Made by a program: the position numbers and the translations under genes. A DNA stretch of 64,000 nt from Ascidia mentula (lineage: Eukaryota > Chordata > Ascidiacea > Phlebobranchia > Ascidiidae). Each line of letters starts with the position of its first letter. The first letter of the stretch is position 1. This document shows, one piece after another, positions 1 through 64,000 of the stretch. The stretch spans positions 248,001 through 312,000 of the forward strand of contig OX387202.1 of NCBI GenBank assembly GCA_947561715.1, given 5' to 3'. The notes under the pieces are model-generated. The model saw only the letters and a list, made by a program, of their open reading frames with translations, was not told where the DNA came from and searched no databases.

Positions 1-149
1 TACAGTACCGCAGTCAAGCTATGGTTCAAAGCCGCTACAAATTGGCAAGTCAGAAGAAGATTTAAAGAATCAGCAGTGGAGCTCTGACTTGTCAATATGT
101 GGCTTTGATGTATATGTGACAAAAATACATTAAAATACAATTAACATAC

Positions 150-912
150 CTCGTTGTACATAGTTAAAGCTGGCCATTCTTTTATTAATGTCATAAGAGA
201 AGGATTATTTTCCAAAACAAAGTTTTTGCGGACACAAAATGTTTCCTCCATTTTTTCTGCAATAAGTTTCTTATTGCGCAGCAAAGTTGTTTTTTTAAAT
301 TCATGCAGCAGGATCTAAAATAATCAAGTCAAAAATCAATCATAACAAAGCTTTAAAATGTTTAAATCCATACTTCTATTGCCTCGTCATACAAGTTTTC
401 GCCCCGTGTACGTACTTCATTTGATTGATGAGAAACCTTTCTTCGCTTTAAAGAAGGGTTGTTATATGCTCTTTTGATTTAGGGGTACCCATGACACTTC
501 CGCTGTTTTTTAGCATGCACATTTAGTCGGTCTGATATATTTTTGTACCAAAATGCCTGTGAAATGTAAATAAATAAGCATGGTTATTGAATTACTTGGT
601 AAGTTATACTTCACTCTAACCTTGCCATCTGTTGCACCTAGTCCAAGACGAGCTGATTTGTACTGCTCCAAGAAAGCATCTAAACGCCTCGTTCTTTAGA
701 TGTCGGCATGGTCTGCAAAATATATATATATAGCTTATAGCCTACCTTTTCCAAGTTAAATTTATCAAAGCTTTGGCAATTCTTTCACGTTTAAAGAAGT
801 ATATGTACAACTTACTCTCAATTTCAGCATTTATTTGAAGAACTTCCCCTTGTGGGACGTCTTCCAGAGTAGTCTTGACAAAATCAATTAAACCCTGGAT
901 GCTTAAATCCAT
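150..912 (-). pseudogene. SAMD3-like gene, four spliced exons with two in-frame stops
   Basis: Four minus-strand exons join with consistent phases and GT/AG borders: 912-816 (ATG at 912), 712-621, 556-374 and 314-150. The joined product opens with MDLSIQGLIDFVKTTLEDV, then has RRLDAFLEQYKSARLG, DGKAFWYKNISDRLNVHAKK, a basic linker, and a block with MEETFCVRK and PSLMTLIKEWPAL. The order of a short N-terminal helical region, a 'W/FWxKNxSDR' block and a 'WPAL' block is what I know from the SAMD3-like uncharacterised proteins that are numerous in fish and invertebrates; the assignment is by memory of the family, not by search. Two TAA codons lie in frame, one near 699-701 in exon 2 and one at 479-481 in exon 3, so this copy cannot give a full product as sequenced. 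A further exon may begin at 83 and run off the left edge (weak). The short ORFs in this region are not otherwise explained. Confidence 0.55.
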
Positions 913-1600
913 ACTAAGTCTTTTTCACTTTTTTTGATTAACTCACAAAATGACACACGAAACAGCTTACAACACTACCTGTAATTAAGAAAAAGGAGCG
1001 CCCAAACGTTCGGTAATCACGTTCGCACAGGTAGAGACAAAGAAGTTCAAAGAACTAAAACTGGGGAGGCAAGTTAGTTTGGCGCCCTTTTCAGCGAGCA
1101 GTCAGGCGTGACGCGCACATTGTTTGAACTTCAAAAAAATAATTTTGAAACACAAGAATTGTTTTAAAAAAGTTTTTGTACTTCACACGGTTGAAGGATT
1201 GTAAATTAGAATTTTTTTTATAGTTTTAATGGTAAATCTGTTTCGTCGAGCAGATTTCAATAAAATTCAGATAATTCAAGTGGTTTATTTTCACAAGATT
1301 GAGATTTATTATGAGCTCATTATGAGGATAATACACCATAGTAAGAGTATAATACAAATAAACTATTTTTAATTCTACCGCAGCATTACGTAATCAACCG
1401 GTGTCAAAAACATTTCGCAGCAGCGAGTGGTGCAAACAGTTCTAACGGCGTAAAGCGATTTGTAGCTATGCCGTATGAATGAAATTTTTGTCATTCTTTC
1501 TTTATAAGCTAGCTAGCCCTTAAACTGACATGTATGCAAACCATACCGACGATGTAAGGTTCAGACTTGTTTGCAAAATTGATAATGTATGGTAAAATAA
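913..1600. other. Upstream intergenic DNA, no gene seen
   Basis: This stretch lies upstream of the minus-strand SAMD3-like copy. It is AT-rich, has no long reading frame and no exon with convincing splice borders. A more GC-rich patch around 1040-1120 could be promoter DNA of the minus-strand gene, but no clear TATA box or initiator was identified. Confidence 0.4.
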
Positions 1601-1609
1601 AACAAAAAA

Positions 1610-1825
1610 AAATAACCCAATTTTTTTGGGTACAGTACAAGCATCACTTTACCCAAACACTTTTGGGTAAACAACAGTAAGCCCAATAATTTTGGGTATA
1701 ATTATTTAGGTAACTTTCCTTTGGGTATAAATCATAAGGAAAAGCAGCATTTTACCCAAAAACTTTGGGTATGTTAACATTGTACCCAAAGTTGCCTTTG
1801 TAATTTTACCCAAATTGGTTTACAG
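1610..1825. repeat. Cluster of inverted ACCCAAA/TTTGGGT words
   Basis: About ten copies of the word TACCCAAA or its complement TTTGGGTA occur in roughly 200 bp, in both orientations. Neighbouring pairs make short hairpins, for example TTTACCCAAA, three bases, then TTTTGGGTAAA near 1651-1674. The block ends next to the gypsy-bearing segment. It looks like a MITE-like or palindrome-rich repeat. No target duplication could be fixed. Confidence 0.6.
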
Positions 1826-1828
1826 TGT

Positions 1829-2195
1829 ATGATATGTCCTCATCGGTTTTGGCAAAGTGCTTGCCACAAAATCCGCAATGAAATCGTACACGCATATTTA
1901 TTGCCAGCTTTTAAGATATGCAATGATCTGCTACGTACCCTGGCTGCCTCCGTGGTGAGACACTTGGAACTTTCAAATGGATTCGCCCTGATGGATTCTG
2001 TTTGTCAATCATTGGATTTCACCTTTGTTTACCTAGATGACATACTGGTTGCGAGTTCCTCGTTAAACCGCACATATCTCAAACAACTTTTCAACGACTT
2101 GCAGTCTTGTCATTAACGTGAATAAATGCGTTTTCGGAAAAACGCAAATTGATTTTCTGGGACATCGACTTGATTGCAAAGGAAATTTGCGATTA
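1829..2195 (+). mobile_element. Ty3/gypsy reverse transcriptase fragment
   Basis: The frame contains MDSVCQSLDFTFVYLDDILV, which is the RT catalytic YxDD block (here Y-L-D-D) of Ty3/gypsy elements, followed in another frame by VNKCVFGKTQIDFLGHRLDC, the block just after the palm. The fragment is interrupted by a stop and a frame change near 2115 and ends abruptly around 2190, where the sequence switches to the repeated host segment. The same RT region occurs at 4290-4520. It is a dead relic with no protease, integrase or LTR of its own. Confidence 0.8.
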
Positions 2196-2199
2196 ATTA

Positions 2200-3344
2200 G
2201 CGCACATTTTGCTACAAATTTTCCAGCGCAAAAGGTTGTGTAATGCCGACCCTGATTGACAACACGCACGTGGTTAAAAGCAAAGTTTTCATGCCGGGTC
2301 AAATTTACTCGCAAAACGTGGTGACTTACTTTTCTTGATGTACTTTAAAACACACTTACCCCTCATCAATCGCTAAAGTACGCGTTGTAATTTCCCGTTC
2401 GCCCGATGCCCTGGGATGGGTTCAGATGAAAATAAACACGTTTTATCGATTGTGTTAAGGTCGCTGTAAAATTCACGATGTAAATACACGAACATATCGC
2501 GCGATCACTTTGTGTTCGTTTCAAAGATTTCAAATGACTGAAGTAAATCAAAGAACCGAGAACCTCAAGCGACCATGGTTTGAATATGAGGTTGGACGGC
2601 ATTGCACGAAATTGCCTGAATATAATCTTGTGTCGGTCGCAAGCGTGTTTAGAAAACCAGGCGGAGATGTGTGAGTTCTGTGATAAATGCAATGAAAACA
2701 TTCAAATACAGTTAATAAGGAAACTGTCTTACCCGAAGTCGCTCACGTTTAACGCATCCGCTAACGTGGTCCTGTTTCGCGTTATTGGCTTTGACAAGCC
2801 TAGATTAGTCATCGCGTCACTTTATCGCCCGGCAATGGATTCCATTTCCTCGCATGCAGGAAACATGTGACTTTGATTTGGTTCAAAGAAGTCCACATCG
2901 TAGCGAAGTGGGTCCCGAATCGTGTTGTCCGACGTCGAAGTCACGCTAAGTTAATGAAAAACTCGGGAGCTTTACCTCGTTGGGATTCGACTACTGATGT
3001 CGGTACCCGGTGTCGCACTGTCAGGCGTCAACGGGCAAACGCGAAATCGTTTTGCTGCGCCCACGCCCCCAATGTGTTACAAAGAGGAAACAGGAAAATC
3101 ACGATCAACTTACATCGCGCGCTTATGCGCTCAAGCGCGAACAAATTAAACGTACATCTTGCCACAGGTCTCGCAAACCGCACATCGGTTACACTCATTT
3201 GCATGTGATATGACATCATCGGTTTTGCCAAAATGCAAATTAATTATTGTTTGTTTGATTCGTGTTTTCAACTGATTGTTTTTTGATATCACTTATCTGT
3301 GTTGTTATTCACACTTTGTTTAACATTGATGTTTATTCATTCAG
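2200..3344. repeat. Segmental duplicate, copy A, upstream of an LRR exon
   Basis: From about 2207 the sequence matches 6890-7725 and 7745-8879 almost throughout, with scattered substitutions. The short reading frames on both strands here are repeated in the copies only because the DNA is; they show no recognisable protein domain. The segment ends in a polypyrimidine-like tract and CAG acceptor just before the LRR exon at 3345. I read it as intron or spacer DNA of a duplicated LRR gene. Confidence 0.7.
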
Positions 3345-3506
3345 ATGAAGATGCTCAAGCTCTGGGGCAACAATATAGAAGACCGTGGTGCGGTTTACGT
3401 GGCCGACTGCATCCATAACATTGAACAAGTGGATCTGACGAGATGCGGTCTGACAAGCGTTGGAGCCAAACATCTATGCGAGAAGATTAAACTGTTAAAG
3501 AAACCG
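3345..3506 (+). CDS. LRR exon (NLR / ribonuclease-inhibitor type), copy A
   Basis: A 162-nt exon is bounded by CAG acceptor (3342-3344) and GTAAGT donor (3507). It encodes 54 residues of leucine-rich repeat of the ribonuclease-inhibitor type: LWGNNIEDRGAVYVADCI, then NIEQVDLTRCGLTSVGAKHL. The pattern LxxLxLxxNxIxDxGAxxLAxxL is the one seen in NLR immune receptors. Its paralogue at 8880-9041 has the same length and splice borders. No NACHT domain or other exon of the same gene was found in the window, so it is an orphan exon in a segmental duplication. Whether it is still transcribed cannot be told. Confidence 0.7.
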
Positions 3507-4235
3507 GTAAGTATTTCATGTCTGAGTCGCAATAAAAAAGTAAAGCATCGAAATTAAAGCAACAAACTACGTCAGTTCAATGCTGACAGTATTCATGTCT
3601 CCATGTAACTCCTAACTGTAACATTTCCCCTTATACCGAGACTAATAATGGACATTATATGACTTCCAGGACACTTGATGTGATGTTTCTAAATTGAAAC
3701 CTGGAGTTTCGGTAAAAATGGTCGAAAAATGTTGTTGACAATTTGGCGCAGCAGTAACCACAATCGGCGACTTTAAGTTTGAAATTCTTGAGGGTGAAAT
3801 ATACATTAGTATTTTACAACATGTGAGACGTGATACCCACGTGGGTCGCTTTATGTATTTCCAGGGGTTACAATTGAGGGTGAATTTTTGCCCAAGATTT
3901 AATCAAAAAACTATAAAATAAACTGGTTTTATCAAAGACGGTTCTGCATACGAAACAGGAAAATCACGATCAACTCGCATCGCGCGCCATTGGGCTCCCC
4001 CGCAATGTCTCTCTCGGTGTCGTTTGATGTCGTGAAGTGAAATAAACCTAAATGCAATCATGGATGCAAAATATTATTCACTAAATCAAGCAGAACAAAT
4101 TAAACATCTTGCCACAATCCCCACAAACCGCACATCGGTTACATTTATTTTCATATGCTATGACCTCATCAGTTTCGGCAAAGTGCATGTTACAAAATCC
4201 GCAATGAAATCGTACACGCATGTTTATTGCTAGCT
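3507..4235. repeat. Downstream flank of LRR exon, copy A
   Basis: The stretch is non-coding. It matches 9042-9700 with small differences, so it belongs to the same duplicated block as the LRR exons at 3345 and 8880. From about 4160 it runs into the sequence that precedes the gypsy RT fragment. No independent gene is visible. Confidence 0.65.
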
Positions 4236-4590
4236 TTTAAGATATGCAATGATCTGCTACCTACCATGACAGCCTCCATCATGAGACACTTGGAACTTTC
4301 AAATGGATTCGCCCTTATGGATTCTGTTTGTCAATCATTGGATTTCACCTTTGTTCACCTAGATGACATACTGGTTGCGAGTTCCTCGTTAAAGGTTCAC
4401 CGCACACATCTCAAACAACTTTTCAAAGACTTGCAGCCTTGTCATTAACGCGAATAAATGCGTTTTCGGAAAAGCACAAATTGATTTTCTGGAACATTGA
4501 ATTGAATGCAAAGGTGCTCAGCCACTTCCTGACAAAGTTTTAGCCATTCAACGTTTTCCGCCCCCAAAGGGCCTACAAGAGTTTGCTGGT

Positions 4591-4887
4591 ATGATTAATT
4601 TTTATCATCGTTTCCCGCAACCACGGGCTCAAACGGCATTAACCATCGATGCGTCGGATATAGCTATTGGCGCGGTATTGGAGCAGCAAATCCATGGAAT
4701 TTGGAAGCCGTTGGCTTTCTTTAGCAAGCATCTGCGACCCGCAGAAACAAAGTACAGCACTTTTGAATGTGAGCTTTTGGCGTCATATTTTTCTGTTCGC
4801 CACTTTCGATATTTTCTTGAAGGTCGAAAGTTCACCGCGTACACTGATCACAAGCCTTTAACATTCGCACCGAATAAGCAGTCGTAA
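4591..4887 (+). pseudogene. Ty3/gypsy RNase H domain fragment
   Basis: The frame opens with the end of the RT connection (MINFYHRF) and then jumps to LTIDASDIAIGAVLEQ, with the first catalytic Asp of a retroelement RNase H. It continues with KPLAFFSKHLRPAETKYSTF, ECELLA (second acidic residue) and TAYTDHKPL (third acidic residue). The expected thumb segment between NFYHRF and the RNase H start is missing, so there is an internal deletion at about 4615. The frame ends in a stop at 4885-4887. Confidence 0.85.
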
Positions 4888-5103
4888 CCGCATTCTGCTC
4901 GACAGCAACGCCATAAACAAAATGTTGTTGCAGATGCATTGTCCCGGTCGTACATTGCCTCTGCAGGTCAAACATATATTGACCTTGATTACGCCCTCGC
5001 TGCTGCTCAACAAAGCCAATAAGTACAAGTATACCGCACAGCGCTTACCAAGTTAAAGCTTCAAGACATAAAGTTTGAACCCGGTTTAACGCTCTTATGT
5101 GAC

Positions 5104-5994
5104 ATGTCAACCGGTTCCCCTCGACCAATCATTCCACAACCATGGCAACGTCGTGTATTTGACGTGATTCACGGGTTGTCGCATCCTATTGTTCGAACCA
5201 CACAGAAGCTGGTATCAAGTAAATTTGTCTGGCATTGCATGAATAAGCAAGTTCTCACATGGGCTCAGCTGTGCTATGCTTGCCAGAAGGCAAAAGTTGG
5301 CAGACACACGCGTGCACCATTGAAGCATTATCCTACAGCTGAATGCCGTTTTCAACACATCAACGTTGACATTGTTGGGCCTCTTCCACAATGCCAAGGT
5401 AACAAAAACTTATTTACAATCGTTGATCGGTTTACTAGGTGACCTGTGGCTATACCTATGCCCGATGCTACCACAGAAACGTGCGCACGTGCTCTTGTTC
5501 ACCATTGGATAGCCCGATTTGGCGTTCCATCTCAAGTTACCTCCGATAGAGGTTCGCAATTTACATCGCATCTGTGGGCGACTGTTACCAACGTTATTGG
5601 TATTAAGCGCAACTGCACAACACCTTTAAGCCCTCAGGCAAATGGTCTTGTGGAACGTTTTCACTGGCACTTAATGAGTTCCTTAATGGCCAGACTCAAC
5701 TCTTCAAATTGGATAGATCAGGTGCCATGGGTGTACCCATGCCGAAAGATGATCTTCAATCCTCCAGCGATGAGCTGGTATATGGCGAACCGATCGCTGT
5801 ACCGGGTGATTGCATTCCGCACACCACCACTGCCGTTGAACCCTCGCAATTTGTTAAAACGCTTCGCAGTTCCGTTTCCCGTGTTCTACCTGTACCAATG
5901 TCCCGCCATCGAACTTATAGTACTTTTGTTCATGATTTGCTTTTTACTTGCGAGTATGCGTTTGTTCGGAAAGATGGATACTGTCCTCCTTTAA
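5104..5994 (+). pseudogene. Ty3/gypsy integrase (zinc finger and DDE core), interrupted
   Basis: The N-terminal H-H-C-C zinc finger is visible (HGLSHPIV ... CYACQKAKV). It is followed by the first catalytic Asp in HINVDIVGPLP, the second in VTSDRGSQFTS and the Glu in PQANGLVERFH, the D,D-35-E set of a retroviral-type integrase. A TGA at 5440-5442, right after VDRFTR, splits the core. After about 5700 the frame that matches the family moves to the next reading frame (5709-6197). It is therefore inactive as sequenced. Confidence 0.85.
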
Positions 5995-6197
5995 ATTCAC
6001 TATATCAGGGAGCTTTTCATGTTGTAAAGCGCAACGACAAATATTTTGTGTTAGATATTTCTGGAACTCGGCACACAGTCTCCATTGATCGCCTTAAGCC
6101 GGCCGTTATTAATGCAACACAGCCAGTTCTTACACCAAAGGCTAAAAAGAGAGGCCGACCTCCAAAAAGTGCAAAACCCGCTTCTGGGGGGAAGTAA
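5709..6197 (+). pseudogene. Ty3/gypsy integrase C-terminal region
   Basis: This frame carries the part of pol after the DDE core: DELVYGEPIAVPGD, FVRKDGYCPPL, GAFHVVKRNDKYFVLDISG and HTVSIDRLKPA, then a basic tail (KKRGRPPKSAK) with an AT-hook-like RGRPP. The 'YxGPFxVxxRxxKxFxL ... VSIDRLKPA' pattern is the usual end of gypsy integrases. It stops at 6195-6197, one base before the LTR. Confidence 0.8.
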
Positions 6198-6318
6198 TGT
6201 AGCGACATAATATGTTGTAAGGATGTACCGTCGCGGGTGATGTTAGTTTCAGTGCGTGTTGCCTTTTTCTTGCGATTCATTCGATTTACTGCGAATAAAG
6301 AGCATGAAGCACGCCACA
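6198..6318 (+). mobile_element. Short 3' LTR of the gypsy element
   Basis: The sequence starts TGTAGCG and ends CGCCACA, near-perfect TG...CA inverted ends, directly after the pol stop and a G-rich polypurine tract. An AATAAA lies at 6294-6299. Host-segment sequence (GGTTACACTC) resumes at 6319. At 121 bp it is short for an LTR, so the right boundary could be wrong. Confidence 0.55.
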
Positions 6319-6870
6319 GGTTACACTCATTTGCATGTGATATGACATCATCGGTTTTGGTAAAATACATTTTCCACTCACTCTTTTCCATTCTGCAAAT
6401 GTTTTCTTTGCAGAACTTTTAAAATTCATCGTTTTTCAACCCGGTGTCGAAGAACTGAAATCATCGGATTGTCAGCATTAACCTTGGGTCGAAATTTACA
6501 AATCAATTATTATATTTCCATTAAAATCAAACCACCAGCATGAAGATCTCTTGATAAAACATCGTCTCATTATCTTGAACAAATAATGCAACAAATCTGG
6601 AATGTGATTTTCTCCCAAACTTCTTTGTTTGTTCAAGCAGTAACACTGAAAATGACCTCAATTCTCCTCTACCCTTCTTAGTGAAACTGAAATTACGTCA
6701 GCATTCCAATTCGGACGTCTTTACTTTAAAGGAGAAGCAACAAAAAATCTCAACAAACTAAACACTGTCCTTAAACACGCGCTTTTGAGCAAAACATTTG
6801 CGTCGTTTTGGTTTCGTTTCCAATGCATTTTGCCTCATTTTTCCTTCTATTCTCGCAGCTCAAAGAAGCG
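6319..6870. repeat. Segment shared with 9680-10200 and 25060-25680
   Basis: This stretch is non-coding and begins with the GGTTACACTCATTTG host block. It recurs at about 9680-10200 and 25060-25680 with scattered differences and is part of the multi-copy LRR-flank segment. Short frames in it have no recognisable domain. Confidence 0.65.
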
Positions 6871-7725
6871 AATTTTCGAAAAAAATCTTTTTGCTACAAA
6901 TTTTCCAACGCCGAAAGGTTGTGTAATGTCGACCCTGATTGACAACACGCACGTGGTTAAACGCACAGTTTTCATGCCGGGTCAAATTTACTCGCAAAAC
7001 GTGGTGACTTACTTTTCTTGATGTACTTTAAAACACACTTACCCCTTATCAATCGCTAAAGTACGCGTTGTAATTTCCCGTTCGCCCGATGCCTTGGGAT
7101 GGGTTTCGATGAAAATAAACACGTTGTATCGATTGTGTTAAGGTCGCTGTAAAATTCACGGTGTAAATACACGAACGTATCGCGCGATCACCTTGTGTTC
7201 GTTTCAAAGCTTTCAAATGACTGAAGTAAATCAAAGAAACCGAGATCCTCAAGCGGCCATGGTTTGAATATGAGGTTGGACGGCATTGCACGAAATTGCC
7301 TGAATATAGTCTTGTGTCGGTAGCGATCGTGTTTCGCAAAGCAGGCGGGGATTTTGGACTTCTGCGATAAATGCAATGAAAACATTCACATACAGTTAAT
7401 AAGGAAACTGTCTTACCCGAGGTCGCTCACGCTTAACGGATCCGCTAATGTGGGTGTTTCGCGTTTTTGTCTTTGACAAGCCTAGATTAGTCATCGCGTC
7501 ACTTTATCGCCCGGCAATGAATTCCATTTCCTCGCATGCAGGAAACATGTGACTTTGATTCGGTTCAAAGAAGTCCACAACGTAGCGAAGTGAGTTCCGA
7601 ATCCTGTTGTCCGACGTCGAAGTCACGCTAAGTTAATGAAAAACTCGGGAGCTTTACCTCGTTGGGATTCGACTACTGATGTCGGTACCCGGTGTCGCAC
7701 TGTCAGGCGTCAACGGGCAAACGCG
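6871..7725. repeat. 855-bp tandem duplication, first unit
   Basis: Identical to 7726-8580 by eye except for one base (7270 T versus 8125 A). Both units are preceded by GCG, so the junction has short microhomology. The unit is the start of the segment that also occurs at 2207-3043. It contains no recognisable gene. Confidence 0.9.
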
Positions 7726-8580
7726 AATTTTCGAAAAAAATCTTTTTGCTACAAATTTTCCAACGCCGAAAGGTTGTGTAATGTCGACCCTGATTGACAA
7801 CACGCACGTGGTTAAACGCACAGTTTTCATGCCGGGTCAAATTTACTCGCAAAACGTGGTGACTTACTTTTCTTGATGTACTTTAAAACACACTTACCCC
7901 TTATCAATCGCTAAAGTACGCGTTGTAATTTCCCGTTCGCCCGATGCCTTGGGATGGGTTTCGATGAAAATAAACACGTTGTATCGATTGTGTTAAGGTC
8001 GCTGTAAAATTCACGGTGTAAATACACGAACGTATCGCGCGATCACCTTGTGTTCGTTTCAAAGCTTTCAAATGACTGAAGTAAATCAAAGAAACCGAGA
8101 TCCTCAAGCGGCCATGGTTTGAATAAGAGGTTGGACGGCATTGCACGAAATTGCCTGAATATAGTCTTGTGTCGGTAGCGATCGTGTTTCGCAAAGCAGG
8201 CGGGGATTTTGGACTTCTGCGATAAATGCAATGAAAACATTCACATACAGTTAATAAGGAAACTGTCTTACCCGAGGTCGCTCACGCTTAACGGATCCGC
8301 TAATGTGGGTGTTTCGCGTTTTTGTCTTTGACAAGCCTAGATTAGTCATCGCGTCACTTTATCGCCCGGCAATGAATTCCATTTCCTCGCATGCAGGAAA
8401 CATGTGACTTTGATTCGGTTCAAAGAAGTCCACAACGTAGCGAAGTGAGTTCCGAATCCTGTTGTCCGACGTCGAAGTCACGCTAAGTTAATGAAAAACT
8501 CGGGAGCTTTACCTCGTTGGGATTCGACTACTGATGTCGGTACCCGGTGTCGCACTGTCAGGCGTCAACGGGCAAACGCG
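7726..8580. repeat. 855-bp tandem duplication, second unit
   Basis: This is the second, almost identical unit, running straight on into the remainder of the segment (8581-8879) and the LRR exon at 8880. The near identity means a very recent event, or possibly an assembly artefact. Confidence 0.9.
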
Positions 8581-8879
8581 AAATCGTTTCGCTGCGCCCA
8601 CGCCCCCAATGTCTTACAAAGTGGAAACAAGAAAATCACGATCAACTTACATCGCGCGCTTATGCGCTCAAGCGCGAACAAATTAAACGTACATCTTGCC
8701 ACAGGTCTCGCAAACCGCACATCGGTTACACTCATTTGCATGTGATATGACATCATCGGTTTTGGCAAAATGCAAATTAATTATTGTTGGCTTGATTCGT
8801 GTTTTCAACTGATTTTTTTGATATCACTTATCTGTGTTGTTATTCACACTTTGTTTAACATTGATGTTATTTCATTCAG

Positions 8880-9041
8880 ATGAAACTACTTAACCTCTCC
8901 TACAACAATATAGAAGACCATGGTGCGGGTTACGTGGCCGACTGCATACACAACATTGAACATGTGGATCTGGATGGATGCGGCCTGACAAGCGTTGGTG
9001 CCAAACATCTATCCGAGAAGATTAAACTGTTGAAGAAACCG
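8880..9041 (+). CDS. LRR exon (NLR / ribonuclease-inhibitor type), copy B
   Basis: A 162-nt exon sits between CAG (8877-8879) and GTGAGT (9042). It encodes LLNLSYNNIEDHGAGYVADC and NIEHVDLDGCGLTSVGAKHL. This is closer to the LRR consensus than copy A: LNLSYNNIxDxGA against LWGNNIEDRGA. The exon is open, with intact splice sites, and could be functional within a larger NLR-type gene whose other exons are not visible apart from the possible terminal LRR exon at 13370. Confidence 0.72.
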
Positions 9042-10290
9042 GTGAGTGATTTCATGTCTTAGTCGGAATAAAAAGTAAAGCATCGAAATTAAAGCAACAA
9101 ACTACGTCAGTTCAATGCTGACAGTATTCATGTCTCCATGTAACTCCTAACTGTAGCATTTCCCCTTATACCGAGACTAATAATGGACATTATATGACTT
9201 CCAGGACACTTGATGTGATGTTTCTAAATTGAAACCTGGAGTTTCGGTAAAAATGGTCGATAAATGTTGTTGACAATTTGGCGCAGCAGTAACCACAATC
9301 GGCGACTTTAAGTTTGAAATTCTTAAGGGTGAAATTTACATTAGTATTTTACAACATGTGAGACGTGATACCCACGTGGGTCGCTTTATGTATTTTCAGG
9401 GATTACAATTGAGGGTAAATTTTTGCCCAAGATTCAATCCAAAAAATATAAAATAAACTGGTTTTAACAAAGACGGTTCTACATACGAAACAGGATAATC
9501 ACGATCTACTTACATCGCGCGCCACTGGGCTCCCCTGCAATGTCTCTCTCGGTGTCGTTTGATGTTGTGAAGTGAAATAAACCTAAAAGGAATCATGGAT
9601 GGAAAATATTATTCACTAAACCAAGCAGAACAAATTAAACGTACATCTTGCCACAATTCTAACAAACCAAACATCGCTTACATTCATTTGCATGTGATAT
9701 GACATCATCGGTTTTGGTAAAATACATTTTCCACTCTATCTTTTCCATTCTGCAAATGCTTTCTTTACAGAACTTTTTAAATTCATATTTTTTTCAACCC
9801 GGTGTCGAAGTACTGAAATCGTCGGATTGTCAGCATTAACCTTGGGTCGAAATTTACAAATCAATTATTATATTTCCATTAAAATCGAACCACCAGCATG
9901 AAGATCTGTTTATAACACATCGTCTCATTATCTTAATAGAATAATGCGACAAACCTGGAATGTGATTTTCTCGTAACCTTCTTTGTTTGTTTAAGCAGTA
10001 ACACTGAAAATGACCCCAATTCATGCTCAGCATTCTCCTCTACCCTTCTCACTGAAGCTGAAATTACGTCAGCATTCTAATTCGGACGTCTTTACTTTGA
10101 AGGAGAAGCAACAAAAAATCTCAACAAACTCAACACCGTCCTTAAACACGTGCTTTTCAGTAAAACTTTTGCGTCGTTTAGGTTTCGTTTTGCATTTTCT
10201 CTCTTTTTCTGCTATTCTCGCAGCTGTTATTCCTGATCACCCTGCACGTGTGTGTTTTTTCTGCTAATCCTGATTGACAACACACACGTG
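9042..10290. repeat. Downstream flank of LRR exon, copy B
   Basis: Non-coding. The first 650 bp match 3507-4150, and the remainder matches 6336-6870 and 25070-25680. It ends at the hAT insertion. The 8 bp before the insertion (10283-10290, CACACGTG) are its target duplication. Confidence 0.65.
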
Positions 10291-11116
10291 CAGGATGTCG
10301 ATTTATGCCTTTTTCAACGCCACGGTTCGAAACGGCAGGCGTGAATAAATTATGAGTTACCGATATGCAGTACCACGAACAGACGCTACTGTTATCTACA
10401 AAGTCCATAAATTGATTCACTGTAATAACTTAATTTATCCTAACAAATCGGTCACGCCAATCTTGCAACATTCACATCGATCTTACTAGTTTTCTTTTAT
10501 CGAAGATTGGACGCCAACGATTTTCCTATTGACATGTGTTTGACAATTTTTGCTGTACATGCTGGTGGCAAAAGTATTGAAGACGTTGGTGCCAGTATAA
10601 GTCGTTTAATTTCGAACCGCAAAAAATCAATTGAGGATTGATTCTCCTCAATTGACATTATTGAACAACAGCATTTAACGGTTACGTAGTGTTGAAAACT
10701 TAATGGCACCATCACCCCACAAAATAAATGTTTCTGTTTAGATTGCTAAATAAACGCAACAATTTTTTTGGAAAATATCCATGCAAAAACCAACCATCTC
10801 TTGCTTTGAGGTTCAGTAAACTAGCGCGTTAAACTAGCCATTTTGTCCAAACATGGAGTATTGTTAACGAACACGTGGCATTGTTACCAAACATGTTTCA
10901 TAGTTACGAAACTAGTACCTTTTCCGCCAATCGGACCTCAAAAGAGACATGGCCTACAACAACAAAAGTAATTGTTTTGTCGTTATTCCAACCTGTATTC
11001 TAAACCGATGTAAGTACAAAAATTCTGTAATCGAAATATTACGACATTTTCACCATCCGACAAGCTCGACAATTTTTCTCAAGATGTTCGACACGCAATA
11101 AAAAATCGACGCCCTG
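10291..11116. mobile_element. Non-autonomous hAT-type DNA transposon
   Basis: The ends are inverted repeats: left CAGGATGTCGATTT, right (reverse complement) CAGGGCGTCGATTT. They begin with the CAGG(G) seen in hAT elements. The element is flanked by CACACGTG (10283-10290) and AGCACGTG (11117-11124), which fit an 8-bp target duplication of CGCACGTG with one change each. The paralogous uninterrupted site, with GCACGTGG directly joined, is at about 25772-25780. The 826-bp interior has no transposase-like frame, so it would need an enzyme supplied in trans. Confidence 0.75.
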
Positions 11117-11142
11117 AGCACGTGGTTAAACCCCACAGCTTA

Positions 11143-11277
11143 AGCCGGTTCCACACTCACGCTTTGCGCCGGCGGATTCTTTGTTTGTTCCAATGTCCCG
11201 AGCGTACGCCCGCACGCCGGCGTATAATGAAACAAACAAAGAATCCGCCGGCGCAAAGCGTGAGTGTGGACCCGGCC
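11143..11277. mobile_element. 135-bp foldback MITE, PIF/Harbinger type
   Basis: Two inverted arms of about 48 bp face each other around a ~38-bp loop; from CCACACTCACGC inward they are perfect complements. The flanks are TTA on both sides (11140-11142 and 11278-11280). The paralogous locus has CCACAGC-TTA-GGTTTCTTCC with a single TTA (25796-25798), which is a clean empty site. A 3-bp TTA/TWA duplication is the hallmark of PIF/Harbinger elements. It is non-coding. Confidence 0.88.
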
Positions 11278-12140
11278 TTAGGTTTCTTCCATGTATTCTG
11301 GCTGTCCTTGGTTTCTCTCTCCTCTTTACGTAGAACTCGTATCTCTGTGTTTACGATAAAACACATCAGTTGTAAGTTTGAGTTTTCATGCCGGGTCAAA
11401 TTTCCTCGCAAAACCATTCATTTGTTTCTTATTGATTTCATGACTACTGAAGCCTCAACAACGTCAATTTTCACAACTATTCACTTACAATCAACAGCTA
11501 CGTCACGCTATTGTCACGTGATTGGACATTATTCTTTTCCAAGTTTGGCTGATTTTGCAAAAAAAAGGTTTTCTATGTTTGTTTGGTTCGCGACGTTTTT
11601 TCTTTTGGTTTCGAAGATATTTGGGGATGGAATGTTTTGAGTTGCATGCGTCAGTGTTTATACCGCAAACATTCGGAGAACAACTGTTGTTGGTAGTTCT
11701 AGTGAAAAGAAAATAGCACGAATGTGAGTTAAAGAAACAGCGTAAGTGTAACGGATAATTTGCCTTTCTCTTTACGTTCTCTCGCTTTGTGTTGTGTCTC
11801 GCGAGTTTTGCATTGTTACACAACACAGACCGCAGAATGAAGAGCAACTCTCCTCACTGTGACGAGAAAAGACACGTCACGAACACTCTGAGTTAATTGC
11901 CAGTGATGTTTTGAATAAACGTGGGTTTTCTTTGTTTATTTGTACAACGCACAATATTATTCCCTTACTTTTACATTTCCGTTAAACTTTCGGCTCCGCT
12001 TTTCGGATTATATTTGATATAAAGCGTTTTATAGTTTTTTGAAGTAAAACACCTATTTAGTAAAAAAAAACTGCGAGGTGCGCTTAATGTTGGTTGCCAC
12101 GCGACGAAATAGAAACAATGGAAGTTGAAAATTTGAAATC
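11278..12140. repeat. Host segment shared with 25796-25861 and 28237-29110
   Basis: Non-coding by inspection. It aligns with 25796-25861 and then, after the PLE insertion there, with 28237-29110, so it is one copy of the duplicated LRR-flank segment. It holds the uninterrupted PLE target GTAGAACTCGTAT at 11330-11342. Frames in it have no domain. Confidence 0.7.
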
Positions 12141-12148
12141 CCCAGTAC

Positions 12149-12625
12149 ATGATGTCCAGGAAAAGCAGTTGGAAGGAGTTAAACCCCGGTGTTTCCACTA
12201 CACGCGTTAACCGGACATACAACGTCGGTGATCCTTGCTATGAACTGTATTACGGACCACGACATGACAAAGACCCACGATGGGTTCCCGCACTGGTCAT
12301 CAAACGTTGCGGAAGTCGAAGTGTTCGGGTTAAAGTTGTTCCTCGAGGTCCGATATGGAGACGACATATTGACCAACTTCGACCCAGATATGCATCATCA
12401 CAAGATGACGAGCCAGGAGATGAACCAGCAGATCACCCAACATCACGCGATGTATCCGATGATGAAGAGTCCGGTCGTGCCGATACGCGCGACACGGTCA
12501 CCCCTGAGACTATCGTTAGTCCTGGCAATACTCATTCACCTGCGGCGCAGGAGTTGTCACACGGGGATAGTTTACCCCGGCGCTCGAAACGGCGTCCGAA
12601 GCCTCCAAAATATTATGGTTATTAG
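12149..12625 (+). pseudogene. Ty3/gypsy integrase C-terminus, 5'-truncated element
   Basis: The frame has VGDPCYELYYGPRHDKDPRW followed by VPALVIKRCGSRSVRVKVV and WRRHIDQLRPRY. This is the GPY/F-type C-terminal module of Ty3/gypsy (chromovirus-like) integrases and the WRRHxDQLRP signature, then an acidic/Ser-rich tail ending in RRSKRRPKPPKYYGY. The rest of pol and gag is absent upstream. The element belongs to a different gypsy family from the one at 4240-6318. The frame stops at 12623-12625, about 40 bp before the LTR. Confidence 0.85.
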
Positions 12626-12667
12626 TGTCATTTTGCGTTGTTCGATAACCCAATATTGGCGGGGAGG

Positions 12668-12898
12668 TGTTGTGTAATTGTATCATTATGTGTCCTAAAG
12701 TTGACCTAACGCAATGACGTTTTAGATTTGCCGTGCAATCAGCGTGTCTGGCAATGCGACATACGCCTGCGAAATTACTGCGCATTTCAGTATCTAATAA
12801 TTTCGTTCCAGGCGTTATGCGTGTTGGTTTTGGCTATAAAACCTGCGCACCCTTTTTTATCAATACACTTGAACTGTTTGCAGCTCAAGAATACAACA
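12668..12898 (+). mobile_element. Ty3/gypsy 3' LTR with TATA box
   Basis: It begins TGTTGTGT after the purine run GGCGGGGAGG and ends ATACAACA, giving TG...CA and an inverted 8-bp end with one mismatch. A TATAAAA lies at about 12835-12841, as expected in an LTR U3. Host sequence resumes with ATGTAAAGATCATATAACACC, matching 29150-29172. No 5' LTR is present in the window. Confidence 0.7.
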
Positions 12899-13369
12899 CT
12901 TTACATTCGCGATTTATCACTTAAAAATGTAAAGATCATATAACACCTAGAAACTGTGTTAAATTTAATAAAATATCAAAATCGGCTGATGTAACCACTA
13001 AGTAACATTAAACATAAGCAAAACGGCGTAAAACCGACACAAATTCTCAAAAAGTAACACAGAATTTGTGCTGCAATTTTGCGTAACAAGACTGACTTAA
13101 ATACTAACAAACCATTGTTTATTTGTTTTACATTATTTACATATTCCTAGTAATTTCTTGACGAAAAAATTGTATTGTGCCAAATGTTTCAAACAACAAC
13201 AAGATCACTGACGTCACAATTTCATGAGAAGAAACTTGCTGTGTTTATTTTTGACTTTTTAGTTTATGTTATTGCAAATCCACTCTGGTCATTTTACAAC
13301 AACATAATTAGATATTTACGACCATAACATGATCCTAAACCTCCAAGCTTAAGTTATTTTGTTGTTTAG
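12899..13369. other. Intron-like DNA before the terminal LRR exon
   Basis: AT-rich and non-coding. Its edges are shared with 29145-29224, but much of the middle is absent from that copy. It ends in a TTGTTGTTTAG acceptor at 13369. Confidence 0.45.
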
Positions 13370-13534
13370 ATGGAGTTTCTTGGTCTGTTCGAAAACCGTT
13401 TGACGGATGAAAGTGCTGAGTCATTGGCTGCATGTGTTCACAACATTGAGAAGTTGCATGCTTGGCATTGTGGCTTCACACAAGCAGGGAAGAGTCTCAT
13501 CAGATCAAAGTCGCGAGGAAGAGTTGACTTTTAA
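13370..13534 (+). CDS. Terminal LRR exon, copy B
   Basis: The exon follows an AG acceptor at 13368-13369. It encodes FENRLTDESAESLAACVHNI, then KLHAWHCGFTQAGKSL, one and a half ribonuclease-inhibitor-type leucine-rich repeats, and reaches TAA at 13532-13534. Its paralogue at 29225-29482 continues about 30 residues further, so the stop here may be premature. It lies about 4.3 kb downstream of the LRR exon at 8880 in the same orientation. The two may be exons of one NLR-type gene whose intron has taken in the hAT, Harbinger and gypsy insertions (inference). Confidence 0.6.
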   Translation: MEFLGLFENRLTDESAESLAACVHNIEKLHAWHCGFTQAGKSLIRSKSRGRVDF

Positions 13535-13884
13535 CTTTCCATTCTAGCTTGCTGTTCCTTAAGTTATTTCATATGAAACATTTGATTTACATTCAACTGA
13601 ATATCTCCACGCTACACCAGGTGATGCAATATTAACCAGGATTTCATGAGTGTTGGTCGTATAACCTTGAAACGTATAATTAAACCTGATTCCATTAAAA
13701 ACCTTTCTGTAATTTCATGTCAATATTGTTTTTGTTTTATCTTAATTCGTCATTTCCATGTTTTTTTTGTTTTGGCGGTTGTTGAGAAAACATGATAAAT
13801 AGAGGAAAGGAAAACGAATGACAGAATGACAATTATCATGTTGTTGTTTTTCCAGATTTATTCGTAGTTTGTTTTTGTTGATTA
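13535..13884. other. 3' flank of the LRR exon
   Basis: Non-coding and shared with 29483-29746. No strong AATAAA signal is obvious. The LINE 3' end abuts it at 13885. Confidence 0.45.
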
Positions 13885-15600
13885 CAGCGTGTATGGATTG
13901 TAGTCGTATAATCTGTACCTTTGGTTGTCATGCCAACCGATGTAGCGGTACAGAATAATTATCCCAATAATATTATGTGTGCTGATTCTTTTGCTGAATG
14001 AACAAAATTGTATTGTTTTGTGTGATATAAAATATTATGGAATAAATACGTGTTGAAAAACCGTGATGTCATCCCGTCATAATTAAGTTTAACCTCATTG
14101 AATTTTCGTTTACACACGAATTCCTTTGTTTTTCGGTTTGTTTATTGTTACGTCATAGTATGTTCTGCTTGATTAACTGCACGTGTTTAAAGCATAGAGC
14201 GAGGCGCATTGTGCGTTTGACCGATGTTGCCTTGATATTTTTTTACGCTACCACAGAACAGGACATGATTCACACATAAGGAAAAAGGGGGCAAAGCGAA
14301 AAAGATAAACAAACATGACAATTTACGTTGGACATTTCAGACAGTGAACGACAATTTAGTTTTATGCAATTAAAAAGTCCAGAAACATTGCTCAGAAAAT
14401 TAACACATTTCGTAAAGGTCGGGTTCGTTTCCGCGTACTTGCTCATGTAAATAGCATATCTTGCAGATAAGATCGCACAATTTAAAAACGTTTGCTTGGC
14501 ATATGAAAATGAATTCTAAATAGTTTTTCTGCATCTGTTAAATTTAGATTTCGTCGTATTCTATCGCTCTAAAATGAAATAACATCTTCCCAGTACACAA
14601 TGACAATGGGGCACGAACAAAAAAGATGACACACAGTTTCCATCTGCTTCTTGCAAAAAGAATGTAATTGCTTGTTGATTGTCACGGCATTAAGATTCAA
14701 TTTGGAAGCTTCTTAGTTTGGTTTCTATGGTTGACATGTAGACATGCTTATAAACAAGGGGCCATGGGGTATGTTCACTTAACCTTTATGTTTGAGAAGG
14801 TAATATATGTCTTTTGTTTTGTTTCGGGCATGCAAAGTCTGAATTATGGTATTGACATGGGAATTATGCGGTGGGACACACTCCATATCCCACTCGGGGG
14901 AAACGAAATCCGTATTATTGGGCGTTAAACCGCATTTTTTTTGCAATTGTATCGTATGCAAGATACTCTACGTTTGCGTTTAGTATTACCTCCAATCAAT
15001 TTTCGTTGCAAAACAGCCTTTCTATCATCTTCCAAGTTTCATTAACCTTGTCGTCGTGGAATTTTCTAAACCATTTTAAGTTTAGTGCAAGGAGGTAGTT
15101 TTCAACATCACTCACGGCAAGGCCGCCTTCGTCTACATCCAAACATATTGTCTCTCTTTTAACTCTTTCCCACTTCGACCCCCAAACAAATTTAAATATT
15201 GGTCGCTTGATTTTTGAAATAAGATCGTTGGTTAAGATTATCGGTAATACACTGAATTTCTACGTTAAAATTGGAATTACCAGAGATTTAATAATTGTTG
15301 TCTTTCCGAGTAGTGCCAAGCCTTTTAACGACCAGAGATTTAAAACCACTTGGATTTATTTAAGAGTGGGATTAAAGTTCCTGTTAACCATAACATTGTT
15401 GTCATTTGTTTTGATTGGTATTTCTACCCCAAGATATTTTATTAAGTTCTCGGGCAATGACAAACCTTCATTTTCCATTGATTTGAAACGTTCATTTTCA
15501 TTTACCTGTAAAAAAAGCGACGGACTTATTCATGTTTAATTTGCACCCTGACAATTCTCAAAACTCCTCTATTACTTTAAATACCTTATGAAAGTCGTCC

Positions 15601-16257
15601 TCATCTCCCTTTAAAAAAAACGATTGTATCATCTGCAAACATTGAGACTTTAAATTCGTGTTGGTTAATTTGAATGCCTTGAAAGTTGGCCTTTTTAAGT
15701 GCGCTCGCAAGACATTCTATGCATAAAACAAAAAGAGAAAGTGGATCTCCTACTCCACGTTTAATTGTGAACTCCGGCGACAAGTGGTTGTTGTTTACTA
15801 TAATACCGGTTGGTTGCTGGTAAAAGTATTTGATCCAGGATTTAATTTGACTGCCAAACCCAAATATTTTGAGTACCTCGTAGATGAAGTCCCAGCTTAT
15901 GGCATCAAATGCCTTGTATATGTCCAAGGACAGTATCGCACCAGGGATATTACGAAAATCTGCGAAATCGAATACGTCGAACAAAAGGCGAATGTTCGTA
16001 CCAATATTTCTACCGGGTAGAAAGCCGTTTTGACTGGGAGAAATTAGTTGGTTCAAAACCGATTTTAATCGCGTGTTTATGACTTTGGAGGCAATTTTAT
16101 TATCTACGTTCAGTAGTGTTATCGGCCTGTAACTTGCCGGTAGGAGAGAGTCTTTTTCAGGTTTTGGTATTAATGTTACCACCCCCTGCACTTGCGTGTT
16201 GGAGAGCGCTCCAGTTGTCGTTGTGTATTTCCAAGCTGCCATAAACATGTTTTTCAA
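15601..16257 (-). pseudogene. LINE reverse transcriptase domain, copy 1
   Basis: The 218-residue frame holds the non-LTR RT blocks in order: VVTLIPKPEKD and YRPITLLNVDNKI (fingers), SPSQNGFLPGR, LSLDIYKAFDAISW (motif A with the first catalytic Asp), KRGVGDPLSLFVL (motif B) and VSMFADDTIVFF (motif C, F-A-D-D). The block style fits the Tx1/L1 clade. The frame breaks just after motif C in an A-rich run near 15601. Only the RT centre is intact, so it is not an active element. Confidence 0.9.
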
Positions 16258-16593
16258 GTTACTCCAAAAGGTTAAATAAAATTCTGCAGGAAAACCATCT
16301 AATCCGGGTGATTTGATTTTTCTATTTGCATTAGCGCCGTGTAAAACTCTTTTTCCGTAATTTCTGCATTTAATTCAAAGGCTAATTGTTCATAATTTTG
16401 GTCGATCAAGGTATTCTAATTTACGAGCGGTGGCATTAATATCCAGATTGTTTGCGTTTTGCTTGTACAGCTCTTCATAAAAATTAACAAGATCAGACAA
16501 AATAAGCTTCTGGTCTGTTATGATCTCAATGTCCGACCTTAATTTATCGATGGTCTCTTTTGGTTTTGTCGCTTCTCTAAGTTTAAAACGTAT

Positions 16594-17142
16594 TTAGTTT
16601 TTTTCACCATCTTCTGACGACTGCGGTGTTAGTTTGGCGCACAAGAATTTTTTTAGTTTGTCCTTAAGTATTGACTCGGTTAGTAAACGTTCCTCTTCCC
16701 CCTTTTCAGCTAAAGTATCTTGCGCTCTCTTTATACGGTTTTCGAATTCATGTAGGGTTGCTAATCTGTTTCTTTTAGCGTTTGAGGCGTGACGAATTGT
16801 TTCCCCCCTAATCACGACTTTTAGTGTGTCCCACTTTGTATGTGGATTTGTATCATTTGGTGGATTTTCGCTTTCGAAGTTGGTGACTACTTTAACTATT
16901 TTCTCTCTATAATTAGAATCGTTAATCAAATCATGCTTATTTTGCGAAAAAAGCAACTACGCAGATGAACAATATACAAGGAAATAAAATGGCACGGGCA
17001 CCAATAAAACTATGAAGGTTGTCGAGTCAGGCGATTCTAATTCCCACAACTTAACTTTGTTAACACTGCTATGAGTTTCCTGCAAGAAGGCAATGTTACA
17101 TTTTCTAGTTCGAAAATATTGAAAAAACGATTTACGTTTCAT
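16594..17142 (-). pseudogene. LINE endonuclease start and RT linker, copy 1
   Basis: The minus frame 17142-16957 starts RTRKCNIAFLQETHSSVN, the FLQETH block of APE-type LINE endonucleases, and is cut off soon after. The next frame, 16956-16594, is a charged helical segment (KWDTLKVVIRGETIRHASNAKR, here abbreviated by its key residues W, K, I-R-G and R-H-A) that precedes the RT in this element. The endonuclease catalytic core seen in copy 3 is missing here. Confidence 0.75.
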
Positions 17143-17528
17143 TGTGTTGCTAAAACCACGTACATTTTGCGAAAATATGTTAAGAGCTTGTGTTTAAAAA
17201 ATTCCCTGTTGATATTCCTATGTTCGATTTACTCCGAGTTCCATGTCCCATTCGTATTCCATGCCGCAATCGCAACGGTAAGGACGACTGGGGCTAATTT
17301 GGTGTGCCGATATCTTTACAAGTACAACTAATTATTCTGCATTAATACATTCTATTTTTACATGCAATTTCCAATGGGGACTATATGAATATATTTTTTT
17401 TTAGTAATTTTGGTATCGTTGGAAAGATCAGCCTATGATCTGTATCGTGTGAAAAAATCATGGCGCTACCTCGTAAGGTGGCCGAGTAACGCGCGTTCAA
17501 ACTTTTGTTAACTGGCGATTTTTTTTTG

Positions 17529-17924
17529 TCAACTAACATCCCTCTGGTACTTATCAGCTACGTCTCTGTTATAGGACCTTTTGGTTGTTGCGGCGTTTCG
17601 GTGTGGTGTTTGGTTATTTTGTATTTGTGAACCTAAATCTGGGAAATCTTGTTTTCTAGCTGGACAGTTTGCTTGTTTGTGTCCTTTTCCTCCACAATAC
17701 TTGCAGGTAAAAATTTGCCCATGGTAGGTAACATTAAATTCGAAATTGTCAATTCTAATGTAGCTTGGTATCGGGTTTTCTTCTATGTCGTATAAATTCA
17801 TTTGAACCACTCTCATTCCGGTCAAGAGCCCTTCCTTATATTTTGGATGGGTAATTCTTTTGACCTTTCCATATTTCTTTGTTAGTTCGTCGACTAGGTA
17901 TTCGTTAGGAAATGGAATAGGCAC
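17529..17924 (-). pseudogene. LINE ORF1 fragment with CCHC zinc knuckle, copy 1
   Basis: The frame contains FTCKYCGGKGHKQANCPARK, a C-x2-C-x4-H-x4-C zinc knuckle typical of ORF1 RNA-binding proteins of LINEs, preceded by a conserved strand-rich segment (VRMNxYDIEENPIPSYIRID region). It ends at a stop near 17529. A matching but shorter piece, with the first Cys region altered, is at 21723-21502 in copy 2. Confidence 0.8.
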
Positions 17925-18412
17925 CCATCCGATCGCAACATTAATTTTGTCGCTTTCATACAGTCGGACATACTTAATATCAGCGTGTATGGATTGTAGT
18001 CGTATAATCTGTTGCTTTGGTTGTCATGCCAACCGATGTAGCAGTACAGAATAATTATCTCAGTAATATTTTGTGATTATTCTTTTGCTGAATGAACAAA
18101 ATTGTATTGTTTTGTGTGATATAAAATATTATGGAATACATACTTGTTTAAAAACTACGATGTCATCCCGTCATAATCCAGTTTAACCTCATTGAATTTT
18201 CGTTTACACACGAATTCCTTGGTTTTTCGGTTGTTTATTGTTACGTCATAGTATGTTCTGCATGGTTAACTGCAAGTGTTTCGAGCATAGAGCGAGGCGC
18301 ATCGTGCGTTTGACCGATGTTGCCTTGATATTTTTAACCAAACATGACAAATTACTTTCACACTTCAGACAGTAAACGACAATTTAGTTTTACGCAAGTC
18401 CAGAAACATTGT

Positions 18413-18739
18413 TCAGAAAATTAACACATTATGTATAGGTCCGATTTCCGCGTACTTGCTCATGTAAATAGCATATCTTGCAGATAAAATCCCACAATTT
18501 AAAAACAGTTTACTTGGCATATGAAAATGAATTCTAAATAGTTTTTCCGCATCTGTTAAATTTAGATTTCGTCGTATTCTATCGCTTAAAAATGAACTAA
18601 CATCTTCCCAGTACACAATGACAATGGGGCACGAACAAAAAAGATGACACACAGTTTCCATCTGCTTCTCACAAAAAACGCACATGTTGCTATGTATTTT
18701 CCCAAACAGAATGTAATTGCTTGTTGGTTGTCTCGGCAT
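18413..18739 (-). pseudogene. LINE ORF2 C-terminal zinc-finger-like region, copy 2
   Basis: The frame has SNMCVFCEKQMETVCHLFCS followed by CPIVIVYWEDV, i.e. a C-x2-C...H-x3-C arrangement followed by a W-E block, typical of the zf-RVT region at the end of ORF2 in many LINEs. The corresponding stretch of copy 1 (about 14395-14660) is frameshifted and partly deleted. Confidence 0.8.
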
Positions 18740-19691
18740 TGAGGTTCAATTTAATTTGGAAGCTTCTTAATTTGGTTTCTATGGTTTCTATGTAGACATG
18801 TTAATAAACAAGGGGCCATGGGGTATCTTCTCCTAACCTTTTGTCCCAGATATCTTGTGCTTTTGGTTTATTAGAGGGTTTATGTTTCAGAAGGTAATAT
18901 ATGTCTTTTGTTTAGTTCCGGGCATGCAACGTCTGAATTATGGTATTGACATGAGAATTTTGCGGTGGGACACACTCCATATCCCACTCGGGGGAAACGA
19001 AATCCGTATTATTGGGCGTTAAACCGCAATTTTTTTGCAATTGTATCTTATGCAAGATACTCTCCGTTTGCGTTTAGTATGTCTGTTTGAAATAAAATCA
19101 CCGCTTTAATAAATGCATCCATGTGACATTGAACCATAATGGACGATTGTTCGGTTGTGAACCTAGCGTTTAAAAAGCTTTTTGCAAGTTCCTGCAGTGG
19201 CTCGTAAATCGTAAGAGTAAAATTCGCTTTAACCGTGAAGACTCAACATTTGCATTTCCATTTAAAATTGCCTCCAACCAATTTTCGTTGCAAAACTGCT
19301 TTTCTATAACCTTCCAAGTTTCATTAACCTTGTCATCGTGGAGTTTTCTAAACCATTTTAAGTTTAGTGCAAGGAGGTAGTTTCCAATATCACCGAGTCC
19401 GCCTTCGTCTACATCCAAACATATTGTCTCTCTTTTAACTCTTTCCCACTTCGACCCCCAAACAAATTTAAATATTGGTCGCTTGATTTTTGAAATAGGA
19501 TCGTTGGTTAAGATTATCGGTATACACTGAATTTATACGTTAAAATTGGAATTACCAGAGATTTCATTATTATTGTCTTTCCGAGTATAGTGTCAAGCCT
19601 CTTGACGACCAGAGATTTAAAACCACTTGGATTTGTTTAAGAGTAGGATTAAAGTTTCTGTTTACCATAACAAACCTTCATTTTCCATTGA

Positions 19692-19931
19692 TTAGAAAGG
19701 TTCATTTTCATTTACCTGTAAAAAAGCGAAGAACTTACTCATGTTTAATTTGCACCCTGACAATTCTCCAAACTCCTCTATTACTTTAAATACCTTATGA
19801 ATGTCGTCCTCATCTCCCTCCAAAAAAAATATTATTTTGGTATGTTTTGGTATTAATGTTACCATCCCCTGCGCTTGCGTGTTAGAGAGCGCTCCAGTTG
19901 CCGTTGTATATTTCCAAGCTGCCATAAACAT
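19692..19931 (-). pseudogene. LINE RT with internal deletion, copy 2
   Basis: The frame begins like copy 1 (MFMAAWKYTTATGALSNT, VTLIPKHTK) but then passes directly to FFLEGDEDDIHKVFKVIEEF, which in copy 1 lies after the F-A-D-D motif. About 0.4 kb with motifs A, B and C is therefore missing, at about 19838-19850. The copy is certainly dead. Confidence 0.85.
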
Positions 19932-20264
19932 GTTTTCTAGTTACTCCAAAAGGTTAAATAAAATTCTGCAGGAAAACCATCTAATCCGGGAGATTCTTTT
20001 TTTGTCATTTGCATAAGCGCCGTGTAAATCTCTTTTTCCGTAATTTCTGCATCTAATTCGATGGCTAATTGATATAATTTTGGTAGATCATGGTTTGCTA
20101 TCTTACGAGCGGTGGCATTAATATCCAGATTGTTTGCGTTTTGCTTGTACAGCTCTTCATATTAATTAACAAGATCAGACAAAATAAGCTTCTGGTCTGT
20201 TATGATCCCATTGTCCGACCTTAATTTATCGATGGTTTCTTTTGGTTTTGTCGCTTCTCTAAGT

Positions 20265-20969
20265 TTAGATTGTTTCACCATCTTCGGTCCAACGTGATCT
20301 GCTTCTGACGATTGCGCTTTTAGTTTGGAGCACAAGAAATTCGTTTAATTTGTTCTTAAGTTGCGCTGACTCGGTTAGTAAACGTTCCTCTTCCCCCTTT
20401 TCAGCTAATGTATCTTGCGCTCTCTCTAACCGTTTTTCGAATTTATGTAGGGCTGCTAATCTGTTTCGTTGAGCGTTTGAGGCGTGACGAACTGTTTCCC
20501 CCCTAATCACGGCTTTTAGTGTGTCCCACCTTGTATGTGGATTTGTATCATTTGGGGGATTTTCGCGTTCGAAGTTGGTGACTACTTTAACTATTTTCTC
20601 TCTATAATTAGTATCGTTAATCAAATCATGCTTATTTTGCGAAAAAAAGCAACTACGCAGATGAACAATATACAAGGAAATAAAATGGCACGGGCACCAA
20701 TAAAACTACGAAGGTTGTCGAGTCAGTCGATTCTATTTCCCACAACTTGACTTTGTTAACACTGCTATGCGTTTCCTGCAAGAAGGCAATGTTACATTTT
20801 CTAGTTCGAAAATATTGAAAACCGATTTACGTTTCATTGTGTTGTTTAAACCACGTACATTTTGCGAAAAGATGTTGAGAGCTATGACTTGTGTTAAAAA
20901 ATTCTCCGTTGATATTCCTATGTTTGATTCACTCCGAGTTCCATGTCCCATTCGTATTCCATGCCACAA
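20265..20969 (-). pseudogene. LINE endonuclease start and RT linker, copy 2
   Basis: Minus frame 20969-20733 contains LNIFSQNVRGLNNTMKRK (endonuclease N-terminus, NVRGLNN) and stops just after the region equivalent to FLQETHSS. Frame 20675-20265 repeats the charged RT-linker segment of copy 1. The endonuclease core is deleted exactly as in copy 1, so the two share a common, already internally deleted, ancestor. Confidence 0.75.
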
Positions 20970-21501
20970 TCGCGACGGTAAGGACGACTGGGGTTAATTT
21001 GGCGTGCCGATATCTTTTTACACGTACAACTAATTATTCTGCATTTACAGATGCTATTTTTACATGCAATCCCCAACGGGGACTTAGGCACAACATTTAC
21101 GGGTTTCACAAGCACATTAAGAGAGTACCTTTGGCACTGCACGCATTCGAACATATCTCCGTGTTTGTTTGTTCACACAAGCTAATTGATTTGCTTTTCG
21201 GAATCTCCTCCGGGCTTCTTAGACTTCTCTTTCTCCTATTAACTTTAAGAGGAGTACTTGCTTGCAGTTCTCTTTTGTGTTGCTTGAATTTACCTCTTGT
21301 GGAGTTCTCTGGAGCCTCGGCGTTGGTTGCTGCGTATTTTGCAACCGTCTTATCAGCTACGTCTCTGTTATAGGACTTTTTGGTTGTTGCGGCGTTTCGG
21401 TGTGGTGTTTGGCTATTTTGTTTTTGTGAACCTAAATCTGGGAAATCTTGTTTTCTAGCTGGACAGTTTGCTTGTTTGTGTCCTTTTCCTCCACAATACT
21501 T

Positions 21502-21875
21502 TCAGGTAAAAATTTGCCCATGGTAGGTTACATAGAATTCGAAATTGTCCATTCTAATGTAGCTTGGTATCGGGTTTTCTTCTATTTCGTTTAAATTCAT
21601 TTTGACCACTCTCATTCCAGTCAAGAGCCCTTCCTTGTCTTTTCGATGGGTAATTCTTTGGACCTTTCCATGTTTCTTTGTTAGTTCGTCGACTAGGTAT
21701 TCGTTAGGAAATGGATTAGGCACCCATCCGATCGCAACATTAATTTTGTCGCTTTTATACAGTCGGACTTGATATCTTTGTTATTAGTCAGTATGCCATA
21801 AAGCTCATTAACATCTCCTCTGCTTGTACATGTAATGTCGAGGTTGTTTCCTCGCATGTCAGCTATACCAACCAA
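21502..21875 (-). pseudogene. LINE ORF1 N-terminal part, copy 2
   Basis: Two overlapping minus frames (21875-21693 and 21723-21502) give the ORF1 part before the zinc knuckle, with the segments DELTKKHGKVQRI and NPIPSYIRMDNFEFYVTYH as in copy 1. A frameshift near 21700 and loss of the first knuckle Cys context (CTTTCAGG in place of a Cys codon) show decay. Confidence 0.7.
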
Positions 21876-22200
21876 TTTTTTAACCTAGTAGTTCACGCTC
21901 TTCAGGAAAGTAAGTAACTCATCTCTTTTTTTGGGAATTTCTCAGAACGCATAGATAAACAGTTTGGCCTTTTTGAAACTTGTCGCATTATTTTTTTGCT
22001 GCCTGCTTGTCTTGTCTGTCATTTTCGCCCTTGCTCGCGCGAGCGTCAGACCTAGAATGCCGCCTTAACCACTTTGCCTTAACAAAGCAATTTGAATGTG
22101 TTTGGCAACCACATGCGGAACGTGGTTGAAGATAGCGAATCCGCATTGCGGCGCTAACACCTACGTCGTAGAAATAAGTGTGGAGAAATAAATTGCGAGA

Positions 22201-22500
22201 GTGCAAAGATTTTGCATCCTTGGCTTCAAACTGGTAATACGGGATCAACCCAATGCACAAGGTTCCTGTGTCTTTTTCAAAGATGCCGCGGAAACTGTTT
22301 TACATCTATTTGTAAATTGCCATATATTGCAACACATTACTGGGAAAATGTATGCGATTGGCTCAGTGCTAAACTTCGTGTCCCCTTTTATTTTTCTCCT
22401 TCGCAATTACTGTTCGAAATCCACCAAAATAACAATATTTTGATGCTTTTAAATAACTTTACTTCTTGTGCTGATTTCTCGCCATTCTGTTAAACCTTTT
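22201..22500 (+). mobile_element. LINE ORF2 C-terminal relic, plus strand
   Basis: On the plus strand, in two frames, the segments CVFFKDAAETVLHLFVNC and HYWENVCDWLSAKL resemble the zf-RVT-type end of ORF2 seen at 18413-18739, but from a different LINE and on the opposite strand. A frame change at about 22325 separates them. No other part of the element was identified. Confidence 0.6.
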
Positions 22501-22592
22501 TTTGACCACACCGGGATTTGAACCCAGGATATCCAGGCCACGAATTGGATCTATGGGTATAGGGTGCGTTACAAATTGACCAGACCAACTCC
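22497..22592 (-). repeat. tRNA-derived SINE-like sequence
   Basis: On the minus strand a B-box/T-arm-like CCTGGGTTCAAATCCCGG is followed by an A-rich end (plus-strand run of T at about 22496-22504). The plus-strand motif GGGATTTGAACCCAGGA is the usual signature. It is related to the better preserved copy at 23007-23127. Confidence 0.55.
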
Positions 22593-22874
22593 AAATATCA
22601 AAAGAGGAAAATTTTTATGACTCATTTTTAATTTTGCTCCAAAGTCTTTTTGCTACAATTTATCTCAATCCGTCAAACTCTTTGACTAAAAACCTCCAAC
22701 ATCACCCACAAACTGCGACACATTCCTTAAAATCACCAAGGCAACAACCTGTCCACCTGTGCTTATTCAACCGAACAATTGACATCAAGAACTTTTCGGC
22801 CGGAGAATTTTTTTGGTAGAAATAATGAAATGAAGTTTTATATAATGTTAAACCAACATGCGCAAATAAAATAC

Positions 22875-22935
22875 GATCTTCATTCAAATAAAATCCCTGG
22901 GTTCGAATCCCAGTCGAAGGGAAAAGCAGGAAAGT
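22875..22935 (+). repeat. tRNA T-arm-like sequence, plus strand
   Basis: CTGGGTTCGAATCCCAG forms a perfect 5-bp T stem with a 7-nt TTCGAAT loop at about 22898-22914, a RNA polymerase III B-box. No matching A-box or acceptor stem is convincing upstream, so this is a SINE or tRNA relic rather than a tRNA gene. Confidence 0.5.
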
Positions 22936-23006
22936 TGTTCTTCATTATTTCTTCAATCCACGATTCGAAGGGATCCTTCCTTCCATGACGTCACACGACC
23001 ATGAAA

Positions 23007-23127
23007 TGTTTTTTTTTTTTTTTTACCACACCGGGATTTGAACCCAGGACATCCTGGACACGAATCCCGATCAGTTTTTTTTTTCCTTGGTATATGGGTC
23101 GGGCGCTTGACCAAAGCTGCCAATCAC
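23007..23127 (-). repeat. tRNA-derived SINE with A box, B box and poly(A)
   Basis: Reading the minus strand from 23127: an A-box-like TTTGGTCAAGCGCCCG, an A-rich run, then the B-box GGGTTCAAATCCC, and a poly(A) tail (plus-strand run of about 18 T at 23008-23025). The spacing is longer than in a tRNA because of the inner A run. It is a plausible polymerase III SINE that would be mobilised by a LINE. Confidence 0.6.
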
Positions 23128-24013
23128 CCGCCCACGACCATGAAATGTTTACGACCATGAAATGTTTCATAAACTATCATTGAAAGCCAGACTCACTACC
23201 GCCTTCGTGTGGCCGCTATATTCCCGTTTAACTTCTCCCTTCTCGATATTCCACAACCTCGCAACGCAATCTGACGAAGCTGGAGGGGAAAATATGGGAT
23301 TGTGGGAAATTATTGACCAACGAAACTCACACAAAATATAATGGGAAAATGTATTTCACCACAAGTGGGCGTCATTACTTTCTACAACTTATCAAACGGA
23401 ATGCTGTCGGAGAATTTCCATTAGTTCAGCATTTTCGTTATATTTGCTGCAATAACGACCAACATATGCGAGACAAACCTGTTATAATGAACTGGGAATC
23501 GGCAGAGAAATCACAATCCCACATCCATCCATGTGGGGGGTCAGCAGGATCGCTCGTCTCAAGAAAGAAGTTGGAAATGTGAAGTTTGCCAGATTTTAAC
23601 CGACTGATCAGCTGATGTTGTTGCCAGCAATCTGGAAAGAAGAATCATCTGGTAACGTAAGAAGGTGTTGTCTATGCCATACTCCACTCATACAGAAAGT
23701 AACGCGATTTCGTATAAACTGTCAGTGGTAAAATGTGTTATCTTTGTTGATAAGAAATTTATGGATGGTCGAACACAACAATAACAAACGTTACAAATAA
23801 TAAACAGTTTGTCTGTTTGCGAAATAATAAAATATCAATTAGTTCAACCAATTAAAATTGAAATATAAATATCCTTGTGTCAAACGCAGTTTATTGCAGA
23901 GAACACACGCTTCGCCAAAGAAGCGTCTTCAGTTCTAAAGTAAAACCGGAAAACAATAGTAAAATGCTGAAAATAAAATGTTAAAAACAGGCCTAACGTA
24001 GATGTTGCTGCTG
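23128..24013. other. Non-coding stretch, nothing recognised
   Basis: No convincing frame, splice-bounded exon or repeat was found. The 89-residue plus frame at 23313-23582 has no recognisable domain. Two adjacent GACCATGAAATGTTT copies (about 23139-23165) are a small direct repeat. Confidence 0.35.
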
Positions 24014-24994
24014 CTAACTACCTCTGACTAGCAATGTCAGGTGACCTACTTGCGTGGTGTAGCACAGCAGCCGCAAGCTGTATATAAAAGCGTTGGGTGT
24101 ATCACGTGATCGCAGGTAGCAACATTTTTGTCGTGGTGTCCGGGGCTTTTTAAAAGTCACTTTGGCGTTTGGCTCCAATTCTTTTTCCCTCGACGATAAA
24201 ATGACATAGGCGGGGAAGGATGTAGCCCAGTATACCAATGGATCGGCAATTTTGTGTGATTGTTGTTGGTTCTTGGGTCCAAACCTATCCTCCCAGTTTC
24301 GCGCAATGCCAATCAGTCTTTTGGTGCTTTTCGGTGGGAATTTAGACATAGCGCACTTCCTCTGTAGTCGTTTGAGACTTGCCTGGTAGTCCTCCGGTTC
24401 TTCATTTAGACAGCGCATCCTAACAGCCTCCCCATATACAATGGCTTTGAATATATGTGTGGGATGGTGTGATCTTCCGTTGATAAATATTCTCCCTTCG
24501 CTTGTCGACTTCACGAAATTCTTGGTTTCCCAACAAGGAATCATCGAAGAATAATCAAAAACTCCAGTGCACTGCCTTCTTGCGTCGTATTTATTTGTCT
24601 GAAGGTTAGTATTAGTCCGTGGTCATTAAAAACTGTTTTTAATGCGTTTTTGTGGCTTCTGTTGATCTTTCCTCATACGAGAGAAAAATTATATCGTCTG
24701 TGTAGCGTTTGAAGATTTTCGATTTTTCTAGTGTCAGTTTAATGCGGATTATAATTTCATGGATGTTGTAACCGAGACTGACTGGTTTTCTCCGGTAACT
24801 ATTCCATCTTTTTAAACGTGGTATTGACCCTTGTAGCTGGTAACGGCATTTTTCAAGCAAAGGAGTGTAAGTTCTACAATCACACCTCGAGATTGTGATC
24901 GTCCAGCAAGGGGTGTATTGCCACTGTCGTGAGCAATCTCCCGGTACTTGTGGAATGTGCTTCCCAACATTGCTGGTCTTTTGTATGTAATCAT
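24014..24994 (-). mobile_element. Penelope-like retroelement fragment, second family
   Basis: Minus frame 24860-24639 has KRYTDDIIFLSYEE, an RT catalytic Y-x-D-D block. Frame 24544-24014 continues with INGRSHHPTHIFKAIVYGEA and VRMRCL, the 'S.HP.H.K..I.YG.A.R.RR' segment that follows the RT of Penelope-like elements. Frame 24994-24812 (YKRPAMLG) resembles the segment that normally follows further downstream but here lies upstream, so two partial copies may be joined head to tail. No GIY-YIG block is visible. It is not the same family as the PLE at 25862-28236. Confidence 0.6.
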
Positions 24995-25848
24995 TGTCCT
25001 TGGTTTAATTTCTTTTTCTTTTTATGAAAGGCGTGGCATAGATTTGTCACAATCCTCACAAATCGTACATCGGTTACATTTATTTGTATGTGATATGACA
25101 TCATCGATATTGGCAAAAAAATTTCCCACCATCTCTTTTCCTTTCTGCAACTGCTTTCTTTGTAGAACTTTTTAAATTCATTTGTTCGGCCCGGTGTTGA
25201 AGCCTTGCAATCGTCGGATTGTCAGCATTAATCTCGGGTCAAAATTTACAAATCAATTATTATATTTCCATTAAAATCAAACCACAAGCATAAAGTTCTG
25301 TTGATAACACATCGTCTCATTATCTTGAACAAATAATCTAACAAACCTAGGAAGTGATTTACTCATAACCTTATTTGTTTGTTGGAGAAATAACACTGAA
25401 AGTGACCCCAATTCCTGCTCAGCATTCCCCTCAATCCTCTTACTGACTCTGAAATTACGTCAGCATTCCAATTCGGACGTCTTTACTTTGAAGGAGAAGC
25501 AACAAAAAATCTCAACAAACTCATCCCCATCCACAAACACGTGCCTTTTAGCAAAACTTTTGCGTCGTTTCGGGTTCGTTTTCTATGCATTTTGCCTCTT
25601 TTTTCCTGCTATTCTCACAGAGCCTTGCGAACTTCTTGTAAAGAGACGGCGTAATTCGCTCGTAACTCAAAGAAGCGAAGTTTAACAAAAAGTTCGCGAG
25701 TAATTTGCGCACATTTTGTTACAAACGTTCAAACGCCAAACGTTGTGTAATGCCGACCCTGATTGACAACACGCACGTGGTTCTGACCCCACAGCTTAGG
25801 TTTCTTCCATGTATTCTTGCTGTCCTTGGTTTCTCTCTTCCCCGTTAC
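24995..25848. repeat. Host segment, copy C
   Basis: From about 25060 the DNA matches 6336-6880 and 9690-10200, and then the junction region of copy B without its hAT and Harbinger insertions. It therefore contains the empty hAT site (CACGTGG at about 25774) and the empty Harbinger site (TTA at 25796-25798). It is non-coding. Confidence 0.7.
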
Positions 25849-25937
25849 GTAGAACTCGTATTGCTTAATACTGCTCTTCTGGCAAACTATTTTATTTACG
25901 ATAAGCATGTGGAGCCAATAATATGAATTTGTGTATA

Positions 25938-25990
25938 AGCTGCAGACAGATGGCCACTGTTTCGACCTAAAAGGTCTCATCAGTGCAGCT
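25938..25990 (-). ncRNA. Type I hammerhead ribozyme, unit 1
   Basis: On the minus strand: stem I strand AGCTGCA, core CTGATGA, stem II GACCT-TTT-AGGTC, core GAAA, stem III CAG...CTG, cleavage triplet GTC, stem I strand TGCAGCT. Stem I pairs perfectly over 7 bp. All conserved core bases are present. Confidence 0.92.
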
Positions 25991-26220
25991 GGTGTGACTA
26001 TCAGACGACTTTGCTGACCAAACGGCCAAGCAAAGACTTCCACTTTGTGGTGACTATACAGTCACCGTCATCCGTTGGGCACCAAACTAGGTGCAACCTT
26101 ACGGAGCAAACAAGGTGGAAACACTACGGCCAAGCAAGCTCAACCAATAGTGCCGTCAGGCCCCGTGTCACAATAATCTTATGATAAGCATGTGGAGCCA
26201 ATAATATGAATTTGTGTATA

Positions 26221-26273
26221 AGCTGCAGACAGATGGCCACTGTTTCGACCTAAAAGGTCTCATCAGTGCAGCT
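26221..26273 (-). ncRNA. Type I hammerhead ribozyme, unit 2
   Basis: Identical to the unit 1 ribozyme, exactly 283 bp away. Core CTGATGA and GAAA, 5-bp stem II, 3-bp stem III and 7-bp stem I are all intact. Confidence 0.92.
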
Positions 26274-26503
26274 GGTGTGACTATCAGACGACTTTGCAGA
26301 CCAAACGGCCAAGCAAAGACTTCCACTTTGTGGTGACTATACAGTCACCGTCATCCGTTGGGCACCAAACTAGGTGCAACCTTACGGAGCAAACAAGGTG
26401 GAAACACTACGGCCAAGCAAGCTCAACCAATAGTGCCGTCAGGCCCCGTGTCACAATAATCATATGATAAGCATGTGGAGCCAATAATATGAATTTGTGT
26501 ATA

Positions 26504-26556
26504 AGCTGCAGACAGATGGCCACTGTTTCGACCTAAAAGGTCTCATCAGTGCAGTT
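26504..26556 (-). ncRNA. Type I hammerhead ribozyme, unit 3 (one stem I change)
   Basis: Same as units 1 and 2 except that the 5' stem I strand reads AACTGCA, which loses one distal base pair with TGCAGCT. The core is intact, so cleavage is still plausible. Confidence 0.85.
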
Positions 26557-26586
26557 GGTGTGACTAAGTCGTCTGATAGTCACACC

Positions 26587-26639
26587 AGCTGCACTGATGA
26601 GACCTTTTAGGTCGAAACAGTGGCCATCTGTCTGCAGCT
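26587..26639 (+). ncRNA. Type I hammerhead ribozyme, inverted copy
   Basis: The same 53-nt ribozyme lies on the plus strand, only 30 bp after unit 3. The arms 26494-26566 and 26577-26649 form a near-perfect palindrome with a 10-bp centre, so either strand transcribed across it gives a long hairpin that would compete with ribozyme folding. Confidence 0.9.
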
Positions 26640-26656
26640 TATACACAAATATTTTA

Positions 26657-26703
26657 TTTACGTTTCTTGACGTTTCGGCTATTATGCAACAGCCTTCATC
26701 AGG
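26657..26703 (-). ncRNA. Hammerhead-like motif of the PLE 3' region
   Basis: Minus strand: CTGATGA, stem II AGGCT...AGCC, GAAA, stem III CGT...ACG and cleavage dinucleotide TA. The core, stem II and stem III are visible; a stem I partner is not convincing. Hammerheads in PLE terminal repeats are known, and this one differs in sequence from the 283-bp array. Confidence 0.65.
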
Positions 26704-26884
26704 AGGAAGAATGTAAGTTTAACAAAGTGGACACATTTGAGGCACATAAACAAAAAACTCTACAAAAGAAAGAAGAAGTAAAAAACGAAAAAGCGATAAG
26801 AGAGAGCACACCTGCACTGTATACTTATCACTAACCGCACGGTTTATCGTGCTGATGTCTATCGGCATGATTTTCTAGCAGGTG

Positions 26885-27331
26885 TCAGTACACCGGTGGA
26901 AACAGAGTTTGTTTCTTGTCATTGAGTGATGACACATGTCTGTTAATATTCAATGATTCTAAAAACATCCTCTTATATTTATCGGACTCGCGCTCCAAAA
27001 TGACTGTTCTTGAGAAGTCTATCGCATGTCCTGATTCGGCCGCATGTTGGGAAAGAGCCGTTTTTTCCTCATGGTTGTTTACGTCCCTTTGGTGCTCTTT
27101 TAACCTTGTTTTTAGTGCGCGGCCAGTTTCTCCAATATATACGCCGCTGCAACCACCGCATGGAATGCTGTAGACCACACCCCTCAGGTCGAGCTTATCG
27201 TGCGTGCGGTCTTTTGGGTGCGATATTAAGGAACGCAAGGTGACGGCCGAACGTTCAAAAACCTGAATATTAAAGTCGCCAAGCAGGCGTTTTAAAAGTT
27301 TCCGAAAGTTCAGAAATATACGGTAGTACAA
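26885..27331 (-). pseudogene. PLE GIY-YIG endonuclease domain
   Basis: The frame has GVVYSIPCGGCSGVYIGETG followed by RALKTRLKEHQRDV, the GIY-YIG nuclease core as found in Penelope-like elements (here V-V-Y...V-Y-I-G, with Arg of GETGR and the CxxC just before). Then come ALSQHAAESGHAIDF and the C-terminal block ESDKYKRMFLESLNIN, ending PPVY at the stop at 26885. It is joined to the RT part by a frameshift near 27300. The endonuclease would nick target DNA to prime reverse transcription. Confidence 0.9.
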
Positions 27332-27548
27332 CTACACCCGTAGGTTGTCCTTCATCACTTCTCCGCGTCAGGTTTCGATTATGCCGGAGAAAGGAAAGAG
27401 GATAACCGTTAGCAAGAAGCGCTTTATTAACATAACCCACATCTTGCTCGCGTTCAGCGTCATCAGTTATCAGTGATTCGGCTCGAGTATATAACGAGCG
27501 TACTACCGTCCTCTTGTGTGCGATCGGGTGCGCCGAACGAAACGACAA
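27270..27548 (-). pseudogene. PLE RT-to-endonuclease connector
   Basis: The frame begins SFRSAHPIAHKRTVVRSLYT, the 'SAHP..HKR..V..L..RA' block that follows the PLE reverse transcriptase, and continues with the long helical connector (ESLITDDAEREQDVGYVNKA). A frameshift at about 27300 moves the coding register to the endonuclease frame. Confidence 0.88.
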
Positions 27549-27745
27549 ATACGGTACACCCTTGTAGATAGAGTCCCCTGATCTTCTCTTCGAACCAGAA
27601 CATCTAAAAATGACAACTCACCCCCTCGCTCGCGCTGCATTGTGAACCCGATGCTCGGTTCAATTGAGTTAAGATGCGTGAGCAGTGACTGGACGTCATC
27701 CCGTCGCACGACCACGAATGTGTCGTCCACGTAAACAAACATGAG
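27503..27745 (-). pseudogene. PLE reverse transcriptase, C-terminal part
   Basis: FVYVDDTFVVVRRDDVQSLL carries the catalytic Y-V-D-D. It is followed by LNSIEPSIGFTMQRE and GELSFLDVLVRR, the blocks after the palm in PLE RTs. Everything upstream of the Y-V-D-D block is missing. At about 27745 the sequence turns into the inverted second copy (the plus-strand endonuclease end), so the frame that continues to 27802 is a chimera. Confidence 0.9.
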
Positions 27746-28200
27746 GAAAAACGGCTCTTTCCCAACATGCGGCCGAATCAGGACATGCGGTAGACTTCTC
27801 AAGAACAGTCATTTTTGAGCGCGAGTCCGATAAATATAAGAGGATGTTTTTAGAATCATTGAATATTAACACGCATGCGTCATCACTCAATGACAAGAAA
27901 CAAACTCTGTTTCCACCGGTGTACTGACACCTGCTAGAAAATCATGCCGATAGACATCAGCACTCCAAAAACCTCGATAAACCGTGCGGTTAATGATAAG
28001 TATACTGTGCAGGTGTGTTCTCTCTTATCGCTTTTCGTTTTTTACTTCTTCTTTCTTTTGTATCGTGTTTTGTTTATGTGCCTCAAATTGTCCACTTTGC
28101 TAAACTTACATTCTTACCTCCTGATGAAGGGCTGTTGCATAATAGCCAAACGTCGAGAAACGTAAATAAAATAGTTTGCCAGAAGAGCAGTATTAAGCAA
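27746..28200 (+). mobile_element. Inverted second copy of the PLE 3' part
   Basis: The plus strand encodes the end of the same endonuclease (CGGLLKNSHF region, then ERESDKYKRMFLESLNIN and SLNDKKQTLFPPVY), followed by the same 3' region, hammerhead-like motif and end. It is a diverged copy of minus-strand 27070-26650. Together they form a large inverted repeat of about 420 bp per arm. Confidence 0.85.
28121..28166 (+). ncRNA. Degenerate PLE hammerhead-like motif, inverted arm
   Basis: This is the plus-strand counterpart of 26657-26703. CTGATGA is kept, but the GAAA core after stem II reads CAAACG (one G lost), so the ribozyme is probably inactive. Confidence 0.55.
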
Positions 28201-28236
28201 CAAAATATGCCTGGCAGCATCAGTGATAATGTATTT

Positions 28237-29224
28237 GTAGAACTCGTATCTCTGTGTTCACGACAAAACATATGAGTTGTAAGTTTGAGTTTTCATGCCG
28301 GGTCAAATTTCCCCACAAAACCTTTCATTTTTCTTACTGATTTCAAAACACTGCAGCGTCAACAACGTAAATTTTCACAATTGTTTACAATCCACACCTA
28401 CGTCACGCTATTGTCACGTGATTGGACATTATTCTTTTCCAAGTTTGACTCATTTTGCAAAAACAGGGTTTTCCATTTTTATTTGGTTCATGACCTGTTT
28501 TTTCCCTTAGTTTCGAAGATATTTGGGGACTGAATGTTTTGAGTTGCATGCGTCAGTGTTTATACCGCAAACATTCGTGCAAACAATTGTTGTTAGAATT
28601 TCTAGTGAAAAGAAGATAACACGAATTTAAGTCTGCGGCATTAATTCGCGCGTAACACATAGGATATTTTGCCTTTCTCTTTACGTTCTCTCGCCTTGTG
28701 TTGTGTGTCGCGAATTTTGCATTGTTACACAACACAATCTGCAGAATGAAGAGCAACTCTCCTCACTGTGACGTAGAAAGACACGTCACGAACACTCTAA
28801 GTTAATTGCTTGATGTTCTGTCCAGCATTACTCCCTTGCTTACACAGTTCCGATACATTTTCGATTCAGCTTTTCGGATTGAATTTGATTTTGAGGCGAT
28901 TTCATCTGTTTTAAAGTTGTCGTATTTGTGTTTTATATTTGTCTGCTTCTATCATTTTACTCGATCAAAAAGATTTACACGTTTTATAGTTTTTTGAGGT
29001 AAAACAGATATTTGGTGAAATCAGTGCGAGGTATTTTTGGAATAAAAACTGCGAGATGCGCAGGCGCTTAATGTCGGTTGCTACTCGACGAAATAAAAAC
29101 AATGGAAGGTCAATACTTTCAACGACTTCATGTCAAATTTTCATCACCAAACATAAAGATCATATAACACCTGAAAACTGTGTTAAATTTAACAAAAGAT
29201 CACAATCGTTATTTTGTTGTTTGG
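28237..29224. repeat. Host segment, copy C continued after the PLE
   Basis: Non-coding. It matches 11330-12130 and then 12905-12960, resuming exactly at the second target-duplication copy. The gypsy element at 12149-12898 is absent here, so this is approximately the empty site for that element. Confidence 0.65.
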
Positions 29225-29482
29225 ATGGAGTTTCTTGATCTGTCCGGAAACCGTTTGACGGATGAAAGTGCTGAGTCATTGGCTGCATGTGTTCACAACA
29301 TTGAGGAGTTGGATGCTTGGGATTGTGGCTTCACACAAGCAGGGAAGAATCTCATCAGTTCAAAGTCGCGAGGAAAAGTTTCCTTTGACTTTCCATTCCA
29401 GCTTGCAGTTCCTTATGTTATTTCCGATGAAACATGTGATGTGGATTTAACTGAATATCGTGACGCTACGCTAATTCGGTGA
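29225..29482 (+). pseudogene. Terminal LRR exon, copy C, acceptor lost
   Basis: The frame encodes EFLDLSGNRLTDESAESLAA, then NIEELDAWDCGFTQAGKNLI, leucine-rich repeats of ribonuclease-inhibitor type, and continues to a TGA at 29480-29482. The protein matches the LRR consensus better than copy B (FLDLSGN against FLGLFEN). However, the dinucleotide before ATG is GG (29223-29224) where copy B has the AG acceptor, so normal splicing into this exon is doubtful. It could still be read from the ATG. Confidence 0.6.
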
Positions 29483-29746
29483 CGTAACGAGTGATGCAAT
29501 GTTAACCAGGATTTCATGAGTTTTGGTCATATAATCTTGTACCTTATAATTAAACACTTATGTGATTTCTGTCAATTTTGTTTTCTATAAACTTAATTCG
29601 TCATTTCCATGTTTTTTTTGGGCGGTTGTTGAGAAAACACAATAAATTGAGGAAAGGAAAACGACATACTGACAGAATGGCAATTACCATGTAATTGTTA
29701 ATTGACCCCCGATCTCCAATTATTCGTAACTTGTTTTTGTGGATTA

Positions 29747-30893
29747 CAGCGTGTATGGATTGTAGTCGTATATTTTGCTTCCTTACTTGTTTGTTGTCAT
29801 GCCAACCGATGTAGCAGTACATAATATTTTATCCCAGTAATATTTTGTGCTGATTCTTTTGCTGAATGAACAAAATTGTATTGTTTTGTGTGATATAAAA
29901 TATTATGAAATACATACTTGTTAAAAAACTATGATGTCATCCCGTCATAATCCAGTTTAACTTCATTGAATTTTCGTTCACACACGATTGAATTCCGCCA
30001 GTGGGGTTCGAACTCACGCCCTGTGATTCTATCGATTATTTTAACCGAGCTAAATTGGTCTGACAATATTCCCGGGTCGATGTCGCCATTTGTAACATTT
30101 GGAGTGAGTTGTTTATCTAACAGAAAGAAATCAATACGTGAGGCGGCGTATGGATTTTTCTGAAATCTCGAGTATTTCTGCAGATTTGGATTTTTTTGTC
30201 GAAATATACCTTGCAAGTTTCCTAGAGTTGCATATTGCTCTAACTTTTTCTTCGCATTCCGGTTAGCATGTTTATCGGTACCCGATTTGTCGAGTTTGTC
30301 GTTCAATACTAAATCTCCTCCTATGATAATATGACCATTTGAGAAATTGTTTGTGATGAGAACAAGTTATCAATAAATTCCGGTTCGTCCCTGTTTGGTC
30401 CGTAGACGTTGACAAGGACCAGTTCAATAGAATTAATTGCAACGCCTCTACTGTTAGAAGTGCCCAAAACGTTTTACCTCCGCATTCCATTTCCACAACT
30501 TCACGTCATTAACACTGCTATGTGTTTCCTGCAAGAAGGCAATGTTACATTTTTTAGTTCGAAAATATTGAAAAATCGATTTACGTTTCATTGTGTTGTT
30601 TAAACCGCGTACATTTTGCGAAAAGATGTTAAGAACCATGACTTGTGTTTAAAAAATACTCCGTCCGAGTTACATGTCCCATTCGTATTCCATGCCACCA
30701 TCGTAACGGTAAGGACAACTGAGGCTAATTTGGCGTGCCGATAACTTTTTACACGTACAACTAATTGTACTACATTTACAGATGCTATTTTTACATGCAA
30801 TCCCCAACGGGGACTTAGGCACAACATTTACGGTTTTACAAGCACACTTAAGAGAGTACCTTTGGCACTGCACGCATTCGAACATGTCACCGT
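29747..30893 (-). mobile_element. LINE of Tx1/L1-like type, copy 3: endonuclease, no RT
   Basis: Minus order: ORF1 tail (Cys-rich FECVQCQRYSLK near 30885), endonuclease start IFSQNVRGLNNTMKRK and FLQETHSSVND (30639-30454), the endonuclease middle with VNVYGPNRDEP in a shifted frame (30500-30330), KLDKSGTDKHANRNAKKKLE and RIDFFLLDKQL with SDQFSS (30306-30063), then a tRNA-like insert and the family 3' UTR. All RT sequence is missing, so this copy has the endonuclease that copies 1 and 2 lack. Its 5' end near 30893 runs into an FN3-like remnant. Confidence 0.82.
29996..30062 (-). repeat. tRNA-like (SINE) fragment inside LINE copy 3
   Basis: On the minus strand TTTAGCTCGGTTA (A-box-like) is followed about 30 bp later by GAGTTCGAACCCC (B box) and CACTGGCGG. 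The same piece occurs at about 58493-58556. It sits at the point where the LINE jumps from endonuclease to 3' UTR, so it marks the deletion junction. Confidence 0.55.
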
Positions 30894-30944
30894 CTCCGTC
30901 AAGACGTTACTCTGGTTGAAATTCGGTGCAGCAGGAAATTCGGT

Positions 30945-31079
30945 AAAAGCTCTTCTGGCAAAAGAAAAACTTGTTTGTTCGACGTTTCGGTTGTTATACA
31001 ACAAACCTTCATCAGGATAATGAAGTAAAAACGCCCACACGGTGATAAATAAGCGTTTTTACTTCATTATCCTGATGAA
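30945..31079 (-). mobile_element. PLE 3'-end fragment with hammerhead-like motif and palindrome
   Basis: The minus strand has CTGATGA (31015-31009), a stem II with loop, and CCGAAACGTCG, followed by GCCAGAAGAGC as in the PLE at 25862-28236, so it is a related PLE end. Sequence 31009-31042 is repeated inverted at 31048-31079, giving a hairpin of about 30 bp per arm. It ends exactly where FN3 coding sequence resumes. Confidence 0.65.
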
Positions 31080-31186
31080 CGTATCTGTGGCTTCACTCAA
31101 TCCTGCTACTCGATATTCTGTCAATGTGACGGCAGTCCTCAACTTTGGGGTCAAAGAAGTTACCTCAGTTCATGAGTTCGTCACTC
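31080..31186 (+). pseudogene. FN3 module, 3' part of a broken exon
   Basis: The frame ending at the GTAAGT donor (31187) gives ASLNPATRYSVNVTAVLNFG and VTSVHEFVT, the E-F-G strands of a fibronectin type III domain with the usual L-x-P-x-T-x-Y-x-V pattern. It ends in phase 1 like all the other FN3 exons downstream. The first ~155 nt of the exon are missing because the PLE fragment ends at about 31079. Confidence 0.7.
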
Positions 31187-31480
31187 GTAAGTAAAGAATT
31201 GAGTCAGATTTTCAACTCACAACAATAAATATTTTCCACATTTTGCATGATTTTTTTTTCAGTCAATAACTTTTTGTTCAGCAATTATTTCTCATATAAT
31301 TGTCTGTGAATATCTGTGTCTTACAAACATAAGGTTAGTGTCATGGTCAAAAAAATGCATGGAATATCCTGCAATAGAGGTTATTTGCTGAACGCCAGAT
31401 ATGAATAAATATCCTGGGTCATGTTCATTGAACATTTGCAAACACTTGTTGTCATGGTAACACAACATTCATATGTGCAG

Positions 31481-31747
31481 TGCCAGATGCCCCGACCAAC
31501 TTAAGCGCGTCACAAGTCAATACTAGTTCTGCACTGTTAACATGGGATTCACCTTCTGGACCAGAAATTACTGGTTATGTCATCACAATCAACAACACGG
31601 AAACAATCACGATACCTCTTCTTGTGGGAAGTTACAGATTAACTAATTTATCATCGAATACAATCATTGGAGTAAGAATGTCAGCTTATGAGGATGGTGA
31701 CGTCACCCAAACTGGACCAAACATTTCAGAAATTGTGATATTCCTGC
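31481..31747 (+). CDS. FN3 exon 2 of the FN3-ZP gene
   Basis: A phase 1-1 exon of 267 nt with CAG acceptor and GTAAGT donor encodes one complete fibronectin type III domain: PDAPTNLSASQVNTSSALLT, WDSPSGPEITGYVITI with the conserved Trp, LTNLSSNTIIGVRMSAYEDG. One domain per phase 1-1 exon allows shuffling or duplication of modules without loss of frame. The next exon in the same phase is 25 kb away at 56885. FN3 domains act in extracellular adhesion or recognition; several N-x-S/T sites fit secretion. Confidence 0.85.
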
Positions 31748-33304
31748 GTAAGTTTCATGGATTTACTGCCTAAAAATCAAACTTTCCAATTTAACAAAGT
31801 TTAAAGTTGAGGTTAACAATCTGTTTGAATGGTGAAATTTTGTAAACACATGCACAACAATTTGCAGTAAATTTGTTACAACAACTATTACTCATAATAG
31901 CATGAGGTAATTATTGACCTATGTTACGGTCCGGAACACTTTTTATTTCTTGAAACGAAATTTCGTTTCCAAGTGTTTGGAGCATAATTTGACAATTTCG
32001 TTCCGGAACCAGTTTTTGTTTTGTGCATCTTTTTACCACAAGGTGCTGCTATAGGACCGCTCGAAAAATTTAATTGCACGTGTAGATGAAATTATTAAAA
32101 ACTGCTTTGCCAACTTAGAAATAGAAGCGATATGGTAGATTTAAAATTGAAAAAACGTTCGATGACATTAACTTTTTATATGAATTATTTGATATTTTAG
32201 TCGTTAAATCGCTGTAGGAAAAATTAAATCTTTCATAAAAGAGCTTTGTAGTCGATTTTCTGTTGTTAGCATTGCAAATGTGTATTGGTGATATCGTTCC
32301 CACGCACAGAACCTTTTGCAAATTGGTCGATGTAAAACAAAGCACAACACTCACGTGGTGCCAAAGTATCGTGTAAAGTAAACCAAGTTGAAATTTTAAA
32401 TACAAATATGTAACATGTTATTTATAGTAACGGTCTATTTATAATTGTGTATAAAAACACAATTTAAATAAATATACAACCAAGAAATAACAAACGCCTC
32501 ATGCTAAAATAAAACATACACTACATGATTTTCTCAAAACATATTAATAGCATTGATCGAAAATGTTGCGGATTATATTGGAATTTTCCGCTTCAAAAAT
32601 TACCATGATATCGACAGTGATAAACAGCATCAAAATTCGGGACACACAAAAGTGCAAAAAGGCGTGTGGTCGTCTTATCCGAACTAACAACTCCCAAAGG
32701 AGCGGCGTCATCAGAGAACTTCAAAAAGCGAAGAGAGAAAAGTCCGTATCTCAATTCCCAAGATAGGCGCCTCCCACAACGAAATTTTACTGCTCGCACG
32801 CAAAGCTGATGTCTTAAGATCGTTTAATTATTGCTCCCGAATTTTATTAGGAACATAGATAAACTGCTCATACGGCAAGCATCAAACATAGCAATTAACA
32901 AGTGAAAACATGTTTAAAACGGGTCATTCGCCAAACAGTTTAAAAGAACGCCTTCAAATCATCAAAAAAACGAATAGTCGAATACGGTTCAATGGGACCG
33001 TCTACAACATACCTAGAGCATTTAACAGCTATATTTATTTCGTTTGGCCATATTATTTCAAAACAAAGACAAGTAAATACCTGTCAAAGACAAGCTTAAA
33101 CCGCGCCGTCGGTTCGCCAAAAACAGTTTTAAGAACGCCTTTTCGTATGACAACAAAAAACTAAAGCATATAGTTAAATAAAGTTTAGAGGTATCTCCTT
33201 CTACATGGCTGTAGTATTCAACTGCCAAATTTTAATTCGCTTGGATGTAAAACAGAGATTTGACAGGCGAATACCTCTCAAAGACAAGTATAAACCGCGC
33301 CGCA
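31748..33304. other. Left part of the 25-kb intron
   Basis: No exon with FN3 features was found. A GGAACGAAATTTCGTTCC-like palindromic patch at about 31930-32005 resembles the sequence around the 20-bp minisatellite. From about 32905 a degenerate ~190-bp periodicity appears (AAGAACGCCTT at 32945 and 33131; AAACCGCGCC at 33100 and 33292) before the satellite proper. Confidence 0.5.
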
Positions 33305-33870
33305 AGGGCGAAATTAACTAAATTTGACAGTAGTATGCCTGTGCTTTAAACAATTTTAAATCAAGCGACTTGAAATTTTGCACACAAATGTTAGATGTCA
33401 GTACAAAACGAGAAATGAAAACTATATTGGCGTATGTCCTTTAGAATTTTATTGCTTGCCGAAAACGCATGTTTGACACTATAGTGGCTAATGTTCGGCG
33501 GATTAACTAAATTTGACAGTTGTCCGCCTGTGATTTCAACATTTTTATATCAAGCGACTTGAATTTTTGCTCAAAAATATTAGATGCCACTACAAAACGA
33601 GCAATGAAAACTAAATTGACGTGTGTCCTTTAGTTTCTTATTGCTGCGCGAAAACACATGTCACAAACAATGGTCGCTAAGGTTCGGCGGTTTTGACTAA
33701 ATTTGAGAGTTGTCCGACTGTGATTTAAACATTTTTATATCAAGCGACTTGAAATTTTGCTCACAAATATTAGATGCCACTACAAAACGAGCAATGAAAA
33801 CTAAATTGGCGTATGTCTTTTAGTTTCTTATTGCTGCGCGAAAACGCATGTTACAAACATTGGTCGCCAA

Positions 33871-35776
33871 GGTCGTGCGGAATTAACTAATTTTGAGAAT
33901 TCCCGCCGGCAATATAAACAATTTTCAATCAAGCGACCTGAAATTTTGCTCACAAATATTAGATGCCACTACAAAACGAGCAATGAAAACTAAATTGACG
34001 TGTGTCCTTTAGTTTCTTATTGCTGCGCGAAAACACATGTCACAAACAATGGTCGCTAAGGTTCGGCGGTTTTGACTAAATTTGACAGTTGTCCGCCTGT
34101 GATTTCAACATTTTTTAAATCAAGCGACTTGAAATTTTGTACACAAATATTAGATGCCACTACAAAACGAGCAATGAAAACCAAATTGATCGTATGTCCT
34201 TTAGTTTCTTATTGCTGCGCGAAAACGCATGTTACAAACAATGGTCGCTAAGGTTCGGCGGCTTTGACTAAATTTGAGAGTTGTCCGCCTGTGATTTCAA
34301 CATTTTTAAATCAAGCGACTTGAAATTTTGCACACAAATATTAGATGCCACTACAAAACGAACAATGAAAACTAAATTGATCGTATGTCCTTTAGTTTCT
34401 TATTGCTGCGCGAAAACGCATGTTACAAACAATGGTCGCTAAGGTTCGGCGGTTTTGACTAAATTTGACAGTTGTCCGCCTGTGATTTCAACATTTTTAT
34501 ATCAAGCGACTTGAATTTTTGTTCACAAATATTAGATGTCACTACAAAACGAGCAATGAAAACCAAATTGATCGTATGTCCTTTAGTTTCTTATTGCTGC
34601 GCGAAAACGCAAGTTACAAACAATGGTCGCTAAGGTTCGGCGGTTTTGACTAAATTTGAGAGTTGTCCGCATGCGATTTCAACATTTTTAAATCAAGCGA
34701 CTTGAAATTTTGCACACAAATATTAGATGCCACTACAAAACGAGAAATGAAAACTAAATTGGCGTATGTCCTTTAGTTTCTTATTGCTGCGCGAAAACGC
34801 ATGTTACAAACAATGGTCGCTAAGGTCGTGCGGAATAAACTAATTTTGAGATTTCCCGCCGGCAATATAAACAATTTTCAATCAAGCGACCTGAAATTTT
34901 GCTCACAAATATTAGATGCCACTACAAAACGAGCAATGAAAACTAAATTGACGTGTGTCCTTTAGTTTCTTATTGCTGCGCGAAAACACATGTCACAAAC
35001 AATGGTCGCTAAGGTTCGGCGGTTTTGACTAAATTTGACAGTTGTCCGCCTGTGATTTCAACATTTTTTAAATCAAGCGACTTGAAATTTTGTACACAAA
35101 TATTAGATGCCACTACAAAACGAGCAATGAAAACCAAATTGATCGTATGTCCTTTAGTTTCTTATTGCTGCGCGAAAACGCATGTTACAAACAATGGTCG
35201 CTAAGGTTCGGCGGCTTTGACTAAATTTGAGAGTTGTCCGCCTGTGATTTCAACATTTATATATCAAGCGACTTGAAATTTTGCACACAAATATTAGATG
35301 CCACTACAAAACGAACAATGAAAACTAAATTGATCGTATGTCCTTTAGTTTCTTATTGCTGCGCGAAAACGCATGTTACAAACAATGGTCGCTAAGGTTC
35401 GGCGGTTTTGACTAAATTTGACAGTTGTCCGCCTGTGATTTCAACATTTTTATATCAAGCGACTTGAATTTTTGTTCACAAATATTAGATGTCACTACAA
35501 AACGAGCAATGAAAACCAAATTGATCGTATGTCCTTTAGTTTCTTATTGCTGCGCGAAAACGCAAGTTACAAACAATGGTCGCTAAGGTTCGGCGGTTTT
35601 GACTAAATTTGAGAGTTGTCCGCATGCGATTTCAACATTTTTAAATCAAGCGACTTGAAATTTTGCACACAAATATTAGATGCCACTACAAAACGAGAAA
35701 TGAAAACTAAATTGGCGTATGTCCTTTAGTTTCTTATTGCTGCGCGAAAACGCATGTTACAAACAATGGTCGCTAA
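33871..35776. repeat. Two copies of a 953-bp five-monomer higher-order unit
   Basis: The GGTCGTGCGG variant starts at 33871, 34824 and 35777, exactly 953 bp apart, and the monomers between follow the same order with near identity (for example the ACGTGTGTCC, then GATCGTATGTCC variants). It is a local five-monomer repeat inside the satellite. Confidence 0.88.
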
Positions 35777-38589
35777 GGTCGTGCGGAATAAACTAATTTT
35801 GAGATTTCCCGCCGGCAATATAAACAATTTTCAATAAAGCGACCTGAAATTTTGCACACAAATACTAGGTGCCACTACAAAACGAAAAATGAAAACTAGA
35901 TTGGCGTCTGTCCTTTAGAATTTTATTGCTTGCCGAAAACGCATGTTTCAAACTATGGTGGCTAAGGTTCGGCGATTTTAACTAAATTTGACAGTTGTCC
36001 GCCTGTGATTTCAACATTTTTATATCAAGCGACTTGAAGTTTTGCACACAAATATTAGATGCCACTACAAAACGAGCAATGAAAACTAAATTAACGTGTG
36101 TCCTTTAGTTTCTTATTGCTGCGCGAAAACACATGTCACAAACAATGGTCGCTAAGGTTCGTCGGATTAACTAAATTTGACAGTTGTCCGCCTGTGATTT
36201 CAACATTTTTATATCAAGCGACTTGAATTTTTGCTCACAAATATTAGATGCCACTACAAAACGAGCAATGAAAACTAAATTGACGTGTGTCCTTTAGTTT
36301 CTTATTGCTGCGCGAAAACACATGTCACAAACAATGGTCGCTAAGGTTCGGCGGTTTTGACTAAATTTGACAGTTGTCCGACTGTGATTTTAACATTTTT
36401 ATATCAAGCGACTTGAAATTTTGCACACAAATATTAGATGCCACTACAAAACGAGCAATGAAAACTAAATTGGCGTATGTCCTTTAGTTTCTTATTGCTG
36501 CGCGAAAACGCATGTTACAAACAATGGTCGCTAAGGTTCGGCGGTTTTGACTAAGTTTGACAGTTGTCCGCCTGTGATTTCAACATTTTTATATCAAGCG
36601 ACTTGAATTTTTGCTCACAAATATTAGATGCCACTACAAAACGAGAAATGAAAACTAAATTGGCGTCTGTCTTTCAGAATTTTATTGCTGCGCGAAAACG
36701 CATGTTACAAACAATGGTCGCTAAGGTCGTGCGGAATTAACTAATTTTGAGAATTCCCGCCGGCAATATAAACAATTTTCAATAAAGCGACCTGAAATTT
36801 TGCACACAAAAACTAGGTGCTTCTACAAAACAAGCAATGAAAACTATATTGGCGTCTGTCCTTTAGAATTTTGTTGCTTGCCGAAAACGCACGTTTGAAA
36901 CTATGGTGGCTAAGCTTCGGCGGATTAACTAAATTTGACAGTTGTCCGCCTGTGATTTCAACATTTTTGTATCAAGCGACTTGAATTTTTGCTCACAAAC
37001 ATTAGATGTCACTACAAAACGAGCAATGAAAACCAAATTGATCGTATGTCCTTAAGTTTCTTATTGCTGCGCGAAAACGCATGTTACAAACAATGGTCGC
37101 TAAGGTTCGGCAGTTTTGACTAAATTTGAGATTTGTCCGCCTGTGATTTCAACATTTTTATATCAAGCGACTTGAAGTTTTGCACACAAATATTAGATGC
37201 CACTACAAAACGAGCAATGAAAACTAAATTGACGTGTGTCCTTTAGTTTCTTATTGCTGCGCGAAAACACATGTCACAAACAATGGTCGCTAAGGTTCGG
37301 CAGTTTTGACTAAATTTGAGAGTTGTCCGCCTGTGATTTCAACATTTTTATATCAAGCGACTTGAAATTTTGCACACAAATATTAGATGCCACTACAAAA
37401 CGAAAAATGAAACTAGATTGGCGTCTTTCCTTTAGAATTTTATTGCTTGCCGAAAACGCATGTTTCAAACTATGGTGGCTAAGGTTCGGCGATTTTAACT
37501 AAATTTGACAGTTGTCCGCCTGTGATTTCAACATTTTTATATCAAGCGACTTGAAGTTTTGCACACAAATATTAGATGCCACTACAAAACGAGCAATGAA
37601 AACTAAATTGACGTGTGTCCTTAAGTTTCTTATTGCTGCGCGAAAACGCATGTCACAAACAATGGTCGCTAAGGTCGTGCGGAATAAACTAATTTTGAGA
37701 TTTCCCGCCGGCAATATAAACAATTTTCAATCAAGCGACCTGAAATTTTGCACACAAATATTAGATGCCACTACAAAACGAAAAATGAAAACTAGATTGC
37801 CGTCTGTCCTTTAGAATTTTATTGCTTGCCGAAAACGCATGTTTCAAACTATGGTGGCTAAGGTTCGGCGATTTTAACTAAATTTGACAGTTGTCCGCCT
37901 GTGATTTCAACATTTTTATATCAAGCGACTTGAAGTTTTGCACACAAATATTAGATGCCACTACAAAACGAGCAATGAAAACTAAATTGACGTGTGTCCT
38001 TTAGTTTCTTATTGCTGCGCGAAAACACATGTCACAAACAATGGTCGCTAAGGTTCGGCGGATTAACTAAATTTGACAGTTGTCCGCCTGTGATTTCAAC
38101 ATTTTTATATCAAGCGACTTGAATTTTTGCTCACAAATATTAGATGCCACTACAAAACGAGCAATGAAAACTAAATTGACGTGTGTCCTTTAGTTTCTTA
38201 TTGCTGCGCGAAAACACATGTCACAAACAATGGTCGCTAAGGTTCGGCGGTTTTGACTAAATTTGACAGTTGTCCGACTGTGATTTTAACATTTTTATAT
38301 CAAGCGACTTGAAATTTTGCACACAAATATTAGATGCCACTACAAAACGAGCAATGAAAACTAAATTGGCGTATGTCCTTTAGTTTCTTATTGCTGCGCG
38401 AAAACGCATGTTACAAACAATGGTCGCTAAGGTTCGGCGGTTTTGACTAAGTTTGACAGTTGTCCGCCTGTGATTTCAACATTTTTATATCAAGCGACTT
38501 GAATTTTTGCTCACAAATATTAGATGCCACTACAAAACGAAAAATGAAAACTAAATTGGCGTCTGTCTTTCAGAATTTTATTGCTGCGC

Positions 38590-41500
38590 GAAAACGCATG
38601 TTACAAACAATGGTCGCTAAGGTCGTGCGGAATTAACTAATTTTGAGAATTCCCGCCGGCAATATAAACAATTTTCAATAAAGCGACCTGAAATTTTGCA
38701 CACAAAAACTAGGTGCTTCTACAAAACAAGCAATGAAAACTATATTGGCGTCTGTCCTTTAGAATTTTGTTGCTTGCCGAAAACGCACGTTTGAAACTAT
38801 GGTGGCTAAGCTTCGGCGGATTAACTAAATTTGACAGTTGTCCGCCTGTGATTTCAACATTTTTGTATCAAGCGACTTGAATTTTTGCTCACAAACATTA
38901 GATGTCACTACAAAACGAGCAATGAAAACCAAATTGATCGTATGTCCTTAAGTTTCTTATTGCTGCGCGAAAACGCATGTTACAAACAATGGTCGCTAAG
39001 GTTCGGCAGTTTTGACTAAATTTGACAGTTGTCCGACTGTGATTTTAACATTTTTATATCAAGCGACTTGAAATTTTGCACACAAATATTAGATGCCACT
39101 ACAAAACGAGCAATGAAAACTAAATTGGCGTATGTCCTTTAGTTTCTTATTGCTGCGCGAAAACGCATGTTACAAACAATGGTCGCTAAGGTTCGGCGGT
39201 TTTGACTAAATTTGACAGTTGTCCGCCTGTGATTTCAACATTTTTATATCAAGCGACTTGAATTTTTGCTCACAAATATTAGATGCCACTACAAAACGAA
39301 AAATGAAAACTAAATTGGCGTCTGTCTTTCAGAATTTTATTGCTGCGCGAAAACGCATGTTACAAACAATGGTCGCTAAGGTCGTGCGGAATTAACTAAT
39401 TTTGAGAATTCCCGCCGGCAATATAAACAATTTTCAATAAAGCGACCTGAAATTTTGCACACAAAAACTAGGTGCTTCTACAAAACAAGCAATGAAAACT
39501 ATATTGGCGTCTGTCCTTTAGAATTTTGTTGCTTGCCGAAAACGCACGTTTGAAACTATGGTGGCTAAGCTTCGGCGGATTAACTAAATTTGACAGTTGT
39601 CCGCCTGTGATTTCAACATTTTTGTATCAAGCGACTTGAATTTTTGCTCACAAACATTAGATGCCACTACAAAACGAGCAATGAAAACCAAATTGATCGT
39701 ATGTCCTTAAGTTTCTTATTGCTGCGCGAAAACGCATGTTACAAACAATGGTCGCTAAGGTTCGGCAGTTTTGACTAAATTTGAGAGTTGTCCGCCTGTG
39801 ATTTCAACATTTTTATATCAAGCGACTTGAAATTTTGCACACAAATATTAGATGTCATTACAAAACGAAAAATGAAAACTAGATTGGCGTCTGACCTTTA
39901 GAATTTTATTGCTTGCCGAAAACGCATGTTTCAAACTATGGTGGCTAAGGTTCGGCGATTTTAACTAAATTTGACAGCTGTCCGCCTGTGATTTCAACAT
40001 TATTATATCAAGCGACTTGAAGTTTTGCACACAAATATTAGATGCCACTACAAAACGAGCAATGAAAACTAAATTGACGTGTGTCCTTTAGTTTCTTATT
40101 GCTGCGCGAAAACACATGTCACAAACAATGGTCGCTAAGGTTCGGCGGATTAACTAAATTTGACAGTTGTCCGCCTGTGATTTCAACATTTTTATATCAA
40201 GCGACTTGAATTTTTGCTCACAAATATTAGATGCCACTACAAAACGAGCAATGAAAACTAAATTGACGTGTGTCCTTTAGTTTCTTATTGCTGCGCGAAA
40301 ACACATGTCACAAACAATGGTCGCTAAGGTTCGGCGGTTTTGACTGAATTTGACAGTTGTCCGACTGTGATTTTAACATTTTTATATCAAGCGACTTGAA
40401 ATTTTGCACACAAATATTAGATGCCACTACAAAACGAGCAATGAAAACTAAATTGGCGTATGTCCTTTAGTTTCTTATTGCTGCGCGAAAACGCATGTTA
40501 CAAACAATGGTCGCTAAGGTTCGGCGGTTTTGACTAAGTTTGACAGTTGTCCGCCTGTGATTTCAACATTTTTATATCAAGCGACTTGAATTTTTGCTCA
40601 CAAATATTAGATGCCACTACAAAACGAGAAATGAAAACTAAATTGGCGTCTGTCTTTCAGAATTTTATTGCTGCGCGAAAACGCATGTTACAAACAATGG
40701 TCGCTAAGGTCGTGCGGAATTAACTAATTTTGAGAATTCCCGCCGGCAATATAAACAATTTTCAATAAAGCGACCTGAAATTTTGCACACAAAAACTAGG
40801 TGCTTCTACAAAACAAACAATGAAAACTATATTGGCGTCTGTCCTTTAGAATTTTGTTGCTTGCCGAAAACGCACGTTTGAAACTATGGTGGCTAAGCTT
40901 CGGCGGATTAACTAAATTTGACAGTTGTCCGCCTGTGAATTTAACATTTTTGTATCAAGCGACTTGAATTTTTGCTCACAAACATTAGATGTCACTACAA
41001 AACGAGCAATGAAAACCAAATTGATCGTATGTCCTTAAGTTTCTTATTGCTGCGTGAAAACGCATGTTACAAACAATGGTCGCTAAGGTTCGGCAGTTTT
41101 GACTAAATTTGAGAGTTGTCCGCCTGTGATTTCAACATTTTTATATCAAGCGACTTGAAATTTTGCACACAAATATTAGATGCCACTACAAAACGAAAAA
41201 TGAAACTAGTTTGGCGTCTGTCCTTTAGAATTTTATTGCTTGCCGAAAACGCATGTTTCAAACTATGGTGGCTAAGGTTCGGCGATTTTAACTAAATTTG
41301 ACAGTTGTCCGCCTGTGATTTCAACATTTTTATATCAAGCGACTTGAAGTTTTGCACACAAATATTAGATGCCACTACAAAACGAGCAATGAAAACTAAA
41401 TTGACGTGTGTCCTTTAGTTTCTTATTGCTGCGCGAAAACACATGTCACAAACAATGGTCGCTAAGGTTCGGCGGATTAACTAAATTTGACAGTTGTCCG

Positions 41501-44500
41501 CCTGTGATTTCAACATTTTTATATCAAGCGACTTGAATTTTTGCTCACAAATATTAGATGCCACTACAAAACGAGCAATGAAAACTAAATTGACGTGTGT
41601 CCTTTAGTTTCTTATTGCTGCGCGAAAACACATGTTACAAACAATGGTCGCTAAGGTCGTGCGGAATTAACTAATTTTGAGAATTCCCGCCGGCAATATA
41701 AACAATTTTCAATAAAGCGACCTGAAATTTTGCACACAAAAACTAGGTGCTTCTACAAAACAAGCAATGAAAACTATATTGGCGTCTGTCCTTTAGAATT
41801 TTGTTGCTTGCCGAAAACGCACGTTTGAAACTATGGTGGCTAAGCTTCGGCGGATTAACTAAATTTGACAGTTGTCCGCCTGTGATTTCAACATTTTTGT
41901 ATCAAGCGACTTGAATTTTTGCTCACAAACATTAGATGTCACTACAAAACGAGCAATGAAAACCAAATTGATCGTATGTCCTTAAGTTTCTTATTGCTGC
42001 GCGAAAACGCATGTTACAAACAATGGTCGCTAAGGTTCGGCAGTTTTGACTAAATTTGACAGTTGTCCGACTGTGATTTTAACATTTTTATATCAAGCGA
42101 CTTGAAATTTTGCACACAAATATTAGATGCCACTACAAAACGAGCAATGAAAACTAAATTGGCGTATGTCCTTTAGTTTCTTATTGCTGCGCGAAAACGC
42201 ATGTTACAAACAATGGTCGCTAAGGTTCGGCGGTTTTGACTAAGTTTGACAGTTGTCCGCCTGTGATTTCAACATTTTTATATCAAGCGACTTGAATTTT
42301 TGCTCACAAATATTAGATGCCACTACAAAACGAAAAATGAAAACAAAATTGGCGTCTGTCTTTCAGAATTTTATTGCTGCGCGAAAACGCATGTTACAAA
42401 CAATGGTCGCTAAGGTCGTGCGGAATTAACTAATTTTGAGAATTCCCGCCGGCAATATAAACAATTTTCAATAAAGCGACCTGAAATTTTGCACACAAAA
42501 ACTAGGTGCTTCTACAAAACAAGCAATGAAAACTATATTGGCGTCTGTCCTTTAGAATTTTGTTGCTTGCCGAAAACGCACGTTTGAAACTATGGTGGCT
42601 AAGCTTCGGCGGATTAACTAAATTTGACAGTTGTCCGCCTGTGATTTCAACATTTTTGTATCAAGCGACTTGAATTTTTGCTCACAAACATTAGATGCCA
42701 CTACAAAACGAGCAATGAAAACCAAATTGATCGTATGTCCTTAAGTTTCTTATTGCTGCGCGAAAACGCATGTTACAAACAATGGTCGCTAAGGTTCGGC
42801 AGTTTTGACTAAATTTGAGAGTTGTCCGCCTGTGATTTCAACATTTTTATATCAAGCGACTTGAAATTTTGCACACAAATATTAGATGTCATTACAAAAC
42901 GAAAAATGAAAACTAGATTGGCGTCTGACCTTTAGAATTTTATTGCTTGCCGAAAACGCATGTTTCAAACTATGGTGGCTAAGGTTCGGCGATTTTAACT
43001 AAATTTGACAGCTGTCCGCCTGTGATTTCAACATTATTATATCAAGCGACTTGAAGTTTTGCACACAAATATTAGATGCCACTACAAAACGAGCAATGAA
43101 AACTAAATTGACGTGTGTCCTTTAGTTTCTTATTGCTGCGCGAAAACACATGTCACAAACAATGGTCGCTAAGGTTCGGCGGATTAACTAAATTTGACAG
43201 TTGTCCGCCTGTGATTTCAACATTTTTATATCAAGCGACTTGAATTTTTGCTCACAAATATTAGATGCCACTACAAAACGAGCAATGAAAACTAAATTGA
43301 CGTGTGTCCTTTAGTTTCTTATTGCTGCGCGAAAACACATGTCACAAACAATGGTCGCTAAGGTTCGGCGGTTTTGACTGAATTTGACAGTTGTCCGACT
43401 GTGATTTTAACATTTTTATATCAAGCGACTTGAAATTTTGCACACAAATATTAGATGCCACTACAAAACGAGCAATGAAAACTAAATTGGCGTATGTCCT
43501 TTAGTTTCTTATTGCTGCGCGAAAACGCATGTTACAAACAATGGTCGCTAAGGTTCGGCGGTTTTGACTAAGTTTGACAGTTGTCCGCCTGTGATTTCAA
43601 CATTTTTATATCAAGCGACTTGAATTTTTGCTCACAAATATTAGATGCCACTACAAAACGAGAAATGAAAACTAAATTGGCGTCTGTCTTTCAGAATTTT
43701 ATTGCTGCGCGAAAACGCATGTTACAAACAATGGTCGCTAAGGTCGTGCGGAATTAACTAATTTTGAGAATTCCCGCCGGCAATATAAACAATTTTCAAT
43801 AAAGCGACCTGAAATTTTGCACACAAAAACTAGGTGCTTCTACAAAACAAACAATGAAAACTATATTGGCGTCTGTCCTTTAGAATTTTGTTGCTTGCCG
43901 AAAACGCACGTTTGAAACTATGGTGGCTAAGCTTCGGCGGATTAACTAAATTTGACAGTTGTCCGCCTGTGAATTTAACATTTTTGTATCAAGCGACTTG
44001 AATTTTTGCTCACAAACATTAGATGTCACTACAAAACGAGCAATGAAAACCAAATTGATCGTATGTCCTTAAGTTTCTTATTGCTGCGTGAAAACGCATG
44101 TTACAAACAATGGTCGCTAAGGTTCGGCAGTTTTGACTAAATTTGAGAGTTGTCCGCCTGTGATTTCAACATTTTTATATCAAGCGACTTGAAATTTTGC
44201 ACACAAATATTAGATGCCACTACAAAACGAAAAATGAAACTAGTTTGGCGTCTGTCCTTTAGAATTTTATTGCTTGCCGAAAACGCATGTTTCAAACTAT
44301 GGTGGCTAAGGTTCGGCGATTTTAACTAAATTTGACAGTTGTCCGCCTGTGATTTCAACATTTTTATATCAAGCGACTTGAAGTTTTGCACACAAATATT
44401 AGATGCCACTACAAAACGAGCAATGAAAACTAAATTGACGTGTGTCCTTTAGTTTCTTATTGCTGCGCGAAAACACATGTCACAAACAATGGTCGCTAAG

Positions 44501-44665
44501 GTTCGGCGGATTAACTAAATTTGACAGTTGTCCGCCTGTGATTTCAACATTTTTATATCAAGCGACTTGAATTTTTGCTCACAAATATTAGATGCCACTA
44601 CAAAACGAGCAATGAAAACTAAATTGACGTGTGTCCTTTAGTTTCTTATTGCTGCGCGAAAACAC
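38590..44665. repeat. 3,034-bp tandem superrepeat (16 monomers) x 2
   Basis: Variant starts at 38621, 39380 and 40708 recur at 41655, 42414 and 43742, all shifted by 3,034 bp. Private variants (GACAGCTGTCC with ATTATTATATC, GACTGAATTTG, TGCGTGAAAACG, GAAACTAGTTTGG) recur at the same offset. The copies diverge at about 38590/41625 on the left and 41630/44665 on the right. Confidence 0.88.
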
Positions 44666-47600
44666 ATGTCACAAACAATGGTCGCTAAGGTTCGGCGGTT
44701 TTGAATAAATTTGACAGTTGTCCGACTGTGATTTTAACATTTTTATATCAAGCGACTTGAAATTTTGCACACAAATATTAGATGCCACTACAAAACGAGA
44801 AATGAAAACTAAATTGGCGTATGTCCTTTAGTTTCTTATTGCTGCGCGAAAACGCATGTTACAAACAATGGTCGCTAAGGTCGTGCGGAATTAACTAATT
44901 TTGAGAATTCCCGCCGGCAATATAAACAATTTTCAATAAAGCGACCTGAAATTTTGCACACAAAAACTAGGTGCTTCTACAAAACAAGCAATGAAAACTA
45001 TATTGGCGTCTGTCCTTTAGAATTTTGTTGCTTGCCGAAAACGCACGTTTGAAACTATGGTGGCTAAGCTTCGGCGGATTAACTAAATTTGACAGTTGTC
45101 CGCCTGTGATTTCAACATTTTTGTATCAAGCGACTTGAATTTTTGGTCACAAACATTAGATGTCACTACAAAACGAGCAATGAAAACCAAATTGATCGTA
45201 TGTCCTTAAGTTTCTTATTGCTGCGCGAAAACGCATGTTACAAACAATGGTCGCTAAGGTTCGGCGGTTTTGACTAAATTTGACAGTTGTCCGACTGTGA
45301 TTTTAACATTTTTAAATCAAGCGACTTGAAATTTTGCACACAAATATTAGATGCCACTACAAAACGAGCAATGAAAACTAAATTGGCGTCTGTCCTTTAG
45401 TTTCTTATTGCTGCGCGAAAACGCATGTTACAAACAATGGTCGCTAAGTCGTGCGGAATAAACTAATTTTGAGATTTCCCGCCGGCAATATAAACAATTT
45501 TCAATCAAGCGACCTGAAATTTTGCACACAAATACTAGGTGCCACTACAAAACGAAAAATGAAAACTAGATTGGCGTCTGTCCTTTAGAATTTTATTGCT
45601 TGCCGAAAACGCATGTTTCAAACTATGGTGGCTAAGGTTCGGCGATTTTAACTAAATTTGACAGTTGTCCGCCTGTGATTTCAACATTTTTATATCAAGC
45701 GACTTGAAGTTTTGCTCACAAATATTAGATGCCAATACAAAACGAGCAATGAAAACTAAATGGACGTATGTCCTTTAGTTTCTTATTGCTGCGCGAAAAC
45801 GCAAGTTACAAACAATGGTCGCTAAGGTTCGGCGGTTTTGACTAAATTTGAGAGTTGTCCGCCTGTGATTTCAACATTTTTATATCAAGCGACTTGAAAT
45901 TTTGTACACAAATATTAGATGCTACTACAAAACGAGCAATGAAAACTAAATTGGCGTATGTCCTTTAGTTTCTTATTGCTGCGCGAAAACGCATGTTACA
46001 AACAATGGTCGCTAAGGTTCGGCGGTTTTGACTAAATTTGACAGTTGTCCACCTGTGATTTCAACATTTTTATATCAAGCGACCTGAAATTTTGCACACA
46101 AATATTAGATGCCACTACAAAACGAGAAATGAAAACTAAATTGGCGTCTGTCCTTCAGAATTTTATTGCTGCGCGAAAACGCATGTTACAAACAATGGTC
46201 GCTAAGGTTCGGCGGTTTTGACTAAATTTGACAGTTGTCCGCCTGTGATTTCAACATTTTTATATCAAGCGACTTGAAATTTTGCACACAAATATTAGAT
46301 GCCACTACAAAACGAGAAATGAAAACTAAATTGGCGTATGTCCTTTAGTTTCTTATTGCTGCGCGAAAACGCATGTTACAAACAATGGTCGCTAAGGTCG
46401 TGCGGAATTAACTAATTTTGAGAATTCCCGCCGGCAATATAAACAATTTTCAATAAAGCGACCTGAAATTTTGCACACAAAAACTAGGTGCTTCTACAAA
46501 ACAAGCAATGAAAACTATATTGGCGTCTGTCCTTTAGAATTTTGTTGCTTGCCGAAAACGCACGTTTGAAACTATGGTGGCTAAGCTTCGGCGGATTAAC
46601 TAAATTTGACAGTTGTCCGCCTGTGATTTCAACATTTTTGTATCAAGCGACTTGAATTTTTGCTCACAAACATTAGATGTCACTACAAAACGAGCAATGA
46701 AAACCAAATTGATCGTATGTCCTTAAGTTTCTTATTGCTGCGCGAAAACGCATGTTACAAACAATGGTCGCTAAGGTTCGGCAGTTTTGACTAAATTTGA
46801 CAGTTGTCCGACTGTGATTTTAACATTTTTATATCAAGCGACTTGAAATTTTGCACACAAATATTAGATGCCACTACAAAACGAGCAATGAAAACTAAAT
46901 TGGCGTATGTCCTTTAGTTTCTTATTGCTGCGCGAAAACGCATGTTACAAACAATGGTCGCTAAGGTTCGGCGGTTTTGACTAAATTTGACAGTTGTCCG
47001 CCTGTGATTTCAACATTTTTATATCAAGCGACTTGAATTTTTGCTCACAAATATTAGATGCCACTACAAAACGAAAAATGAAAACTAAATTGGCGTCTGT
47101 CTTTCAGAATTTTATTGCTGCGCGAAAACGCATGTTACAAACAATGGTCGCTAAGGTCGTGCGGAATTAACTAATTTTGAGAATTCCCGCCGGCAATATA
47201 AACAATTTTCAATAAAGCGACCTGAAATTTTGCACACAAAAACTAGGTGCTTCTACAAAACAAGCAATGAAAACTATATTGGCGTCTGTCCTTTAGAATT
47301 TTGTTGCTTGCCGAAAACGCACGTTTGAAACTATGGTGGCTAAGCTTCGGCGGATTAACTAAATTTGACAGTTGTCCGCCTGTGATTTCAACATTTTTGT
47401 ATCAAGCGACTTGAATTTTTGCTCACAAACATTAGATGTCACTACAAAACGAGCAATGAAAACCAAATTGATCGTATGTCCTTAAGTTTCTTATTGCTGC
47501 GCGAAAACGCATGTTACAAACAATGGTCGCTAAGGTTCGGCAGTTTTGACTAAATTTGACAGTTGTCCGACTGTGATTTTAACATTTTTATATCAAGCGA

Positions 47601-50600
47601 CTTGAAATTTTGCACACAAATATTAGATGCCACTACAAAACGAGCAATGAAAACTAAATTGGCGTATGTCCTTTAGTTTCTTATTGCTGCGCGAAAACGC
47701 ATGTTACAAACAATGGTCGCTAAGGTTCGGCGGTTTTGACTAAGTTTGACAGTTGTCCGCCTGTGATTTCAACATTTTTATATCAAGCGACTTGAATTTT
47801 TGCTCACAAATATTAGATGCCACTACAAAACGAAAAATGAAAACAAAATTGGCGTCTGTCTTTCAGAATTTTATTGCTGCGCGAAAACGCATGTTACAAA
47901 CAATGGTCGCTAAGGTCGTGCGGAATTAACTAATTTTGAGAATTCCCGCCGGCAATATAAACAATTTTCAATAAAGCGACCTGAAATTTTGCACACAAAA
48001 ACTAGGTGCTTCTACAAAACAAGCAATGAAAACTATATTGGCGTCTGTCCTTTAGAATTTTGTTGCTTGCCGAAAACGCACGTTTGAAACTATGGTGGCT
48101 AAGCTTCGGCGGATTAACTAAATTTGACAGTTGTCCGCCTGTGATTTCAACATTTTTGTATCAAGCGACTTGAATTTTTGCTCACAAACATTAGATGCCA
48201 CTACAAAACGAGCAATGAAAACCAAATTGATCGTATGTCCTTAAGTTTCTTATTGCTGCGCGAAAACGCATGTTACAAACAATGGTCGCTAAGGTTCGGC
48301 AGTTTTGACTAAATTTGAGAGTTGTCCGCCTGTGATTTCAACATTTTTATATCAAGCGACTTGAAATTTTGCACACAAATATTAGATGTCATTACAAAAC
48401 GAAAAATGAAAACTAGATTGGCGTCTGACCTTTAGAATTTTATTGCTTGCCGAAAACGCATGTTTCAAACTATGGTGGCTAAGGTTCGGCGATTTTAACT
48501 AAATTTGACAGCTGTCCGCCTGTGATTTCAACATTATTATATCAAGCGACTTGAAGTTTTGCACACAAATATTAGATGCCACTACAAAACGAGCAATGAA
48601 AACTAAATTGACGTGTGTCCTTTAGTTTCTTATTGCTGCGCGAAAACACATGTCACAAACAATGGTCGCTAAGGTTCGGCGGATTAACTAAATTTGACAG
48701 TTGTCCGCCTGTGATTTCAACATTTTTATATCAAGCGACTTGAATTTTTGCTCACAAATATTAGATGCCACTACAAAACGAGCAATGAAAACTAAATTGA
48801 CGTGTGTCCTTTAGTTTCTTATTGCTGCGCGAAAACACATGTCACAAACAATGGTCGCTAAGGTTCGGCGGTTTTGACTGAATTTGACAGTTGTCCGACT
48901 GTGATTTTAACATTTTTTTATCAAGCGACTTGAAATTTTGCACACAAATATTAGATGCCACTACAAAACGAGCAATGAAAACTAAATTGGCGTATGTCCT
49001 TTAGTTTCTTATTGCTGCGCGAAAACGCATGTTACAAACAATGGTCGCTAAGGTTCGGCGGTTTTGACTAAGTTTGACAGTTGTCCGCCTGTGATTTCAA
49101 CATTTTTATATCAAGCGACTTGAATTTTTGCTCACAAATATTAGATGCCACTACAAAACGAGAAATGAAAACTAAATTGGCGTCTGTCTTTCAGAATTTT
49201 ATTGCTGCGCGAAAACGCATGTTACAAACAATGGTCGCTAAGGTCGTGCGGAATTAACTAATTTTGAGAATTCCCGCCGGCAATATAAACAATTTTCAAT
49301 AAAGCGACCTGAAATTTTGCACACAAAAACTAGGTGCTTCTACAAAACAAGCAATGAAAACTATATTGGCGTCTGTCCTTTAGAATTTTGTTGCTTGCCG
49401 AAAACGCACGTTTGAAACTATGGTGGCTAAGCTTCGGCGGATTAACTAAATTTGACAGTTGTCCGCCTGTGAATTTAACATTTTTGTATCAAGCGACTTG
49501 AATTTTTGCTCACAAACATTAGATGTCACTACAAAACGAGCAATGAAAACCAAATTGATCGTATGTCCTTAAGTTTCTTATTGCTGCGTGAAAACGCATG
49601 TTACAAACAATGGTCGCTAAGGTTCGGCAGTTTTGACTAAATTTGAGAGTTGTCCGCCTGTGATTTCAACATTTTTATATCAAGCGACTTGAAATTTTGC
49701 ACACAAATATTAGATGCCACTACAAAACGAAAAATGAAACTAGTTTGGCGTCTGTCCTTTAGAATTTTATTGCTTGCCGAAAACGCATGTTTCAAACTAT
49801 GGTGGCTAAGGTTCGGCGATTTTAACTAAATTTGACAGTTGTCCGCCTGTGATTTCAACATTTTTATATCAAGCGACTTGAAGTTTTGCACACAAATATT
49901 AGATGCCACTACAAAACGAGCAATGAAAACTAAATTGACGTGTGTCCTTTAGTTTCTTATTGCTGCGCGAAAACACATGTCACAAACAATGGTCGCTAAG
50001 GTTCGGCGGATTAACTAAATTTGACAGTTGTCCGCCTGTGATTTCAACATTTTTATATCAAGCGACTTGAATTTTTGCTCACAAATATTAGATGCCACTA
50101 CAAAACGAGCAATGAAAACTAAATTGACGTGTGTCCTTTAGTTTCTTATTGCTGCGCGAAAACACATGTCACAAACAATGGTCGCTAAGGTTCGGCGGTT
50201 TTGAATAAATTTGACAGTTGTCCGACTGTGATTTTAACATTTTTATATCAAGCGACTTGAAATTTTGCACACAAATATTAGATGCCACTACAAAACGAGC
50301 AATGAAAACTAAATTGGCGTATGTCCTTTAGTTTCTTATTGCTGCGCGAAAACGCATGTTACAAACAATGGTCGCTAAGGTCGTGCGGAATTAACTAATT
50401 TTGAGAATTCCCGCCGGCAATATAAACAATTTTCAATAAAGCGACCTGAAATTTTGCACACAAAAACTAGGTGCTTCTACAAAACAAGCAATGAAAACTA
50501 TATTGGCGTCTGTCCTTTAGAATTTTGTTGCTTGCCGAAAACGCACGTTTGAAACTATGGTGGCTAAGCTTCGGCGGATTAACTAAATTTGACAGTTGTC

Positions 50601-52080
50601 CGCCTGTGATTTCAACATTTTTGTATCAAGCGACTTGAATTTTTGCTCACAAACATTAGATGTCACTACAAAACGAGCAATGAAAACCAAATTGATCGTA
50701 TGTCCTTAAGTTTCTTATTGCTGCGCGAAAACGCATGTTACAAACAATGGTCGCTAAGGTTCGGCAGTTTTGACTAAATTTGAGAGTTGTCCTCCTGTGA
50801 TTTCAACATTTTTATATCAAGCGACTTGAAATTTTGCACACAAATATTAGATGCCACTACAAAACGAAAAATGAAACTAGATTGGCGTCTGTCCTTTAGC
50901 TTCTTATTGCTGCGCGAAAACGCATGTTACAAACAATGGTCGCTAAGGTTCGGCGGTTTTGACTAAATTTGACAGTTGTCCGACTGTGATTTTAACATTT
51001 TTAAATCAAGCGACTTGAAATTTTGCACACAAATATTAGATGCCACTACAAAACGAGCAATGAAAACTAAATTGGCGTCTGTCCTTTAGTTTCTTATTGC
51101 TGCGCGAAAACGCATGTTACAAACAATGGTCGCTAAGTCGTGCGGAATAAACTAATTTTGAGATTTCCCGCCGGCAATATAAACAATTTTCAATCAAGCG
51201 ACCTGAAATTTTGCACACAAATACTAGGTGCCACTACAAAACGAAAAATGAAAACTAGATTGGCGTCTGTCCTTTAGAATTTTATTGCTTGCCGAAAACG
51301 CATGTTTCAAACTATGGTGGCTAAGGTTCGGCGATTTTAACTAAATTTGACAGTTGTCCGCCTGTGATTTCAACATTTTTATATCAAGCGACTTGAAGTT
51401 TTGCTCACAAATATTAGATGCCACTACAAAACGAGCAATGAAAACTAAATGGACGTATGTCCTTTAGTTTCTTATTGCTGCGCGAAAACGCAAGTTACAA
51501 ACAATGGTCGCTAAGGTTCGGCGGTTTTGACTAAATTTGAGAGTTGTCCGCCTGTGATTTCAACATTTTTATATCAAGCGACTTGAAATTTTGTACACAA
51601 ATATTAGATGCTACTACAAAACGAGCAATGAAAACTAAATTGGCGTATGTCCTTTAGTTTCTTATTGCTGCGCGAAAACGCATGTTACAAACAATGGTCG
51701 CTAAGGTTCGGCGGTTTTGACTAAATTTGACAGTTGTCCACCTGTGATTTCAACATTTTTATATCAAGCGACCTGAAATTTTGCACACAAATATTAGATG
51801 CCACTGCAAAACGAGAAATGAAAACTAAATTGGCGTCTGTCCTTCAGAATTTTATTGCTGCGCGAAAACGCATGTTACAAACAATGGTCGCTAAGGTTCG
51901 GCGGTTTTAACTAAATTTGACAGTTGTCCGCCTGTGATTTCAACATTTTTATATCAAGCGACTTGAAATTTTGCACACAAATATTAGATGCCACTACAAA
52001 ACGAGAAATGAAAACTAAATTGGCGTATGTCCTTTAGTTTCTTATTGCTGCGCGAAAACGCATGTTACAAACAATGGTCG
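41655..52080. repeat. 5,500-bp superrepeat (29 monomers) x 2
   Basis: Variant starts at 41655, 42414, 43742 and 44879 recur at 47155, 47914, 49242 and 50379 (offset exactly 5,500). From about 45250 the offset becomes 5,689, so one extra monomer (about 50750-50940) entered the second copy, and after 52080 it is 5,879. This shows layered duplications within the array. Confidence 0.85.
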
Positions 52081-53290
52081 CTAAGGTTCGGCGGTTTTGA
52101 CTAAATTTGAGAGTTGTCCGCCTGTGATTTCAACATTTTTATATCAAGCGACTTGAAATTTTGTACACAAATATTAGATGCTACTACAAAACGAGAAATG
52201 AAAACTAAATTGGCGTCTGTCCTTCAGAATTTTATTGCTGCGCGAAAACGCATGTTACAAACAATGGTCGCTAAGGTCGTGCTGAATTAACTAATTTTGA
52301 GAATTCCCGCCGGCAATATAAACAATTTTCAATAAAGCGACCTGAAATTTTGCACACAAAAACTAGGTGCTTCTACAAAACAAGCAATGAAAACTATATT
52401 GGCGTCTGTCCTTTAGAATTTTGTTGCTTGCCGAAAACGCACGTTTGAAACTATGGTGGCTAAGGTTCGGCGGATTAATTAAATTTGACAGTTGTCCGCC
52501 TGTGATTTCAACATTTTTGTATCAAGCTACTTGAATTTTTGCTCACAAATATTAGATGTCACTACAAAACGAGCAATGAAAATCAAATTGATCGTATGTC
52601 CTTAAGTTTCTTATTGCTGCGCGAAAACGCATGTTACAAACCATGGTCGCTAAGGTGTGGCAGTTTCGACTAAATTTGAGAGTTGTCCGCCTGTGATTTC
52701 AACATTTTTATATCAAGCGACTTGAAATTTTGCACACAAATATTAGATGCCACTACAAAACTAGAAATGAAAACTAAATTGACGTATGTCCTTTAGTTTC
52801 TTATTGCTGCGCGAAAACGCATGTTACAAACAATGGTCGCTAATGTCGTGCGGAATAAACTAATTTTGAGATTTCCCGCCGGCAATATAAACAATTTTCA
52901 ATGAAGCGATCTGAAATTTTGCACACAAATACTAGGTGCCACTACAAAACGAAAAATGAAAACTAGTTTGGCGTCTGTCCTTTAGAATTTTATTGCTTGC
53001 CGAAAACGCATGTTTCAAACTATGGTGGCTAAGGTTCGGCGATTTTAACTAAATTTGACAGTTGTCCGCCTGTGATTTCCAAATTTTTTTTTCAAGCGAC
53101 TAGAAATTTTGCACACAAATATTAGATGCCTCTACACTGCAAAACGAGTAAAGAAAACCAAATTAGACTATGTCCTCTAGTTTTTCATTGCTGCGCGAAA
53201 ACGCATGTTGCAAAAAATTGTCGCTAAGGTCGGGCGGAATCAACTAATTTTGAGAATTCCCGCCGGAAATATACATGATTTTAAATCAAG

Positions 53291-53625
53291 TAATTTCTTC
53301 CAATCAAGAGATTTGAATAAAAATGTTGGTGCAGCTAACACTTTTGGTAACGAGATCCAATTGATATACTTTACACCTTGTATGAAAAAATTGTCATCTA
53401 ATGCATAAAAAAATATGGTAACAAATTTTTTGTTACAGCCAATTTAACGATATATTTCACTTAAAAAAATTTTGTTACGACATTCCAGAAATTTAAAAAA
53501 ATTTTCCGAAACGAAATTGTTCAATTTGGAACGAAATTTTGTTACTCAGAACGGTTTTGTTAACGGTATTTCAGAGTAAATTGAAAATTGCATTATGCCC
53601 CATTACCGTCTAAAAAGTCTATCCG
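53291..53625. other. Transition between satellite and minisatellite
   Basis: Non-coding, AT-rich. It contains GGAACGAAATTTTGTTAC-type words that foreshadow the 20-bp repeat and a few words of degraded satellite. No gene is seen. Confidence 0.5.
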
Positions 53626-56395
53626 AGGAACGAAAATATGTTCCAACATCAAAAATTATGTTCCCTGAAACGAAAATTCAGTTCGGGCAAAAAAAATTCA
53701 GTTCCTGAAACGGTAATTCCGTTCCGGGAACGAAAATTCTGTTCAAGCAAAAAAAATTCCTTCCAGTATCGAAAATTCTGTTCCAGTAACGAAAATTCTG
53801 TTCCCGTAACGAAAATTCCGTTACCGTAACGAAAATTCCGTTCCAGTAACTAAAATTCTGTTCCAGTAACGAAAATTCCGTTCCAGGATCAAAACGTCAC
53901 ATTTTTGAACGACATTTAGGTCGCGTATCAACAATTTTCTTGAAGGAATGACAATTGTTTCCTTGGATCGAAAAAGTACCTTCGACGGGAAGTAATTATT
54001 CCTCATAGTACGATAATTATGTTCCAAAAACGAAATTTCCCGTAACTAAAATTCTGTTCCAGTAACGAAAATTTTATTCCCGTAACAAAAATTTCGTTCC
54101 CGTAACGAAAATTCTGTTCCAGTAACGAAAATTCCGTTCCCGTAACTAAAATTCTGTTCCAGTAACGAAAATTCTGTTCCAGTAACGAAAACTCTGTTCC
54201 AGCAACAAAAATTCTGTTCCGGTAACGAAAATTCTGTTCCCGTAACGAAAATTCCGTTCCGGTAACGAAAATTCTGTTCCAGTAACGAAAATTCCGTTCC
54301 AGTAACGAAAATTCCGTTCCCGTAACGAAAATTCTGTTCCAGTAACGAAAATTCCGTTCTGGTAACGAAAATTCGGTTCCAGTAACAAAAATTCTGTTCC
54401 GGTAACGAAAATTCTGTTCCAGTAACGAAAATTCCGTTCCAGTAACGAAAATTGTGTTCCGGTAACAAAAATTCTGTTCCGGTAACGAAAATTCCGTTAC
54501 CGTAACGAAAATTCCGTTCTGGTAACGAAAATTCCGTTCCAGTAACAAAAATTCCGTTCTGGTAACGAAAATTCTGTTCCAGTAACGAAAATTCCGTTCC
54601 GGTAACGAAAATTCCGTTCCCGTAACGAAAATTCCGTTCCAGTAACGAAAATTCCGTTCCAGTAACGAAAATTCTGTTCCAGTAACAAAAATTCTGTTCC
54701 GGTAACGAAAATTCCGTTCCCGTAACGAAAATTCCGTTCCAGTAACGAAAATTCCGTTCCAGTAACGAAAATTCCGTTCCCGTAACGAAAATTCCGTTCC
54801 AGTAACGAAAATTCCGTTCCAGTAACGAAAATTCTGTTCCAGTAACAAAAATTCTGTTCCGGTAACGAAAATTCCGTTCCAGTAACGAAAATTCCGTTCC
54901 AGTAACAAAAATTCTGTTCCAGTAACGAAAATTCTGTTCCAGTAACGAAAATTCTGTTCCAGTAACAAAAATTCTGTTCCGGTAACGAAAATTCCGTTCC
55001 CTTAACGAAAATACCGTTACCGTAACGAAAATTCCGTTACCGTATCGAAAATTCCGTTTCCGTAACGAAAATTCCGTTCCAGTAACGAAAATTCTGTTCC
55101 AGTAACGAAAATTCTGTTCCAGTAACAAAAATTCTGTTCCGGTAACGAAAATTCCGTTCCAGTAACGAAAATTCCGTTCCAGTAACGAAAATTCTGTTCC
55201 AGTAACAAAAATTCTGTTCCAGTAACGAAAATTCTGTTCCAGTAACAAAAATTCTGTTCCGGTAACGAAAATTCCGTTCCCTTAACGAAAATACCGTTAC
55301 CGTAACGAAAATTCCGTTCCCTTAACGAAAATACCGTTACCGTAACGAAAATACCGTTACCGTATCGAAAATTCCGTTCCAGTAACGAAAATTCTGTTCC
55401 CGTTCCAGTAACGAAAATTCTGTTCCAGTAACGAAAATTCTGTTCCAGTAACAAAAATTCTGTTCCGGTAACGAAAATTCTGTTCCAGTAACGAAAATTC
55501 TGTTCCAGTAACAAAAATTCTGTTCCGGTAACGAAAATTCCGTTCCCGTAACGAAAATTCCGTTTCCGTAACGAAATTCCGTTCCTGTAACGAAAATTCT
55601 GTTCCAAGATCAAAAAGTCACTTTTTTGAACGACATTTAGGTCGCGTATCAACAATTTTCTTGAAAGAACGACAATTGTGTCCATGGATCGAAAAAGTAC
55701 CTTCGACGGAAATGTAATTATTCCTCATAGTACGATAATTATGCTCCAAAAACGAAATTTCTGTTCCAGTAATAAAACTTCTGTTCCAGTAACGAAAATA
55801 CTGTTCCCTTGACGAAAATACCGTTACCGTAACGAAAATTCCGTTACCGTATCGAAAATTCCGTTCCAGTAACGAAAATTCTGTTCCCGTAACTAAAATT
55901 CTGTTCCAGTAACAAAAATTCTGTTCCAGTAACGAAGATTCTGTTCCAGTAACGAAAATTCTGTTCCAGTAACAAAAATTCTGTTCCGGTAACGAAAATT
56001 CCGTTCCCGTAACAAAAATTCCGTTCCAGTAACGAAACTTCTGTTGCAGTAACGAAAATTCTGTTCCAGTAACGAAAATTCTGTTCCAGGATCAAAAAGT
56101 CACATTTTTGAACGACATTTAGGTCGCGTATCAACAATTTTCTTGAAAGAACGACAACAATTGTGTCCATGGATCAAAAAGGTACCTTCGACGGAAATGT
56201 AATTAATACCTCATAGTACGATAATTATGTTCCAAAAACGAAATTTCTGTTCCAGTAACAAAAATTCTGTTCCAGTAACGAAAATTCTGTTCCCGTAACG
56301 AAAATTCCGTTCTGGTAACGAAAATTCCGTTCCCGTAACTAAAATTCTGTTCCAGTAACGAAAATTCTGTTCCGGGAACGAAAATTATGTTCCAT
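53626..56395. repeat. 20-bp minisatellite, GTTCCAGTAACGAAAATTCT type
   Basis: Over 100 head-to-tail 20-bp units with variation mainly at the CCA/CCG/CCC position and C/T before GTTCC. The array is divided by three copies of a ~160-bp spacer (53883-54038, 55604-55760, 56086-56246). On the minus strand all three frames of the unit lack stops, which produces accidental frames of up to 400 codons with a 20-residue period. Confidence 0.95.
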
Positions 56396-56884
56396 GCATA
56401 TTTTCATCTTCCCGTAAGTGTCTACGTTTGAAAACGTATATTCGTAACAAAATCAACCTTATACTCGTGAGCAAAACCACGTTTTCTTCTTCTCTTTGTC
56501 GACATCTGGTGGTGATTTTTGGCTTGGTCGATTTTCGGAACACAATTTTTAGTGCGATATTACCCAAATCGTGATTTTGGAAACACAATTCAAAAACCAA
56601 AATATGTTCCTGTAACGAAATTTTGCGTATAAATAATGTTCCCGAAACGGTTTTTCTCATTTGGGAACGAAATTTCGTTTCTCGGAACGGTTTTGTAACG
56701 AAATTTCGGAACAGAGGCAAAAAATGTATTATGACTTTACCCGATATTGTAAGTTTTTTTTCTGTGGCTGTTTCGTGAATATTATGGCTTTGGACATCCT
56801 GTGGGATATTAGTGGTGTAATATGGGTTTATATTCAGTCAACTGAAGGTTGTGGTAGTCATGGTTATGATTATCGTTGTTTTAG
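56396..56884. other. Right end of the 25-kb intron
   Basis: Non-coding. It has further GGAACGAAATTTCG words at about 56640-56715, then a pyrimidine-rich stretch and TTTTAG acceptor at 56884. Confidence 0.55.
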
Positions 56885-57148
56885 ATCCCAAAGGATGTTT
56901 AATTGAACAAAATCAATCGATGTCGACTCCAACAAGCATTGGAATCAATCTTGTGTTGCAAGATGATGGCGATTCAGCTTCCGTTCTCTCTCACACTCTG
57001 TTGATGAACGGATCACAAGCTAATGTGATAACAAGTAGTTTCGGAACACTTACCGGTCTCGTTCCGGCCACGTTATATGATGTCTATGTGGAGACCTTGT
57101 ATGACAATGGACACAATGTTCAATCCAACTCTATCTTAGCCGTCACAG
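56885..57148 (+). CDS. FN3 exon 3
   Basis: A 264-nt phase 1-1 exon between TTTTAG and GTAATT. It encodes an FN3-like module: SIGINLVLQDDGDSASVLSH in the first half and TLTGLVPATLYDVYVETLYD in the second, with the L-x-P-x-T-x-Y-x-V pattern. The first half lacks the usual Trp, so the match rests on the second half, length and phase. Confidence 0.72.
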
Positions 57149-57486
57149 GTAATTATGGAACATTTTGATCAACCAAATGGATTTTATCATTGGTCTTGTA
57201 TGCAGACCACATTAAACATTTGCATTTATTGGAAGCCTGACTTGAAAAACTTTGTGGTTTTTGTCAGTGCTTCTGCCATTTTGTTTCTTGTGTGTATTGC
57301 AATACTATACTGTACAGAATGCAAATAAAATATTTAATATTTTATTTGTTTCAGTTAGTTTTGGTCCACATTTACTTTCACCGTAAATTCATAAACGAGT
57401 TTTTTTCTGTTCTTTGAACAATTCACAAATAATATTTCCGACATCATGACTCCGTCTAATTCATTTGTAAACTTGTGTTCCTCCAG

Positions 57487-57748
57487 TACCTGGAACGTCG
57501 TCACCACCCACAGTGTTAAGTGTAGCTACCACTTCCTTGCTTGTCAGCGTCACCAAACCAAACGGGGGTGGGCGGATGTCAACAATACAATATTGGATCG
57601 ATGGGGTTTTATTTAAGATTTCCAACTACATTTTCCCTGTACCTTCTATCAATCTTACAAGTTTGGTCGGCAACACAGTATCTGCTATCAGTGAAGTTCT
57701 GTAATATCGCCTGCGGACAACTTTCAACTGAAACCACAACTCACACTA
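57487..57748 (+). pseudogene. FN3 exon 4 with a frameshift
   Basis: Bounded by CTCCAG and GTAAGA. The first frame reads PPTVLSVATTSLLVSVTKPN and YWIDGVLFKISNYIF, then LTSLVGNTVSAIS, and meets TAA near 57703. The matching end of the domain (VKFCNIACGQLSTETTTHT) is in the next frame. At 262 nt the exon is one base off the expected multiple. A one-base insertion at about 57690-57697 would explain it. Either this allele is broken or there is a sequencing error. Confidence 0.75.
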
Positions 57749-58130
57749 GTAAGAATATCCAGGGACTAATATTACGTCATAGAGATACTTGTGACATGCA
57801 ACGAGAATATTTTACGATATGTCATCCCATGATGAACACAAATATGCATTAAGAGAGGGGGGACCATTTTGTGAAGCTATTTCACGAGTTTTTTCAAGCG
57901 ACACCTAGTGGTGAATAGTACCGCATCTGGTGACTGACTGTAACAACGTTATTTTAATAACTAAGTTTTGGCAGTGCCAATACCCCTCCGAAAGATGCCA
58001 GTGATTGCAACCAAGCTGTGGAAATTTACCTTAAAATATTGCCGTGGGCTGCAATGCCACTTAAACATTTATGCGTAATTTAAACCAGTCGCCTCCCATT
58101 TAACTTAAACACAAAACCCTTTGTGTTCAG
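57749..58130. other. Intron, non-coding
   Basis: An intron of 382 bp with GTAAGA donor and TTGTGTTCAG acceptor. No repeat was recognised with confidence. Confidence 0.55.
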
Positions 58131-58388
58131 TGCCATACCCAGTGAACAGTTCGACAACAGACTCTGCTACCAACAGTTCAGTCACCGTCTCATGGCCAGT
58201 CCCGCCACCAGGTGGCAATGCGCAGAATCTCCTTGTGTACCAGGTTGAGTTAGATGGAGTGCTGGGAGCGACTCAATCAGCTACAAGCGCAACTTTGGTC
58301 ATTCCTGCAAGCACCCGGATGACCTACGTTGTATTGGCGTGGTACCAAGTCGACACCGTCCCATCACAGACGTTTGTCGCTGTCACAA
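58131..58388 (+). CDS. FN3 exon 5
   Basis: A 258-nt phase 1-1 exon (TTCAG / GTAATT). It encodes SSVTVSWPVPPPGGNAQNLL with the conserved Trp, VYQVELDGVLGATQS, and RMTYVVLAWYQVD. FN3 fold by pattern. Confidence 0.8.
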
Positions 58389-58492
58389 GTAATTAAACAA
58401 CCAGCGTATTGTTATCTTCGTAAACAACCAACTATTTGATAATATTTGTTGTCAAAAGAAGCATCAGAGTAAAACCAAAGTTGGTTATCTCC

Positions 58493-58556
58493 GCTTCCAG
58501 TGGGGTTCGAACTCACGCCCTGTGAATCTATCGATTATTTGAACCGAACGAATTCA
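58493..58556 (-). repeat. tRNA-like (SINE) fragment in an intron
   Basis: The minus strand has GAGTTCGAACCCCACTGG (B box plus 3' arm) after a stretch shared with 29996-30062. This is the second copy of the same SINE-like piece. Confidence 0.55.
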
Positions 58557-58571
58557 TTTGTTTCGCTTCAG

Positions 58572-58844
58572 AGCCAGCCATGATGACTGGATCGTTTACG
58601 GTGAGCAATGAAACGCAGACCAGTGTGGGTGTGACGTTTACCCCGCCACTAGGTGGCAGTGAGATCGATGGTTACGTATTCTTATATTCCTCCACAACAA
58701 CAAGCGGATTGTACGTTCATCCTTCAACTGACTTTAGCTGTGTCATATCCCCGTTATCTCCCAATACAAACTACACGTTTGTCGGTTTCGCTTACAACCA
58801 AGCCGGGAATGCAACACATTCTCTTCCATTCCATGCAACCACAG
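58572..58844 (+). CDS. FN3 exon 6
   Basis: A 273-nt phase 1-1 exon (CTTCAG / GTACGA). It encodes TSVGVTFTPPLGGSEIDGYV, then ISPLSPNTNYTFVGFAYNQA and GNATHS, a clear FN3 module with PPxGGSxIxGY and LxPNTxYxF motifs and one or more N-glycosylation sites. Confidence 0.85.
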
Positions 58845-58906
58845 GTACGACCGAGCTTCCGTTGCCACCAATAAGTTCATCAACAATTCCACTTCTACCC
58901 TCACAG

Positions 58907-59179
58907 ATCCAGGACCTCCAACCAACCTCGTTTATCAATCAAATTCCTCTAGTGACGTAACAATCATGTGGGAATCCCCAGCAGGGGATGTCCAGTCAGT
59001 TGTTAATTACACAGTGGAGCTCTTAACATCGTTTGGTGAAGTTCTCAACCAGAGCTTGGGGTTGAACCAAACACAAATTGGATTCCACAGTTTAGATTCG
59101 ATGACTTTGTATCTGGTGTCGGTGAAAGCTATTTACCCAAACATTGAGGTTCAAGCTGATCTGTTCCCCATTGTCATTG
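58907..59179 (+). CDS. FN3 exon 7
   Basis: A 273-nt phase 1-1 exon following a 62-bp intron (CTCACAG / GTAGGA). It encodes PGPPTNLVYQSNSSSDVTIM, WESPAGDVQSVVNYTVELL and LDSMTLYLVSVKAIYP. The conserved Trp and Tyr positions are present. Its donor lies about 30 bp before the 29-bp minisatellite. Confidence 0.85.
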
Positions 59180-59210
59180 GTAGGAAATTGGTAAAACTTG
59201 AATTAAAAAA

Positions 59211-60294
59211 CATTACCATGAACCATGCGAACCATTTAACATTACCACAAACCATGCGAACCATGTGACATTACCAGGAACCATGCCAACCATGTAACAT
59301 TACCAGGAACCATGCGAACCATCTAACATTACCACGAACCATGCGAACCATCTAACATTACCATGAACCATGCGAACCATGTAACATTACCACAAACCAA
59401 GCGAACCATTCAACATTACCATGAACCATGCGAACCATGTAACATTACCTCAAACCATGCGAACCATGTAACATTACCAGGAACCATGCGAACTATGTAA
59501 CATTACCTCAAACCATGTGAACCATGTAACATTACCAGGAACCATGCGAACCATCTAACATTACCACGAACCATGCGAACCATCTAACATTACCATGAAC
59601 CATGCGAACCATGTAACATTACCACAAACCATGCGAACCATTTAACATTACCACAAACCAAGCGAACCATTTAACATTACCATGAACCATGCGAACCATG
59701 TAACATTACCTCAAACCATGCGAACCATCTAACATTACCAGGAACCATGCGAACCATTTAACATTACCACAAGCCATGCGAACCATTTAACATTACCACA
59801 AACCAAGCGAAACATCTAACATTATAAGGAACCATGCGAACCATCTAACATTACCACGAACCATGCGAACCATCTAACATTACCACAAACCATGCGAACC
59901 ATTTAACATTACCATGAACCATGCAAACCATTTAACATTACCACAAACCAAGCGAACCATTTAACATTACCACAAGCCATGCGAACCATTTACCATTACC
60001 ACAAACCATGCGAAACATCTAATATTACCAGGAACCATGCGAACCATCTAACATTACCACGAACCATGCGAACCATCTAACATTACCACAAACCATGCGA
60101 ACCATTTAACATTACCTCAAACCATGCGAAACATCTAACATTACCAGGAACCATGCGAACGATTTAACATTACCACGAACAATGCGAACCATTTAACATT
60201 ACCACGAACCATGCGAACCATTCAACATTACCACGAACAATGCGAACCATTTAACATTACCACGAACCATTTAACATTACCACAAACCATTTAA
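59211..60294. repeat. 29-bp minisatellite in an FN3 intron
   Basis: About 37 units of 29 bp with the consensus AACCATGCGAACCAT(T/C/G)TAACATTACCAC. There are no unique spacers, so it is not CRISPR-like. It occupies nearly the whole intron between FN3 exons 7 and 8. Confidence 0.95.
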
Positions 60295-60319
60295 CTAATA
60301 TTGTGTAGTTTCATTGAAG

Positions 60320-60601
60320 CTTCAACACCCCCTGCTATGACGGTGGAAGCCACGTCAGTCTCCAGTCTCACTGTGGAAGCAAACCCACCGTCACCAGGAT
60401 TCCCCTGTTGTGACGTCTTTTTATTACATATTAATGTTTACAAGAACGGAACCCTTTCCACATCGGCCCATGTTGATGCTGGACAATGGGTTGTGTCCCA
60501 AAACACGTTTGACCTTGAACCGAACACGTTGTACACCGTTGAAGGTCGTTGGTTGGTTGAAGGCAAACTTGGGGAATCTTATCAAACAACTGCGGTGACG
60601 T
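60320..60601 (+). CDS. FN3 exon 8
   Basis: A 282-nt phase 1-1 exon (TTGAAG / GTACGT). It encodes PPAMTVEATSVSSLTVEANP and FDLEPNTLYTVEGRWLVEGK, FN3-like with the L-x-P-N-T-x-Y-x-V pattern. The first-half Trp is absent. Four Cys or Cys-Cys positions (PCCDV) are unusual for the fold. Confidence 0.78.
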
Positions 60602-60837
60602 GTACGTAGAAGTTGTTACATAACTTTAATTTAAATATGGTTTATTAATTAACGTCAATGTACGTCACTTTAATGACGTCACAAATGTGTGACCACATTC
60701 TGTAAGATTATTTAAAATTTAGTCCCAATTCGAGATGGTTTCTTGGTATTTTTCCAAATCATCTATGACAACAACTACTAAGGAATCAATAGAAACATTA
60801 ATATTTGAATCTCACCGCTCATCCGCGTTATTTGAAG

Positions 60838-61113
60838 TTCCCCAAGCAATCGAACCTTCCAATATTCGACTTCTTTCCTTTGCAACGAACCTCATTGAGA
60901 TAGAATGGGACCCACCGGTTTCAGGTGGTGAAGATATCCTCGGTTACAAGGTTATATGGTCACCCTATATATTGGATAGCGATTCCATCGAAACCAACTC
61001 AACAAACGCAACAATCAGCAATCTTCAACCTGAACAGGAATACAGCTTCGGGGTACTCACAAAGAATTCAGCAGGGTATTCCCCCAAGTCGCAATCGGTG
61101 ACGTTTGCAACAA
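60838..61113 (+). CDS. FN3 exon 9
   Basis: A 276-nt phase 1-1 exon (TTTGAAG / GTGAGC). It encodes NLIEIEWDPPVSGGEDILGY, KVIW, and ISNLQPEQEYSFGVLTKNSA followed by GYSP, the most canonical FN3 domain in the gene (WDPPxxGGxxIxGY; LxPxxxYxFxVxAxNxxGxS). Confidence 0.9.
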
Positions 61114-61260
61114 GTGAGCCAATCAGTGCTATGTTACGTCACAGCGTTTGCATTGTTTAAATCGATAAAATGATTCGCAATTTATGTCGAAAACCTACAC
61201 CATAATGTTTATTGTTTCGTCACAAACGCAACTTGTGTTGATTTCAATTAATTTCCATAG

Positions 61261-61557
61261 AAACATCTCAATCCCCGCTACCATCAATTTCAACGACCAA
61301 TCCTCCAACTCCAAACACCATTACCATAGAATGGTCGCACACACCATCCTGCACACCAATCGTGATGTACAAGTTAAACTACCAGCAGACCAGCGGCGAC
61401 CAATCTCATAATGGTGTCGTCAACATCACAACCATCCAATCACAAATAACCGTCCCTGTTCAAAACTTGATACCGAACACTGTTTACAACGTCACTGTTG
61501 TCATGGTGAACAAAGGTGGGGATGGTCTGACGTCACAAGTGTTAACAGCAAGCACAA
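61261..61557 (+). CDS. FN3 exon 10
   Basis: A 297-nt phase 1-1 exon (CCATAG / GTAAGA). It encodes NTITIEWSHTPSCTPIVMYK and VQNLIPNTVYNVTVVMVNKG, then GDGLTSQ. FN3 with Trp and the Y-x-V-x-V strand; several N-x-T sites. Confidence 0.87.
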
Positions 61558-61623
61558 GTAAGATTGCAGCAAGCACCGAACATGTTGGTAAATTTATTTT
61601 ATTTGTATTTCGTTTTTTTTCAG

Positions 61624-61991
61624 TGCCATTGCAAATAGCACCACCTAGTGTTGTGTTCGTGTTAAACGAGAGTTCGATAATCGTGTCATGGGTATCGAAC
61701 GATACCGATATCGATACTTTCCGTGTATCGTGGAGTTCAGACGAATCGAGCAATTCCATGATCGTTCTTTCAAACGATACAAACGTGACAGCAACCATCA
61801 CTGACATAACTCCACTCAAACTTTATCAAATCTTCGTACAAGCGATAAACGATTATGGATCGAGTGAAGAATCGGTCGGAGTCAACATAACAACCGGATC
61901 GGGAATCGTGTGTGGAACCTCGGTCACTATTATGTACGATTATGACGTCACATATAGTGATTGTGTAAAACGTTCTACGATGAATGTTTAG
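61624..61991 (+). CDS. FN3 exon 11 (end uncertain)
   Basis: After a 66-bp intron (TTTTTTCAG) the frame gives VVFVLNESSIIVSWVSNDTD, FRVSWSSDES, ITDITPLKLYQIFVQAINDY and GSSEESVGVNITTG, an FN3 module. The frame stays open to a TAG at 61989-61991. If the gene continues into the ZP exons, the exon must end earlier in phase 2; GTGTGG after ATCGT at about 61909 would fit but is not a strong donor. Use of the TAG would give a secreted isoform without the ZP domain (inference). Confidence 0.75.
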
Positions 61992-62122
61992 TCCACTAAT
62001 TTATTGTTAAATTTATTTGAAATTTTTTATTTAGTGTTAAAAAAATGCACTGGATGTTTGTAAAGAATTGTTCGGTGTTTTTACTGTGGCCACATCATTA
62101 CCGAGTAACCCATGTTACACAG

Positions 62123-62330
62123 GTTGTCAGTTGAAGATATCAGCAATAAACTGAGTCCTCTTGATGACGATGAGATAGTCGTGTCTCATTCTGTAGACAA
62201 CACAGTGGATACACCATCACTACAGGGACAATGCAAAGCGCAACCTGACATCACGAAACCGATGACTTTCAATTTAAATTATTCGGATTGTGGACCGAAT
62301 ATCGAGCATCCTCTTAATGAGAGTTCAGGG
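62123..62330 (+). CDS. ZP domain exon 1 (ZP-N)
   Basis: Bounded by TTACACAG and GTCAGA, phase 2 to 0. It encodes SLQGQCKAQPDITKPMTFNL then NYSDCGPNIEHPLNESSG. The spacing of the Cys residues and the 'F.L...DCG' motif match the N-terminal half of a zona pellucida domain, a polymerisation module of extracellular proteins. The following exons supply the next expected blocks in matching phase. Confidence 0.7.
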
Positions 62331-62480
62331 GTCAGATGTTTAAATATTTATGTATTCAGTGAAATTGTGTGAATAGAAATTCGACAGATTTGTAGAAATT
62401 TTTACATTTAAACTCAGTTATACAATTCGGCCTTCCATTGGTTGAAACGTTTCTCGTAATTTCCAATGTTTTCCTTACAG

Positions 62481-62647
62481 TTAGAAAATAGCAACTCTAC
62501 TCTCTACACATACGTAGTACAAGTCGCCCACAAATTCAACGCGAGTCTCAACGTACAGAGATTCCCTCAAGCTTATTCCTTCACATTCCACTGTCAGTTC
62601 GACAACTCACTTTCCATATCCTCATCCCTACTGAGGAACCTCGCACA
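62481..62647 (+). CDS. ZP domain exon 2
   Basis: Bounded by CCTTACAG and GTAAAA, phase 0 to 2. It encodes LENSNSTLYTYVVQVAHKFN, QRFPQAYSFTFHCQFDNSLS and SSLLRNL. The 'Y.y.V.v...R....F.F.C.F' pattern with one Cys is that of the fourth-Cys region of ZP-N. If the donor is ignored the frame reads on to a TAA two codons later. Confidence 0.7.
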
Positions 62648-62904
62648 GTAAAAACTTATTGTAAAACAGTGTTTCCCACAACATTTCTGGAGTTACGTCA
62701 CCACACTAATATTTATGCATAATGCTTTTAAACACGTCATTACCATGTTGCAATCTAATTTTTGTAATCTTACTCCGACCTTGTAAAAAACTTTTTTTTT
62801 ACACTTTGTTCTGTCATAATGATGGGTCGGTAGGAAATATATTCTGATAAGGTTTGCTGACGTAATTTGTATAAATCTTGAAATCTCCATGTCACGTGTT
62901 TCAG

Positions 62905-63079
62905 AAAAACGGTTGTAATGTTCCGAATGCAACAAGGAACTTTTCAAGTCGAATTCATGCTTTTTACGTCACAAGATTTTACCACACCGTTAGGGGGGAA
63001 TCCCCCTATACTGACTGCCCTGTCTCCAATCTTCGCCCAGTTGAAAATTCTCACCGATGGAAGCAACCTCTATCTCCAT
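62905..63079 (+). CDS. ZP domain exon 3 (linker and start of ZP-C)
   Basis: Acceptor TTTCAG, phase 2. It encodes VVMFRMQQGTFQVEFMLFTS, QDFTTPLGGNPPILTALSPI and AQLKILTDGSNLYLHL, the 'GtF.v...LytS.DF..P......v.l...l.v' sequence of the ZP linker and ZP-C start. The expected donor should follow LYL, but here the 34-bp minisatellite begins and the first units read CTCCATTTAAC in place of CTCCAG-GTAAC. The exon end is therefore uncertain, and a read-through frame stops at 63149-63151. Confidence 0.68.
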
Positions 63080-63358
63080 TTAACACGGCTGTCATGGCAA
63101 CCTCTACCTCCATTTAACACGGCTGTCATGGAAACCTCTATCTCCATTTAACACGGCTGTCACGGCAACCTCTATCTCCATTTAACACGGCTGTCATGAC
63201 AACCTCTATCTCCAGGTAACACGGCTGTCATAGCAACCTCTACCTCCAGGTAACACGGCTGTCATGGCAACCTCTACCTCCAGGTAGCACGGCTGTCATA
63301 GCAACCTCTACCTCCAGGTAACACGGCTGTCATGGCAACCTCTACTTCCAGGTAACAC
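63064..63358. repeat. 34-bp minisatellite across a 5' splice site
   Basis: About nine 34-bp units, AACCTCTAC/TCTCCA..TAACACGGCTGTCATGGC type, begin inside ZP exon 3. The first four units have CCATTTAAC. The last five have CCAGGTAAC (one GGTAGC), each a good splice donor, at 63216, 63250, 63284, 63318 and 63352. Confidence 0.92.
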
Positions 63359-63935
63359 GTCATGATGATCGAAATTTTTTTGTTCGTTTAAAATTGCCAT
63401 TTATATTATCCGAATTTTATGGTCAGCTTTTTGTTACCTTTAAAAATAATATCCGAGTTTAGTCAACCATGAATTTTTTGCAAAATAACTTTTATGAATT
63501 TTTTTAGTTGTTCAGCTTTTGTCGACAAATCTAATTTATTTCCTTCCAAACTTTCATTTTAACTCTAAGTTTCCGAAACGTTTTTTAGACACAAAAGTGT
63601 TGGGTGACACCGTTCGCATCAGCTGATGATCCAACCCAATACCCCATCATTGAACATGGGTTTGTAGCATTTATTTATTCCCATCATACCTGGATGAATC
63701 TTGTCCGTGTTCAAATATCTGCAAACTTAAACAGTTTCCTCCCTTAACATATAAATGTTAACTTGTTTCATGCTGAAATCACGCGAATGTTTGAGTGATT
63801 TTGTATCAACTTAACGAGGTTATTGTTACGTAATAATTCTGTCCTAATATACGTCACACGTATGACAAGATTTGAAAGTTAGACAACAAATTGGTTGTAA
63901 TGAATTTCCGGTAAGTTTGAAGGTTTATCTTACAG
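63359..63935. other. Intron after ZP exon 3
   Basis: Non-coding, AT-rich, ending in GGTTTATCTTACAG at 63935. No gene or repeat was identified in it. Confidence 0.5.
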
Positions 63936-64000
63936 TGAAGCCGTTCACCTTCCTTCTGATCCGAGCAACTCGACTGAAGTGATCAAGAATTACCAACCTA
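63936..64000 (+). CDS. ZP domain exon 4 (partial, runs off the window)
   Basis: After TTACAG the frame T-GAA-GCC gives EAVHLPSDPSNSTEVIKNYQ, which resembles the ZP-C segment after the first ZP-C Cys (normally C.A.PS.DP.....Y.LI..GC). It begins with the third base of a codon, so the previous exon should end in phase 2. The window ends inside it. Confidence 0.55.

Follow-up and report, generated by a model that had tools for sequence, protein, structure and literature searches.

A retrozyme family in the ascidian Ascidia mentula with a Penelope-type insertion footprint

The 64,000-nt stretch of DNA analysed here, referred to as the window, contains a new family of a known kind of element, the retrozyme. 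The copy in the window is very probably a young, non-coding and non-autonomous retrozyme of the animal type, mobilised in trans by the reverse transcriptase/endonuclease of a Penelope-type element (PLE). The argument rests on how the family inserts. In all 27 independent two-armed insertions with a clear target duplication, one arm ends at a site termed S and the other at a second site, T, and the same arrangement is seen in PLE families resident in the same genome. This PLE-type insertion footprint argues strongly for copying of the retrozyme by Penelope-type enzymes.

The retrozyme in the window

An earlier note, made from the sequence alone, had described 283-bp tandem units on the minus strand as a candidate animal retrozyme. 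The tandem units were recovered by TRF (25896-26566, period 283, 2.4 copies, 98% match), and the retrozyme reading is supported by the unit size, the type I hammerhead ribozymes, a GC content of 47.7% (0.477), the target duplication and the lack of a reading frame; as the note had stated, no listed ORF of at least 120 aa overlaps the array. LTR, PBS and PPT were looked for by eye in the element and none was recognised. The insertion measures 749 bp and consists of two arms joined head to head (Table 1). Its two full units, described previously as nearly identical, differ at 2 positions, and the window unit departs at a single base from the majority sequence among 63 sampled insertions, which fits the view that the copy is young. 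Beyond what had been noticed before, the element was found to contain a fourth hammerhead in an inverted arm, to be flanked by 13-bp target duplications and to be seated inside a PLE.

A structural scan of both strands identified four type I hammerheads in the 64-kb window, all of them inside the retrozyme. In a similar scan requiring a stem I of at least 5 bp, 100 shuffled windows, in which dinucleotide composition was approximately preserved, averaged 0.03 hammerheads and never gave more than one, as against the four observed. Two copies (26273-26221 and 25990-25938) are complete, with stems I, II and III of 7, 5 and 3 bp and stem III extended at its base by an A-U pair; for these the scan gave the same cleavage positions as had been predicted. 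In the third minus-strand copy (26554-26506) a mismatch reduces stem I to 5 bp. The inverted arm, with its own hammerhead, and the first copy on the minus strand together make up a palindrome; Rfam matches to MIR807 and mir-4672 fall on this palindrome of the two arms and were rejected. Loop II is 3 nt long, and by eye there is no obvious partner for a contact between loops 1 and 2; mussel hammerheads also lack most of the canonical loop contacts (PMC7229834).

The covariance check proposed in the note failed: an Rfam search gave no match at the gathering score. At E values up to 10, Hammerhead_3 was matched at 20.6-20.7 bits (cut-off 48.5) and RAGATH-1 at 18.2-21.9 bits (cut-off 56.3). Hammerhead_1, a member of the same clan as Hammerhead_3, was absent from these matches, the search tool reporting a single top match for each clan. 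With the Rfam models below threshold, the hammerhead call rests on the core and helices rather than on a curated model. Across the genome, RF00163 gave seven sub-threshold matches among 73 scored of 27659 candidates, a search that is non-exhaustive because of this sampling; the match on contig C1, the only one comparable with the listed retrozyme places, overlaps none of them. The monomer hammerhead is predicted to fold at -16.0 kcal/mol as against -17.4 kcal/mol for a competing fold, which is thus favoured by 1.4 kcal/mol. Two copies together are predicted to form a dimer fold with a joint stem III (-47.7 kcal/mol).

Table 1. Features of the retrozyme insertion and of the PLE that hosts it (window coordinates)
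Feature	Position	Strand	Basis
Retrozyme insertion, two arms head to head, 749 bp	25901..26649	.	identical 13-bp duplications on both sides
Minus-strand arm of ~2.35 283-bp units, ending on its outer side at T (u44)	25901..26566	-	tandem repeat and arm mapping
Inverted arm, outer end at S site (u17-u20, by assignment of shared bases)	26566..26649	+	
Hammerhead type I, complete, predicted cleavage 26228/26227	26221..26273	-	structural scan
Hammerhead type I, complete, predicted cleavage 25945/25944	25938..25990	-	structural scan
Third hammerhead, stem I only 5 bp	26506..26554	-	structural scan
Fourth hammerhead, in inverted arm, stems 7/5/3	26587..26639	+	structural scan
Target site duplication TATTTTATTTACG, left copy	25888..25900	.	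sequence identity
Target site duplication TATTTTATTTACG, right copy	26650..26662	.	sequence identity
Empty-site equivalent, reverse complement CGTAAATAAAATA, in other arm of host PLE	28161..28173	+	read and compared
Host PLE (PLE-A), head-to-head, split by retrozyme; minus arm ends S, plus arm T	25862..28236	.	
Host PLE target duplication GTAGAACTCGTAT, left copy	25849..25861	.	
Host PLE target duplication GTAGAACTCGTAT, right copy	28237..28249	.	
Minimal PLE-type hammerhead of host PLE	26669..26702	-	
PLE ORF piece, GIY-YIG endonuclease-like motif	26888..27331	-	Pfam GIY-YIG 17.9 bits, cut-off 22.6
PLE ORF piece, YVDD reverse-transcriptase-like motif	27506..27808	-	motif

The identical copies of TATTTTATTTACG set the bounds of the insertion. 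The retrozyme lies just downstream of the minimal hammerhead of its host, a PLE that is itself built of two inverted arms. The other arm of this host (~27.73-28.24 kb, plus strand; inverted identity 92.9% over 448 bp) contains an uninterrupted CGTAAATAAAATA, beyond which it continues with the sequence of the far flank of the retrozyme insertion, and so provides an empty site within the window. The ORF piece with the GIY-YIG-like motif has 22 homologues, 7 of them with a precomputed PF01541 assignment. Pfam gave no match on the second PLE ORF pieces, including the one with YVDD, which is taken here as a reverse-transcriptase-like motif. PLE open frames of 810, 828 and 841 aa are present in the genome. 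Endonuclease-bearing PLEs, together with a fibronectin type III-rich gene in the window, point to an animal as the source.

Insertion anatomy of the retrozyme and of resident PLEs

The genome search for further copies suggested in the note was productive: a 27-nt hammerhead core, with at most one mismatch allowed, gave 1217 matches in the 195.8-Mb genome and none in a reversed control. This dispersal, together with the presence of PLEs in the same genome, lends further support to the animal retrozyme reading. Loci L001-L080 were surveyed. The first thirty (L001-L030) are the top DNA matches (40 scored of 2310 candidates), and long and young copies are therefore over-represented among them; L031-L080 are the first pattern matches by position on contig C1, up to 14.8 Mb. 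After overlaps were merged there were 71 clusters, of which one at a locus edge was left out. The remaining 70 comprise 33 '-+', 3 '-++', 15 '+', 17 '-', 1 '-+-' and 1 '+-++', where '-+' denotes arms that are head to head with their RNA-3' ends outward. Two head-to-head arms are present in 36 of the 70 insertions and a single detected arm in 32, although arms under ~20 bp would escape detection. A target duplication was considered clear when it outscored each of 205 shuffled pairings of flanks, which reached at most 8.0. Leaving out 28 clusters without a clear duplication and one that shares the duplication of another, 41 independent insertions have one, which is 12 or 13 bp long in 25 of them.

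Positions in the unit are numbered from the first base after the predicted cleavage site (u1). Outer RNA-3' ends fall within u7-u58 of the 283-nt unit in 103 of 106 cases; 5' ends and inner junctions are scattered over the unit. When trimmed to the duplication, the outer ends are bimodal, with S at u10-u20 and T at u36-u48, or ~15 and ~42 nt past the cleavage site, and the tail that separates them (T minus S) is 23-32 nt long (median 28). The pairing of one S with one T end in 27 of 27 insertions was reached in 0 of 100,000 permutations. Without the duplication filter it is seen in 35 of the 36 two-armed clusters; of these 35, two have one duplication in common and represent one event, and the sole exception is a diverged fragment of 40+40 bp. 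Of 35 two-armed insertions, 24 include an arm that exceeds one unit in length, so the search for the hammerhead core cannot have forced those ends. The longer arm carries S in 16 insertions and T in 19, with no bias. In the predicted fold of the circular RNA, S (u8-u28) is unpaired, as is u40-u43, on which the T ends are centred; some of them, though, are located in u44-u49, which is paired.

Between different insertions divergence is 3.7%, as against 1.7% between arms of one insertion and 1.1% between units within an arm, suggesting that many insertions derive from one RNA or from near-identical RNAs. In just 9 of 36 comparisons, however, was the nearest relative of an arm its partner, which ranked among the closest 10% in 22, and the two arms of L002 are 6.4% apart, so that two RNA molecules can be used for one insertion. 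The longest arm is 1679 bp (5.9 units), for which a circular or multimeric template is needed. Only 4 of 111 5' ends fall at u1-u3, where ~1 is expected; this lack of a pile-up at the predicted cleavage site makes cleaved linear monomers unlikely as the usual template and speaks against run-off at a ribozyme-cut end. At least one base is shared at 28 of 38 arm junctions, a raw count that includes chance sharing. Among the first 100 listed places, retrozyme hammerheads that neighbour one another within 2 kb are arranged as 9 '-+', 0 '+-' and 11 same-orientation pairs.

The host PLE in the window follows the S/T rule, as do other members of PLE-A. In all 17 PLE-A loci read (L081-L097), one arm ends at AAGCA(A/G) and the other runs on through a ~30-nt tail. 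Six of these were picked by coordinates alone before the tail was known, three were picked as SS by pattern and eight as already discordant; because of this last choice only nine of the 17 are tests. The two ends are 28-41 nt apart, mostly 30-35, the retrozyme tail being slightly shorter, and the duplications found are mostly 12-14 bp. A pattern count over the first 100 of 218 listed places gave 28 '-+' pairs, of which 22 are discordant, 5 SS and 1 TT. Reading was extended to three of these five SS pairs, all of which proved discordant, so pattern-based calls under-count T tails in PLE-A. Among the first 100 listed places, PLE hammerheads within 5 kb of one another form 20 '-+' and 0 '+-' pairs; with a second pattern for PLE-A, 28 neighbour pairs were '-+' and a single one '+-'. 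For a second family, PLE-B, one S and one T arm were found in 10 of 11 loci picked by coordinates, L101 being unreadable with the core pattern. The window also holds a PLE-B element at 30900-31100, with an inverted junction of its own, and its relatives show the S/T rule.

The target preference of the retrozyme matches that of the resident PLEs only partly. AAC occurs at 38 of 70 outer duplication edges of the retrozyme (35 sites kept, those with mismatched duplications being left out) against a background of 0.073. The preference is symmetric (AAC, duplication, GTT), equivalent to a cut N^GTT on both strands, and is stronger than in PLE-A (6/29 edges) or PLE-B (4/20), where it is weak against the same background. 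The duplications of L087, L088, L098 and L104/L105 are unclear, automatically wrong or assigned by eye only, and the automatic edges of L087, L098 and L104/L105 are kept in these PLE counts. Given this difference, neither sampled family need be the partner of the retrozyme; that role may fall to a further family of PLEs, a third one, or to an enzyme of the same mechanism with another preference. The similarity of the PLE-A tail to the retrozyme is not significant (630 of 2000 mononucleotide and 1617 of 2000 dinucleotide shuffles are as good), nor is that of the PLE-B tail (86 of 2000 shuffles as good, with an equally high reversed control). By eye, PLE-B and the retrozyme both have the heptamer CACAAAT close to their S end, which may be chance.

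A proposed mechanism for retrozyme insertion and its alternatives

PLEs are known to have a one-sided tail of ~31 bp and head-to-head arms (PMC3846280). A purified PLE from Anolis cleaves and extends both target strands, starting at two adjacent internal sites that match the PLE tail (PMC11167929). From this biochemistry and from published retrozymes, the early part of the cycle can be proposed: retrozyme arrays would be transcribed, the hammerheads of neighbouring units would cut the RNA into 283-nt monomers, probably as dimers, and a host ligase would circularise these. Cleavage as dimers within the multimer, with the monomer circles protected, is a plausible inference. A PLE enzyme would then make staggered cuts ~12-13 bp apart in the two strands of an AT-rich target, so that 3' overhangs result. 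From each overhang reverse transcription would be primed on retrozyme RNA, at S in one case and at T in the other. The two cDNAs would circle the template for anything from a fraction of a turn to six turns before being joined 5' to 5', often across a few shared bases, and gap filling would produce the target duplication. Antisense cDNA made from each primer would place the '-' arm on the left and the '+' arm on the right, matching the observed order. These steps, from target cleavage to joining, explain the insertion anatomy; that the acting enzyme is a PLE we infer from the same biochemistry and published retrozymes. The dependence of retrozymes on PLE enzymes, put forward in the earlier note, gains added support from the PLE-type one-sided tail.

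Several other explanations were weighed against trans-mobilisation by a PLE. In a snap-back model, of the kind proposed in 2013 for a bdelloid Penelope (PMC3846280), a single cDNA or antisense strand would fold back and copy itself into the inverted arm. This would account for the head-to-head palindromes typical of PLEs (PMC3846280) and for the window copy, whose two junction phases are just 11 nt apart (u228/u217). Self-copying should, however, end where the first arm ends, and in each of the 27 clear cases the two arms end at different sites; moreover, at 20 of 38 '-+' junctions the two phases lie more than 50 nt from each other around the unit. The arms of one insertion (L002, C70:14536583-14540252) differ by 6.4%, as against 0.8% for units within one arm, a clear case of two RNA templates used in a single event. 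Snap-back copying, already disfavoured, is thus very unlikely here. Mobilisation by a LINE, for example a relative of the reverse transcriptase remnant at 15604-16374 (Pfam RVT_1, read as LINE-like), is likewise very unlikely. Ordinary twin priming is known for L1, yet the outer ends of the retrozyme lie at two fixed internal sites, in a pattern equal to that of PLEs from the same genome. An ordinary satellite or local tandem duplication arising without retrotransposition would explain the tandem repeat structure; it is refuted by the target duplications, present in 41 independent insertions, and by the empty site in the window, to which the 1217 core matches genome-wide may be added, and it retains practically no probability.

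A further alternative accepts a PLE as the enzyme and takes an uncleaved linear multimer as the template, so that neither the ribozyme nor a circle would be needed. The activity of the Anolis PLE in vitro is independent of hammerhead cleavage (PMC11167929), and the monomer hammerhead is predicted to prefer its competing fold, both of which this alternative would accommodate. Against it, the hammerhead columns are less variable than the rest of the unit (0.008 vs 0.029, with ascertainment bias at u245-u271), and known animal retrozymes accumulate as circles (PMC7229834). A linear template is therefore considered unlikely, though to be taken more seriously than the alternatives above. Within the PLE-mobilised reading, a more specific proposal is that retrozyme RNA is a purpose-built substrate of a two-headed PLE complex, a dimer that would start one reverse transcription reaction per target strand, at two fixed sites separated by 28 nt. 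This is put forward tentatively, at a little under an even chance. If it is true, the pair of cDNAs would follow one another around the circle. The signals carried by this non-coding circle would then be the smallest set that suffices for retrotransposition by PLEs, and a tail on one side only could serve generally as a diagnostic, in genomes, of RNA that PLEs have mobilised.

Relation to known elements and other features of the window

The family resembles the metazoan non-LTR retrozymes described by Cervera and de la Pena in 2020 (PMC7229834) in its tandem units of 283 bp (within a range of 170-400), type I hammerheads, absence of an ORF, GC content below 50%, target duplication longer than 4 bp and co-resident PLEs. 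It differs from those described in that about half of its sampled insertions are two-armed and head-to-head, almost always with an S/T pair of ends, and in that the canonical loop-loop contacts of the hammerhead are not evident. A word search of the main text of PMC7229834 found inverted, twin and head-to-head to be absent. The hammerhead repeats of newt and axolotl, as far as they are described there, share a weak stem III, a palindromic stretch in the loop and a predicted dimer fold; they are unlike the present family in unit length (~330-350 bp vs 283) and, by description, in stem III (3-4 bp).

With EN-containing PLEs the retrozyme shares inverted head-to-head arms, a ~30-nt tail on one arm, a hammerhead upstream of the 3' end and AT-rich targets (PMC3846280, PMC11167929). 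Unlike PLEs, it is without protein, encoding neither reverse transcriptase nor GIY-YIG (no ORF of at least 120 aa); its hammerhead is of type I with a stem III rather than of the minimal PLE form; its 283-nt unit is repeated up to about six times per arm; and it has no significant sequence similarity to them.

According to a 2020 review (PMC7761336), PLEs are the likely movers of retrozymes, on the basis of shared hammerheads and co-occurrence, and retrozyme repeats are without a conserved motif that would reveal their autonomous partner. An insertion footprint offers direct evidence on the enzyme that moves retrozymes where sequence motifs give none, and any assembled genome with retrozymes is open to the same test. 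A footprint of one S and one T end was not found described for retrozymes in the literature searched, largely as listings and main-text passages. For PLE insertion itself, the S/T rule in a non-coding template that is copied over several turns favours priming at two sites and disfavours snap-back copying.

The window contains several further repeats and gene fragments. Integrase zinc-binding and core pieces are found at 5023-5991, the core scoring 32.4 bits, just under the cut-off. Identical stop-to-stop stretches of 125 residues at 7052-7426 and 7907-8281 (minus strand) represent a local duplication. A satellite array at 33314-53253 consists of ~105 copies of a 190-bp unit, for which TRF also gives a period of 379 bp. 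It is followed at 53629-56394 by a 20-bp tandem array (138 copies, 79% match), the minus strand of which is open over long stretches, up to 411 codons from stop to stop. Finally, exons of a fibronectin type III-rich gene lie on the plus strand at 58500-62000, with Pfam fn3 matches in both pieces scanned and a 29-bp repeat array inside the gene region at 59209-60270.
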